Assembly: GCA_034509925.1 (NCBI GenBank)
Contig: CM067538.1
Location: 427,501 to 491,500 of the forward strand
Direction of reading: 5' to 3'
Length of the DNA: 64,000 nucleotides
Origin: Hirudinaria manillensis
Taxonomy: Eukaryota > Annelida > Clitellata > Hirudinida > Hirudinidae
The position numbers were made by a program, and so were the translations under genes. Every line of letters starts with the position of its first letter. Position 1 is the first letter of the stretch. Below the pieces are notes generated by a model that had not been told where the DNA came from, did not search any database, and saw only the letters and a list, made by a program, of their open reading frames with translations. Positions 1-64,000 of this stretch are shown here, one piece after another.

Positions 1-13
1 CGTCATCATCTTT

Positions 14-66
14 ATCATCATCATCATCATCATCATCATCACCACGACCATCATCATCATCATAAT
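14..66. repeat. (ATC)n microsatellite, intron of the discoidin receptor
   Basis: Near-perfect ATC triplets with a short interruption. Further GAT/CTC tracts at 199-245 and 401-439 precede the first visible receptor exon. Confidence 0.9.
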
Positions 67-472
67 CAGGGATGCTTAATTATTGATGGGGTCTGCTAAT
101 CACTGGCTTCCATTTCAATGCCAGTTGTGAGATTGCATGAATATTTGAGGCGCTAACAAACTGAAGATTGATGCTGACGTTGAAAATTGGTGAATGACGA
201 TGTTGACGATGATGTTGATGATGACGATGATGATGATGATGATGATGAAGATGACAATGATAATAGTTATGGTAGTGGTGTTGGTAATGATGATGGTAAT
301 GACATTGATTTAAAATAATAATAATAATTATTATTATTATAATTAATATCGCCATTATCCTCTCCTTTGTTATCATCATCCCCACCACTACCATCATCGT
401 CCTCCTCCTCCTCCTCATCATCATCATCATCATCATCATTAACATCAGAAGCACCATATTCACCATTTGCAG

Positions 473-3400
473 CTGTTCGCAGGCAATAGTAACACCTACA
501 TAGCCGAATTGAAGGAAATCAACCCACCAATCATAGCCCGCTGGGTGAGGGTCGTACCCTACAGCGTCCACCCAAGGACCGTCTGCCTCAGACTGGAACT
601 CTACGGTTGTGTCTGGAGAGGTTGTTGTTGTTGTTTGTTTGTTTTGTTGATGTTTTTGCATTTGTATTTCTGGACGGGGTTATTGAGTTCAATGTTGTTT
701 GGTTTCAGATTGAAAATGATAGATGGTTGATGATGATGATGATGATGTGGGACTGCTAATAGTTTGATGAGTGCAATAAGTAATTAATTAATTATTATTA
801 TTTATCACGACATAATTATGATATTAATAGTTATATAATAGCATTATTAATGGTTATTATTCATTAACCTCCTGATTTGTACTTCGGTTGTTTTGCAAAT
901 AAATTAATGATTTTCATTTACAATTATTCACAACTCCTGGTAACAAAACAAAAAAGGATGAAAGATAATTTAGGATGTGGTGGATGATACTTCAGGGAAC
1001 GATCTGGGCTTGAAAGAAAAACGGATGGATGGATGGATGGATGGATGGATGGATGGATGGACGGTCGATCTGAGGGGGAGAAGGGTCGGGTTTGGAGATT
1101 TTACGAGCTCACACCCAGGTATGCTCTCCGACGTGGATCGCATTCCATCTTCATTAGTGACGTCATTAATCACGTGACCTCGGTAATTCCAGCCTCCTTT
1201 GATACTTGAAATCCAACCGCCCCTGTTGGCGGCGATGGTGGACAGGGGGTCGTTTGGTGCGTGCCAAGGGTGCCGAAGGTGGGATTTTGGGGAGCATGTC
1301 GATTGGTTAGAAACTGAATGATTGCATAAGAAGGAGGAATGATTGTAATGATAATAATAAGATGAATATCAGTGATATTTAAAATAATAATAGAATAATA
1401 ATCAAAATAAGAAGATTTGGAACGTACGTGTAGCGTATAAGAGGATCTGAAAGGAAAAATGTTTATTGGAGTGTAAGAAAGAAGCGATTCGTTCCAAAAT
1501 AATCACCCATCCACCCACGCTCCCCAAGCCTCCACCGTGACTCCCCAAAACCACACCGTGGCATCCACAAACGGATATTGGCTCCGGCAACCGCGGTCGC
1601 AAATAGGTCCTTAAAATGGAGGCACATGGAAAGTCATAAAGCGCTCGTTTGTTAGTTGCGCTATCTGACGTCTGCTCGTAAAGTTGTGGTTCGCGCGCCA
1701 CTCCAAATCCTACTGCCTCATTCTCCCCAACTGAGGAGGAGGCTTTCCATTCACCTCCCACCCTTCGCTTCATTCTCTCGTTCCATTCTTCTCTTCATCT
1801 TCTTCCTCTTCTTCCTCTTCCTTAATCCATCCGTCCATCCATCAGCGGCTCCATATTAATCCGATCATTTGTTCTTTCACCTTTCTGCATCCTCTTATTT
1901 GTTATATCCTTCCGCGTCATTGTCATCCTCTTTTTCATCGCAATCACCATCTTCATCATAGTCGTCTCCACCCATCCACTCCCCACAAGCTCCATGACAA
2001 CGACCGTTTCATAATGTTTGGCATCACCTTATGTCTATCGACCGATGTCAGCAAATTGTTTTCATTGTGACTCGATGGTACCATATTTTGGCCAGGATTT
2101 CTATAACGGCCGTCCATTCCTCCAACTGACCTGAGGAAAGGGGTGGATGGAGAAATCGAATAATGGCCACCCATCTATCCACACATCCACCCACCCATCC
2201 ATCAGTCAAGCCGATAGGGATATAGGGGCTCGGTTGAACAAAACAACGTGGGATTTGAACTTTTTAGATGAATTCGATCGTAAAAATCGAGATATGAGAT
2301 TGTTTGGTCGTTTTTATCAGTTTTGTCTTAAACTGATTCTTCATTTGTGTTTGTTCTTTTGAATCCCGGCGGATGGAAGGCTGACCGGCTTACCGGATGG
2401 ATGGATTGACGAATGGGAAGGCAAACTGACCGAAGTAATAATCGATATCGCAGATGGTCTCCTGTCCTACAGCATGCCGCAAGGGGAAAGACGAGGGACA
2501 GAACTCGACCTCTCTGATCTCACTTACGACGGGAAACTCGAAAGTGGCTGGCTGACCGGAGGTCTGGGTCAACTAACGGACGGAGCAGAGGGTCATTCCA
2601 ACTTTCGACTGGACACGGACGGCCACGGACGCAAGGGCTACGAGTGGGTCGGTTGGAAGAACGACACGATCCTGTCGCTCGTGTCGTCAGTGACGGGTGT
2701 CACCGGTGGTAGCAGTGGCGAGCCGGTCGTCAGCATCCTCTTCGAGTTTGACAGGCCGCGCAATTTTAGCAGCGTTCGATTCCATTGCAATAACATGTTC
2801 AGCAAAGAAGTTCGAGTATTTAGGAAGGCGATCATTCACTTCAGCCTGGACGGCGTCTTTCGCGATTCTGTCGCCAGAAGCAGCGGCGGCAGCGGTGGTA
2901 GCAGCCATGGCCTCTTCGACACCAGACGGCCCAGGCGAAACGATCGAAGCTACGGTTATAAGATACCGTCGACTCACAGCTACCATCATCATCATCACCA
3001 CCACCACCACCATCGTTCCCTTCTTGCCACGACCCAGGGGGACTTGACCTATGCCCTCCAATACCCTCCGGTGACCTTCGAGTTCATGAGGGATACTCTC
3101 ATCGATTTTGCGAGAAACGTCATCGTCACCATACCGGGGAGGGTGGCGAGGTTCGTTAGGGTCGACTTGCTATTCGACGCACGATGGCTCATGGTGAGCG
3201 AAGTGAGGTTTGAATCAGGTGAGTTGTCGGTCGTTGTCGGAAATGGTCGTCGGATTTGTACATTTTCGAATCCGACGACGACGATGACGATGATGTTGAT
3301 TATTAACGCTTTTGAAAAATATTATTAATTGTTATGTTATGCTCAATAATAGACGGTTAAACGTTTGATTGTTTTCGTCATCCTCGTGACCTTGAAACTC

Positions 3401-6400
3401 TAGCCTCGTAACTTCTCAGTTGCAATCTGAGTGCGGTTTTCCATCATTTAAACAACAACAACAGCATAAAAACACGTGAGATTGTATCCATGTTTTATGG
3501 GCTTGTTTTCTTTCCTTCTGCTCGTGACTTCCCCCAATTCTACTCCACCCACTGAACCGCGGGTTACCCAACCCTGCATCCTTGCTACGCTCAATCTTCT
3601 GCGCCTCTGTTTTGAGTTTTTCTGACGGACAACAATGGCGATGATGGAGAGGTCAGTTTGTATTGAAAGATCAATCTGTTTTGACTCGTCCAATATGGAT
3701 GTCAGCTCCCCCATTGGTAACAATGTAACATTTCATTCTATTCGACCGACCATTTACTATTTATCCATCTGTTCATTTATTCATGCCTGCTTTCCCTCCT
3801 CAAACATAGTTTATCCGTCTATCAATCCATCCATCAATCCATCCATCCATCCATCCATCCATCCAGCCATCCATCCATCCATCCACCAATCCATCCATTC
3901 TTCTATTTGTACATCCACTCATCCGTTCTCTGAGCCATTTAACTTCGATTGAATTTCTGACTTCTGTTCGACACATTTATTGGTCTTGTGTTTCCTGTCT
4001 ATTTGTTCAGGCATCTTGTTCCTGACTTCTTTCCTTCAGCAAACATCCATCAATCCATCCATCCATCCATCCATCCATCCATCCATCCATCCATCCAACC
4101 ATCCATCAATCCATCCATCCATTCTTCTTAAGAAACTTTCCTCCGACAATTCAAAGCATGCAATGCATAGTTTCTTCTGCTTCTGATTTCAAATTTTATT
4201 TTTAAATCTACGACTTCCTCGTTCCTCATTCTTGATTATCCAATCCGACGAAAACATTGCCTACATTGCAATAACTGACCTCCAATACCCCTAAGTTCGT
4301 TTCTACAAAAATAATGTCCACTCCTTTGCGTGGCTCGCTGGCTTTACATCGACTCAGTCACTCTTTCACCTCGATTCACAGCAGGCAGCTCCCTACTTAA
4401 TCGTACGCAGTATTTTTTTTTCTTTTCAATCGGGAGGGGTCGCCATTAACGTTTTCCAGCGTTTTAATCTTTCTTTGCACTCATTCACTCACTTACTCAG
4501 TCACTCGCTTACTCAGTCACTCACTCCTTCGCACTCCAATCAGATGTCGTTCCCTTTCAGAGGATTCCTGTTCTCAATAGAATGACTTCAAACCGGTTTT
4601 AATTGCCCGATTCGCAGGTATGTCTTTGCCACAGGGGAAGTGAATTATGATGATGACGACTATGCTGCTGCCACAGACGATGATGATGATGATGTCACTG
4701 ATGACGTAGGTGTGCAATGTCACTCATGGACGATCACAATCTCACAATCTTTGAAGGTCTATAGCGATACTTAACCAATCAATTGACTACTGACTACGAA
4801 TCCCAAAGACTTAGCCATCTACTCACATGTCAAAACACTCACTCAGTCATCCAACAATCAATCAGAAATCATTGAAATAATCACAGAATAGCTAACTCAC
4901 TCACTCACTCACTCACTCACTCACTCACTCACTCACTCACTCACTCACTCACTCACTCACTCACTCACTCACTCACTCACTCACTCACTCACTCACTCAC
5001 TCACTCACTCACTCACTCACTCACTCACTCACTCATTCAGTCATTCACTTATTTCTTCTGTCCATCTCTGATTTCCATTGTGATCGGATTCCGAGCTAAT
5101 CACAGAGACCGTTGAGTGGCTTATGCTTTTCACTTGAATTGTTCTTTACGAGTGCTCAATGGAAGATTATGAGGTGGGTGGATTAATGAGCGAGCGAGTG
5201 AATGAGTGGGTGGGTGAGTGAGTGAGTGAGTGAGTGAGTGAGTGAGTGAGTGAGTGAGTGAGTGAGTGAGTGAGTGAGTGAATGAACGAGTCGGAGAGAG
5301 AGCGAATGATAGAGTAAAGGAGTGACCCAAACCTTAACACGGCTGCGATGCTTGGTTGATTTTGTTCTTTTTTTCCCCAACAATTCTTCTGCCCTCTGTG
5401 GACCGGGGTGGAAAAAAGGAAATTTGTGATGATAATGATCGTCATTATCATCCTTTCCGTTCCGTCCACTCATCCGGATTTTCTCTTCCGATCCTGTAAA
5501 GGGAGCACACACCGAAATCATTTGTTTAGAGTTGGGTTGACCACGACAGGAGGTAAGGTACAAGGTTTGGGGTTAGGGTTACCCATCCAAACGTTTGACC
5601 CTGATGTTAAGGGCACCGATGACTTGCTTTCTACAGTCCGATAATGTCAAACAATGTTGCCCGTTCATTATTTTCCATTAGTTTTTTTTTTCCAAAAGAT
5701 AATGTTTTTTTTTCTTAGGAATTATTTTTAATTGCTTTTTATTCACGCGATATTACAAATTTTTAAATATTTTATAAAATATAATGTCCCATTTTATTCG
5801 GACGAATGTGATTGTTATTCTCGTCGTTGGTCGATTATGACGGGGAATGTTTTCAATTCACAATAAAACTTCGTTTGAAGTCCTTGTTTGCGAGAAAATT
5901 GTTGTTGTTGCTGTTGCTGCTGCTGTCATCATCATTACTGTCGTCATCATCTTCGTCTTCCTCTTCATCACAATCATCACAATATTCGTCGTCACCATCA
6001 TAATCACAGGCATTGTAAGTTACAGGTTTTGTCTTGTATGTCTTTATAGCTCCAATCATTCTCCTTAAAAGGGGTTAGTGTCCCCTTAAAAAGGTCACCC
6101 AACCTTTTCCACTCTTGTTCGGTCTTGTCTCACTCATTCTCAATCCTTCACCCAGTCGGTCCTCAATTCGCTCGCACTCCTTTGCACTCATACCCTCATC
6201 TCTCGCCCGTTCAATCTCTCACTCCGCTGCAGTGATACTCATTCCGCTGGGCACAGCAGCATTCCTTCCTTTAAATTATGGTTTCGCCGTGCAGGGCCTT
6301 GTTAAGCAGGTTGGTCACGTGATCATGCTTCGTTATGGGGAGGTGGAGAAGGATTGGGGAGTATGGGTGGGTAGAACAGCTTATGTTATCGAGTCTGCCA

Positions 6401-7157
6401 AATCATAATTTGAATCTTGACTTTCTAATCAGTACCCAACAGTCCGTCATCCTTTCATCATCATCAACATCATCATCGTCGTCTTCTTCCTCCTCCTCCT
6501 CATTCTCCCCATCATCCCAATCAGTCAGCGACAGTCTTAGGGAAGTAGTAGTAGGTTCAGGTTTAGTAACGATGTGAATGTCGATGCATCATTCTTTCGA
6601 CCAGTCATTCCACGCACCCTCCAGACTTGAGGGCCGTAATAAATAAATTATTTTATAATAACATGAATGTATTCATATATAATTATCGCTCAGGCACATT
6701 CAACGATTATAATGATGACGATGATGATGATTATTATTATTATTTAATAATATTATTATCATTGATAATTATATTCTCTTCAGAACTGGTCTCAGAAAAC
6801 CTGACAGAGTTTTTTGCAAATTCATCTTCTTTCAAAGGTAGTCACTACCATCATCATCATCATCATCGTCGTCATCATCATCATCATGACCGCCATCATT
6901 TATGACCATCAATTTCGTCGGCGACTAATTTTTGAAATAATAATGCTGTTAATGGTAATATTAATAGCAAGAAATTATTATTAACGATAAATTATTTTCG
7001 CACTGCTATTTTGGTTACAATCATTATCATAATTTGGACCTGGCCATTCTGGCGTGACGCCAATCTGGTTTCGAAAGCGGCTAGCACGGACCACTGTAAT
7101 GACCAGTTAATTAGTTGTGCAGAATCCATCATCATTGTTATTATCACTGTGAGAACT

Positions 7158-7188
<31 letters not shown>

Positions 7189-7968
7189 CCTGCATCGTCA
7201 TCGTCGCTGCCACCATCATCATCATCATCGTCATCAGGACAAATAATTTCCAGATGACGACGACAGTGAGTCCCCTTCGTCGTCGTCGTCATCATCTTCC
7301 TCCTCCTCCTCATCTTCGTACTGGAACGATCAGCTGATCGGGGTCATCATCGGGGCAGTTGGGATTCCTCTACTCATCGTCGTCGTCATCTTCATCCTCT
7401 GCTTCATCTGCCGGTGGAAGGTTGGATTGACCGTCGGATTGTTTACGACGCCACCTCGTCGTCATGGCTGTCGCTGCGTCGCGGAGCGTCGTCATGGTTA
7501 CGGAGGCGACTCGTTGGCGGATGGAATTCGATTATTAAAATGGCGACGAGTCGTTTTTAATTCGGTGCATTGATTTCTGTCACCATCACCATCGTCGTCA
7601 TCATCTTCACCGCCTCCAACACCATCATCGTCGTCATCATCATCTTCATCACCTCCACCACCTCCAACACCATCATCGTCGTCGTCATCATCACCATTAG
7701 TATCACTATCACTATCTGACGAGGGTTTCAAGTCGCGATTCGAAACCTCGGATCAGGATTTATGACTTTAATTACCGATGCATTATTCATGCACCATGGT
7801 GTACGTGAACAAGGCAATCATCACCATCACCGACGCCATCACCGTCGTCTTCATCGTCACCATCAGTTTTAGTATTATGATTTATATACGTACATTTGTT
7901 TGTGTTTGTACCATTACGATGTAATGTAAATCTCGTAAATTGTTTCTAAAATAATAATAACAATAGTA

Positions 7969-8009
<41 letters not shown>

Positions 8010-10760
8010 GTCGTTATTAACAATAACAATCACAATATAATTACTATCACCATTACTTTTATTATGATTTTAAATTACCTCTAATCCTATAAACGTTATT
8101 ATAAATGGGTTGCTAGGCTTCCCATTGGATGATCGATGTCTCCCATAATGCACGGCCATCTGTGATTGGTCGACGTGATAAGCCCCTTTTTTTGATAACG
8201 TCAAATATTGATTAAGGGATGAGTATGGTGAAGACAACGATGACGATGATCTTCACTATAAATCTAATTTTATTATAAATATAATTTTATTGTAAATATT
8301 ATTAAAAAAAATTTATTTTAAATTATATGGAGGATTTTTATTTTACATCCATATCCATCATAATCATGTTCAAACATATTTAAACCATCATCGGCCCAGA
8401 AAAAATGCTCCTCCGAAAAGCTTGCAGACGAGGATCCGAAACTGACCCTGCACTTGGGCGACGGAATTCCCCTAAAGAAGATGGAAAAGAACGGCCACTA
8501 CTACACGTACAACAACACCATCTTCCATCACCACACATCGACCACCGGTCGCTACAGCAGCTCCGTGCCGCCGGTCGTCCAAAGCTCCACAACCCTCAAG
8601 AAACCCGAAGACCCTAACCCTGTCGCCGGCGACTTGTTTTTCGGCGGTCTGTCGCCGGTGCAGAGGGAGCTGCCCGATATCCCCCTATTGCCCTACGAGT
8701 CCACAGGTGCGTGCGACCCCGCCCTTCACTAGCATAATTTTTGGATTGACTGTGGTTGAATTGTGTGAATAATTACAAAACCAGGAACACAACTTTTCAT
8801 GTTTAAACTCCGCTAAAAATATAAAATAATATTAAAAATGGTAATAAATACAAAATATTATACACATAACATGACAATTATTGTCTAATCCTAGACTATC
8901 TCTCGGACACAAATACTTCAACGTACGCTGTTCCGGACAACTATAGGATAGCTCCAACCTCGGCTCTATCTTCCTCAACTAATCAGCTTCAAGGGCAGTT
9001 GAGGTCGTCGGACCTCGTTCCCGACCAGTCGTCGACCAATTATAGGTCTCGAAACTGGGTCGGGTCGAGAATTGGCTCCTCCCACGACGTCCATTGGGAT
9101 ATGGGCACGATTGGAGTGAACGAATTCAGGCAAAACCAGTTGCGATTGGTCGAAAAGTTGGGGGAGGGCTTATTTGGGGAGGTAGACAAACATATTCCAT
9201 ACATTTTGACCTCTTACTTGTTTATTATCAAAGTTTATTTGATCCGTAACCTTTAACCTTTAACCCATAGGTTCACCTGTGTGAGGTCAGCCTCAACGGA
9301 AGAACATCTAAAGAGAAAAGGATAAATTCAAGAAAGATTGTAGGCGCGGTCAAAATTTTATCAACAAACGCTTCCCCTAAAATGAAGTTGGATTTCGTTG
9401 AAAAGAGAATTCAATAAATATTCGAGATTAATAATAATAATAATAATAATTATAATAATCTTAATAATATTCATGATGATGATAATGATACTTCAACAAC
9501 TGCAACAGAACACCAAATATCAACTCCGATTTAAACATATTCTACAAATTATTATCACAAATAAAATTCAAACTTATTAATAAACCTGTGACATAAATTA
9601 ACATATTATAATGAGCCTCAAAATATCCCCAACCGTCCATAGGGATAACTTCCTTCAGGAAGTTCAAATAATGGCCAGGCTGAGAGACCCCAACATCGTC
9701 TCCATCCTCGGGGCTTGTTTGGACGATGAGCCGTGGTTTGCCGTGGTGGACTACCCGTTTAGGGGAGACCTCAATCAGTACCTGAGAGCTCACTCGTACC
9801 TGGATCCACCAAGCTACCTATCGACTCAACAAAACTTCAAACTACTTGAAACCAAGACGCTCAGGTAATAAAAATAATGAATTAGCTATAGACTTGACAA
9901 TTACTTAACCGAATTAAACTCCACCCACCGACCAATGACAATCCTTCAGCTACGGGGCACTGATCTACATGGCAACCCAGATAGCCTCTGGAATGAAGTA
10001 CCTAGAAAGCATGAAGGTCGTGCACAGAGACCTGGCAACCAGGAACTGCCTCGTGGGTCGCTACCTCCAGGTCAAAATATCTGACCTCGGCATGACCTCC
10101 AGCCTCTACAAGGTCGACTATTATAGAGTTCAGGGTCAGGCCGTACTTCCGGTCAGGTGGATGGCGTGGGAATCAGTCCTATTGGTGGGTTGATTATGAT
10201 GATGATTTTGATGCTTATATTTATTAAAGGCGTCAAACATGCCCAAACAGGGAAAATTCTCTAGCAAGAGTGACGTCTGGTCATTCGGAGTTACACTCTG
10301 GGAGGTCATGAACTTTGCCCGCAACAGGCCTTTCGAGGGTATGGACGACCAGCAGGTAATAGACAGCTACGCCCGCTGCCTCCAGCTGGGTCAACTGGCC
10401 ACGACCTTGCCGCAGCCCGTAAGCTGCCCCAGAGAGATCTACGACTTGATGAGGGAATGCTGGAATAGGGAAGAAGAAAAAAGACCCACCTTCTCCGAGA
10501 TACACATGTTCCTTTCCAGAAAAAATCTCGGCTACAAGCCGTCGGAAGACATCACCGAAGACAACGACAATGACGACGACGACGACGATGCCGGCGAAGA
10601 TGGAGACGAAGAGGAGGAGGGAGATGAGGATGAGGAAGATGATGGGGAGGAGGATCATCATCAGGATGAGAGAAACGCTGGCGCTAACGAGAAAAGTGAA
10701 GCCGGCGTCAAAAGCGTCTGTCGTGGCTTCGAGTCCGACTCTAAGTCGATATTAGTTTGA
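473..10760 (+). CDS. ddr: Discoidin domain receptor tyrosine kinase, 3' ten exons (5' end outside window)
   Basis: Collagen-binding receptor tyrosine kinase. Exons: 473-620, 2454-3218, 6784-6837, 7254-7420, 8421-8706, 8895-9181, 9271-9386, 9643-9864, 9950-10184, 10251-10760. All have AG/GT borders and compatible phases and sum to 930 codons. Exon 1 is the end of the discoidin (F5/8C) domain ([21 protein letters not shown]). Exon 2 is the discoidin-like domain ([46 protein letters not shown]). Exon 3 carries two N-glycosylation sequons. Exon 4 has a Ser run and the membrane segment ([20 protein letters not shown]). Exons 5-6 are a Tyr- and Pro-rich cytosolic juxtamembrane. Exons 6-10 are the kinase: GEGLFGEV P-loop, AVK lysine, HRDLATRN catalytic loop, DLG in place of DFG, YKVDYYR activation loop, [22 protein letters not shown]. 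The start of exon 5 is the weakest junction; 8428 is an alternative. An acidic tail of about 70 residues follows the kinase, where known DDRs stop. The family assignment is firm. Confidence 0.93.
1023..1060. repeat. (GGAT)n microsatellite
   Basis: About nine perfect GGAT units inside the 1.8-kb receptor intron. Confidence 0.9.
3824..4122. repeat. Two (ATCC)n arrays in the 3.6-kb receptor intron
   Basis: Arrays at 3824-3899 and 4044-4122 with occasional ATCA units, separated by unique sequence. Confidence 0.9.
4894..5280. repeat. (ACTC)n array followed by inverted (GAGT)n array
   Basis: ACTC units run from about 4894 to 5034. After 180 bp of unique sequence the complementary GAGT array runs from 5213 to 5280. 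The two are opposite in orientation and could pair as a long hairpin in an intron transcript. Confidence 0.9.
6784..6837 (+). CDS. ddr: 54-nt micro-exon of the discoidin receptor (extracellular juxtamembrane)
   Basis: The exon lies between a pyrimidine-rich acceptor (attctcttcag) and a gtagtc donor. It is exactly 18 codons with phase 1 at both ends, so it can be included or skipped without changing frame. It encodes a short acidic segment with two N-glycosylation sequons (NLT, NSS), which suits the extracellular stalk between the discoidin-like domain and the membrane segment. Inclusion is inferred from splice sites and phase alone; direct joining of 3218 to 7254 is also in frame. Confidence 0.65.
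7970..8008. repeat. (AAT)n tract
   Basis: Perfect AAT repeats in a receptor intron. Confidence 0.85.
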
Positions 10761-11800
10761 TCGATATCATCATCATCATCATCATTATCAAAGACGTCAT
10801 CGACATTATCATCACCGTCATCTTTGACATAATTCTTTGGTCCATAGCATCAGTTTATTTCGTTTTCTTTGTAATCAAAGTCCACAGCAATAATAGTGAA
10901 ATTATAGTTATTATTATTATAATTATAATTATTATTATAAAATAATAATTTCTTACCTGCGCACCCGCTTTGTAAATCAGGCCTCTATAGCTTCTCCGCG
11001 TCGTCGATGATGAAGATGATGAAGATGATGATTACGATTATGTTGTTGTTGTTGATGATGTTGTTGTTGTTGCTGTCACTGAATAAAATGCGACACAATA
11101 ACATTAGAGAGGCTAATTATTCATGAAAAATGATAATGATACACGTTCAATTATCATAATTTATCGTAATTCGTAATTAATTTAGCGTCGCTTTCAACAC
11201 CAGCGGTCACCATATCAACGGTTTTCGTCGCGCCATCTCTGGAAAACCTCGCAAAACGCAAAACGTTCGCTTCGATGAATGCAAATTTATTGATTTATTA
11301 GCGAAATATGGCATGAAATATCGACCTTAACTAGACTAACGTGGTATCTCCATACGTAGGACGGACTGAGGTATCCGCGGTTGTTGATACGTCGGTATTG
11401 ATACATAGCAGAACGATTCGTGTCTTCTTGTGACGTTGTTTTGTGTTTGTGGTGCTTTGGGTATTGTTTTCGTTGTTATGTAATCATTATTATTATTGTT
11501 ATTATTATTATTGTTATTAGTTGTAGTAGTATTATATTTACTATTCGTTATATTGTTCGTGTATTTGTGTCGACAAATCAGACGTAATAACGTTAATGAT
11601 TGTGTATAATTGCAGCAATTATTATTATTATTGTTATTATTATAATTATTATTATTCATTTATAATAATTATTTATGTCGTTATTACGTTACTCGTTCAA
11701 CTCTTGTTTTATCGGGTGCTGTCCATAATTAATGAACTCAGATTTCAATTGTCTGGATGCTTGCCAAGTTGTTTCAATATCACCTTTCTAGATTCTCGTC

Positions 11801-11864
<64 letters not shown>

Positions 11865-12850
11865 TTAATAATAACAACGACAATAATAATCGTCATCTAT
11901 AAACTATAATTACTTGTGTAATAAATATTATGACTCATCATTTAACGTTATAAAATATTATAAAAGTATTTCTATTATTTTCATTTTCTGTGCGTGAATT
12001 TATTTTGTGGTTCAACTTATTCTGGCATGGAGCTGTTGAACTGAAGGGATTGTCACAGGTGTGACAGTATCGGGCGATATTAACATTGTAAATGTAATAA
12101 TAATAATAATAAATATTATAATAATAAATATAAATATAATAATTTTAATTTTGCACCGTCGTAGAGTGGCGTTTGTGACGCCTCATCGCGCAAATCTAAA
12201 GCACAAATCCCGACCTTATGAGGTATGAACATTTACAACGTGGTAATTCTGAGATATTACGAACATATTTCAAATAAACGACTCTACGAAGTTGTCTCGC
12301 TGCATCTTAGAAAATCGTTTGGAGAAACAAACATTTTACAGGATTTATTTATCTCTATAATTGCATTGTTATAGTTGTTAATGTTATTACAATATTATAA
12401 TTATTATTGTTATTATTAATTATTAATTATCAGTATTGTCCTTAAATCAAATCATTAAATTCTGTAGAAAACACGAGACAGATCCATTTCAATTTGCCCG
12501 TGACGCTTTTAAAAATTCATCAAAAATTCAAACATTTTCTTTTTTAACTGAGAACAGTTTTGTGCGATACGTTGGCACGTGAAAACGTAAAACAAAAGAA
12601 TATTTAATAATAATTTAATTTATTTAATTATAAAATCATTTTTAATCGGCTGCCAGTATTGTTTTTCAGGCCGCGTCATTGTACCGTAAATAATTTTGAA
12701 AATATGTTGTTGTTATTTTGCGGAAATAAGAACTCATTCATTTCTAGACGACAGTTGCATCAATGCAGTAAAGTATTGCAGGCCATAAATTATACACACA
12801 GTAGCTAAAAATAAGATATTAAAGAATTAAGTTTAAAAAAAAACCAGAAT
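10761..12850. other. Intergenic region, AT-rich, between the receptor kinase and the next gene
   Basis: No open frame with coding character was found. The region holds ATC runs just after the receptor stop codon, many AAT/ATT tracts (the longest at 11803-11862) and, from about 12100, AT-rich DNA leading to the start at 12851. The 3' UTR of the receptor and the promoter of the next gene must lie here, but no clear TATA box or polyadenylation cluster stood out. Confidence 0.5.
11803..11862. repeat. (AAT)n tract
   Basis: About twenty AAT units in the spacer between the receptor and the next gene. Confidence 0.9.
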
Positions 12851-15800
12851 ATGGATAGCGACAAAGAATCGAACGACTTTTTGGATCACTTCGTCGACTT
12901 GTTCAACAGACTCGAGGTTTCCTTGGTGCTCCACTGCAGCGACCATCTGAGTGAACACTCGAAAGGCAGGTGGGACAGCATGTTCAATCACTGCCAGAGA
13001 ATCCTGAGAAAGTTGGGCAAATCCATCCTTTGGACCAGCAAAGTCAAGCCGCTGGAAGCGGAATCTTCTGAAAAAGAGATGGACAGTTTCGGAAGGAGCG
13101 TAGGCAACCCCTCGGCAAGAATAGAGCAGATAAAGATAATGCCCAGGGGCAAGAAGCTGGATCAAGTTCTCGCTGCCAAGAGAGGAGGCACGAGATCCCG
13201 AAAGGCTTCTTTCTTGCGGAAAAGTCCCAAAAAGGACAATGCCGTGATCGAACGCTTGGAGATGTTGGCCGCTCGGCATTCCAGCGTCGAGGACGACTGC
13301 GGCGAGTACCGGTCCATGTTGAGGCAACTCAACGGAGAGAAGGAGCCAAAGTTTAAAAGTCTGCCACTGAGGATTCCCGCGAAGCCCAAGAAGCAGACGC
13401 AAATGTCTCAAAACGTCTCGTCAAAAAATTCCCAACTCCAAGACAGGCAGAAGCCGTATTGCGACGACAAATGGCTCAGCAGTAACGTTCGAAAATCCGT
13501 CTCCACGATTTCCAAGATCATCATGAGAGATGCAATCCTCTCCCTCAACCATCCCATGATCAGGATCAGCAAAGAACCCGTAGAAAATCTCAAACATCGG
13601 CAAACTGGCTTCACCAGGTTCAAGCTGATGAGACACCTGGACATATTCCAGAAGATCCTTCAGTACAAGTTCAAGGACATCGAAGATGAATTGATTCAGC
13701 TCATAATTTCTCCTCTGGATATGTTCAAATTCCTAGACGATAGCTTCGACTGCGTTTCAGAAACCTACCCGAAAAAGAAGCAGACTTTGGTCAAATTCAA
13801 GGAGATCGTTTCCTATAACAGGAAAATCAGAGGCCTCAGCAGATCGAGGCTTATACACCATCGAAACGAGTCGCAGAGACCGAGAGACAAAGTCTGCCTG
13901 TTCAAATCTCACCTCCACTTTTGCTCCTTTCTCCTACTCCAGGCCATCAAAGGCGACATGGATCAACTCCTTGGCTACATCAAGGGCCTGACAGTACTGG
14001 TCAAGAACTTTGCGAAACTCATGTACATATTCATGGCTTACCACGACAAGCAGGGTTTCATCTCTCTGATAGAACAAACTCGCATTAAGCTCATTCCGAG
14101 GTTATCCTGCCTGCTCATCGTTCAAATCTTCTGCAGCACTTTTTGCGACTTGGTAACTTGCTGGCTCATGTCCGGACTCTTGGAGGCGGACAAACACCGT
14201 CTTTTGGCCTTCGTCCAGGACGATTTCGACCGAATAAGAGGGAGCAGAGGGAGTAGCAAAGCCTATATGTCGACTTCGTCATCGAGTCGAAGACAGTCGA
14301 CATCTTCCCTGAAAAAGGGAAGGACGGAATTGTCTCATGTAGACATCAGGAGATCCAGTCACGGCGGGAAAGGTTTTAATTTGAAGACGGTAGAAAAGTG
14401 GCTCAGGGAGTTTATCATCTTCTTGGCTGGAATGAACGAAGAGGAAGCCCTTGAATACGATTTCGTTTTGAAGAAGGTGGAAAATAGACCTATAGTCAAG
14501 GTTTGGAGTAGTACGATGATGTCTAATAAATGGCGTGTACGAATTTGTGTTTGATGATAAATTTTCAGGCACAATTGATATCATTCAATTCACAAATTCA
14601 CGATTTCAGTGGACTCTGTTCTTAACCCATACCTTTCACGTAAACAAAACTACATCAAAAATTCATTAAAAGTTTAAAGCTTCACTTGTCAATATTAGGT
14701 GCGCATGTCTTTGTGGAGTATCATGCCAGAAAGGGACAGGGAGAGTACCACTTTATCCATGTCATCCACTAGGGACGTCTTCATAGCCGAAGGGGGTCAT
14801 CTCAGCTTCGACCTCGAAGGTGCCAAAAAGTTCGTGGAGAAGGAGCGCATGTCTTATTCGACATTCACAGGAGACACCCACAAGCCAAAGAAAGTCCTGG
14901 TTGGCAATAAGTTGTTTTCATCTTATAAATAATAGCTTAATAATACCAATAATAATAATAAAGTTATAAAAGAGAATAAAGTGGATATTAACCTTAGGAC
15001 GAACAGGTAGAATTACTAACAGTTTGCTTTATAACTTAACATATAATTGATAATCTTTTCATTTCCCCAATCCAGTTCACCAGGTCGGCGAAGGGCCTAA
15101 AAACACCAAAGGAGAACTCGGCTCGGATATCGGACATGTCGAAATCATCAGAAGGAAGGGATTCCGGAAGCAAATCTGGAAGCAGGACTGGAAGCAAGAC
15201 TGGAAGCAGGACTGGAAGCAGGACTGGAAGCAGGAGTGGAAGCAAGCAGGCAAGCTTCGCGGAAACCTCTAGGATGTCCACGACCGAGCTAGCCGTGAAT
15301 CTCATCGAAAGTCTATACCAGAGTAACGACTTCGACAATGACGCAAACGAAGAGGATGACCAGAACAAAATACAAGTGGTACTGCCTAGATCCAATATCG
15401 ACAAGATTCAAGGTATTTTGGCCTCCAAGGGACTTAAGGGCTTGACAAGCACCATAAGCGAAAGAGAGGCGTTTCAGGGGAAAGGGGATGACATCTCGCC
15501 CATTTCTGGATTCTCGCACAATGACGACGAGATAAATACTTTCTTCGAGACATACTGGGAGCCAAAGCTCATGGACATTGCCATGAAGACCGAAGATTCG
15601 ATTAAGGAAGAAAGCTTGGGTGCAAAAGCTAAGGAAGTGGTAATAAGACCGACATACGGCCAAGTCGTTCTTAATCTCGATCCGGCCCTCGTGGCTAAGT
15701 GCCTGGTGGCCTTTTCCCTGAAGGATGACGATAACTGGCCGGTAGGCAGACGACAATCCTACAGGAGTCTGCTTAATCCGGATCTGGCTCTCATCTCGAA

Positions 15801-16374
15801 ATTCACCACGGTTAACGAGAGGACGGCTCAAAATCTGGAGAAGCGTCGCAAGACCTCGCTAAGAATAGAACTACTTCCGAATCTAGTCGCTCTCCTGGAC
15901 AATCAGCACGAGCAGGCTTTACAGCTCAAGATGAACCAAGATGGACTCGATCAGCTCAAAACTCTGGTCAAAGAAGAACTCGAACGTCAGTTGATCGACT
16001 TGCAGAAGCAGGAACAGGAGATGGCCAAGTCGGCAAAAAATATGAACGTCTTGACCGGGGCGTCAGCGCAGGCCAAGGGAGACGGGGAGGAAGACGATTT
16101 ACTGAACGAGGAAGAAGTCCTCATAAGTTCCATCAACTTCCATTCGGCCACGATACTCGACGACATTGAGGTATCGGCCACCAACATGTATCGGGTCTTG
16201 TCCAAAACCGACCTGACAATTTACAAGTCCTCTCAAGAAGACGTTGAAGAATGCGGAGACGAGGAAGCCGTAGCCACAGATGCCTACACAATCTTTAACA
16301 TTCCGAAGATCATCAATGCCCCAAGCGGTTGTGGCCAAGGATCGAGCGCTATCAAATTGAGTGAAGTGGAATGA
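12851..16374 (+). CDS. Hypothetical 1049-residue protein, three exons
   Basis: Exons 12851-14500, 14699-14899 and 15076-16374 are joined by phase-0 introns of 198 and 176 bp and sum to 1050 codons. The ATG at 12851 is the first in the frame, and the open frame ends at a TGA. I recognise no domain. The protein is hydrophilic and mostly helical in character. A basic linker (about residues 90-230) precedes a Leu-rich central part. Exon 2 has the peptide RESTTLSMSSTRDV followed by EGGH. The start of exon 3 is a Gly-Ser-Arg/Lys tandem repeat (units GSRT/GSKT, 15168-15247), then an acidic, helix-rich C-terminus with a Gln/Glu-rich stretch. No signal peptide or clear membrane segment was seen, so it is probably intracellular. 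Exon 2 resembles part of the gene at 32803-41331 (RDV...EGGH); the two may be distant paralogues. The open frames and splice sites are strong; the function is unknown. Confidence 0.85.
15168..15247 (+). repeat. 12-bp coding tandem repeat (Gly-Ser-Arg/Lys-Thr/Ser)
   Basis: Units of the type ggaagcaggact are repeated about six to seven times in frame in exon 3 of the hypothetical gene at 12851-16374. They encode alternating GSR/GSK-T/S, a basic flexible linker. Confidence 0.9.
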
Positions 16375-17592
16375 AACCCAGAGGCCGTCGGAGCTTGTAA
16401 AAGACCCTTTTCTATCTACACAACGGTCACTCAGCCACCACGTTTTCAAATTCTATAAATTCATGTTTCCACTATTTTCACTCACATATGGGAGTCGGTT
16501 TAGCTAAACTTTGTACGTTAAGTACGTGGACATTGATACTTATGCGGAGGTACAATTTTTTAAGAGTAAACATTCAATACAACAGTTCCCAGCGATTAAA
16601 AGATAATTTCTAATGTTAATGCATTTATTAATTAATGAATTAAATTTTTTTGTTAATTAATCTTAATTTTCTTTTTCGTAATTAAAAGGATCCACCCACA
16701 ACTACCGCAATTAATTTTAAATCTGCAACATTGGAAACCCTCAAGACATAAGTAAACGTCTAGAAAATTGATTTATAACACCAAGTATTTCGAAAGAATA
16801 AGGAACAAAATACCTAGAAAATAATTCAATTTTAATTTCACTTTCATTGACTTCCGGCTGGAAATGCTGGGACATCTTTTAGGCTGCAGTTTTCCCACTT
16901 CTATTAGGGATGATATAAACTTTAAAAAAAGATACATACTTACATTAAATAACATTATTAATGGAGGCAATAACAATAATTCATGGAATTTCCAAACAAT
17001 TTAAAACATTTTGCCATTAAAAAAAACTTTTTTTTAATTCTTTAATCAAAAGGAGCAGGCGGTTCCCTTTTAAAAGCCTCGTGCATGCACAGAAGGAACA
17101 CAGAGGGTCCTCAAATACACGAAACGTTCGGCTTTCCAGGCGTCCGAATTGTTACTGGAAAAGTTCACCCTGAGAGGGTCACTTTCGGGCAACAATTACC
17201 CCCCCTATTTGGCCGAGGGCTGCTCCGCCCTCCGACAGAATCTTTCGAACTGTTATATGCAGGCTTTGAAATAAATCTAGAACTATTGTAATGGAAAACT
17301 AAATAAGTTTGTTGGTCTGTTGTTTTCAGGTGAGAATTTATTGGTGCCAGGTGAAGTAATCACGTGACGACACGATAGTCTATGTTTAGTGAGCTTATAA
17401 TTATAGAATATCGATAGATTATAAATATATTGTATTAAAAAATTGCTTTTAAAATACATTAATGTTATTATAATACCATAAACATTATTATGACTCCGAA
17501 TAGAGTTCGGCACGCTATAGCTGCAATAATCGGTCGAAATCAAAATAACTTCTCAACATTCCAACATTATCAGAAAACCAAATCGACTGGCA
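16375..17592. other. Intergenic, AT-rich, no gene seen
   Basis: The 3' flank of the hypothetical gene ends near 16600 in AT-rich sequence. A 68-codon open frame at 17085-17291 has no recognisable content and no support. Nothing else of note. Confidence 0.5.
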
Positions 17593-18123
17593 ATGATCGA
17601 AGGGTCGACCGGTACCGTCGTCGCGGCTTCCACCGACGGACAGACGCGACGATCCCGCTTCCAAAAGGCCTACAGCACCGACGTCAACTCTGCCAATGCC
17701 CAGCGTTTCCAGCAAGGTCGCTACACTCAACAGCATCACCAACCGCAAAAGCGCCACAACTGGTCACGGGGCGTGGCCACTTCCAGCTCGTCAGTGGCCG
17801 CGACCAAGACGCAAAATCGCCGGAAGTTGACGTTCGACGTCGACAACAAGTGTGGCAGTCAATTGGACGTCGTCGCCGACGACGAACGAGTCTCCGCGAT
17901 CACCAGAAACAAAACCATGACGCTTTCTGAGCCCTCGACTGAGGAAGAGAAGAGTCGTCTGCTCCACAACTGCAAAATCGACGACGTTCCCGACTGCACT
18001 TTTTCAGCCATGACGGACGCTACGCCGACTGCATCTAACCGACCGCAGCAACAGCAAGCGACACAACGACTGAAAGCTTCTAAGCCGATTCTGGTCGACA
18101 ACAAAGTAATGCAAACGTTATAA
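17593..18123 (+). CDS. Possible hypothetical protein, 176 aa, Gln/Ser/Thr-rich
   Basis: An open frame from ATG 17593 to TAA 18121-18123, in a stretch clearly richer in GC than its AT-rich flanks. The protein is polar and low in hydrophobics: QQ-rich segments, a Ser run (SSSS) and an acidic EEEK segment. There is no signal peptide, membrane segment or known motif. The frame is open upstream to about 17530, so it could be the last exon of a larger gene. A second frame (17490-17930) overlaps it, which lowers confidence. I do not recognise the family. Confidence 0.4.
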   Translation: MIEGSTGTVVAASTDGQTRRSRFQKAYSTDVNSANAQRFQQGRYTQQHHQPQKRHNWSRGVATSSSSVAATKTQNRRKLTFDVDNKCGSQLDVVADDERVSAITRNKTMTLSEPSTEEEKSRLLHNCKIDDVPDCTFSAMTDATPTASNRPQQQQATQRLKASKPILVDNKVMQTL

Positions 18124-18414
18124 CAGATTATCTGCAGTATGTGTATTAATAATTATTGTTAGCATAACTTATTCTTTTGAAATATCAACGTTTATATTAA
18201 CTGTAATTAGGCCATGCTGTTGATGTTATTTATATGTTCTTGCATCTCTAAGCCGACTCAGAATGCACCATCGGCATGGCTAGCCGGGTTTTGTTCCGCT
18301 TAACGCAGCCTCAAGCAGCAATGCATCCGTCGCTCTCGTAGTCACGTGATCATTTCGCTCTCTCAGACCACTTTCGCAAACCCCTTGAAGAAAAGACCGC
18401 TCTGAGTGGGAAGT

Positions 18415-18503
18415 GAGTGAGTGAATGAATGAGTGAGTGAGTGAGTGAGTGAGTGAGTGAGTGAGTGAGTGAATGAGTGAGTGAGTGAATGAGTGATTGA
18501 GTG
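18415..18503. repeat. (GAGT)n array with GAAT variants
   Basis: GAGT units interspersed with GAAT and GATT variants. Confidence 0.85.
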
Positions 18504-19390
18504 AGTGAGTAAGGAAAGTGAATGATTAATCGTTCTTCTGAAAAAGACGAACCGGATGAATGAACGAGTGAATGAGTGACTCATCTGTGAGTAGATGTGT
18601 CGTGTTCGATTACGTCTATTTACAAAAAGGCTAACAACAGTATCGAGCGGGAACTGAGCGAGAACGGAAGTGCCGCCCCCGCTGCCCTGATATGTATGAC
18701 ATCTCCCTCCTGAGCCTTGGCCTTAGTCAAACCCATATCTAATGGGTGGCCTGATTTGCCTGCCACGTCGAGAGGTCGTTTGACCCATATTACTGGGTGA
18801 GTGGGTGGTGAATGGACACCTAGAATTACAGGCGCGTAAATAAGTGACTCAAACGTGGGTGGATGAGTAATTTGTGCGAGTGAATGAATGACTGAGTGAG
18901 CGAATGCATATTTCTTGAGAGTACACCTTTATTGACTTATGGCCGATACGGTGGACGGTCAAAGGCCGGAATGAAAGGGGAGTCATTCCAGTCAGTGGGT
19001 CTGGTATTCGAGGCCCGCCGTAAGCTTCGGTGCGTGGTACGATGCCATAGAGTGGATTGATTAATTGATTGATGGCGATGCCAAGTCAAGACTCACGTAA
19101 CAATCCCTCGTAATGTACGTCGTTTAACAACGATCCTCTCTTCGCAGAAACCTTCCATTCCGGAGTCTCAACGTTGCACTTGGTAAAAATGGATCAGAAA
19201 TGCTTTCCAAACATTCCTATGTGGATCACAAATACTATTACTAAGCATCGGTCCACCTACCTCTCATCCACAACGTTTTCATCATCCTTCTCTTCCAGCA
19301 TAATTCTTGGTCCTCATGTCTATAATAATGGCAGTAATCTCGACTTGTTAGCGGACGACACCCCTTGAAGAAGATTGCCGCTTAAAGTGT

Positions 19391-19491
19391 TCAGTGAGTG
19401 AGTGAGTGAGTGATTGAGTGAGTGAGTGAGTGAGTGATTGAGTGAGTGAGTGAGTGAGTGAGTGAGTGAGTGAGTGAGTGAGTGAGTGAGT
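19391..19491. repeat. (GAGT)n array
   Basis: About 25 units with GATT variants. Confidence 0.85.
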
Positions 19492-19923
19492 AAAGAAGAG
19501 AAAAGGTATGCCCTCCTTAATACATCATCGTCGACCACTTTTCGTCATCCCAATAAGCATAATGGTTTTTCCATGAAACAATTTCATTTTAATCTCTCAC
19601 GTCCTTCACGAGCATCTCTCTTTCAAATCATTCATCTGTCCATCCATTCATCTTCTCCTGTCAGTGTAACTTCAGCAGCCATCAATAATTGTCGAAACAT
19701 TGGTTTAAAAAGATTATTCAATTATTCAATTAAATGTGCCGGACACCCCGAAATCCAAATGATTTAAAGTTTAATTTATGGATGGACGGACATTTGGATG
19801 GATGGGCCACTAAATGGCTAACGAGGGGGGTAATAAAGGTATAATTGGGACTGAATTCAGGGTAAGTGACACGGATTGAATCATTTTCCTTTACCCCGCT
19901 TTTCACTCCATCATCATTTTCAG

Positions 19924-22558
19924 TCCCAGAAATTCCGCAAGTCTTTGTTGTTGACGTCGCCGGTCGGAAAAACGATTACGTCATCGATGACGTCACCGCA
20001 GGCATCTTCAGGATCGCAGCTGGATTCCTCGAGGCTCACGAGGCAGGACTTTCTTCCTGGAAAGGACCACCCAGAGCCGTTCTCGTGAGTCCACTGGTTA
20101 TGATGGTGATGATGATGACGATAATAATAATAATAATAATAATAATCATCATAAAGTTATACTTTCAAGAGACCTGCATTAGATTCGATTGAGGACATCA
20201 TATTTCTGTTGACCATCACCATCATGTCTATGCCAAGGCACTCTACATATTTTTTTCAACAAGTCCCACAACGAGCCATCAATCTCTAACCATTCAACCT
20301 CTCGCAGCAATGACCTATGCACCTGTTCACCCCAAAAACCAAATTTCGACGACGTTGGTTTAAGTGCGTATCAAGCGGGTGACGTCTCTAAGTAACCAAA
20401 TGACCGTCGGTACTGGAAAATGAATGGAAACGGTCTTGAGATTATAGTAGTGAGAAGAAAACTTTAGACCCGCAATAGGGGCATATGCACCTCCCCCAAT
20501 GTTTCCCACCGGAGCCAAATTTCTGTATAAATCATTTGTTCTAATAATGGACAAAGGAATCGTTTGTATCTTCATTTGACTGCTTTCGCTTTTCTCAGCC
20601 TCCAGATGTCGATAGCGCTTCGATCGCTACTCCTTCAGGACTTTGTCACGTCATCCTATGACTTGCCTTCTATCGATTCCAATGGCATCCCAACAAGGGG
20701 AGGTGATGGGCTAAACTGAATAGACGATGACGACGACGATGACGATGGCTGATTCGAAAGTTTGATAAATAGCGACAAAAATGGACAGGAAAGGGTGGAA
20801 TAAGTTTAAGAAGAGATGGACTGAATAATCGACGAAGAAGGACAGAAACCTCTCTAGAATGTTTAGCATGGCAGAGTTGAGCTGGAATGATGTTAATTAT
20901 GGACAGCACTTTTAAAATGTCCAACTTGTCCTTTTAAAACATTGTAGCAATGACGTGATGATGACGATGCCGACGACGAGGACAGCGATGATGACTGGTA
21001 AATGGTCCGATAAGACATTGAAGTGGAAGCCGTAAAGATGCCAAAAGGATAGGTTTTTGTATAGGCAGCGGTTTTCTTGAAGGTCCATGTAGGGCGAATT
21101 CTGACCATCATCATCATCACCACCACCACCATCATCATCACCGTCATCATCACGACAATCATCCTGGCAGTCATATACGTCACGGACGCATGCCAAAACC
21201 GTACGTCAGAACCATGTTGTTCGAGTACCTAACGAAATTTAACGACAACCTCGACTTCTTTGTCACCCATAATTGAGCCATCCTTCTACCCCTACCTACT
21301 CTGACAGACACCACCCTAATTTAACCCTCCTCCTACATGCCCCCCATAAATTACTGTAGCCTATCAGCAAGGTTGTTTGTCAACGTGGCCCGGGGCAAAG
21401 AAATGACAACCCGTAGTCAAGACGGTGTCGATCTCTGACCTTCGTCTAGTGGATTATCATAATTACGATGATGTTTATTTCTAAACATTTGTAGAATTAA
21501 TTACGGAAATGTTCCTTATATTCTGACTCAAATATATTTTTCATTTAACATGTTATCGTTTAAAAATGTCGCATGATTTTCATCAATTATTTTGAAATAT
21601 ATAACTTGATTGTTAACAATGTCATTGGTAATCATTCACAGATTAAGTTATTCAGTTTTAAACAACATTCATCGCGTAATCTGAAAATTGATTCGACCAA
21701 TTGAATGCCAGGGTGCTTGTGGAGAAGGCCAACGATTGGCTGAAAAAACAGCCAGAGGTCAGGGTCAAGTCTTGCGAAACGATCACGTGCATGTTCAGCG
21801 ATCGCTATTGGCCAACGAATTTTGAGTGCATGTTGCAGTCAAAAACAATACTGCCAAATGTAACCAATCACAATGTGAGGGGTTTGAGGTTAGTGATGAT
21901 GACGACGACGATGATGGTGATGATGATGACAAAGTGGACAATGCTATTCGTCAACATTTAGTAAAGTCATCATCACAACATATAGGCTTTGGCTAGTGCC
22001 CAGAGGACCGACCAATCAGCTTCAAGCTCTACAGGTCACTGACTTCTTGCCCTCATCAGTAGAGGATGATGTGGGTTCTTTGGTGCAAAGAATCAACTCC
22101 AATATTGCTGATAACACTCTCAGGGGTTAATAATAAACAATAATATTTTTTTCTTCAATTGTTCAAATATTGTTAATATTGTCTCCTTCTTCGCCAAAAT
22201 GTTGACCTACACTTCCCTCGTTTGCTCACGAATCCAGGTCAAATATTGACCATAGAAACCATATCAGTGGCCAGACCGGCCGACCAATCAACTCCTATGG
22301 ATTCAGACGCGACCTACTGGCCTGAATCCAGTAGCCAATCGAGTTGCTTCGTCTACGCCGTCAGGGTCTTTGCCAACACCGAGGCCAATGGGAGGATTTG
22401 TGGCAGCGAAAAGGTCTTTGTAGGTGGGCGTTCCTTATCCGTTAGAAACACTCATCCATCCATTCATCCATCCATTCATCCATCCTTCCATCCATTTATT
22501 TGTTTGATCCATCTGCCAGTTTCAAATCCTATTTTTATGTGTCACTGACTTAAAAGAA

Positions 22559-22599
<41 letters not shown>

Positions 22600-25500
22600 T
22601 AATGCTTACGTATTAGTGGACTTGAGAAGAAGCCTTAAGTGAATTTCCGTGTTTAAAAGTGAACCTTGTGTCTGCTTTGATCAATGCTCTTGACGTTGTG
22701 AGTTTGTGCTCCGGCGACTGTCAACATTGGATTATGAAGGCCAACATCATCGTTATCATCACCACCGCCATCACCATCGCCGTCATCATCGTCGTCCGCC
22801 TAATGACGTCATCGATAAGATGGAAGATGTCAACATTCATCAACTCTGTAATCCTTCAAGCAACAAATACTACTAAACTTCCAAACATCGTCTACGAACC
22901 CACTTTTCCAATCCCAACTCCCAAATCCAATCTTCCATCCGCATATCCACTTCGCCCCACCAAAATAAGTCCCGCTATCCACTAGCTCGACCAGCCAGCC
23001 AATCCGACCATCCGTCTATCTATCCATCCATCCAACCAACCACCCGTCTGTTCATCCATCCATCCAACCGCCCGTCTGTCCATCCATCCATCCACTTGAT
23101 GTTCCAAATTTCCATTCAAGTCTCGTCATCCCTTTGATACGTTTTCCTGCTGCGTTGAACAATGAACTGCCTTTGCGTGTATTTTGCCTCCAAGAGATTT
23201 TTGCATTATTTTTAACAATAACAATGTCGGTTGCAGATGACGATGACGACGACGACGATGGTGGCGATGATGAATATGATGATGGTGGCAATGATTGATG
23301 TAATCAGCGATTTACATATCCATGACCTGAGGGTGTGTTCCAATACACAGAATTTCAAAGCATCCTCCAAGTGCACCATAATCATCGTCATCATCATCAT
23401 ATCCACCGAGAACACTCAAAAACTTCACTTCCGGCCCAGTTTTTCTTCCGTTTCCTCGAAAGAAGTTTGATGTATCAACTGCGAGGTTGATGACGATGGT
23501 TTTTCTAATGATGATGATGACGACGGCGACGACGATGTTGATGATGATGATAATGGTTGTGGTGATGATGATGATGATGATAATGGTTGTGGTGATGATG
23601 ATGATGATGATGATGACATCACCATCTTTTAGAAAATGCAGAAGCACACAAACATCGGAACGTGTTCCTCATGAAAGTACATAATTGAACTTCCCTTCAA
23701 AAAGACGAAGGCAATTTTAGGAAATATTTTGCCAACAATGGCTTCCAATTTATCTCATTTAGGAAATAATTATAACTATCAATATTATTACGACGATTAT
23801 TACTAATTCGCAATTTTTTATTAATTCATATTAATTACCATTTAGAATGACATGATGCAGTTGAACTAACAATTTATTTAAAAAAGAAGGAAAATTCAAA
23901 TGAAATACTAGTCAAAAAGTGAAGAAAACTTGTATAATCCGTTCACTCAATAACTCAACCACCCATCATCCCATCTATCCGTCCGTCCGTCGTTCATTCC
24001 ATCCATCCATCCATCCATCCATCCATCCATTCATTCTCTTTTCCTTTCATTCATTCATTCATTACTTTATTTCTCAACGAAAAGATATCTAAGCTGACAT
24101 CACAGTCTCCCCTGGGGCTCGTAAATATGCCCCCACAACCCTAGTAATTCCGTGACTTTAAAACAAAGAAACAACTCCTGGAAAAGAAAGAACAATCGAG
24201 TTGCTCGTGCAGTCTGCTCGGCCTCAATTAAGATTGGATGGTTGGAATTACTCAGGTCCCGTGGTGGGTAGAAATTGACCCTCCTCTGACCATAAAAGAA
24301 AATCGCGGAGTGGGTTCTTAGACCACTTCGCAGGGGTAGACGCCACTCGGCCATCATGGTTGGCTCGATGAGTAGGTTGTAAGTGCTTCACCTCTATGGT
24401 GAACATTTCAAGTTTGACAGAGTGTACGAATGTAAGAGCACCGCTGGTCGGAAATCCTGAATTTATTGGCTGATATAAGAGTGTAATTGATTCAAAAGGG
24501 TTCAATAACTGAAATTGAATTAAAAATTCAATCAGTCACCGGGGATGGTTGTTAGGAATTTCAGTTCAAAGTGAACGTAGATAACGTAGATTGAACCCAA
24601 GTGTTTTTATCAATGCCGTCGTCGTTATCATCACCATCATCACCATCATCATCATCACCGCGGCAGGAGTCCAGGATATGATCCCGATGAAGAAACGCTT
24701 CGCTACGACTACAGTTCCGACTGCCGTCGACGTCACGAGCGTCCGTCGCCACGACGATGACGACGTATGCGACGACGGCTACGAAGAGTTCTATGAAGGA
24801 TTCGAGGACCTGATAGAGAGAACGAACCTATGGATGACTGAAATGTGGATGAGGGAAGAAGAAAACTTTCTGGCTCTCAATCTCCAGTCGCTGGTCGTTC
24901 AGAAGTGTTCCGGTGAATTTCTCCGACCACAACGATGATGATGATGATGATGACGATGGTGGTGATGATGATGATGACGATAAACTGATATGGCAAACTG
25001 ATAATGATCATAAATCTAATCCAAAGAAGCCTTAGACGTCATTACCATCATTATCATCATCATCATCATCACTATCATCCCTACCCCAGACAAAAGACCG
25101 GGCACCGACTGCCACTACTCCATGCCAGCATTGGACAGCGGTCAACAGTTAGACATGTTGCGCATCCTCAGAATCTACTTTCTCACCCCAATGGGCAGTC
25201 TCCTCGTCGAGCTCCCTCCTCAAACACCCCTAAACTTTCACACCATCTCTCCTGAGATCAAGGACACCTCGAAACCGGGTCACAAAAAAGGTCACCAGGG
25301 AGGGGTCAAGAGTTCAAGGACCAAGAGGAAACTGGAGAGTATGACGGAGCTGGTGAAGCGGACGAACGAATTTCTCACTGGCCAGGGTAAGTGATAACAA
25401 TGATGACGGTGGTGACGAAGACGACGATGATGATCATGAAGCGACGACGAGTTATGACGATGACGTTAATAGATTGCGACGGGAAAAGACTGAAGACTTT

Positions 25501-28053
25501 GAAAATGGCCGTTTCCATGACAAACATTTAAACAACAATTATGAACTGGAAAGATTTTCAAGAGAAACAGGAGAATCACCTCTTGTTTAAACATATTTCG
25601 ATGATGATAAAGACATAACACGATCATCATCATCATCATCACCACCAGCAGCAGCAGTATCATCATCACTATCACCAGTACCATCACCACCACCACTGCA
25701 ACAGCATCATCATCACCATTATCATCAAAATTCTCTCAGCGTCAGAAACGATAGGATACTTCAAAGAACTTGTTGACTTGAGGCAACGAAAAAGATTTTT
25801 ATATAATTTATTTCTCTCATAATTGGGCGCTAAATAATTTATTCCCAATTCGCAATTTACCGTCGGTCCACAATCCATAATAGATATTATTATAACTATT
25901 ACGATAATATAATAATGTAATCGTAATAATAATAATGTAATATAAATAATAATTTTAATAAATGATATTACAGCAGCTCTGAAAGCTGTTGCTGTTCACA
26001 GCGAGTTGAATTTTTCATTTCACTTAACAACTCTTAAAAATGGAATTAATCATCCTGGTACAATAAAATGACATATCCTAATCCCCGCGAGGGTATAACC
26101 GGGTCCTAATGACCATTCCCCCTGCCCCATCCACTCCCTCTCTCCCACGCTCCCTCAAAACCCTACTCGGGTTTTAAATGGCATCCCAAAAATATAAACG
26201 TCTCATACTTTCCAGAACAATGACCGCCCCAAAATTCCTGGCGAGACCTGAAAACTTAAGTCCGAAATTGAGGCGGAGATACGTCATAATGTGGAAAGCA
26301 TTCCGAGCGGCCATAAGAAGGATTAAAATCCATAATGACCCAACTAATGACCTTCAAAACGACCAAGGACCACGAGAAAACCTGGAAAGGAATGAAAGAA
26401 GAGAGCTCATGACTGGAGAATGAGTAAAGGAGTGAAAGGAGTGAATTGGTGATTGAGTAAAGGAATGGATTAATTAAGTTGATATCATTGGGCAAAACCC
26501 AAAATGAGGTCGACAGGGCTTTCTACAAGGGTCATGGGTCACACCAAACAGTTATCGTCGATTGGTTTCATTTATAAATTTGTTTTACACGTCACAAGAC
26601 CAGCACTCACAAAACTGAGCGGAAAGTGAAGCAGCGAGTAGTTGAACTGAGAGAGGGGTAAAGGAATGAAATATTACGGCGATTAATTAACGTCTGTTCC
26701 ATGGACAAGTTGATCGAGCGAACCAGGATATAAGAACATATTTAATAGCCGATGAGTGAGTGGGTGGATGAGTGAGTGAGTGAGTGAGTGAGTGAGTGAG
26801 TGAGTGAGTGAGTGAGTGAATGAGTGAGTGAGTGAGTGAGTGAGTGAGTGAGTGAGTGAGTGAGTGAGTGAGTGAATGAGTGAGTGAGTGAGTGAGTGAG
26901 TGAGTGAGTGAATGAGTGAGTGAGTGAGTGAGTGATGCGATCAAGCGAGAAGACAACTTGAGTTAGCAGGTATCATGAATGTTCAAAGGCTGCTCTGAGG
27001 AGATCCTGAACGCCGAAACCGTGGTCAACCTGGTCTTTGATCCTGTCTACCTATCTGGACATTCCGATCGAAATGATGACGTGAAATTCCTTCTAACCAT
27101 AAGGTGAGTTGACAACCGAGTGATTGGTCGTTGACTGAATGAAAGGATGTACTAATGTGTAAACAAGGAGTGAATGAGTGAATGGCACTATGCTTTAAGG
27201 CGGGTTTTGAACGCAATCTCCAAGTGCCAAATACCGTCACGTTGAGCACAAACCGATTCCAATGCCCGCTTTTCTGTGAATCTATTCTATCACTCTTGAT
27301 AACGTTGTCCATGGATGACGATGACGACGATGATGGCCGTACATGCCACCCATCGCCTGGATAACTAAAACATCAATGGGACGTTCAAAAATATGGAAAA
27401 ACGAGTTTTACCGCCTTCCCATTCTGACGATCACGTTGATTAAGCTCAAGGGATGAGTGCGTTTTGGGCCGTTTAGGGTAGTCTTGGGTGGCTGTTGCTG
27501 GCGCAGTTGCGGGACGGACGGACGATACAGGGTGGGGAAAGATGCGAGGAGATGGCACTGGGATAATTTAGCGCCAGATGCACGCAAAACTTCCGCCGAA
27601 AAAGCACTCGACTCAATTCCGACTAATTTGCGAATGAAAAGATGGCCGGCGGAAGTAATAAACGCGGGCGATAAATGGCGGCCGTCGCCGCGATACGGCT
27701 ATGGCGGGAAAATGTGTCACTTCCTTTCCTGACCGCTGAAGTTTTCTCTTAACCCCACCTCCAGGCTGTACACGATCGCAAGGAGGGATGCCAATAAGAA
27801 GATGACTTCACTGGCCGCTTCGACTGCCTGCAGCGTCGACAACGACTGCAACAACACCGGCAAGACCCCCGTCGGGAGCAGCAAATTAGCCGGTTGTTCA
27901 TTCGAGAACGAAGAGTCCCATCCTGGTCCCATTTTCCTCGGTCACGTGGTCAATAGGAGCTACAAGTACCGGTGGCTAGTGGCTGGTGCTACAGTCATCT
28001 TCTGTATGACCGTGGTGGTCATAGTCTCCGTAGCCTACAGCAACATCCGCTGA
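19924..28053 (+). CDS. Uncharacterised single-pass membrane protein with four diverged repeats
   Basis: Exons 19924-20084, 21712-21888, 21986-22125, 22238-22423, 24667-24912, 25090-25386, 26989-27103 and 27765-28053. From the second on, phases are all compatible (2,1,1,1,1,2). An exon between 20084 (phase 0) and 21712 (phase 2), and the N-terminus, are missing from the model. Four diverged copies of one unit are visible. Each starts with LV(E/K/Q)xxN and about 20 residues later has a CETI/IETI/LQSL/AETV core. Each ends with a strand such as VRGLRLWLVPRG, FVYAVRVFANTEA, MLRILRIYFLTPMG or KFLLTIRLYTIARR. The last exon has a Cys-containing stalk and one membrane segment (WLVAGATVIFCMTVVVIVSV) ending in a tail of a few residues. 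This suggests a type I surface protein or an enzyme-like ectodomain on the cell surface, but I cannot name the family. The 22423 border could be 22419. GAT/ATC and GAGT repeats fill the introns. Confidence 0.75.
22452..22601. repeat. (ATCC)n then (AAT)n tracts
   Basis: Degenerate ATCC/ATTC units at 22452-22496, then AAT units at 22564-22601, in an intron of the membrane-protein gene. Confidence 0.8.
23481..23622. repeat. GAT-rich low-complexity block with an internal duplication
   Basis: GAT triplets with a duplicated segment (ataatggttgtggtgatgat) at about 23551 and 23580. Confidence 0.8.
26757..26935. repeat. (GAGT)n array, about 180 bp
   Basis: About 45 units with four GAAT interruptions, in the intron before the exon at 26989. 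Confidence 0.9.
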
Positions 28054-31000
28054 GTTTAGCTGAGAAATGATCAGGAAAGAGGTGAAGATAATGACGGGAA
28101 GCGAGATTTTTAAGGATTCCATTTCTCTTCTCCCAAAAAAGTAAAACCTCTTTCATTTTATGGAGAAGTTGAAAAGTTTATTTGACTTTATTTTTTAATG
28201 TCGTGCGCCAATTTTCCCTTCCAAGTGTAGAATGGAAGGCTGCCATATTGCTCGGAGGTGTGTGCCAGGCAAGGTTTTGGTAACGTTTAGGATTTCCTTT
28301 GCTTTATTTCTTCTGGAAATGACCTCCACAATTTCGCTTTTATTTCGGTCCTTTCCTCACCGGCATGTTCGTCATCTTTGATCAGCTTTATGCACGCACG
28401 TTCGACTTTTAATCGGCACGACTCTGTTTCGATCACTGCTAACCGATTTTTCAATCACTTCAATCTGATCAGTTCACCAATAAGAAAAAAATCAAAGTAA
28501 ATCAAATTTCTAATGAGCCCTGTTGATTGACGCCAAGTACCGACGTTGGCGACGTCTGACGCACAAGACGAGGACCGTCAGACGACGTCGAGAGGTCAGC
28601 GTATGTGATCTCTCGCTTATGCACGCGAAGAGTGCCGATCTGTGATCATTCGGTCGAGACAAAGATTCCATTTTCTTGCAACAAAGATCTATTTTTACAG
28701 CTTTCCGGTGAAGCTTATAACGAAAATAACGCCGCCGGCTATTTTCAAAAGTCATGGAAAAATGAAAAATTATTTTTTGATAAAATTCTTTAGAGGATTT
28801 CCTCTCATCCAGCATATCCTTTTACGCATCTACTCGGACTGTCTCGTCATTTTGCCTTCTTCTGCTGCTATCATTTCTATTCATTAACGGTAGGCAACCC
28901 CGTTGCCCAAGTCCTTGACCCGGGGTTCTCAACTCACTGAGGGCACTAGAAATGCGGAAGGCCTGTGGCATCCGGAGGGAATGAGTCTCCGACTCACCTA
29001 TCGGAGAACGGAGAAAAGTCACATGGCTGTGATTTACGTAGTCGAAAGATAAGTCGGCTCAGATGACTAGCTGACCGTGTAATTAACTCGGAAGCAACCG
29101 CTCTGATCTTAATGCCAAAACTAAATAACCCTATCTCTCTCCCCGTCCCCCTCTCCCTCTTTATATCTCTCTTCCTTTCCGTACGCGAGACCGATAACGA
29201 TCGTAAACAAGGTTTTTCGGGTGCATCTAACAGGCCGACGACATTATGGAATCCAGTTACCTCGCTTGGAAATTCATTTTTCAACATAATGAATTAATTA
29301 ATCATCACCGTTAATATCAATTAAAGCATCCGTGTTCGGCTGGAAAAGAAAATGAACAAATGTTTTGCCGACGGATGTGACCGGGGAACCGGTAAATAAC
29401 GCTTTCTCGTCCGTGAGAACCAGCGGCTACCTTGACTACATCGATTCGTGAATCTTGTTTGCGTCACCCTCCAGCTCAGCCCGTTGTCGCTGTCATCGCC
29501 GACCAACCATCCTGTCGCGGATCTCGCAGAATGGACCGACTTCCAAGTCCTCTGACACCGGTTTTAGCTCATTAAGTGCGACAAAAAAGTGATTGCTTTT
29601 ACTCCTTTCTCCAGGCCCTACCGACTGACAATTTTTAATGGTCACATTAAAGTAACGAAACGCGCTTCCTGAATTATTCATCAGGTCACGCGGTGTTGTC
29701 TTTCCTGGACACATCGACACCTTCAGACCTCTTCTCTTCGGCACCCTGTCCCCTTCCCCCATAAAGAACCCACCTATTCCCCGCCTACGCATCTCTGACC
29801 GATAGTCCATCATGTCTGACCGGTCGAACAGAAAGCACCTGTAACCTGTTAAATTCGATGTCACTTCGCTTTTCCAAGCGCACTCCTTTTTGGAGTTCGC
29901 ATTACGACACGAGGTTATTGTCTTTTGAAAAATCGGTTGGCCCTTCGTTCCGGGTCGTATGCACGATTTTCATATCCAAGGAATACGTTTCTTCCGCTGG
30001 TTCATGTCGTCGTCAACTCCACCTACGTCGTTTTCCACCTCCAGCTTGTTGTGCAGCGAGAATATTTTTTGGCTATGTTTACAACGGTTTTTGCTACTCG
30101 AGCGTTTATATTTTTAGTCGTTTTTCGCCCTGTTTCCATTCAAAATGAATGAAAATGCTGCAGGAAAAATAGATTAAAAAAAAAACTCAAATTGTTTTTC
30201 GGTGTCACCTTTCAGGGTCAGAAACTCGCTTTTCCGTGAAATTTATCAGCATTTCCTGTCGGTCGAAGTAAGCGCCTTATTAAATTTAATTAACGACTCT
30301 ATACGAAACGCCAGATGGGATCTGAGGATCGCGCACGGAAAACATGCAGCACCGTCGACATTTCATTGTCAACAGAATGGACAAGGGGAGGGGGGGGGTA
30401 ATCATCATGATCACTCTTATCATCATCTTCGTTGTGGAAAGCAGGCATTCGCCTCAAGGAAAGTGGTGTTCGTCTTTCCGCCCATCCCTCGGGTTAGTAG
30501 GAGAATCAAATGACGTCCAAAATCGATCGGGCCGAGTGTTATGAGGTTTGTTTTCCTCTTTCGAGGCAACCAACCACCGACTTACCCCCCCTACACGATG
30601 GTCGAGTGGGGTAGCCAACCCCTTCCAGCCCAAATGATTGGTCAGACGTTCGTACCAGATATTCTCCTTCAAGAATTGTTTCAGCAAACAGCGAACCTTG
30701 CATCGAAAAAATTTTTTTTTGTTTCCTAAATACTTTCCACCCGCTCCTGTCAGAAAGCATGAATTTTACATGAAGACAAATTGTTTCCAAAGCTAATTTG
30801 AAATTATTGACTATTATTAACCCCAATATTTGCTCATAATAATTCTTTAAAATCGCAACTTTTATGAGAAACAAAATCAAGCGACCAAAGTGAAAATTAC
30901 ATGATTTACCAAAGTTGTCTTCAAAGATTAAATTAACGCATTGGCTGTTCTTTTAATTTCTTAGTTAATCTTAATAAGATTTCTATTCTTAAAATTCAAT

Positions 31001-32802
31001 CGAAAGATCTATTTAAAAGATAGGGGAAGCATGTTGCAGATTTTCAGATTCCAGGGATCGTCTGTCATTCTTTCCACGTCAAGTTACGAAGATTATCCAG
31101 TTAGTTCATCGAGCCTGATTTCTCAAAGACTTCCCATATCTTCCTTTACGATAGATTAAAGAAATGATAAACATTTGTTTATTAAAGATTAAAGAAATGA
31201 TAAACATTTGTTTATTAAAGATTAAAGAAATGATAAACATTTGTTTTGAAGGCAGCTACATGGCTGTCATTGAAGCAACTTATAAAAGAAACAGAACGAA
31301 ATTCACAAGACTATTAAATTCTGGAAGACAGAATAATGTTTATCCAATTATTCTTAAAAGTCTTACGAATTCCTGAATAAAATTAAGAATCAAACAGACG
31401 ATGGCAAGATAGATCAATATATCAATAGATCAATGCCACCCTAAGTCAGTCTCAGCATCGGGAAGCAGAGTCCCTTCGTGCAGAGATTCCATCTTTTTAA
31501 AAGAGGTCAGAGAGTCAAGTTCAAAGGTTACTAACGAGGCCTTCTGGAAAGGCCAGGAACAATCATGGAATTGCATGATGGGAAACTGTTCCATTCTTTA
31601 CGACTGCAAGAGTTTTATGTCCACTTCGAGTCGTTGGCAACAAAACCCATGTTTGTGTTTCTTGTTGTTGGTGTTGGCTCAAAGAAACCATTTATGAATC
31701 CATGTATAGCATGGACTTCGTTTTGAGATGAACTTTATGTTAGATTTATGCTTTCAATCAACCACTGAGAATTGGTTCGAAATTTAGTTCAATTTTATCA
31801 AATAATTGCCATAAAAAAAAGTATTTCACTCCTTTTTTTGTATGCTAAAGTACAAAAATCTTGTTGTCTACAAAAATCAAATCCATTGGTGTTTACAATT
31901 TCCACACGTTTGTGAAAATCAGTCAATTTAAGCAAGTATTTTTCATAAACGTTCGCCACCTCAAACAAAATCAAAATTTTAAAAACAAATTTACCTTAAT
32001 TGTTTCCTTCTGTATGAAGTAAATTTAAAGTATCCATAAGGAATCCATTGTTCAATGTCATATTTTGGAAAGCAAGAATTACAATTCCTGTGTTAAACTC
32101 CCGACAGATTCTAAATCCATGAAAGCAAAAGTTGGTGAACAGAACAAAGAATTAGAGAAAGTCTCAACACATATTTTAGTGTATTGAACATTTTTGTCAG
32201 CACAGGAATGCACAACGAAACAAAAATAACAATAACAACCAATGATAAACATTTGCAATGATTAAATTGAAATTTAATAATTTAATTAATTTAAGCGATA
32301 AAACCTTCAACAAACCTTCTTGACGTCGACTGTCGTAAATGTTTACAAACCCAGTTCAGCGGTAGTTTTTCAATTCAAAATCTCTCACGAGTCGGTCGGC
32401 GGGAGTGAAATTTAAAGTTATAATCGTTTTCATTTTATTTAAATATTATTTTTAAACGTTAAAAATATTAAATTCTTAGCATTTAATACAAAACCTGTCG
32501 AGTTTGTCCCAAGTAAGTTTTTCGTTGAAAAGACAAAAATATCGGCAGATGTCGGTAAATGACCTGGCAATTCGCCGTGACATTAAATGCTGACACCTGG
32601 AAAATTAAGCGAAATTGAATGGAAAGAACAACTTTCGAAAGAATTCCTTTGAAAAAAAATCTCAAATGAAATTATTTTAAAATATTATGCCATTTAAAAT
32701 GAATTTCGCAAGCTTTTTGAAACATTAACAACCATAATTCGATTAATGAAAATTTAGTAAGTAAAACTTCTACAATCGTTTCTAGAATTATATATCACAG
32801 TC
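28054..32802. other. 4.7-kb intergenic region without a supported gene
   Basis: Unlike most of the window, this stretch is largely free of microsatellites. Open frames on both strands (for example 29493-29864 minus) have no recognisable motifs or coding texture. It contains a 9-bp inverted repeat at 28553-28584 and a 33-bp tandem repeat at 31154-31245, which sits in a 70-codon open frame. Confidence 0.5.
31154..31245 (+). repeat. 33-bp direct repeat, about 2.8 copies
   Basis: The unit begins gattaaagaaatgataaac and recurs at 31154, 31187 and 31220 with no change visible. A 33-bp period preserves frame, so an open frame (31164-31376) repeats the peptide INICLLKIKE. The stretch is AT-rich and nothing shows it is translated. 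Confidence 0.85.
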
Positions 32803-35553
32803 ATGTCAGACTACAAGAAGCAGCATTTCCAAAACAATCCAAGACTGTCATGCGCCTTGCAATTTATGATGGGGCCTCCGAATTATATCAAACTTGGCAT
32901 CAAAATCGAGACCATAATGAAGCGAAACAGGGTTCGCAGGTACACCCAGGACTCCAAATGTCAACTAAAACGAGTCTACCGACGTCTCACGAGACTGGAA
33001 AGGCTTAAATCTTCAGAGTTGGTTTTGTCAAATTGAAGGCATTTTGTACCCACATGTCAAAGAATCTCGAATTTAATAACGGACTAAACATTTAGACGGA
33101 TTGTCTGCCCAATGTAGCCATCAATAATTTTTTTAATATGTAAATACAAGGTTTAAATATGATATGCAAATGTCATGCTTCGGGAGTCGTCGAACGCCCG
33201 TACTTTTCTGAAAATCCTCGTGCATTCAAATTTATTCATGAAACTATAAATTCAAATTGAAACATAACAAAAACATAAACCAAATCCATCAAGCCACTCC
33301 ACCTATCCGAAAAATCCGAAGGAAGAGAGGGAACAACGTAAGAGTCGGAGGTTGTCGACGGTGAGTCTCTACCACCAGGCAGACAGGGACGTGAGGTCAG
33401 TCTCCAAGGCCGACTTCGACGAAGGGGGTCATCCCAGTGCCATATCGTCGGTCCTCCAAACGGCTGCCATTCAGAGAAAGTACTTGAGGAACGATTCGAT
33501 GGAACGTAAGAAGCTCAGTTCCTCGCCTATGATATTGTCACTCAGGAGTAGAAAGTCCATCAAAAAGACATTCGACTGCAAAACATACAAGGGCAGACGG
33601 GAAAAAGTCCGAAAAGAAATGTTGGAACTCATTGAAGCCAAGGAAAGAAAGGACAGGGGACTGAACGCCGAAGACGATAAAAAAGATGCCCATAATCCAC
33701 CAACACACGTCCGGTACAAAAGCGTTCTAGAAGAGGAGGAAAAGCGCCAAGGAACTACGAAGGAGCTTACAGGAAAGAAAAGCGAGACTAAGAAGAGGCA
33801 AGAGTCGGGCAGATCCGTGAGAGAATTCAATGAAGTCGTTCAACGCAATACACAGTTCGTTAAGGAAAAGGATGATCGATCGGTTCATTCCGAAAAATAT
33901 AAAGGAACAGGTAATAGGTTATATTTTAAATTTAATATCTTAATAAAGAGGAAATACCGTACGTATATGACAATGATGAAGACAAGGTACATTCGGCACA
34001 TTCCGCAGGCGATGAAAAAGAAGAGGAAACGAGCAGCAAAGGCAAGAAAAGGTTCAAAAATGAATCGCCAAAGAAAAGTAAAGACGACAGAGAAACAGAT
34101 TCAAAGAAGGACTTGAAATTAAAACGTTCCAAAACCGTGCGCATGTCCAAGTCGGTAGACAAGCTGCAGACGAAGGATTACATGTTCACAGATGAGAATG
34201 CTGCCAGGAAGACCAGAAATGCCGGAATTAAAAGGTTAGCGAAATATAAATTCAAAATCTTCCAAAATCACCAGTGCATCAATCAATGCCAATCCCCAAC
34301 AAGGTCTTGCGGTTAGAGCCAGACTAGAGGATTCGAATTCCTTTTAGAGAGCACCTATTAATTATTCATGTATTTATAAGGTTAGGGAATAAATTCAATG
34401 TTAGTCTATGAATACTACCAGTACGACTACCCGTTTCGTCCAATTCGTTCCAGGATGAAACAGTTCAATCCATCCACTACCAGTCTCTATCACTACATCA
34501 AACGCGACCTACGCTCGGAGTCGGCCATTGCAGACCTCGAGTTGGAGACGTTACTGGGACAGATGAGTATGTTGGACATCAACTACCTGCCTCACGTCAA
34601 CTCTTCCATCGGTCTCGTCAGTGGATTCTCGGCCATCTCGGAAACTCCTTACATCCCCGGAAGAGAAAACAGTTTCTTGACCTTTGACTGGAAGATGATG
34701 TTTAGTAGGGGACCGTTGGTCGTGCCAGTCGAAAGCCAGCAGGATCAGCAGGAAGAATTGAAAAGGAAATTCAGCTCCTTAGCGAGCTTTGCCTTGCAAA
34801 GGTGTGGCATCAAGAAGGCCGCTTCCGACATGTAAGTCATGTTAATAATAATGCTGATTATTATTAATATTATTATTATTAATATTATTATTATTATTAT
34901 TATTATATTTATAATTATAGTTATATAACAAGTGCGACCAGGAGCGATTATTCCACAGCTGTGTGAGGGCGCTGCGAGACGAAAGGTGCGACGAAAATGC
35001 TGGTATGGAGGACTATGCCCCCCAGAGAGCCGCACCCCCCACGAGGCAGGGGGCACCTGTCGACAAATTCATGGTGGCCTTTGATGAACTGACGAAAGAA
35101 GGAGGTCTCAAGACCATTCTCTGCGACATCATGTCGGCCGTGAGGCGTACACGGACCACCAACCTCGTCAGGTTGATGACGATGACGATGATGATGATGT
35201 TGATGATGATGATGATGACGATGATGATTTCAACGCTACTGATGATGATGATAACAATGTTATTATTTGTGGACAGAGTGCTTTTAGAACCATAATATCC
35301 ATGATTTAATAAATATTTAATCCTAAGAATAATAAATAATAAATAAATTCATTTTAAAATAATAAAGTCATTTTATTGCGACACAATAATTATTTAATTA
35401 AATAATTATTTAAGTAATTGAACACAGGTTCATCGCAGAATATCTGGACTGCAAGATGGACATGAGAGAAGTTAGAGAAAGATCAGATAATCAACAAATC
35501 AGTAAATGCTTTTCCCCATCCATTCTAAATTTATTTCTTACCATTTTACAGTG

Positions 35554-35626
<73 letters not shown>

Positions 35627-36626
35627 TATTATTAATAATAATAATAATAACAGTAATAACAATAATAATAATAACAGTAATAACAATAATAATATTAATA
35701 ATAATAATAATAATAATAGTAATCCATTATCTCTCAATTAGTATTATTGTTATTATTTAATAATTTATTTCTCAATAGTAGTAATTATTACTATAAAATA
35801 TTCCTTTTTTTAACAATAATCTCTTTTTTCAAAGTATCTTAAACAGATCAAGTTACAAAATAAGATCAATTCAAAACTTTAACCTTATTCGTAGCGTGGC
35901 AAGGTTGGAGATCCGTAATTAGGGTTATTAGGGGTCAGAGGTTAGGCTGGGTCAGGGGCTTCATGTTTGGGTCCATAACGGGGTCATGTGGCGTGTGATT
36001 TTCAAGAGAATGAAATGTTTTTATACGCGTTTGTGTCTGAATTGCGAAGGAAATGAAACAACGAATGCCTGCACTGCGATCGACAACGAGGAAGCCACTT
36101 GGATCATTTACCATTCCCTAAAGAGGTGCATGGGCAGACGAGGTTGAGCCATTATTAGCTAATTTATCACATTAATACATGTACTCGTGATTACTGTTCA
36201 TTTATATATTTCATATTTTAATTTAACCGGTATTTAAAATCATTTGAAAGTAAATAAATAATAAACTAATTCCTGTTAATTTGTTAAAGCATCAATTTAC
36301 TGATTTTGGGTTATGAAATAATTACAAATATTTGTTATATTGGCATGTTATTATTATTATTATTAAATTTATTATTATTATCATTGTCATATTGCACCGA
36401 CACTGTTTTATTAAAAGGAGAAAATGAAGAGGAAGTGGAAGACGATGGAAGCGCTTGCGTCTACGAATCAGAAATGGAATGCATTCCAGTGGATTGTGAC
36501 CCATGCATCCCTTTGCCTGAACACGACATCCTCTGCAAGTACGACGGTTCGGACGAAAGAATACCATGGTAGGAATGGGTGGCGACTTGTGAAACACTGT
36601 TTCTTTCTGTTACATTTAAGGCAGAC

Positions 36627-36661
<35 letters not shown>

Positions 36662-39600
36662 GTTGGTTGGTTGGTCGATTGATTGATTCTGGATGATCTT
36701 CTGGGATTGACTGTTTATCACTGAAGTGGTGCCATGCTAGATTTTTGGGTTAATAATCCTCAAAAATTTAAATATTTTAAATTGCAAGCTATAGACGAAA
36801 GTTGAAGAGAAACCAATGCAAAAAAGTCCCCAAAATTGTTCGAACCCCAAAAGGGGAAATTGATCTTGGGGAGAAAGAAATCGATCTTCACGATGACGTA
36901 GCCCTTTTCTTGTACGTATTGACCTTGAAAGGGCTCGAGGTGCGTCCAATTTGTGAAGACGGAACAGGGTAGGTAGATCTTTGGATCCAATATTTGTCTC
37001 GTTGCTATATAATGTTTCTTTTTAGGAGATCTTAACAGTCATCACAATAGATTGAGTGAAAAATGTGTCCTAATAATGCATAATTTTAATAGAATATAAA
37101 ATTACAGTTCTGCATCAATGGCTTTCCAGGTAGTCTAAAAAAAATTACTTTCTGATGAATAAATAAAGAATTTGAGAAGCTTGATCTGTCTCTAATTTCA
37201 AATTAATTTTTCAAGGAATCATAATTTTCTTTCAAGAGAACCAAAGAGTCCAAGAGGTAAGCCTTGCCAGTGGTGGGCAAAAGTCATCGAACAGGGTAAG
37301 GAACAATACGAAAAATATATGTCAAAAAGAGATTCAAGAGCTTGGGTATGCAGTCACAAGATTGCTCGTGATCGTCAATCTCTCTTGCCCAAGAAAAAGA
37401 AGTCAAAAGGGGTACCGGAAGACAAACAAAGGTGGATTCGTCCGGTGCATAGTTGAATCTAAAAAAAGCCCATGTTGTGAACTCTAACCTCGACATCACC
37501 ATTTCAGGGCCATAAACTTTGTGAGGGCATTGTGCAAGCGCAAGAAAGAAGCCGCGGAAATGTTCGACTGCCTATTGAGGGATGAAAATTACAAAGGCCT
37601 TGCCCTCACTCTGTTCAGGGAAAGACACAGACAATTGGACGAACCCGAGCCGCCAGAAGCTCTCATTCCCGATCAACCGAGCGATTTCCCGGAGGAGGGT
37701 TTCAAGGCGCTTCTCGAAAAAGAAAGACTGATGAGAGAAGAACTCGCCAACCAGAAAAAGAAATTCAAGGACATATTGAGGAGAATACAGAAGAAGCAAG
37801 AGCCGTGGGTCCCTTGTCCCAAAGACTGCTCAATTCTGTCCACCGATGAAACTGTGGACGTTTCGACTGAAGCGTCGACGAGAGAATTCGATGCCATTCT
37901 GTGAGTGATTACCTTTCGCCGACCACGTTTCGCTCGGTGCTTCGCTCATCGTCCGATCGAATTCTTTTCCAGATGTTCCAACTACAAGAAAGAAGCCAGG
38001 GAACTGTTTGATTGGGACGGTGTGGACATTGGCATGACCAGGTACATCATAGGCATCATTCAAAAACTGTATCCGGTTTACGACTTGGCCGATAGTTACC
38101 ACAACTTCGATCTGAACAACGGTGTGGACTACTTGAATTCTCTGGTCATAGCCGAGGCGGCCACCAATCCGAATCTCTTGAATTTTCTCGACACTTTGGA
38201 TGAAAAAGATTACGTTAGAATCCTCATTCGGATTTGCCAGGAGTGTCCTAGGCTGCCTACTATGCAGGCCTGGCGGGGAGATGTGTACATGTTCAATGTG
38301 AACGACTATACCACGGAAAAAGAACCTCAAGTGGTTGCAGAAATAGAAGATTGGTATTTATTTATTTATTATTAATATGATCAACTATTGTTATGTCAAA
38401 CGGTACAAATGGGCACGACTCTTAAATTGAAATCGTGAACGTCAGGGAAGTGGCTAACAACTGGGCAGAGTTCTTCAGACTGCCAACACGCTGGGCAGTC
38501 CACGGAGACTATGGCAGGTACAGGCAGTACTTTCTCGATTTAGAAGATCCAGACGATCCGTCCGAAGCCGGAGAACCGATGAAACCTTTTCCCTTGGCAA
38601 AAGTCAAGGACCTGTGGCAAGACCTGCCTAGCGCTGGTACTTTCGTCGACCAGAAATCAGATTACATAGAGCCCAGACCTGATGAATCCTTGATCAGGGC
38701 GTGGCTGGAAGGTAACGTTCTCAAAAGGAAGGGAATGGAAGTCATGAAGACTCTCAAGATAGAGGACATTCATTCGTTCGCCGAGTCAAATAGACCCCTG
38801 ACCTTTGAACTTGCAGGCTTGGTCAGGCAACAGAGCGCAGAGGTTTGCTACGTCTATCTCGGACTAAGAATATAATAATTAATATTTAGGAATAGATTAC
38901 ATCATTTAAATGTGAATTTGTCGAGAATGATGTCTGTGAGTGAATGTAACGTACGTGTGAACGAGTGATGTTTTCGACCACACCCTTTCATAAATCTATT
39001 TATGATTCTTCCATTATTTGTACAGCAACGCATATCGCTTCTCGAACAAGTGGAGTTAGGTGAGGGGGTCACCCCGTCCATCACTCGCATCATCATGTCA
39101 ACGGAAAGGCAACCCATCTCCTCCATCCACATTACCAAAGCAGGAGAGCCTGGTTCGAGCATCGATCGCTTCCACCAGGGCATGGAAATGATGTACGCGA
39201 ACATGATCAAAACGGATGCACACAAAAAATTGGACGGCATGGACGAAAGAATCAAAGTCATAACGACTAAAGACAGAGACATTGCAAAGTCGAGGATTTC
39301 CGCCATTTTCGACGAAACCATCGAAGGATTGCCGAAAAAGTCTGGCATTTCCAAGCCCAGTTCTTCGATCCAAAGTCACAGGACGGACGGTCAATTTTTC
39401 CCCAAGGACAGCATGGGCGTCTTTCCAGTTCCTGCCGAGAGAGACGTCACACCGAGTACCGAACCCATCTTGGTTCGCAAAGGCCACCAAGCAAAGGTCA
39501 CCAAGCAAATCTCACTGGCTTCAACGGCAGATCTTCCTCGTCTGGCCTCTATTATTTCGACTAGACCGCTCTTATCGAAACACAGCCGCATAGTGTCGGG

Positions 39601-41331
39601 CATAAGGAGCGACCAGGTCAAGCTATCCGTCGTCGAGTTGGTAGAAAGGTCGACTCCGATCAAGGTAAAGGATTATCATGAGGAAATCCACGCTCTCAGC
39701 AGCGTCAGATTAGAAACCATGAAAAAATCGGGCACCGAAATCAGTGCCAGCAGGTATTCGAGTGCCGAGATCGACGAAGAGGGCTTAGGGTACGCAGAGG
39801 ACACCGTGTTTGATGACGTGGCCTTAGATAGTGCAGCTAGTGGAGGTGCCTCGGAACATGTCGATGATCACCAAGATGCTCTTAGGGACATCTTTGACAG
39901 TGCCCCAGTAGGAGTGACGACTCTAACGGGCGCACTCGTTGATGGCAAGGCGAACGCCGTCGGAGGTACGATGGAGGTGACTTCAACAGACGTAGAAGGC
40001 ACGACTACAGCTGTAGCTGAAGGTGTCCAAGACATTGGCACCGGTATTGCAGTCGATGTTACCGCTGAAGGTGACGCAGAGGGTATGACGGATCTTGTTA
40101 CTGAAGTTAGAGAAGGTATCAGAGATGGAACCACAAACGTTTTGGACGGAGAAAAAGATTTGGCTGTAACTGCCATAGACAATGTCAAGGACACAGTGAT
40201 CGATACCTTAGATGAAGGTTCGTTGAAAATGATAATCTTACGACGGTTTAAGGCTTTAATGGCAATATTCGTAATAAATGTCCGAAAGCAATTTTAAATT
40301 TTAAATAAGCCCCATAAGGACAATCCGGAAATTAGCGCTATATAAATGATTACAGCTCCTAATGAATACATGAATACAACTACTGATTAGTCATGAATAA
40401 CCCGAGAGGGCGCTAAATAAATTTCTAATTTAATTTCTATTTTAAGTCAGAGATACGGTCGTCGTTATCGAAGAAGAGGCCAAGGGTATTGTTGACATTA
40501 GAGAAGGTGAAGTTGCTGGTGACGCTGCTATTGCCACTGGTGAAGCCGTTGACACCGCTGACGATGTTGTCGCTTTTGCCGCTGATGCCGCCAATGACGT
40601 CGGTGACAAACCGTCTGAACCGCCGAAATTAGTTGGTGAAGTTATTGCAGCTGGTGACGACTCTGGACCGGCGGAAGTAGCTGATGACGCCGGTGACAAA
40701 CCGTCTGAACCGCCGAAATTAGTTGGTGAAGTTATTGCAGCTGGTGACGACTCTGGACCGGCGGAAGTAGCTGATGACGCCGGTGACGCTGTTGCAGCCG
40801 GTGATTCTGAAACGCCGGAAGCAGCTGTTGACGCCGGTGACGCTGTTGCAGCCGGTGATTCTGAACCGCCGGAAGCAGCTGCTGACGCCGGTGACGCTGT
40901 TGCAGCCGGTGATTCTGAACCGCCGGAAGAAGCTGTTGACTCTAACCAACCCCTTAAACCTGAAGGTACGTTACTAGCAGTGGCGAGTGTAATATTTTTT
41001 CGACTTCTTAAAACTACTAGCATTCATTCCCGATGTTTATTTTCGTAAATATTTCCTTTTATCCATTTCCTTTCTAATTAAAAATATTAAATGAAATAGT
41101 TATAATAATGAAATTAATTAAATAGTTACATTAATTGACAGGAATACAACATAACTGTAAATACAATATAATTTTTAAATAAATTAATTTTTATAAAGAT
41201 AAATAAAAAAATAAATAAAATATAATTTTTCTGCTCCAAAAACTCATCCTGTATTTTATTCAGCCTCAAAAGGATTGACTCCAAAAGCTCAACTTCCAGA
41301 CTATGACGACGAGCCAACACCATATGATTAA
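32803..41331 (+). CDS. Hypothetical 1757-residue protein, sixteen exons
   Basis: Exons: 32803-32939, 33294-33910, 33949-34234, 34454-34831, 34959-35171, 35428-35501, 36050-36142, 36418-36568, 36789-36968, 37237-37431, 37508-37900, 37973-38353, 38446-38842, 39026-40217, 40447-40965, 41264-41331. All borders are AG/GT, all phases agree, and the total is 1758 codons. I recognise no domain. The order is: a basic N-terminus; a Lys/Glu-rich charged part (exons 2-3); a segment with SLYHYIKRDLRSE; a Cys-containing middle (exons 7-9); exon starts sharing a motif like FVRALCKRKKEAAEMFDC and CSNYKKEARELFDW; a part with NNWAEFFRLPTRW; then an Ala/Gly/Asp-rich C-terminus with 90-bp and 54-bp tandem repeats; and the end DYDDEPTPYD. 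There is no signal peptide or membrane segment, so it is probably intracellular. The borders at 33294, 35501, 36789 and 37431 rest mainly on phase. Exon 2 shares RDV...EGGH with the gene at 12851. Confidence 0.8.
35553..35720. repeat. (AAT)n array, about 170 bp
   Basis: AAT with AAC and AGT variants, in the intron between exons 6 and 7 of the large hypothetical gene. Confidence 0.9.
36632..36688. repeat. (TTGA)n/(TTGG)n tract
   Basis: GATT units change to GGTT units and back, a two-variant tetranucleotide array. Confidence 0.85.
40602..40943 (+). repeat. In-frame coding minisatellite: 90-bp unit x2, then 54-bp unit x3
   Basis: The 90-bp unit (GDKPSEPPKLVGEV then IAAGDDSGPAEVADDA) starts at 40602 and again at 40692 with identical DNA. 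The 54-bp unit (GDAVAAGDSExPEAA) starts at 40782, 40836 and 40890 with a few substitutions. All keep the frame of the large gene at 32803-41331, giving a flexible acidic Ala-rich region. Confidence 0.9.
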
Positions 41332-41796
41332 TTAATTAATATTTGTAATAAATTAAGCTAATTGGTCTATTATAATTATATATATTCTAAGGCTAGTGAG
41401 TGAGTGAGTGAGTGAGTGAGTAGGATTATTATAACGATGTTATTATTGCTATATAACAATATTTAATAATAATATTATTTAAAAATAATATGTAATATTT
41501 ATATAATATGATTATATAATAAATAATATTTATTTATTTTAATAAATTGCTCGATAATTTGCTTAAAGTTGCCAAAAAGAGAGTGTGAAGTTTTATATGT
41601 GTAAAGTAAACATTTAGTTGTGTGGTCCATTTGGAATTGTTATTCAAGCTGTTGGCGAGACTTTTGAATTTGCATTTTAAAGGATTAAAAACATAAATTG
41701 TCACCAAAATGGATAAAATTGATTTATAACATCACAACAATGGCTGTGGAACTCCAGTTCAAAGTAAAGCTTAATTTGAAAGTAGAGCTTCATCAC

Positions 41797-41898
41797 CAGC
41801 GCCGTCGACAATCTGGCTGCAGATGCGACAGTCGCCCGAGTCGCCCCAGTCGCTAGAACCACAGCAGAGGTTAAATGAAGAATTATGAAAATCGTTTC
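41797..41898 (-). CDS. Candidate minus-strand exon with CRIC motif (copy 1)
   Basis: Read on the minus strand, a 102-nt segment lies between an acceptor (cttaag) and a gtgatg donor, phase 1 at both ends. It encodes GNDFHNSSF followed by GDCRICSQIVDGA. It aligns along its whole length with the minus-strand exon at 43178-43282. The differences include several synonymous third-position changes, which favours this strand as coding. Reading past the donor gives DEALLS and then a stop, which resembles the CRIC...LLSPC start of RING-CH (MARCH-type) ubiquitin ligases. That assignment is an inference from one motif; no second half of the zinc finger was found. It could be a gene fragment. Confidence 0.4.
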
Positions 41899-42325
41899 CT
41901 TAAGATTGCATAATACAATTAAATATGTAAAATTAAACAATGATGGAAGCAGTGAAGTGACAAGGTCAAGGTTAGGGTTAGGGTTAGGACAAGGTCACAG
42001 CAGGTCTTTGTTTTTATCGTCTGCTTGATTGCACTTCTAAATGGTTTTCAGTTGAATTTTGACGATTATATTTTAAAATTCAATCACAAAATAAACACGT
42101 TTAATGAGAAAAATAGGAGAAAATTATCGTTAAAAAAACGGAGGGATGGCGGTTGTGGTGGTGATGAAGATGACGATGACGACGATGATGATGGCGATGA
42201 TGACGATGGTGTTTTCTGAGGTGTTACCTCCTGAATAAGACCACTTGTTCCAATCTTCGGGAGTCGTCTGAAGGTCCTGGAATAACTTCCGATTGTGTTC
42301 GTTTTGATCTCCACCCACCCACCCA

Positions 42326-42384
42326 CCATCCATCCATCCATCCATCCATCCATCCATCCATCCATCCATCCATCCATCCATCCA
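42326..42384. repeat. (ATCC)n array
   Basis: About fourteen perfect ATCC units. Confidence 0.9.
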
Positions 42385-43177
42385 TTTTCATTCCATCCTT
42401 CGATCGCCCTGGACTTCATCAAGCGTTCGGATTGAGGAGGAAATCGGAGATGATGGTTTAGAAGATGAGAACTACGTGTCGTGTCTGAGTTGATGGAAAT
42501 CACTCATTCACCCACCCATCCACCCAATCGCTCAATCTACTCACCAACTTACTCACTCACCCACCCGAGGGCTACATTATTACTTATTCCTCTCGCTGGT
42601 TTTCACCATTTCTCTTACAGCCGTTTGTTTCTTTCGGACGTCCGTAGGAATAGGACGTCTCCAAATATTAGCCTCTTTCTTCAGTGCAGTGAGGACGATG
42701 ACGACGACGACGGTGGTGGTGATGCTGATGATGGTAATAATGGTAAGGGTGGTAACGTTGTTTGTGGTTGTCATTGACGAGGAAGATGACAACGACGACG
42801 ACGACGATGTTAGGACCTGCAGACTGTAACTCCATAGCTTCGCTGTCTCAAAGCCCTTCTCTTCCAGGGTCTCGAGTTCAAATCCCTGCCTGAGACAAAC
42901 GTTTCATTCTGTTCATCGAGCGTCTAAGACATCGTCAATCTAAGACATTACCAAGAATCTCTGGAACATGTTGGAGTGAAGAGAATTTCGATGACGACGA
43001 CGGCGATTATGATGACGATGACGACGACCACGACGATTACGAAGATGACGTCGGTCGTGATAATGATGGCTGTATCCAGTGATCGATGAACCAATATAAG
43101 AGCACTGGAACTTCGGACATTGGAACACAAACTTCTCTTTCCATGTGCAAATCGCCGTCTGGCCTCTGTCGCACCAC

Positions 43178-43282
43178 CGTCGTGTCGCTGGCTGCAGATG
43201 CGGCAATCGATGGAGTCGCCACAGTCGCCAGTGCCGCTAAAACCACTGCGAAGGCTAAATGAAGAATGATGAAAATCGTATC
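43178..43282 (-). CDS. Candidate minus-strand exon with CRIC motif (copy 2)
   Basis: The 105-nt segment lies between an acceptor (cattttaag) and a gtggtg donor, phase 1 at both ends. It encodes GYDFHHSSF, then GDCGDSIDCRICSQ. It follows, in transcription order and in phase, the exon at 43343-43444 after a 60-bp intron. It is paralogous to 41797-41898. C-x-x-C within CRIC is the usual first half of a RING-CH finger, but the downstream cysteines are not evident. It may be alternative or duplicated exons of one gene, or decayed copies. Confidence 0.4.
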
Positions 43283-43342
43283 CTTAAAATGCGAACGACA
43301 AGATTTTCATCGATTTTCCTGAAGCACTTGACTGCCTGTTAC

Positions 43343-43444
43343 CTGCGACTGAAGCGTTGACGGCTGCAGTCGCCTTGGAAGTCGGCGACACTTCTTGGAG
43401 GACTTGAAGGACTTCAATTTCGAACAGGTATTCATTACGCTGTG
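43343..43444 (-). CDS. Candidate minus-strand exon upstream of CRIC copy 2
   Basis: On the minus strand a strong acceptor (aatcttttcag) and a gtaaca donor flank 102 nt with phase 1 at both ends. They encode QRNEYLFEIEVLQVLQEV and then a Ser/Ala-rich stretch. Phase matches the following exon at 43178-43282. No start codon or earlier exon was found. The only support is splice sites, phase and an open frame. Confidence 0.4.
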
Positions 43445-43777
43445 CTGAAAAGATTTAAGTGGATTTTTTCTTTTAATTTAACGGGAATGAATGTGAATTA
43501 TTTTTTTAAAATAATTTCTCTATTTAAAATATTTAACGTCAATAATTTCAAATGATTTTCTTAAAAATAAATAATAATTCATTATTAATTCTTTATTTGT
43601 GAGTGTCGTTAAAAGTAAACACAGTTTATGATAGTGACGATGATGATAATGATGGTGAACATGATGACGACGATGACCAGAGCGATGATGATAATGATGC
43701 TGGTGCGATCTTGGTTGCAATCCGAGTAGTTTTTTTTCATTCAACGCTTGATTTCTTCACACGGTTTGGAAATTGCT

Positions 43778-43880
43778 ATTATTATTATTGTTATTATTAT
43801 TATTACTATTGTTATTATTATTATTATTGTTATTATTATTATCATTATTAATATTATTATTATTATTATTACTATTATTC
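43778..43880. repeat. (ATT)n array with GTT/ACT variants
   Basis: Dense ATT triplets. Related AAT tracts follow at 44070-44150 and 44390-44480, with a short purine (GAA)n run near 43950-43981. Confidence 0.85.
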
Positions 43881-44094
43881 TAAAAATAAATATAAAATTA
43901 TAAAAATGTAATTATCATTATTACAAAATGAAAAGCTAAATTACAGCAACAGGAAGAAGAAGAAGAAGAAGAAGAAGAAGAGAAAGAATAATGACGATTG
44001 AAAATCAATAGAAATTAAAATATATAATTATATAAATAATTATAAAATTATAAGAAACATAATCAATAAAATTAATAATAATAATAATTATCAC

Positions 44095-44133
<39 letters not shown>

Positions 44134-44441
44134 TACTATAATAATAATAATAGCATTTATTCTTGATTAATTTCTCTTTTCCAAATAAAAAATAAAAAAA
44201 TAAAAAATCCTTGACCCATGAGAAGTTCCGATAAGGTTCCATGAGGAGAGATGCTGACTGAAGCGTGAGGACAAAAACTTTCGAATGCCTGATTTATTAA
44301 CTAACGATTAACTGGTAAGATCCCGAGGTCATGACCCCTGTAGATCGGAAGGTCATCGGGTCAAGCCAATAATAATGATACTAATAATACTAATAAAATA
44401 TTAATAATAATAATAATGATAATAATAATAATAATAATAAC

Positions 44442-44480
<39 letters not shown>

Positions 44481-47400
44481 TACAACAATTGAATCTTCTC
44501 TGACCAAACATTTCTATTGTCCACTTGTTTGAGACCACTACCGAATAGATCGTGCACCCATCCAACTCCCATCCGTCCTTCTGTCCATTTGGCCTCCTAA
44601 CAGCCCACCCACCACTAGACCGTTGGTTGATTGACCTATTGATTTAACGATTGAATGAATGGTTGGTTCGTTCGTTCATTAGTCCGTTACTTTCTTGATC
44701 AGGAAATTGAAGAATCACCTATAGGGAAGCTACTCAGTTCATTCAGTTTTTTTTTTTAATCTACATTCTCCAAACCACTATTCACCCACTCTTTACTCAC
44801 CCACCCTGTACTCAACCACCCTGTACTCACCCACTCGAAGCATCTGCCCACGTGGTACTGGACGTTCAATCAATGCCCACTCGCGAGACAACGTCTGCTT
44901 GTTCTCGGCCTCTTACGTCCATTGGCGGAGTGGTTTATTTTGTCCCCTGAGTGGTCAAAGTGGAGTTTAGATGTGGGGTTGGGAAGATGACGAGGGGAAG
45001 GTTGGGGAGATTGGGGGAGAGGAGTAGGAAGGTGGAGGAAGGACGGGAAACCGTCGGACGCCCGCGCGATTTGTGCGAGGAAGGAAGCAGGAAATTGATG
45101 GACACTTATGCGCTGGATGGATGAATGGAATAAATGGGTGGAACTTTCAAATGAATGAATGAATGTGTGGGTGGGTAGCTAGATGTTAGATAGGTTAATG
45201 GACTATGGATGGGTAAATATGTGGACGGACAGAAGGATGGATGGATGGATGGATGGATGAATGATCGAAAGGAAGAAGGGATGAAGGAATGAGTAGAATG
45301 ACGGTGGAAAAATAAAGTGATTCATCCATTACTCGCTTGATCAGACAAATGAACGATCCAGCGTAGGGGAGGTTGCTTCTTTATGGTGATTGTAGAATGG
45401 GTGGGGAGCAGGGGAAGTCATTCAAAATGGGGGTGGGTTCGAAATGGTTGGGTGGATGGTCGACCATTCAGATGAAAGAGAGCAACAAAGCTTAAGATGA
45501 TTCTCCTAAAAGACCTGGTTCAAGCAGAAATGCAGCATTCGTCTGCAACAATCCCCGCCATTAAAATCCGAACGTCTGAAAAACTTCAAAACACACCACG
45601 GCCCTGGAACTTCGCTTTAAGGATTCCAAGCGAGTATTTTAACGCCCCCCTGAAGCTGAAATTGTGAGCCAACCACGTCCTTCATAATCCTATAAGCGTC
45701 AGAGAAGCGGACGATTTGAAGCCCGAGCAAGTCGAGGGAATGACTGAATGAATGAAGTAATGGGCAGGCTGAGTGAGTGAGTGAGTGACCAAAAAATTGG
45801 GTATTCCAGCTCTAAGAATGGCTGGCTAAGCAGTTTATACAGTGCGACCTCCTTGTCTTATTCCAAGGTTGATAAAATGCATGCGGGGCATCCCTGAAAA
45901 CATATGGTGAACTGGAATGAGTGTTGAGTTGGGGAATGAGTTTGAGTAGAATTTTGGATGGAAGGATGGGGTGTTGGGTAGTTAGTGCTTGTGAAACGAT
46001 TAATTCGATGTTCTTGTTTGCATGTTCGTTTCGAATCTCACGACTGAAATTCAGGGATTTTTCAATCTCTCCTTAACCATTTTCCTCATCTATCTCCTCC
46101 ACTGTTTGGAGAGGGGGTAGAGTTGATATACCCACCCATCTTCCTTCCCTCCTCATTCAAGCTCCATAAACTTAATATTGTTTCACAAGAAATAATCTCT
46201 TTTTGTAATAGATTGGTACCTAATTGCACCCTTGGTTCATTGGAGACGGGCTTTATGCCGGGCATGTGTTTCTTCATCAGCGTCTGCCTGTTTGGTTGAA
46301 TGGGTAGTTGGCTGGATGGGTGGATGTGTAGGTTGGTGAAAGGTTGGGGGGGTGAGTGACCGGATTGATCAGTGTATCAGGGTACTGGGCGATTGAGAGA
46401 GCGTAGCGAACAACATGAATGCTGGGGAAAATGTTTCTTGGCTGTTGGCTGGAAGTACCATCAATTCAGCAACATTGACGTCTGTAATAGCCTGCGCTGT
46501 CATCGTCGTCATCATCGTCCTCGTCGTCATCATCGTCGTCACCATCACGGCCGTCAGCATCGTCTAAGTCATCTACGTCTTAAAAATGAACATTTTTTGT
46601 GTTTTTGACACCACGGTCCGGTCTGGGAACCCGGTCGGAAGTGACGTATGGACCGACGGCGTTGTTTCTCCTTTGGGCAGACGCGTCGCTCAGTTTCCGT
46701 GGCAACGCCGGCGGCGAAGATTGTGTTTAAAAGTGAATTCGGTCAAAAATTAAGTCTCCATCAGCGTTAGGAAGAGGAAGGAGTTTTCGTAAAGAAAATT
46801 TGTGGTTGACTTGAGACGTTGGCGTTGCTGCTTCTCAGGGATGTTTGGTGGCAATGATGATGATGATGATGACGATAGTGACGATGACGATGACGATGAT
46901 GATGATGATGATGACGACGACGATGATGATGATGACGATGACGCTAGTGACGATGACGATGAATATGATTGGGATTATAGACGACGATGGTGACGATGAT
47001 GACGACGATTCCAGAGCCTCCATGAACTTCGGATGAAAAAGGATATACTGTCGGATGGCATCGCACGACGATGACGTCCCCTGATGAATGGAATTAAAAC
47101 AAAAATTCATTCTCCCGCGACAAATGCCATTGGATTTTAGATCAAAAAACCAACTTCGTTAGCCACGGTAATCTCCTTCATTCTCATCTGGGATTGACGG
47201 ATCGATAGATGGATGGATGGACGAATGGAGTTATGGATCGATGGCCAGCGACTGGATAGACGGACGGTTAAATGGATGGATGGACGAACGGATGGACGGA
47301 TGGATAGCAAATGATTGGATAGGTGGAGAGTCTGGTCGATGAATGAATCGGTAATTGGGGGAATGATTTGGGAAAAGGCGCATGAATTTATAATCGTGCA

Positions 47401-48903
47401 CTTGCTATTTCGAGCCTCCACAACCTTTCAATTCGAGCACCGATTGATCCCGGAAGGTCAAACTTGGAGGTTGAAAGTTGGAAACAGACAGACAGACAGA
47501 CAGAGAAAGAAGTTCTGCCGAAGGTGGGCGGAGTCATTGTTGAGTCGTCACGTGACCAAACTGCGGGAGATGCAGATGGGAAGTTTAAATGTTTCGAGTG
47601 ACGACAACGACGAAGATGACGGCGGTGGTGACCCTGGGCTTTTCCATCATAATCATCACCATCATCGTCATCGTCGTCGTCATCGTCTTAGCATCATCAT
47701 TTTCATCGTCGTCATCATCATCATCGGCGTACAGAGAGTCGAAACCATCTTAAAAACATTGCGCGTCTCTCCTAGGAAAGTCTTATGAGTCCATTCACAC
47801 TCGCCTCGTATTTCTTTGCCGGTGATGCAAAGGTCTGCGGTTCAAAACCTGAGGGGTGTAAATCGTCGTTGGAACAAGGGGAAGACTCAAACATCCGCTC
47901 CTCCGTGTGGAGATTCATTGTTCCATCCTTCCGCTCTCTCGACCATCCATCCAATCTATCCGTCCGTCCATCCATCCGTCTATCTATCCATCCGTCTATC
48001 TATCCATCCGTCTATCCGTCCGTCCGTCCAATTAAGAATGTGCACCAGTTGAGAGTTGAGTAAAGACCCACACACGCTTCATTTAAACAATACGAATGCC
48101 GCAGTTGCGATTCTGATGGTTCTCATTCCATGGTCATCGTCATCATCGTCGTCGTCGTCATCATCGTCATAATCAATATGATCAGCTTCTTCGCCATCGT
48201 TACCATCACGCCCACTATTGCTAGCATCATCATCGTCATCATGATTTTCCTTATGATGATAAGTGTATTGTTGGTGACGTTGAGCAGAAAGCTGGAAACA
48301 ACGTCCGATGATGATGATGATGACGATGACGATGACGATGATGACGATGAGGATGATGACGATGAGGATGATGACGATGAGGATGATGAGGACGATGAAG
48401 ATGAGGACGATGACGATGGACATAAAAATAAGCAATAGTAAAAAAAAAATCTCCACTCTTAAAGCACGGCCAACATCGCACGTCGAAACGTTCGTTGAGC
48501 AGGAGTTGGATATAGAGAAGGAATGAAACCGGATGTGGTCAACGATGAGGTCAGATCACGTGCCCTGTGACGTCATAGAGGGGGAGGGGGCTGGTGTGCT
48601 CCGGCGAAATGCCCATAAAGGCCGTGTGTATGATTTCCCCGTAGCGATGTTATTAATGGAATTATTGGAGTAGCCGTTGTTGTTATTCTAGTTGTTGTTG
48701 TTGCGGATTTATTTTCAGTGTAGTTGCAGTGGTCAAAGACGCTCCGTCATTGCCGTCATCATCGTCGTCGTCATCATTATCATCATCGTTACACGTAGGA
48801 GAGCAGAATTAACTGCTCGCTGATTGATTGCGGCAGTTTTTTTTAAAGTTATTTTTAAGTTTATCGTGAAAGCATCTTAGGAACAAGATTGGATTTAAAA
48901 GGT

Positions 48904-49017
48904 TCAACCATCCTTCCATCCATCCATCCATTCATCCATCCATCCATTCATCCATCCATCCATCCTTCCATCCATCCATCCATTCATCCATCCATCCATC
49001 CATCCTTCCATCCATCC
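48904..49017. repeat. (ATCC)n array with periodic ATTC/CTTC units
   Basis: Every third to fifth unit is changed to attc or cttc, giving a higher-order pattern. Confidence 0.85.
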
Positions 49018-52017
49018 AAATTTGAATGCGTAATGTTACGTTTCATAAATTATTATTATTATTATTATTAATTATTATTACTGCTATCAATGTCCTTGTA
49101 AAACCTTTTTTCTCTTTAAACTTCTAAAATTCAAAGACCTCAAGGAGATCAAAGTTCAAGAAGGTCACATCTCGGTAGGATTTGAACCCTGGTGGTTCAC
49201 GCCTGACACGTTGACAGGATGAAAATGGTGTCCATGACAACCGTGTTGACGACGACGACACGGTTCCCGCCAAAAAGACTATCGAAAGTATTTTTCGATT
49301 CGGGAAAACCGAAAGCAGACAAGCCAAGGTTTTAATAGGAAATTAGGAAAATTGAAATTTAATGGCGAGTTGCGTGAATTCAATTTCTTTTCTCGATTTT
49401 GTTAACAAAATATATCTCCTAACAGTCTTTCCCATACGGCCGACAAATCTTGCAGACAACCCATCGTCTTCTCTTTGGCACCTCTCAAGGGTTAGGGTTT
49501 TTGGCCAGTCCACCCGCCCTCAATGGTCAATCCTCGAATCCCACCCTTGAAAGTCTTGTTCCTTACCCCCCTCTCTCCCCAATTATCGCCCACGGCACCC
49601 TGAGTTGGGTTCCCTAGCCGCGGACGCAGTTCAGGACGATTCTCTGCATTTGTGTATGGGATAATTAAACATTAATGATAAAAGCATTGACTGTTGCTAT
49701 TATTATTGTTATTATTATTATTACAAATATAATCGGTTTATAAATAATAACGCCATATTATCGGTTATAAGATCCATTAGTTTCACAAATAATAAAAAAT
49801 AATTTTAAAAATTGTTTCAGAATTTAACTTTAATTCTAAATATTTATTGCAACGGATATAAATATAGAAGTACAGGCCACGTGCTCGACTGAAGTCCAGT
49901 CATTGGTCCAAACCGAGGTCTCCTTTGGACCAATGACAAATGAGCATCACGGGGATTGTGGGTCAGGGGTTCAAAGCTCACGGGTCAGCGGAAGTTCAGC
50001 GATTTTTCGACGGGCTACAAGTCTTAAGTTTGTCTCTCTCTTTTTTTTTCGTCTGTTTTTTTGTCGTTCAACATTTACGAATAAATCGTGGAGAGGACAT
50101 TCGGTGCACCACGGAGGTCAGGGTTCACAAGGGCACAAGAGCACGCCCTTCTGTCCGTCCATCCGACCGACCGCCAGTAGGTTAGGACCCCTTAACCTTT
50201 CCGGGTTTGCGAGACCTCCAATGACTCGAGCCTTTCAAGGGTAACAGACCTGTTGAGTTGAAATTGAAAAGAATTGGCATTCTGATGAGGAGGGAGACTG
50301 AAAGAATGGGTGGGTAGAAAGAGGAGAGTATGTAGAAGTGAGTGGATGGAAAGGGCAATTTGTCATCGTCTCCATTGATCCATTACAAACTGCCACTTCT
50401 CCGTGAGGGTCCATGAATATCTGTATATTGTAGAAACAGCTGAAAAAGATGATGAAATGATGTAAAGTAGGTGAGTGAGTGAGTGGATGGGTGGGTAAAA
50501 TTTTCTTATTATAAAAACAGCCCATGGCCAGTGCAGAGGTCGCAGCCGGAGTTGAGATTCGAACCTGCAACCTTCGCCTCGTCTTTTCTGGCTTCTTTTT
50601 CCTTCTTCTTGACTTTTTCCTCAACATCTGACAACGTTGACAATGACAACAGCTTATTGGACGCACCACGCCAGAGATTATTCCCAGCCATCATGACATG
50701 CACCCACCTCATCCTACCCCATCTCTCACCATTGACATCGTCACTGTGACGTCATACGAGGGCAGAGTCACGTGCTTCCGGTCGCTTTTGAAATTTGCCT
50801 CATTACTTTTTCGAGGGCGCGGTCAACTCTGACCCTTCGGGGTCATAGGTCGCACGACGATCCTCCTCGCATCGGATTTGATTTTCCTTGATTAAACATT
50901 GAAACCCTGCATCGGGTTCGATGTGGGTTTCATTCATTCACTCATTCATTCATTTACTCACTCATTCATTTATTCACTCACTCACTCATTCATTTATTCA
51001 CTCACTCATTCATTCATTCTCTCATTCATTCATTCACTCGCTCACGTTATTTCTTTGTTGCTGTTGTTGTTGTTGCTGTCGAGGGGAATTAATAAGTTTC
51101 ATTCGATTCTTTTCCAGGAGACATCAATCTCGTGGACTATCGGTTGCATTGTCGATGTAACTCGGATTGATTTATGATGAACCTCTCTTATCAATGATGA
51201 CGAAGACTACGACTACGATCATTATTATCAACAACGACGATAATCAATGGTCGTGATGATGATGACCGTCAAACCATCATACCCTCGCCAGTACATCGAA
51301 AACCACCCAACATCCACCCTACTCACCCTACTCAACCTACCCACCCTCGATGTAAGCCGACGGATTGGAATGAGCAGGGAACGATGCTGAGTGGTGCTGC
51401 GTTGTGGATCATAAAATCCGGATCCGCTTTATCACCAGTTGAACAAGCTCACTCCTGAGATAACAACATCCACGAGATGGCGGATGTTGATGACGATGAC
51501 GACGACGACGATGATGGTGATGATGATGACGACGACGTTATGATGATGATGATGATGCGTGCAGTTTTCCGTGTCTTGCTTAACCAGCATGATGGTTATA
51601 TTAATAGATAGACGATTTGTTAAATTCGATTTTTATCATTTATCATAATGAAGTATTTATTGTATTTATATTTACTGATATCATATTTATTGTTATATCC
51701 ATTTTTCTTTTTGCTCTTCTACCTCCTCTTCTTCTTCTTCTTATTATTATTATTATTGTTATTATTATTAATATTATTATTATTATTATTATTAATTTTA
51801 ATTAATTTTAATATTATTATAACGAATAACCACCACATAATTCCAATAACTTCTCAATTTAATTATTTCAATCTCTCTCTCTTCGATTCCAGCTCCGTCC
51901 CTCAGGGTATCCTGGATGATGTCACATTCACGTGACTTTTCCTGATGGTTATTAATAGCACCGTGTCTGAGAGTCCGTTGATGACGTAGCCATTAAAGTC
52001 CTGATTAAAATGAGCTC

Positions 52018-52235
52018 TTGCATTTTTTCTTATCGTCATCATCGTCATCGTCATCATCATCATCAACAGCGCCATCGTCATCCTCATCGTCATCGTCATC
52101 ATCATCATCATCAACAGCGCCATCGTCGTCATCATCATCGTCATCGTCATCAACAGCGCCATCGTCATCATTGTCGTTGTCGTCATCTTCATCGTCATCA
52201 TCATCGTCGTCGTCGTCATCGTCATGGTGGATATT
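52018..52235. repeat. CAT/CGT low-complexity block with AACAGCGCC insertions
   Basis: Triplet DNA in which the motif atcaacagcgccatcgtc recurs three times (about 52061, 52110, 52149), a partial higher-order repeat. Confidence 0.8.
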
Positions 52236-53188
52236 GATCGCGGATGGGTCGTCGGTTTTAGCGTCCCTTCCATTGTTTCGTCTCTGCTGAGAAAGTAGGA
52301 TCCGATGGATGATGACGATGTGGTGGTAGCCATTAATCCGTGGATAATAACAATAATAATATCAATAATAATAATAACATTAATAATAATAATAATAATA
52401 ATATTTAATAATAATAATATTAATTATTGTTATTATATGTAATTTATATATATTATAAAGAGTTCAATTTGAACGGAGTGTGCACTCGTAAAACATGAAT
52501 AAATTAACAATGTCAGACTCGTAAAAAATTCATTTTATGAGCCATAAATAAATTATGATAATTTTATCGGTGCTCTTTCGACAGTGCAGTCGATTGGTTC
52601 AAATTGGGTGGAAGGGTGGACGTCGTGAGGACCAAAATTCAACCCTCGATGGGGTTCGAGGGTGGTTCGACCCGTGGTCAAATCGGTTAGGGTGTAGAAG
52701 AGTTACAAGTGGTTGCTAGCTTCAAGGTTGAATTGATGGCTGAATTGATGCATGGATTGATTGATGGATAGGGAATGAATGAATGAATGCAGGAATGAAT
52801 TAGTCATCATTTGGACGGTGAAAAAAAAAGGAAGAACAGAACAAATGAAATGGAGAGTATGCGACTGAAATGAGAAGATAAAAAGCCGAATGCAAATTGT
52901 CACTCTGATTTGTCGATTGAGAATGATTGATGGATGACTGAAAGAAGAATGCATGATGGGACTGACGGACGGACGGACGGATGGACTGAGGGAGATAGGG
53001 ACGTCACTGTGGGATGATATGATAATAGATAGTAGTTGCGAATTTAAGCATTACGCGGTCACTAAAAGTCATTTTAAATAAATAAAGTTGGCACGATGTA
53101 AACGACGAAACAATTTAATAGAAAAGAACTCACTGAGACTGATTGAAAAGGCGGGCCGGTCTGGGGACAGGGTGAGGGAGTGGCTGGA

Positions 53189-53936
53189 GATGGATGGATG
53201 GATGGATGGATGGATGGATGGATGGATGGATGGATGGATGGATGGATGGATGGATGGATGGATGGATGGATGGATCGATGGATGGATGGATGGATGGATG
53301 GATGGATGGATGGATGGATGGATGGATGGATGGATGGATGGATGGATGGATGGATGGATGGATGGATGGATGGATGGATGGATGGATGGATGGATGGATG
53401 GATGGATGGATGGATGGATGGATGGATGGATGGATGGATGGATGGATGGATGGATGGATGGATGGATGGATGGATGGATGGATGGATGGATGGATGGATG
53501 GATGGATGGATGGATGGATGGATGGATGGATGGATGGATGGATGGATGGATGGATGGATGGATGGATGGATGGATGGATGGATGGATGGATGGATGGATG
53601 GATGGATGGATGGATGGATGGATGGATGGATGGATGGATGGATGGATGGATGGATGGATGGATGGATGGATGGATGGATGGATGGATGGATGGATGGATG
53701 GATGGATGGATGGATGGATGGATGGATGGATGGATGGATGGATGGATGGATGGATGGATGGATGGATGGATGGATGGATGGATGGATGGATGGATGGATG
53801 GATGGATGGATGGATGGATGGATGGATGGATGGATGGATGGATGGATGGATGGATGGATGGATGGATGGATGGATGGATGGATGGATGGATGGATGGATG
53901 GATGGATGGATGGATGGATGGATGGATGGATGGATG
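53189..53936. repeat. (GGAT)n satellite, about 745 bp
   Basis: About 187 head-to-tail GGAT units with only one visible base change (ggatc at 53276), followed by a few GAAT units to 53957. Long open frames in five of six frames across it are artefacts of the 4-bp repeat. Confidence 0.97.
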
Positions 53937-54313
53937 AATGAATGAATGAATGAATGAGTAGGTGACTAGAGATGAATAAAGATCGATGGATTGCTTGAAA
54001 CACGAGAGATGGAAATGACTGCTGGAGAAAAACGAAGCCACTTAACTGGAAAGCAGCTTCTTGAGTTTTAATTATGAGGACAAACCCCCTTATTTGCTGG
54101 ACCTTCCTCCATCTTACCCTCCTCCATCTCTCCTCTTCTCCCCAATCGTTTTAGCTTCCTCAATCTCTTTCTAACCACGTACGATCGCTCTTTTTTCTGC
54201 CCACCAAAGGATTTCCTAGATCGAGTTAAAATGAGATCCATCGAGAGATGGATTCTATTCGTCATTAAATAATTGCATTAAAGTTAAACGCCTACTCGTT
54301 TATAAAAGCATCC

Positions 54314-55033
54314 ACTAACTCACTCACTCACTCACTCACTCACTCACTCACTCACTCACTCACTCACTCACTCACTCACTCACTCACTCACTCACTCACT
54401 CACTCACTCACTCACTCACTCACTCACTCACTCACTCACTCACTCACTCACTCACTCACTCACTCACTCACTCACTCACTCACTCACTCACTCACTCACT
54501 CACTCACTCACTCACTCACTCACTCACTCACTCACTCACTCACTCACTCACTCACTCACTCACTCACTCACTCACTCACTCACTCACTCACTCACTCACT
54601 CACTCACTCACTCACTCACTCACTCACTCACTCACTCACTCACTCACTCACTCACTCACTCACTCACTCACTCACTCACTCACTCACTCACTCACTCACT
54701 CACTCACTCACTCACTCACTCACTCACTCACTCACTCACTCACTCACTCACTCACTCACTCACTCACTCACTCACTCACTCACTCACTCACTCACTCACT
54801 CACTCACTCACTCACTCACTCACTCACTCACTCACTCACTCACTCACTCACTCACTCACTCACTCACTCACTCACTCACTCACTCACTCACTCACTCACT
54901 CACTCACTCACTCACTCACTCACTCACTCACTCACTCACTCACTCACTCACTCACTCACTCACTCACTCACTCACTCACTCACTCACTCACTCACTCACT
55001 CACTCACTCACTCACTCACTCACTCACTCACTC
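54314..55033. repeat. (ACTC)n satellite, about 720 bp
   Basis: About 180 ACTC units with no interruption seen, only 380 bp after the GGAT array. Confidence 0.97.
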
Positions 55034-55355
55034 CCCCACCCACTCTATAACGGTTATGTTTATATTTTCCGGAGATGAGCAGCCCTTCTTTCTGCTTCGA
55101 TGATCTTCCGACCGTGGCAACTTGTCATTGGTGGATAAAAATAAACAAAAGAAGGAAATTCCGAGGATAAAAATAAACTCCAATGATTTATTGTTCATTC
55201 TTTAGGCTCCTCCCAATCTTCCGACAGGAAGTCGTGTTTTTTTTTTCAATTGAATTTCTTTCACGATTTTAATTTAATGTTTTGATTTGTAAATTTAGAG
55301 AATTATTAATTAATGATTTCATTTGACGTGTTAATATCTTTTTTAAATATTACTC

Positions 55356-55360
<5 letters not shown>

Positions 55361-55431
<71 letters not shown>

Positions 55432-55492
55432 ACTTAACGTTATTATTATTATTATTAAAGTTGTTATTATTGTTATTATTATTATTATTATT
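55361..55492. repeat. (ATT)n array
   Basis: About 23 perfect units to 55430, then shorter broken tracts. Confidence 0.9.
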
Positions 55493-55695
55493 ATTTATTT
55501 TACACAATTACATTGAAATGTCGTAATATTAACACCCTCGGCGAATGAGGATGGAGAGGACGACGACGATGATGGTAATGATTAAAATTTAAGTGGTTTT
55601 CACGTGTGCCCTCAGGAGCTATTTATAGCATCCAATGGTTGAGGACCTGACTGTGGCCGGAGTAAGTGATAAAAATAACACCACACACCATTACC

Positions 55696-56012
55696 ATCAT
55701 CGTCATCGTCGTCGTCATCATCATCCTCGTCATCGTCATCATCATCGTCCTCATCATCATCCTCGTCATCGTCGTCGTCATCATCATCCTCGTCATCGTC
55801 ATCATCATCGTCCTCATCATCATCCTCGTCATCGTCGTCGTCATCATCATCCTCGTCATCGTCATCATCATCCTCGTCCTCATCATCCTCGTCATCGTCA
55901 TCCTCGTCATCGTCATCCTCGTCATCGTCATCGTCATCCTCGTCATCCTCGTCATCGTCATCCTCGTCATCGTCATCCTCGTCATCGTCATCCTCGTCGT
56001 CGTCATCATCGT
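55696..56012. repeat. 63-bp higher-order repeat of CAT/CGT/CCT triplets
   Basis: A 63-bp unit beginning cgtcgtcgtcatcatcatcc is repeated about 2.4 times, then decays into 15-18-bp units (cctcgtcatcgtcat). All are built from Asp/Glu-like triplets when read on the minus strand. Confidence 0.85.
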
Positions 56013-57418
56013 CGCTATGGTAGCACCGTATCCATTGTAGTCGGTCGTAAAGCAGATAAAGAGCAACGCTCTTAATATAATTATGAGACCCCCCAGTCAA
56101 GTCGTAAATATGACGACGACGACGATGAAGGTGGTAGTGGTGATGACGACGATTATTATGATTATGATTATGATGACGATAACGATGACGACGACGACGA
56201 CGTCGACAGCAGGAATAATGACATCTATCGACGTATTCTGTAGTAAATAGTTTTCGGCACTATAAGGCCGAAGTTTGCCTGATTGCAGTCTTTTGTTCCG
56301 TTGAGTCTCCATCTTCGATTCATATTGACGGACTCCAGTCTGAACTTGGGCATCCTAAAACCAACCCCGTCGAATATAGGTGTCTTCATCGCTATCGTCA
56401 TCATCATCATCATCATCATCATCATCACCGAGCCAACTGTAGCATAATCATCATCGCTATCCATCATAATAGTCATCATCATAATCATCATCATCGCCTT
56501 GCGATTTTTGTAAGAGATGGACACTGATTTCATATCATGTTGAAATATGAAAAATGAAGTCAATCAATTACCTGTACCAATCACGTGCTCCGCACCTGGA
56601 AGTGACGTCACCAAATCTACCTCTGAGTCAGGCCTTGATGATGACGAACAGAGCTCAAGGACATCCTATCAGAAACGTCTCCAGTTGCTTAGCTTCATTA
56701 GCATAATATATGCAGCATTAGCATAAAAATTTCAATCAAGCGCGACTGCCCGGTTTGAACTCCGGCCATCCAACCGATGAGCTTCGCTTCTTTGGCCGAC
56801 GTCGACGACGATGATGACGACGACGACGACGATGATAGGACGCAGTGAAGCGCGTCAAGATTTGCTGGACATGTTCCGGTTCGCTGAGCAGGGCCGAGAC
56901 GGAGTGGGGGAACGTCAGAGATTCCTTTCCACTCCATTTGCCAACTGGGTCGTCGTTCCACTCGAGTTGTTCCGACATGAATTGTTGTCCACTTCATTCG
57001 GGAGGTCCGCGTCTGATCGTCTGTGATCGAGACATACCTCAGGCGCAAATGGCCTGCCAAATGCACCCACCTTAGGGCAGCATTGGACTCAGTGACCATT
57101 ACCCCCAAACACACGTGTACGCGCCTGCATGCGCACGCACTTGCAATTTGACTTCCGGCCTAAAGCCACCTTCCGATTCTCCCGATTTTTCACTTTTGAT
57201 TTTGGAATGGTCAATATTCATTTATTTATTTATCTCTCTATTTATTTATTTGTTTGCTTATTGGCCCTCGGCTCGAAAAGCGACGATGCCCCGCGGACTC
57301 GAAAGGGACTCTTCTGAGTTTGTTTTGCGAAGAGCAGTACACAATGGGTCACTTATCTCAGCCGGTATTCTTGATCAAACACCCTCCATTGCTTCATAAA
57401 ATATTTCGCGCCACAGCA

Positions 57419-57655
57419 TCATCATCATCATAATCGTCTAAGGTAGTTGTCATCATCATCATCATCAACGTCGTCATTTTCTTCTGCATCATCATCATCA
57501 TAATCGTCTAAGGTAGTCGTCATCATCATCATCATCGACGTCGTCATTTTCTTCTGCATCATCATCATTATCATAATCGTCTAAGGTAGTCGTCATCATC
57601 ATCATCATCAACGTCGTCATTTTCTTCTGCATCATTATCATCATAATCAGCACAA
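57419..57655. repeat. 70-73-bp tandem repeat, about 3.3 copies
   Basis: Each unit has an ATC run, the unique core taatcgtctaaggtag (at 57431, 57501, 57574), a second ATC run and cgtcgtcattttcttctg. Periods are 70 and 73 bp. Confidence 0.9.
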
Positions 57656-58294
57656 GAAGTCATGTGACGTGATGCCCTTACAATCAGCCCCATTACTGAG
57701 GTCAACGTTTGATTCTTTAAGATTTTAATTTCGCTTCTTTTTTTTTATTAAATTCTAATTTTAATTTTAAAAAAATTGATTAAAAGACTTTCCGTTCGAA
57801 TGTTTTTTGTTTGTTTTTCTGTTTCTTTTTTAATTTTCTTTCCTTTAAAGCGACAAAATTTGTTTGCAAACTGAACAAAAATAAAAAAATACGACACGAG
57901 GCTGTAACTTGTTTCTACAGCAGCTCAGATCTTAGAATCGACTCGCAATCCGGATTATTGCCATTAAAATTCTAAAATATTTAATATTAAAAATAATATA
58001 TTTTTAACATATTCTAAAATAATTTATAATCAGATTGTCTATTTTCTTTGAATTTTGAAATTGAATTAATTTATAATTTCAATTAATAAGTTATTTTGTT
58101 TATTTAAAGCTTAAATGTAAAAACTATAACGTTTTTCTTGGAAATCACGTGAAATGGAAAGACTATATCCCCGAGCTTTCATCTCGCGTTTCAGGTGACC
58201 CCTAAAAACAGGTCACGACTGAAGAGGTCATCGGAGTCAAAGGTCAAGAAGCACTGAACGCTTCCAGCTCTTTTTGTCGTCGAAAGAGGTCAAC

Positions 58295-61044
58295 ATGTTC
58301 CCTTCGAACGGCACGCACGACACGCACGGATCCTGCAACGACACCTTTCCATGCGGCCCTGCGGCCCTCCGAGCCTCGGGGGCCAACGTGCCCGTGGCCG
58401 CCATCATCACTTCCATCTTCCTGGTCATCGTCATCGTGCTGACTATCATCGGAAACGCTTTGGTCATGGCTGCCGTGTGCAAGGACAGGACGATAAGACA
58501 GAACGCGGCCAATCTTCTCGTAGCCTCTCTGGCACTCACCGACCTTATGGTGGCCACTCTAGTCATGCCCCTGGCTGCCCTCTACGAGGTCAAAGGTCTC
58601 TGGGTGCTCGGTTCGGCCGCTTGCGATCTGTTCATCTACATGGACGTCCTCTGTTGCACCTCGTCCATACTACACCTCGTGGCCATAAGCCTCGATCGCT
58701 ACTGGGCCGTCAAGTGCGTCAACTACGTCCGTAACAGACCGGTCAAGCGGATCGTCTTGCTCGTTGCCATCAGCTGGGTGGTCTCGGCCATCATCTCGAG
58801 TCCGAGACTCTTCGGCCTCAAGGACGAACAGGAGTTGGAAGGCGTCCAACACCACCAAAGACAAACCCACGAGGCTTTTCTAACGGCCAAGGACGGTGAT
58901 CCTAGTTCTTACCATTCGGTCTCTGACCACTCCACATACTCTGAACTGGACTCGAGTCTGGCAGTTCCCTATTCGATTGTAAACTCGTCTCAGTTCGACA
59001 ATTCGACCAGAAACTTGTCTCGTCTCAAGACCAACACGTTAATGATGTGCATCATCAGCCAAGACCTCGGCTACACCATCTTCTCCACTGTAGGAGCCTT
59101 TTACTTGCCACTGACCATCATGCTCATAATCTACCTCAACATATACAGGGCCGCCAAGAACAGAATAAGAAAGAAGAATTTCGCATCGAGAGAAGTAACT
59201 TCGACATCAGATAGCTCCGCCTTGCTGAAACTCATTGCCGAGTGCGAATCAAAGCCCAATCTCGGTAACTTCAGGCGAGCAATGACGGTCGCCAGTCGGG
59301 CCTCGGTAGCCGAGACTAGCGAAGAGGAAGAATCCTCGTTTACTGTCGACTGTCAGGACAGCCAGCCAAAGAGGTCTTGTCTGAAGACGTCTCGAACAGA
59401 AGACGAGACGGCTTCAGTCTCGGCGCATTCCAGCTACGTCAGTCTTTCTCCAGTTCAAGACGCTTCCAAGTCGAAGAGAAATTCGTCGAGAATCTTGAAA
59501 CTTTTTCCACCTTTCTTATCGCGGACAGGCAATAGGAAGGAGCAGAAGATCAGCTTGCCACTGAAAAAAAGAAATCTACGACAGGTGAGTTCTAAAATAA
59601 GTGGTCAAAAACCATCCACTCGACCCTTCAGGAACAGGCACCCAACAGACCACAAAAGGCTCTTCAAATTGCCCCCCGCAGACGCCCGTAAAATTCTCCA
59701 CCGACCGAACCAAGACATCTCCTCCTGTCTCGCTGAAGCCGGTCGTTCTTCTCTGGAGTACAGTTTTTCATCGATATTTGGGACCGACAATCCAGCCATT
59801 TCTCCCAGGACGGAGTGTTGCCCCAACGACGAGGAGAGACGGCAACCTGGAAACGGTTTCGGATTTGCGGATCCCGAGATGATCTCGTCAAACCGGATGA
59901 GCGAGCCTAACTTGAGACCGTCCAAACCGTCTGACCACACCTTTCGTAAATATCCGACGCCAATCATCTCCATTTCTTACGACTTAGACACGGACAACTC
60001 GTCCGATCAAGAAAGGTCGGACTGCAGTCAAAGCCAGAGTCTTGATCGAGCCAGAGACTTAAAGGACTACGTGTTTCTCGATCTCTGCATCGAGTCCACC
60101 GTTGTAGATATTTCAGAAAACAGCTCGATGGACGAATCGGAAGAACGCATTTCGACGCCTAAAACGGTCAGTCTCAAAATTGCTCCGAAAACCATTTACT
60201 TTACTTCAGCCATTGTCTCCGACGTTCCACGTTCCCTGGCCGGAAACACCGAGGGTGAGCTGTTTCTAGCCGAAAGCCGGGGTCAGACTGCCAAAGTACC
60301 GAAAGTCTCTCATCACAAGTTTTGCTCGCTTCGAGACTGCAACCCCAAACACGAGAGGAAGACCAAAACATCCGAGAAAACCTCGTCAATAAACCTTCGA
60401 TCCCTCTCGAAACAAAACAGTAGACCCTCCAAGTGCAAGACGGCCAAACGACCGACAGCTTGCCCGAAGCCCGGCGCCAATCAGTTTATCACCAACTTAG
60501 CCAAGCCGAGCACCCTACTTCTAGGCGTCGGCTATCACGCCGGAGTAGCGAAGCGTCACTCGGCTATAGCTAGTTCGAAATCCATGTCTGCCTTATTCGG
60601 AAGCATGCTGGATCTCAGTAAACTCCAAGAGATTCAGAGAAAGAGCAGTTTCTGCACTCCGCCGGCCAAGTCTTCGGCTCTGTCATCGAAGCTACAGGCC
60701 GAGAGCAAGTTTAACGGTCGCTTCTTCTCCCAGCAGCTGCTGCAAAAGACGCCGTTGCCTGCGCGACTTCACTTCCAGTCGCCGAAGCCGCGAAAAACCC
60801 CGGAAGAAAAGGCGAGAGAAAAGCGAGAGGTAAAAAGGGAAAGGAAAGCAGCCAGAACACTGGGCATCATCACGGGGTCGTTCGTCATATGCTGGCTGCC
60901 CTTTTTCACCCTGGCTCTACTCAGGCCCTTTAGCACGACCGTTGCAAGAACCCCTCAGATCATCGTTAGCCTGGCGGGCTGGCTTGGCTACCTCAATTCG
61001 CTGCTCAATCCTATCATCTATACCCTCTTCAATCCGGATTTCAG
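58295..61044 (+). CDS. 5-HT1: Serotonin 5-HT1-like G-protein-coupled receptor, main exon
   Basis: Class A amine receptor. Numbering is from ATG 58295, the first ATG in the frame. There are two N-terminal sequons (N5, N15). TM1 is about 33-60 with GN54; TM2 has D83; C110; TM3 has the amine-binding D117 in MDVLCCTSSILHL; and DRY is at 134-136. ECL2 is very long (about 175-258) with three sequons and C252. TM5 is YTIFSTVGAFYLPL. The third loop is about 560 residues. TM6 has CWLPFF (about 855-877) and TM7 has WLGYLNSLLNPIIY. The TM3, TM5 and TM7 wording is closest to 5-HT1A-type receptors, hence probable Gi coupling; a related amine receptor is possible. The exon ends at FNPDF/R with donor CAG|gtgagt at 61044, so the short C-tail lies in another exon. 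A pyrimidine-rich AG at 58193-58194 may begin this exon (5' UTR). Confidence 0.93.
59585..60733 (+). other. In-frame intron-like segment inside the GPCR third loop
   Basis: A consensus donor (CAG|gtgagt) at 59585 and a pyrimidine-rich acceptor (cttcttctcccag) ending at 60733 bound 1149 nt, exactly 383 codons, phase 0 at both ends. The segment is fully open and has coding-like composition, so it is coding when retained. Removal would shorten the loop from about 560 to about 180 residues. Use as an intron is inferred from sequence only. Confidence 0.5.
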
Positions 61045-61157
61045 GTGAGTCGAACGAAGGTTATGAATACATCGCTGAGATCGCTTGTGAAAATTCTTGG
61101 CACTTCTGGAACCAACGTTGTTGTCCTTTAGGGATCTGTTGTCATGCCCTTTCTCAG

Positions 61158-61230
61158 GAACTCCTTGCATATCCAAAACTTAAAGCCCCCACGATTAAAA
61201 AAGCGTTCAGAATTTAAAAACAAAGTGTAA
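61158..61230 (+). CDS. 5-HT1: Possible terminal exon of the 5-HT1-like receptor
   Basis: The acceptor is ccctttctcag at 61157. With the donor at 61044 (phase 2) it would add a basic 24-residue tail ending at TAA 61228-61230. The intron would be 113 bp. Amine receptors normally continue with an amphipathic AF(K/R) helix after NPDFR, which this tail does not clearly show, so the real last exon may lie elsewhere. Confidence 0.3.
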
Positions 61231-63101
61231 AAATTAATCATTTGAAACCGTGCAGCTGGAAATATCTGTTTATGAGAGTTTATTTTGGAAAAAGTGACCC
61301 TCATTTTTCATCGGAAGCCATTCCAGAATTCCGAGTTTTTCGTCCAAGCTCATTTTCTCTTCCTCGGCATCGTCTCAATAATCATTATCTAACATCTTCT
61401 CCATCACTGTCTTTATCTGCCTCTGGTTCCATCTTTCCATCTCCCGTGCATTACGCACCAACCCTGTTTTACTAAGCTTCGCCCATGGCGTCATTTACCC
61501 CATGCTTTTGCCTCCGCCACCTCCCCTCGAGAATTCTCGCTGATCCATGGTGCAGCCATTTTATCTCACTCATACTCGACTGGTTTTAAGAAAAGAAAAA
61601 TTTATTTTTACGGTCGTTTGGAAATGAACGCTGAAAAGTTTCTGGAATCGTGCTATTTATTTTCCAAAGTTCTTTCCACTCTCCTACGAAAATGAACCCA
61701 GTAACCCCGCAATGAGTCCGGTTCTGTTAGGGCCGTGTACGATAAGAGGACTATTGCCATGTAAACGTCTTTTAGTACTTTTACGAGAGCGCTTTTGAAA
61801 TAGGATATTATGTCAACGAAACATTATCATGATATGAATCGGGACCAATCGGTTTATTATAATATTAATAAGTTATAAATTATGTTATTAATCAGTCAAT
61901 CAAACCAGCGGGCTTTCATTGACCACCCTGATAATCCAATATCCCCTCCCCATCCAGTGGTTGTGTCTCTCACTTTTCGCCACATCTCTCTCCTTCTACA
62001 TCTTCATTGTTTCCTTCGCCATTCAATCCTTCCGTCTTGTATCTTCTGAAGCAACTCGAATAATTTAGAATTACGTCTTTCGAAATCTCGCTCCGATATC
62101 ATCTCCGGTCGGCATGATGCCGATAAGACGATGACGACGACTATGACGATGATGATGATAATAATAATAATGATGATGGCGACTATGATGATGATGATGA
62201 TGATGATAATGATGGCAACGCCCGCTAAAATAATGTTTCATTTAGAAGTGTAACTATGCATGCGTGTCTCTAAAGTTTCATCAACGCTTTTTTCTTCTTT
62301 TCCCCAAAACCAGACTCGCCTTTGCAACGATGCTGTTGGGTCGTTGCATGGATAGGAGGAAGATCATAGGGAAGGTGGACAAGAGAAAGATGCCCAAGTT
62401 CTCGGTCAGGAAGAAGCCACTCGTCAGATGATGATGATGATGATGACGACGATGATGATGGTAATGATGATAATGAAGAAGATTGTGATGACTGATGATG
62501 ATGATGATGGGTAATTAAGGTTATGGTAACTGCGATAGAGACGATGATGATGCTGCTGATGATGTTGAAGAGATTGAAAGCAAACAATAGTCAAACATTT
62601 CTGCCCCTGCCCTGTCCGGCCCGCCGTTTTCAATGCGGCCCGCCCAGGCACACACGATGATGATGATAGCGACGATTGTGATGCTGATGATGATGATGAC
62701 TATGACGATGATGAGCCTCCAGCAAGTGACAAACGGACGGACGAATCGTGCTATCCAGACCAAACTCGTGAACCATCTCTTCCGCGGCGTCTATTTTTAG
62801 CTCTTCCAACATAGAAATAGTCGGTGTCTTATTATTTATAGTCTTCGGATACGACTCGGTTCCCGCCATTTTCAATTCCTGAGCAGACGAGAACGTTCCA
62901 TCAGCTTCTGGATCATTTTCACTGACACTCTGCTATTATTAATTGGAATTCGTGTTACTATCCAAATATATTTTCATTTATTGTTATTACAATTGTTATT
63001 ATTATTATTATTGTTAATATTATTGTTATTATTATTATTAATATTATTGTTGTTATTATTATTATTAATATTATTGTTATTATTATTATTATGAATATTA
63101 T

Positions 63102-63133
<32 letters not shown>

Positions 63134-63740
63134 ATATTTTACTATTGTTCTAATCAAGACAATACTTATTACATGCTGTTGTTTGAAAGCCTGTGGTGTT
63201 GAAATATGTTGTGGTTCCAAGAAAGCAACAAATTCATAATGCATTGTTGGTGCATCCGGTGCATTGGCCTTTGTTGGGAATCAGTCAAGCATGGAACGCC
63301 TTCAATAGGCTTTTTGGAAAAGAAATGAATTGTTTTTCTGTACTCATTTTTAAGAGTTATAATTCAATTATATGTAAAAAAAAGAGAAATAATAATATAA
63401 TAAAGAAATTTACATTACATAATAATAATAATAATATTTTATTCTGAGTTGTAAAGCCTTTATAATAGACGTTGACAACTTATCTACAATCGCTTACTTA
63501 TTAAAATAAATTAATTAAATTAAAAATAAAAATAAATAAATTAATAAAATTAATAATAAAAATAAATTAATTTTTTTATCATAAAAAGTTGAGATTTAAT
63601 ATTTAAGATAAATAAAAATTAAAGATTTATTTTTAAAATTGCATTCGTTTTTATCCGCTCATTTTTATTTTATTCAAAAAAATAAAAATAATTCTCTCAG
63701 TCAACCTTTTACAAACCCCTCGGTAATAGGTCACAGACGC
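61231..63740. other. 3' flank of the receptor, no gene seen
   Basis: GAT/ATC low-complexity blocks (62120-62210, 62425-62720), ATT tracts (62990-63135) and very AT-rich DNA (63380-63700). No open frame with coding character and no RNA gene recognised. Confidence 0.5.
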
Positions 63741-64000
63741 GTCTGACTTTTTACAGCTTTTGATTGGTCAGTTTTTGTCATTGGCATGCATATTCATAAG
63801 CTCGTTGGCTGCCCGACGCGATTAGCCACGCCTTAGGGTGTAGTTATAAATTGGCCCTTATCTCTGCAAGGCTACTGGTCCAGAGATGTATAAATCTCCT
63901 CCCATTTCTATTTTTATCCAATGAACTACGTCTTAACAACGCGGTCGGGCAACCAATGACAGTGAGGGGCATTTTGCGGTTTCGTTTTCATTTCATTGGG
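63741..64000. promoter_or_regulatory. CCAAT- and TATA-rich promoter-like segment at the window edge
   Basis: CCAAT boxes occur in both directions (gattggtcag near 63762, cattggcatg near 63780, atccaatgaac near 63918, aaccaatgac near 63951, cattggg at the end). There are two TATA-like elements (tataaattgg near 63846, tataaatctc near 63889) and an octamer-like catgcatattcat (63786-63798). Composition jumps from AT-rich DNA to mixed sequence at about 63710. Such spacing is typical of histone-type or divergent promoters; the gene would be beyond 64000. Confidence 0.4.

Follow-up and report, generated by a model that had tools for sequence, protein, structure and literature searches.

What protein is encoded between positions 21712 and 28053 of a 64,000-nucleotide stretch of the genome of the leech Hirudinaria manillensis, and on which side of a membrane do its repeated units lie? 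The stretch as a whole (the window) corresponds to C13:427501-491500 in a genome assembly of 148.4 Mb and 23 contigs; other loci are named likewise by contig and position. The genome of this species is given as 157.5 Mb in 13 pseudo-chromosomes in an account of three leech genomes (PMC10087013). When spliced in silico, seven plus-strand exons with GT-AG borders yield a single open frame of 482 codons and a stop, with intron phases from E2 to E8 of 2, 1, 1, 1, 1 and 2. The parts of the gene are these:

21712..21888, + strand: exon E2, unit A: helix, CETI strand and the greater part of its closing strand; entered in phase 2
21986..22125, + strand: exon E3, end of unit A (LWLVPRG), then the QVTDFLP strand and helix of unit B
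22238..22423, + strand: exon E4, IETI and YAVRVFA strands of unit B; donor AG/gtgggc, phase 1
24667..24912, + strand: exon E5, unit C: QDMIP strand, helix and LQSL strand, plus an Asp-rich insert
25090..25386, + strand: exon E6, closing strand of unit C (ILRIYFL), then the HTISPE strand and helix of unit D
26989..27103, + strand: exon E7, unit D: AETV strand and first part of the closing strand
27765..28053, + strand: exon E8, last part of unit D (LYTIARR), then a polar linker, the membrane segment and the stop
27973..28038, + strand: C-terminal membrane segment WLVAGATVIFCMTVVVIVSVAY; only SNIR and the stop come after it

The membrane segment is preceded by PIFLGHVVNRSYKYR, much of which is conserved, and the Asp-rich insert of E5 is absent from five aligned paralogues. 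Because E2 is entered in phase 2, at least one exon lies upstream of it. The first exons of four paralogues carry a KYKDFLP-like motif, and a search of positions 10000-21700 for an exon with a DFxP motif gave no convincing match with a fitting donor; a candidate at 19925-20085 was rejected, its donor being in phase 0 and the exon being seen in no paralogue. The preliminary description had assigned the exons to one gene with units that straddle exon borders. The first statement is upheld by the open splice, the GT-AG borders and the same exon order in five paralogues on other contigs, and the second is borne out by the exon map.

Elsewhere in the window, exons of a discoidin domain receptor tyrosine kinase lie at 2363-3325 and 10212-10757 on the plus strand (DDR1-2_DS-like, E 3.5e-53; tyrosine kinase, E 7.8e-24), and long plus-strand open frames of 579 and 444 codons (12815-14551 and 15040-16371) have no Pfam match at E 0.01. 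The 941-codon frame at 58223-61045, also on the plus strand, matches 7tm_1 in three stretches (E 7.4e-58) and seems to be a rhodopsin-type receptor encoded without introns, one of its loops being very long. Near-perfect tetranucleotide arrays, (GATG)192 at 53189-53956 and (CACT)183 at 54313-55045, lie near each other with strong GC skew of opposite sign. In the genome at large the Pfam hirudin model has one match (33.9 bits against a cut-off of 25, 26 of 64 positions, one stop inside), and the same model exceeded its cut-off in 0 of 14 control genomes.

Each unit consists of an xDFxP strand, an LVxxxNxW helix, an xETx strand and an LRxxx closing strand. The conserved xDFxP strand that opens the unit had been overlooked; for unit A it is expected on the upstream exon that the window search did not find. 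The motifs quoted earlier are all present, namely CETI with GLRLWLVPRG, IETI with YAVRVFANTEA, LQSL with ILRIYFLTPMG and AETV with LTIRLYTIARR. In a first comparison of profile pairs, with each unit drawn from 6-8 relatives, three pairs matched well (A-C, E=7e-9; A-D, 4.6e-4; B-D, 5.8e-4) and three weakly (A-B, 0.041; B-C, 0.018; C-D, 0.01). In that comparison 2 of 40 column shuffles exceeded the real A-B score and none of 40 did so for the other pairs, and for C-D the reversed profile scored 17.1 against a real 18.5. With 12 relatives per profile (hhalign) the values were 7.2e-7 (AB), 1.9e-13 (AC), 1.1e-8 (AD), 3.5e-9 (BC), 5.3e-8 (BD) and 9e-7 (CD), and 0 of 40 shuffles reached the real score in any of the six pairs; shuffling was the control for these profiles, the reversed-profile control belonging to the 6-8-relative comparison. 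The self-similarity of the four segments, proposed at the outset as a check, is thus significant in all six pairs with the 12-relative profiles.

Every one of the six 12-relative alignments pairs the helices with each other and matches ETxx, or QSxx, to ETxx, and xDFxP is aligned with xDFxP or TFxPE in five of them, the exception being C-D. Closing strands pair with each other in AC, BC, BD and CD, and in A-D with the 6-8-relative profiles, and the A-B alignment ends before reaching them. The intron positions recur as well: units A and D each have a phase-2 intron within an Arg codon of the closing strand, and units B and D each have a phase-1 intron within a Gly codon that lies between helix and strand, 6 (B) and 9 (D) residues before the Glu of ET in the window protein and 6 and 7 in the C4 protein. 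These positions lend independent support to the homology of the units and, in light of them and of the profile matches, it is most likely that the four units descend by duplication from one ancestral unit.

Searches for a known domain gave no such relationship. No Pfam family exceeded its cut-off for the spliced window protein, for the proteins of four relatives or for 21 single units, and sub-threshold matches were taken as chance; NCBIfam gave no accepted match with one CaaX relative (see below) as query. A PDB sequence search found no relative of the spliced window protein and no convincing match for the unit profiles. Two low PDB E-values, unit A with complement receptor 1 (E 0.0006, 15 positions) and unit C with a circular tandem repeat protein (E 6.3e-12, 18 positions), were rejected as repeat artefacts, because they were summed from sub-threshold fragments in repeat proteins, no stretch passing alone. 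No relative turned up when prokaryote and viral contigs were scanned with part of a CaaX relative, and an AlphaFold model of exon E2 alone, from a single sequence, was unusable (pLDDT 43.6). PTHR38564, with zebrafish si:ch73-250a16.5, is presumably a set of uncharacterised animal proteins with such units; a literature search by these two names found no paper, and in a wider search no title or opening of an abstract pointed to a paper on the family.

The gene belongs to a family with at least 19 loci in the genome, itself included. A search with units A and B gave clear loci on C1, C4, C12 and C5 and weak ones on C2, C7 and C9 (E 0.02-0.28), the latter confirmed by exon comparison. Later searches added C10, C8, C1:13.75 Mb, C1:1.64 Mb, C4:12.19 Mb, C7:3.52 Mb and C1:0.44 Mb, among which C8 and C10 were weak in the search itself and clear by profile, and further loci were added at C13:0.61 Mb, C1:11.01 Mb, C1:10.86 Mb and C16:0.11 Mb. 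The last two have equal scores in two of three matched exons and similar scores in the third, and could stem from a recent duplication or from duplication in the assembly. Matches at C5:108324 (E 0.49) and C1:9.16 Mb (E 0.62) were left out of the count. The family is one for which no name, fold or function was found here, although a single small animal genome carries 19 or more of its loci.

Twelve of the 19 loci were read far enough to assemble most units. The window gene has the four units, the exon order and the phases of the family; the order is common to five paralogues (C1:58 kb, C4:1.19 Mb, C5, C9 and C12), of which the C4:1.19 Mb paralogue yielded no conserved first exon. Phases of 2, 2, 1, 1, 1, 1 and 2 were as expected at 33 of 34 borders looked up in the five, and the remaining border (C12, E7) reads AG/GTCTGT in the sequence, which is phase 2. 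Paralogue donors were picked by eye, two of them, both in C1, being GC donors, and some exon ends in C1, C4 and C9, including E4, were set by hand and differ by a few residues from the border look-up. The window protein is 28-35% identical to its five close paralogues, which are 28-51% identical among themselves. In the C10 relative one uninterrupted frame covers both the unit D closing strand and the C-terminus, as would follow from loss of the last intron. A near-identical short repeat, perhaps a mobile element, occurs once at the C1 family locus and twice at that on C4.

The C-terminal ends differ within the family. In all six assembled proteins of the branch to which the window gene belongs, the end segment has a KD19 value of 2.36-3.04, against 0.83-1.63 for the next best, and stops 4-8 residues before the C-terminus; basic residues lie ahead of the helix. 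The conserved stretch PxFLxxVVxRxxxYRWL together with the helix has a mean column identity of 69%, against 55% and 38% in two unit alignments made alike. Read from E2 onward, the window protein has, like a tail-anchored protein, a single membrane segment less than about 30 residues from its C-terminus, and its end, SNIR, is not a CaaX box. Two relatives have a homologous last exon without the membrane helix, reading VFLDGDFIEPPAYLLPPSPMVEEVNDCTCSLM at C7:3.52 Mb and VYLDGDFQEPPAHLLPPLPMVEEINDCKCSLM at C1:0.44 Mb, and end in the CaaX box CSLM (...CTCSLM and ...CKCSLM, respectively). CSLM is a CaaX box of the farnesyl type, as is the CSIM at the end of lamin A, and CaaX boxes, which are signals for lipid attachment, act on cytosolic proteins. 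The last exon is the best conserved between these two relatives, at 77-82% against 52-66% in the other exons.

Among further last exons, the match at C4:12.18 Mb extends to the last query residue, the C13:0.61 Mb and C1:11.01 Mb matches stop short of it, and that at C1:13.76 Mb is weak (E 0.48). On C2, C8 and C10 neither helix nor CaaX box was seen in a recognisable last exon, a further exon being possible, and the end of the C7:0.25 Mb gene was not found at its locus. Over the 19 loci there are thus six membrane segments, two CaaX boxes, three ends with neither seen, and eight not read or found. The single C-terminal membrane segment of the preliminary description is confirmed by the KD19 peak near the C-terminus in all six assembled proteins, and its four units of an unnamed domain on that segment accord with the splice, the profile pairs and the outcome of the Pfam and PDB searches.

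An unrooted tree was built for 12 of the 19 loci from exons E2-E6, so that neither E7 nor E8 entered it; some pieces were absent from the alignment. All six tail-anchored proteins group together (99/99; 0 of 500 label shuffles were as low), the two CaaX proteins make up a separate group (100/99; 29 of 500 as low), and C2, C9 and C7:0.25 Mb have long branches. The grouping of the tail-anchored proteins is consistent with a single change of anchor. Its direction, from CaaX box to helix and not the reverse, is read solely from the CaaX ends that such proteins would have in other animals. It is proposed tentatively, at somewhat less than even confidence, that the unnamed four-fold repeat defines a cytosolic animal family with interchangeable C-terminal ends, and that in a leech lineage the last exon became a transmembrane tail anchor once and came to occupy six loci on six contigs. 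If so, the switch of anchor is a natural experiment in changing membrane address.

The placement of the units turns on the N-terminus as well. By hydropathy, four tail-anchored paralogues have a largely polar start to their first conserved exon, as in MQEPMIINGKVPDPEARARLLAV (C5) and MLLKMAELSPNQSSRSQDF (C1). In a scan of about the first 35 residues after an assumed Met, the start codons being likewise assumed, the best 10-residue hydropathy was 0.72 in C1, 0.85 in C5, 0.07 in C12 and 1.57 in C9, and by this measure no clear signal peptide was seen in these four paralogues, in which the first exon was found. Exon comparison revealed no conserved exon farther upstream, although it was hardly sensitive enough: it recovered the first conserved exon itself only in C1 and C12, those of C5 and C9 having been found by motif, so that a shorter 5' exon would hardly be detected. 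Because the paralogues have no clear signal peptide, the helix is near-terminal and two relatives end in CaaX boxes, the four units are probably cytosolic and held at the membrane, not extracellular; the basic residues before the helix count toward the same placement. The ectodomain of a surface receptor or adhesion protein that had been suggested earlier finds no support in the largely polar start of the first conserved exon in four paralogues, the position of the helix 4-8 residues from the end and the CaaX relatives. The scaffold proposed alongside it could still apply.

A type I surface protein, with extracellular units, a signal peptide on an unseen first exon and a C-terminal helix with a very short tail, is one alternative. 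The membrane helix is real, the first exon of the window gene is missing and could carry a signal sequence, and the paralogues too could have an unseen 5' exon. Set against this are the first conserved exons of four paralogues, where no strongly hydrophobic start occurs, the basic residues N-terminal of the helix and the two CaaX ends, which make such a protein improbable. Still less is to be said for a decaying pseudogene. The window copy is among the more diverged tail-anchored members, sharing 28-35% identity with the others; its unit C contains an insert and it is without a recognisable first exon, but its seven exons are all open, with canonical borders and conserved phases, and its membrane end is intact, so decay is very improbable.

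More weight, although it too is unlikely, attaches to the idea that the units are copies of a known domain, diverged so far that sequence search no longer reaches it, in a protein of some named superfamily. HMM searches often miss short diverged repeats, and the E2 model (pLDDT 43.6) gives no usable fold; yet the window protein, four relatives and 21 units all failed to reach a Pfam cut-off, and PDB gave low E-values only by summing sub-threshold fragments. The reading favoured here, with fair though not strong confidence, is a tail-anchored protein in which four tandem alpha/beta units in the cytosol are followed by a polar linker, one C-terminal helix and a four-residue tail.

In such a protein the four tandem units would face the cytosol, the C-terminal helix would be inserted into the membrane after translation, and the repeated array may bind partners or lipids at the cytosolic membrane face, the anchor presumably having changed once within the family. 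Judged from this architecture, the protein might serve as a membrane-tethered adaptor or scaffold, which is the most economical reading because the four units sit on an exchangeable cytosolic anchor. The likely first exon of the C8 relative contains a TPPPYSP stretch, which holds a PPxY motif of the kind bound by WW domains; this single case would fit an adaptor role. The differing C-termini provide a handle on topology, by which a repeated domain would be moved from the outside to the inside of the cell, and the idea of a surface receptor becomes a set of testable questions on membrane address and fold.

The closest comparison is within the genome. Like the window protein, the CaaX paralogues at C7:3.52 Mb and C1:0.44 Mb have the four units and, as far as they were read, the same exon order, and the start of the last exon is homologous, reading R-V-F/Y-L-D-G against R-L-Y in the window branch; unlike it, they end in CSLM in place of the membrane helix. 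PTHR38564 and si:ch73-250a16.5 presumably have four similar units as well, with a Cys-containing, prenylation-like end. Among named proteins, SNAREs of the VAMP type have a cytosolic body, as the window protein probably does, and, like it, one C-terminal helix less than 30 residues from the end, although, unlike SNAREs, the window protein has no SNARE or other Pfam domain. The prenylated SNARE Ykt6 offers a parallel to the exchange of anchors itself, in that lipid and helix anchors occur within one superfamily.
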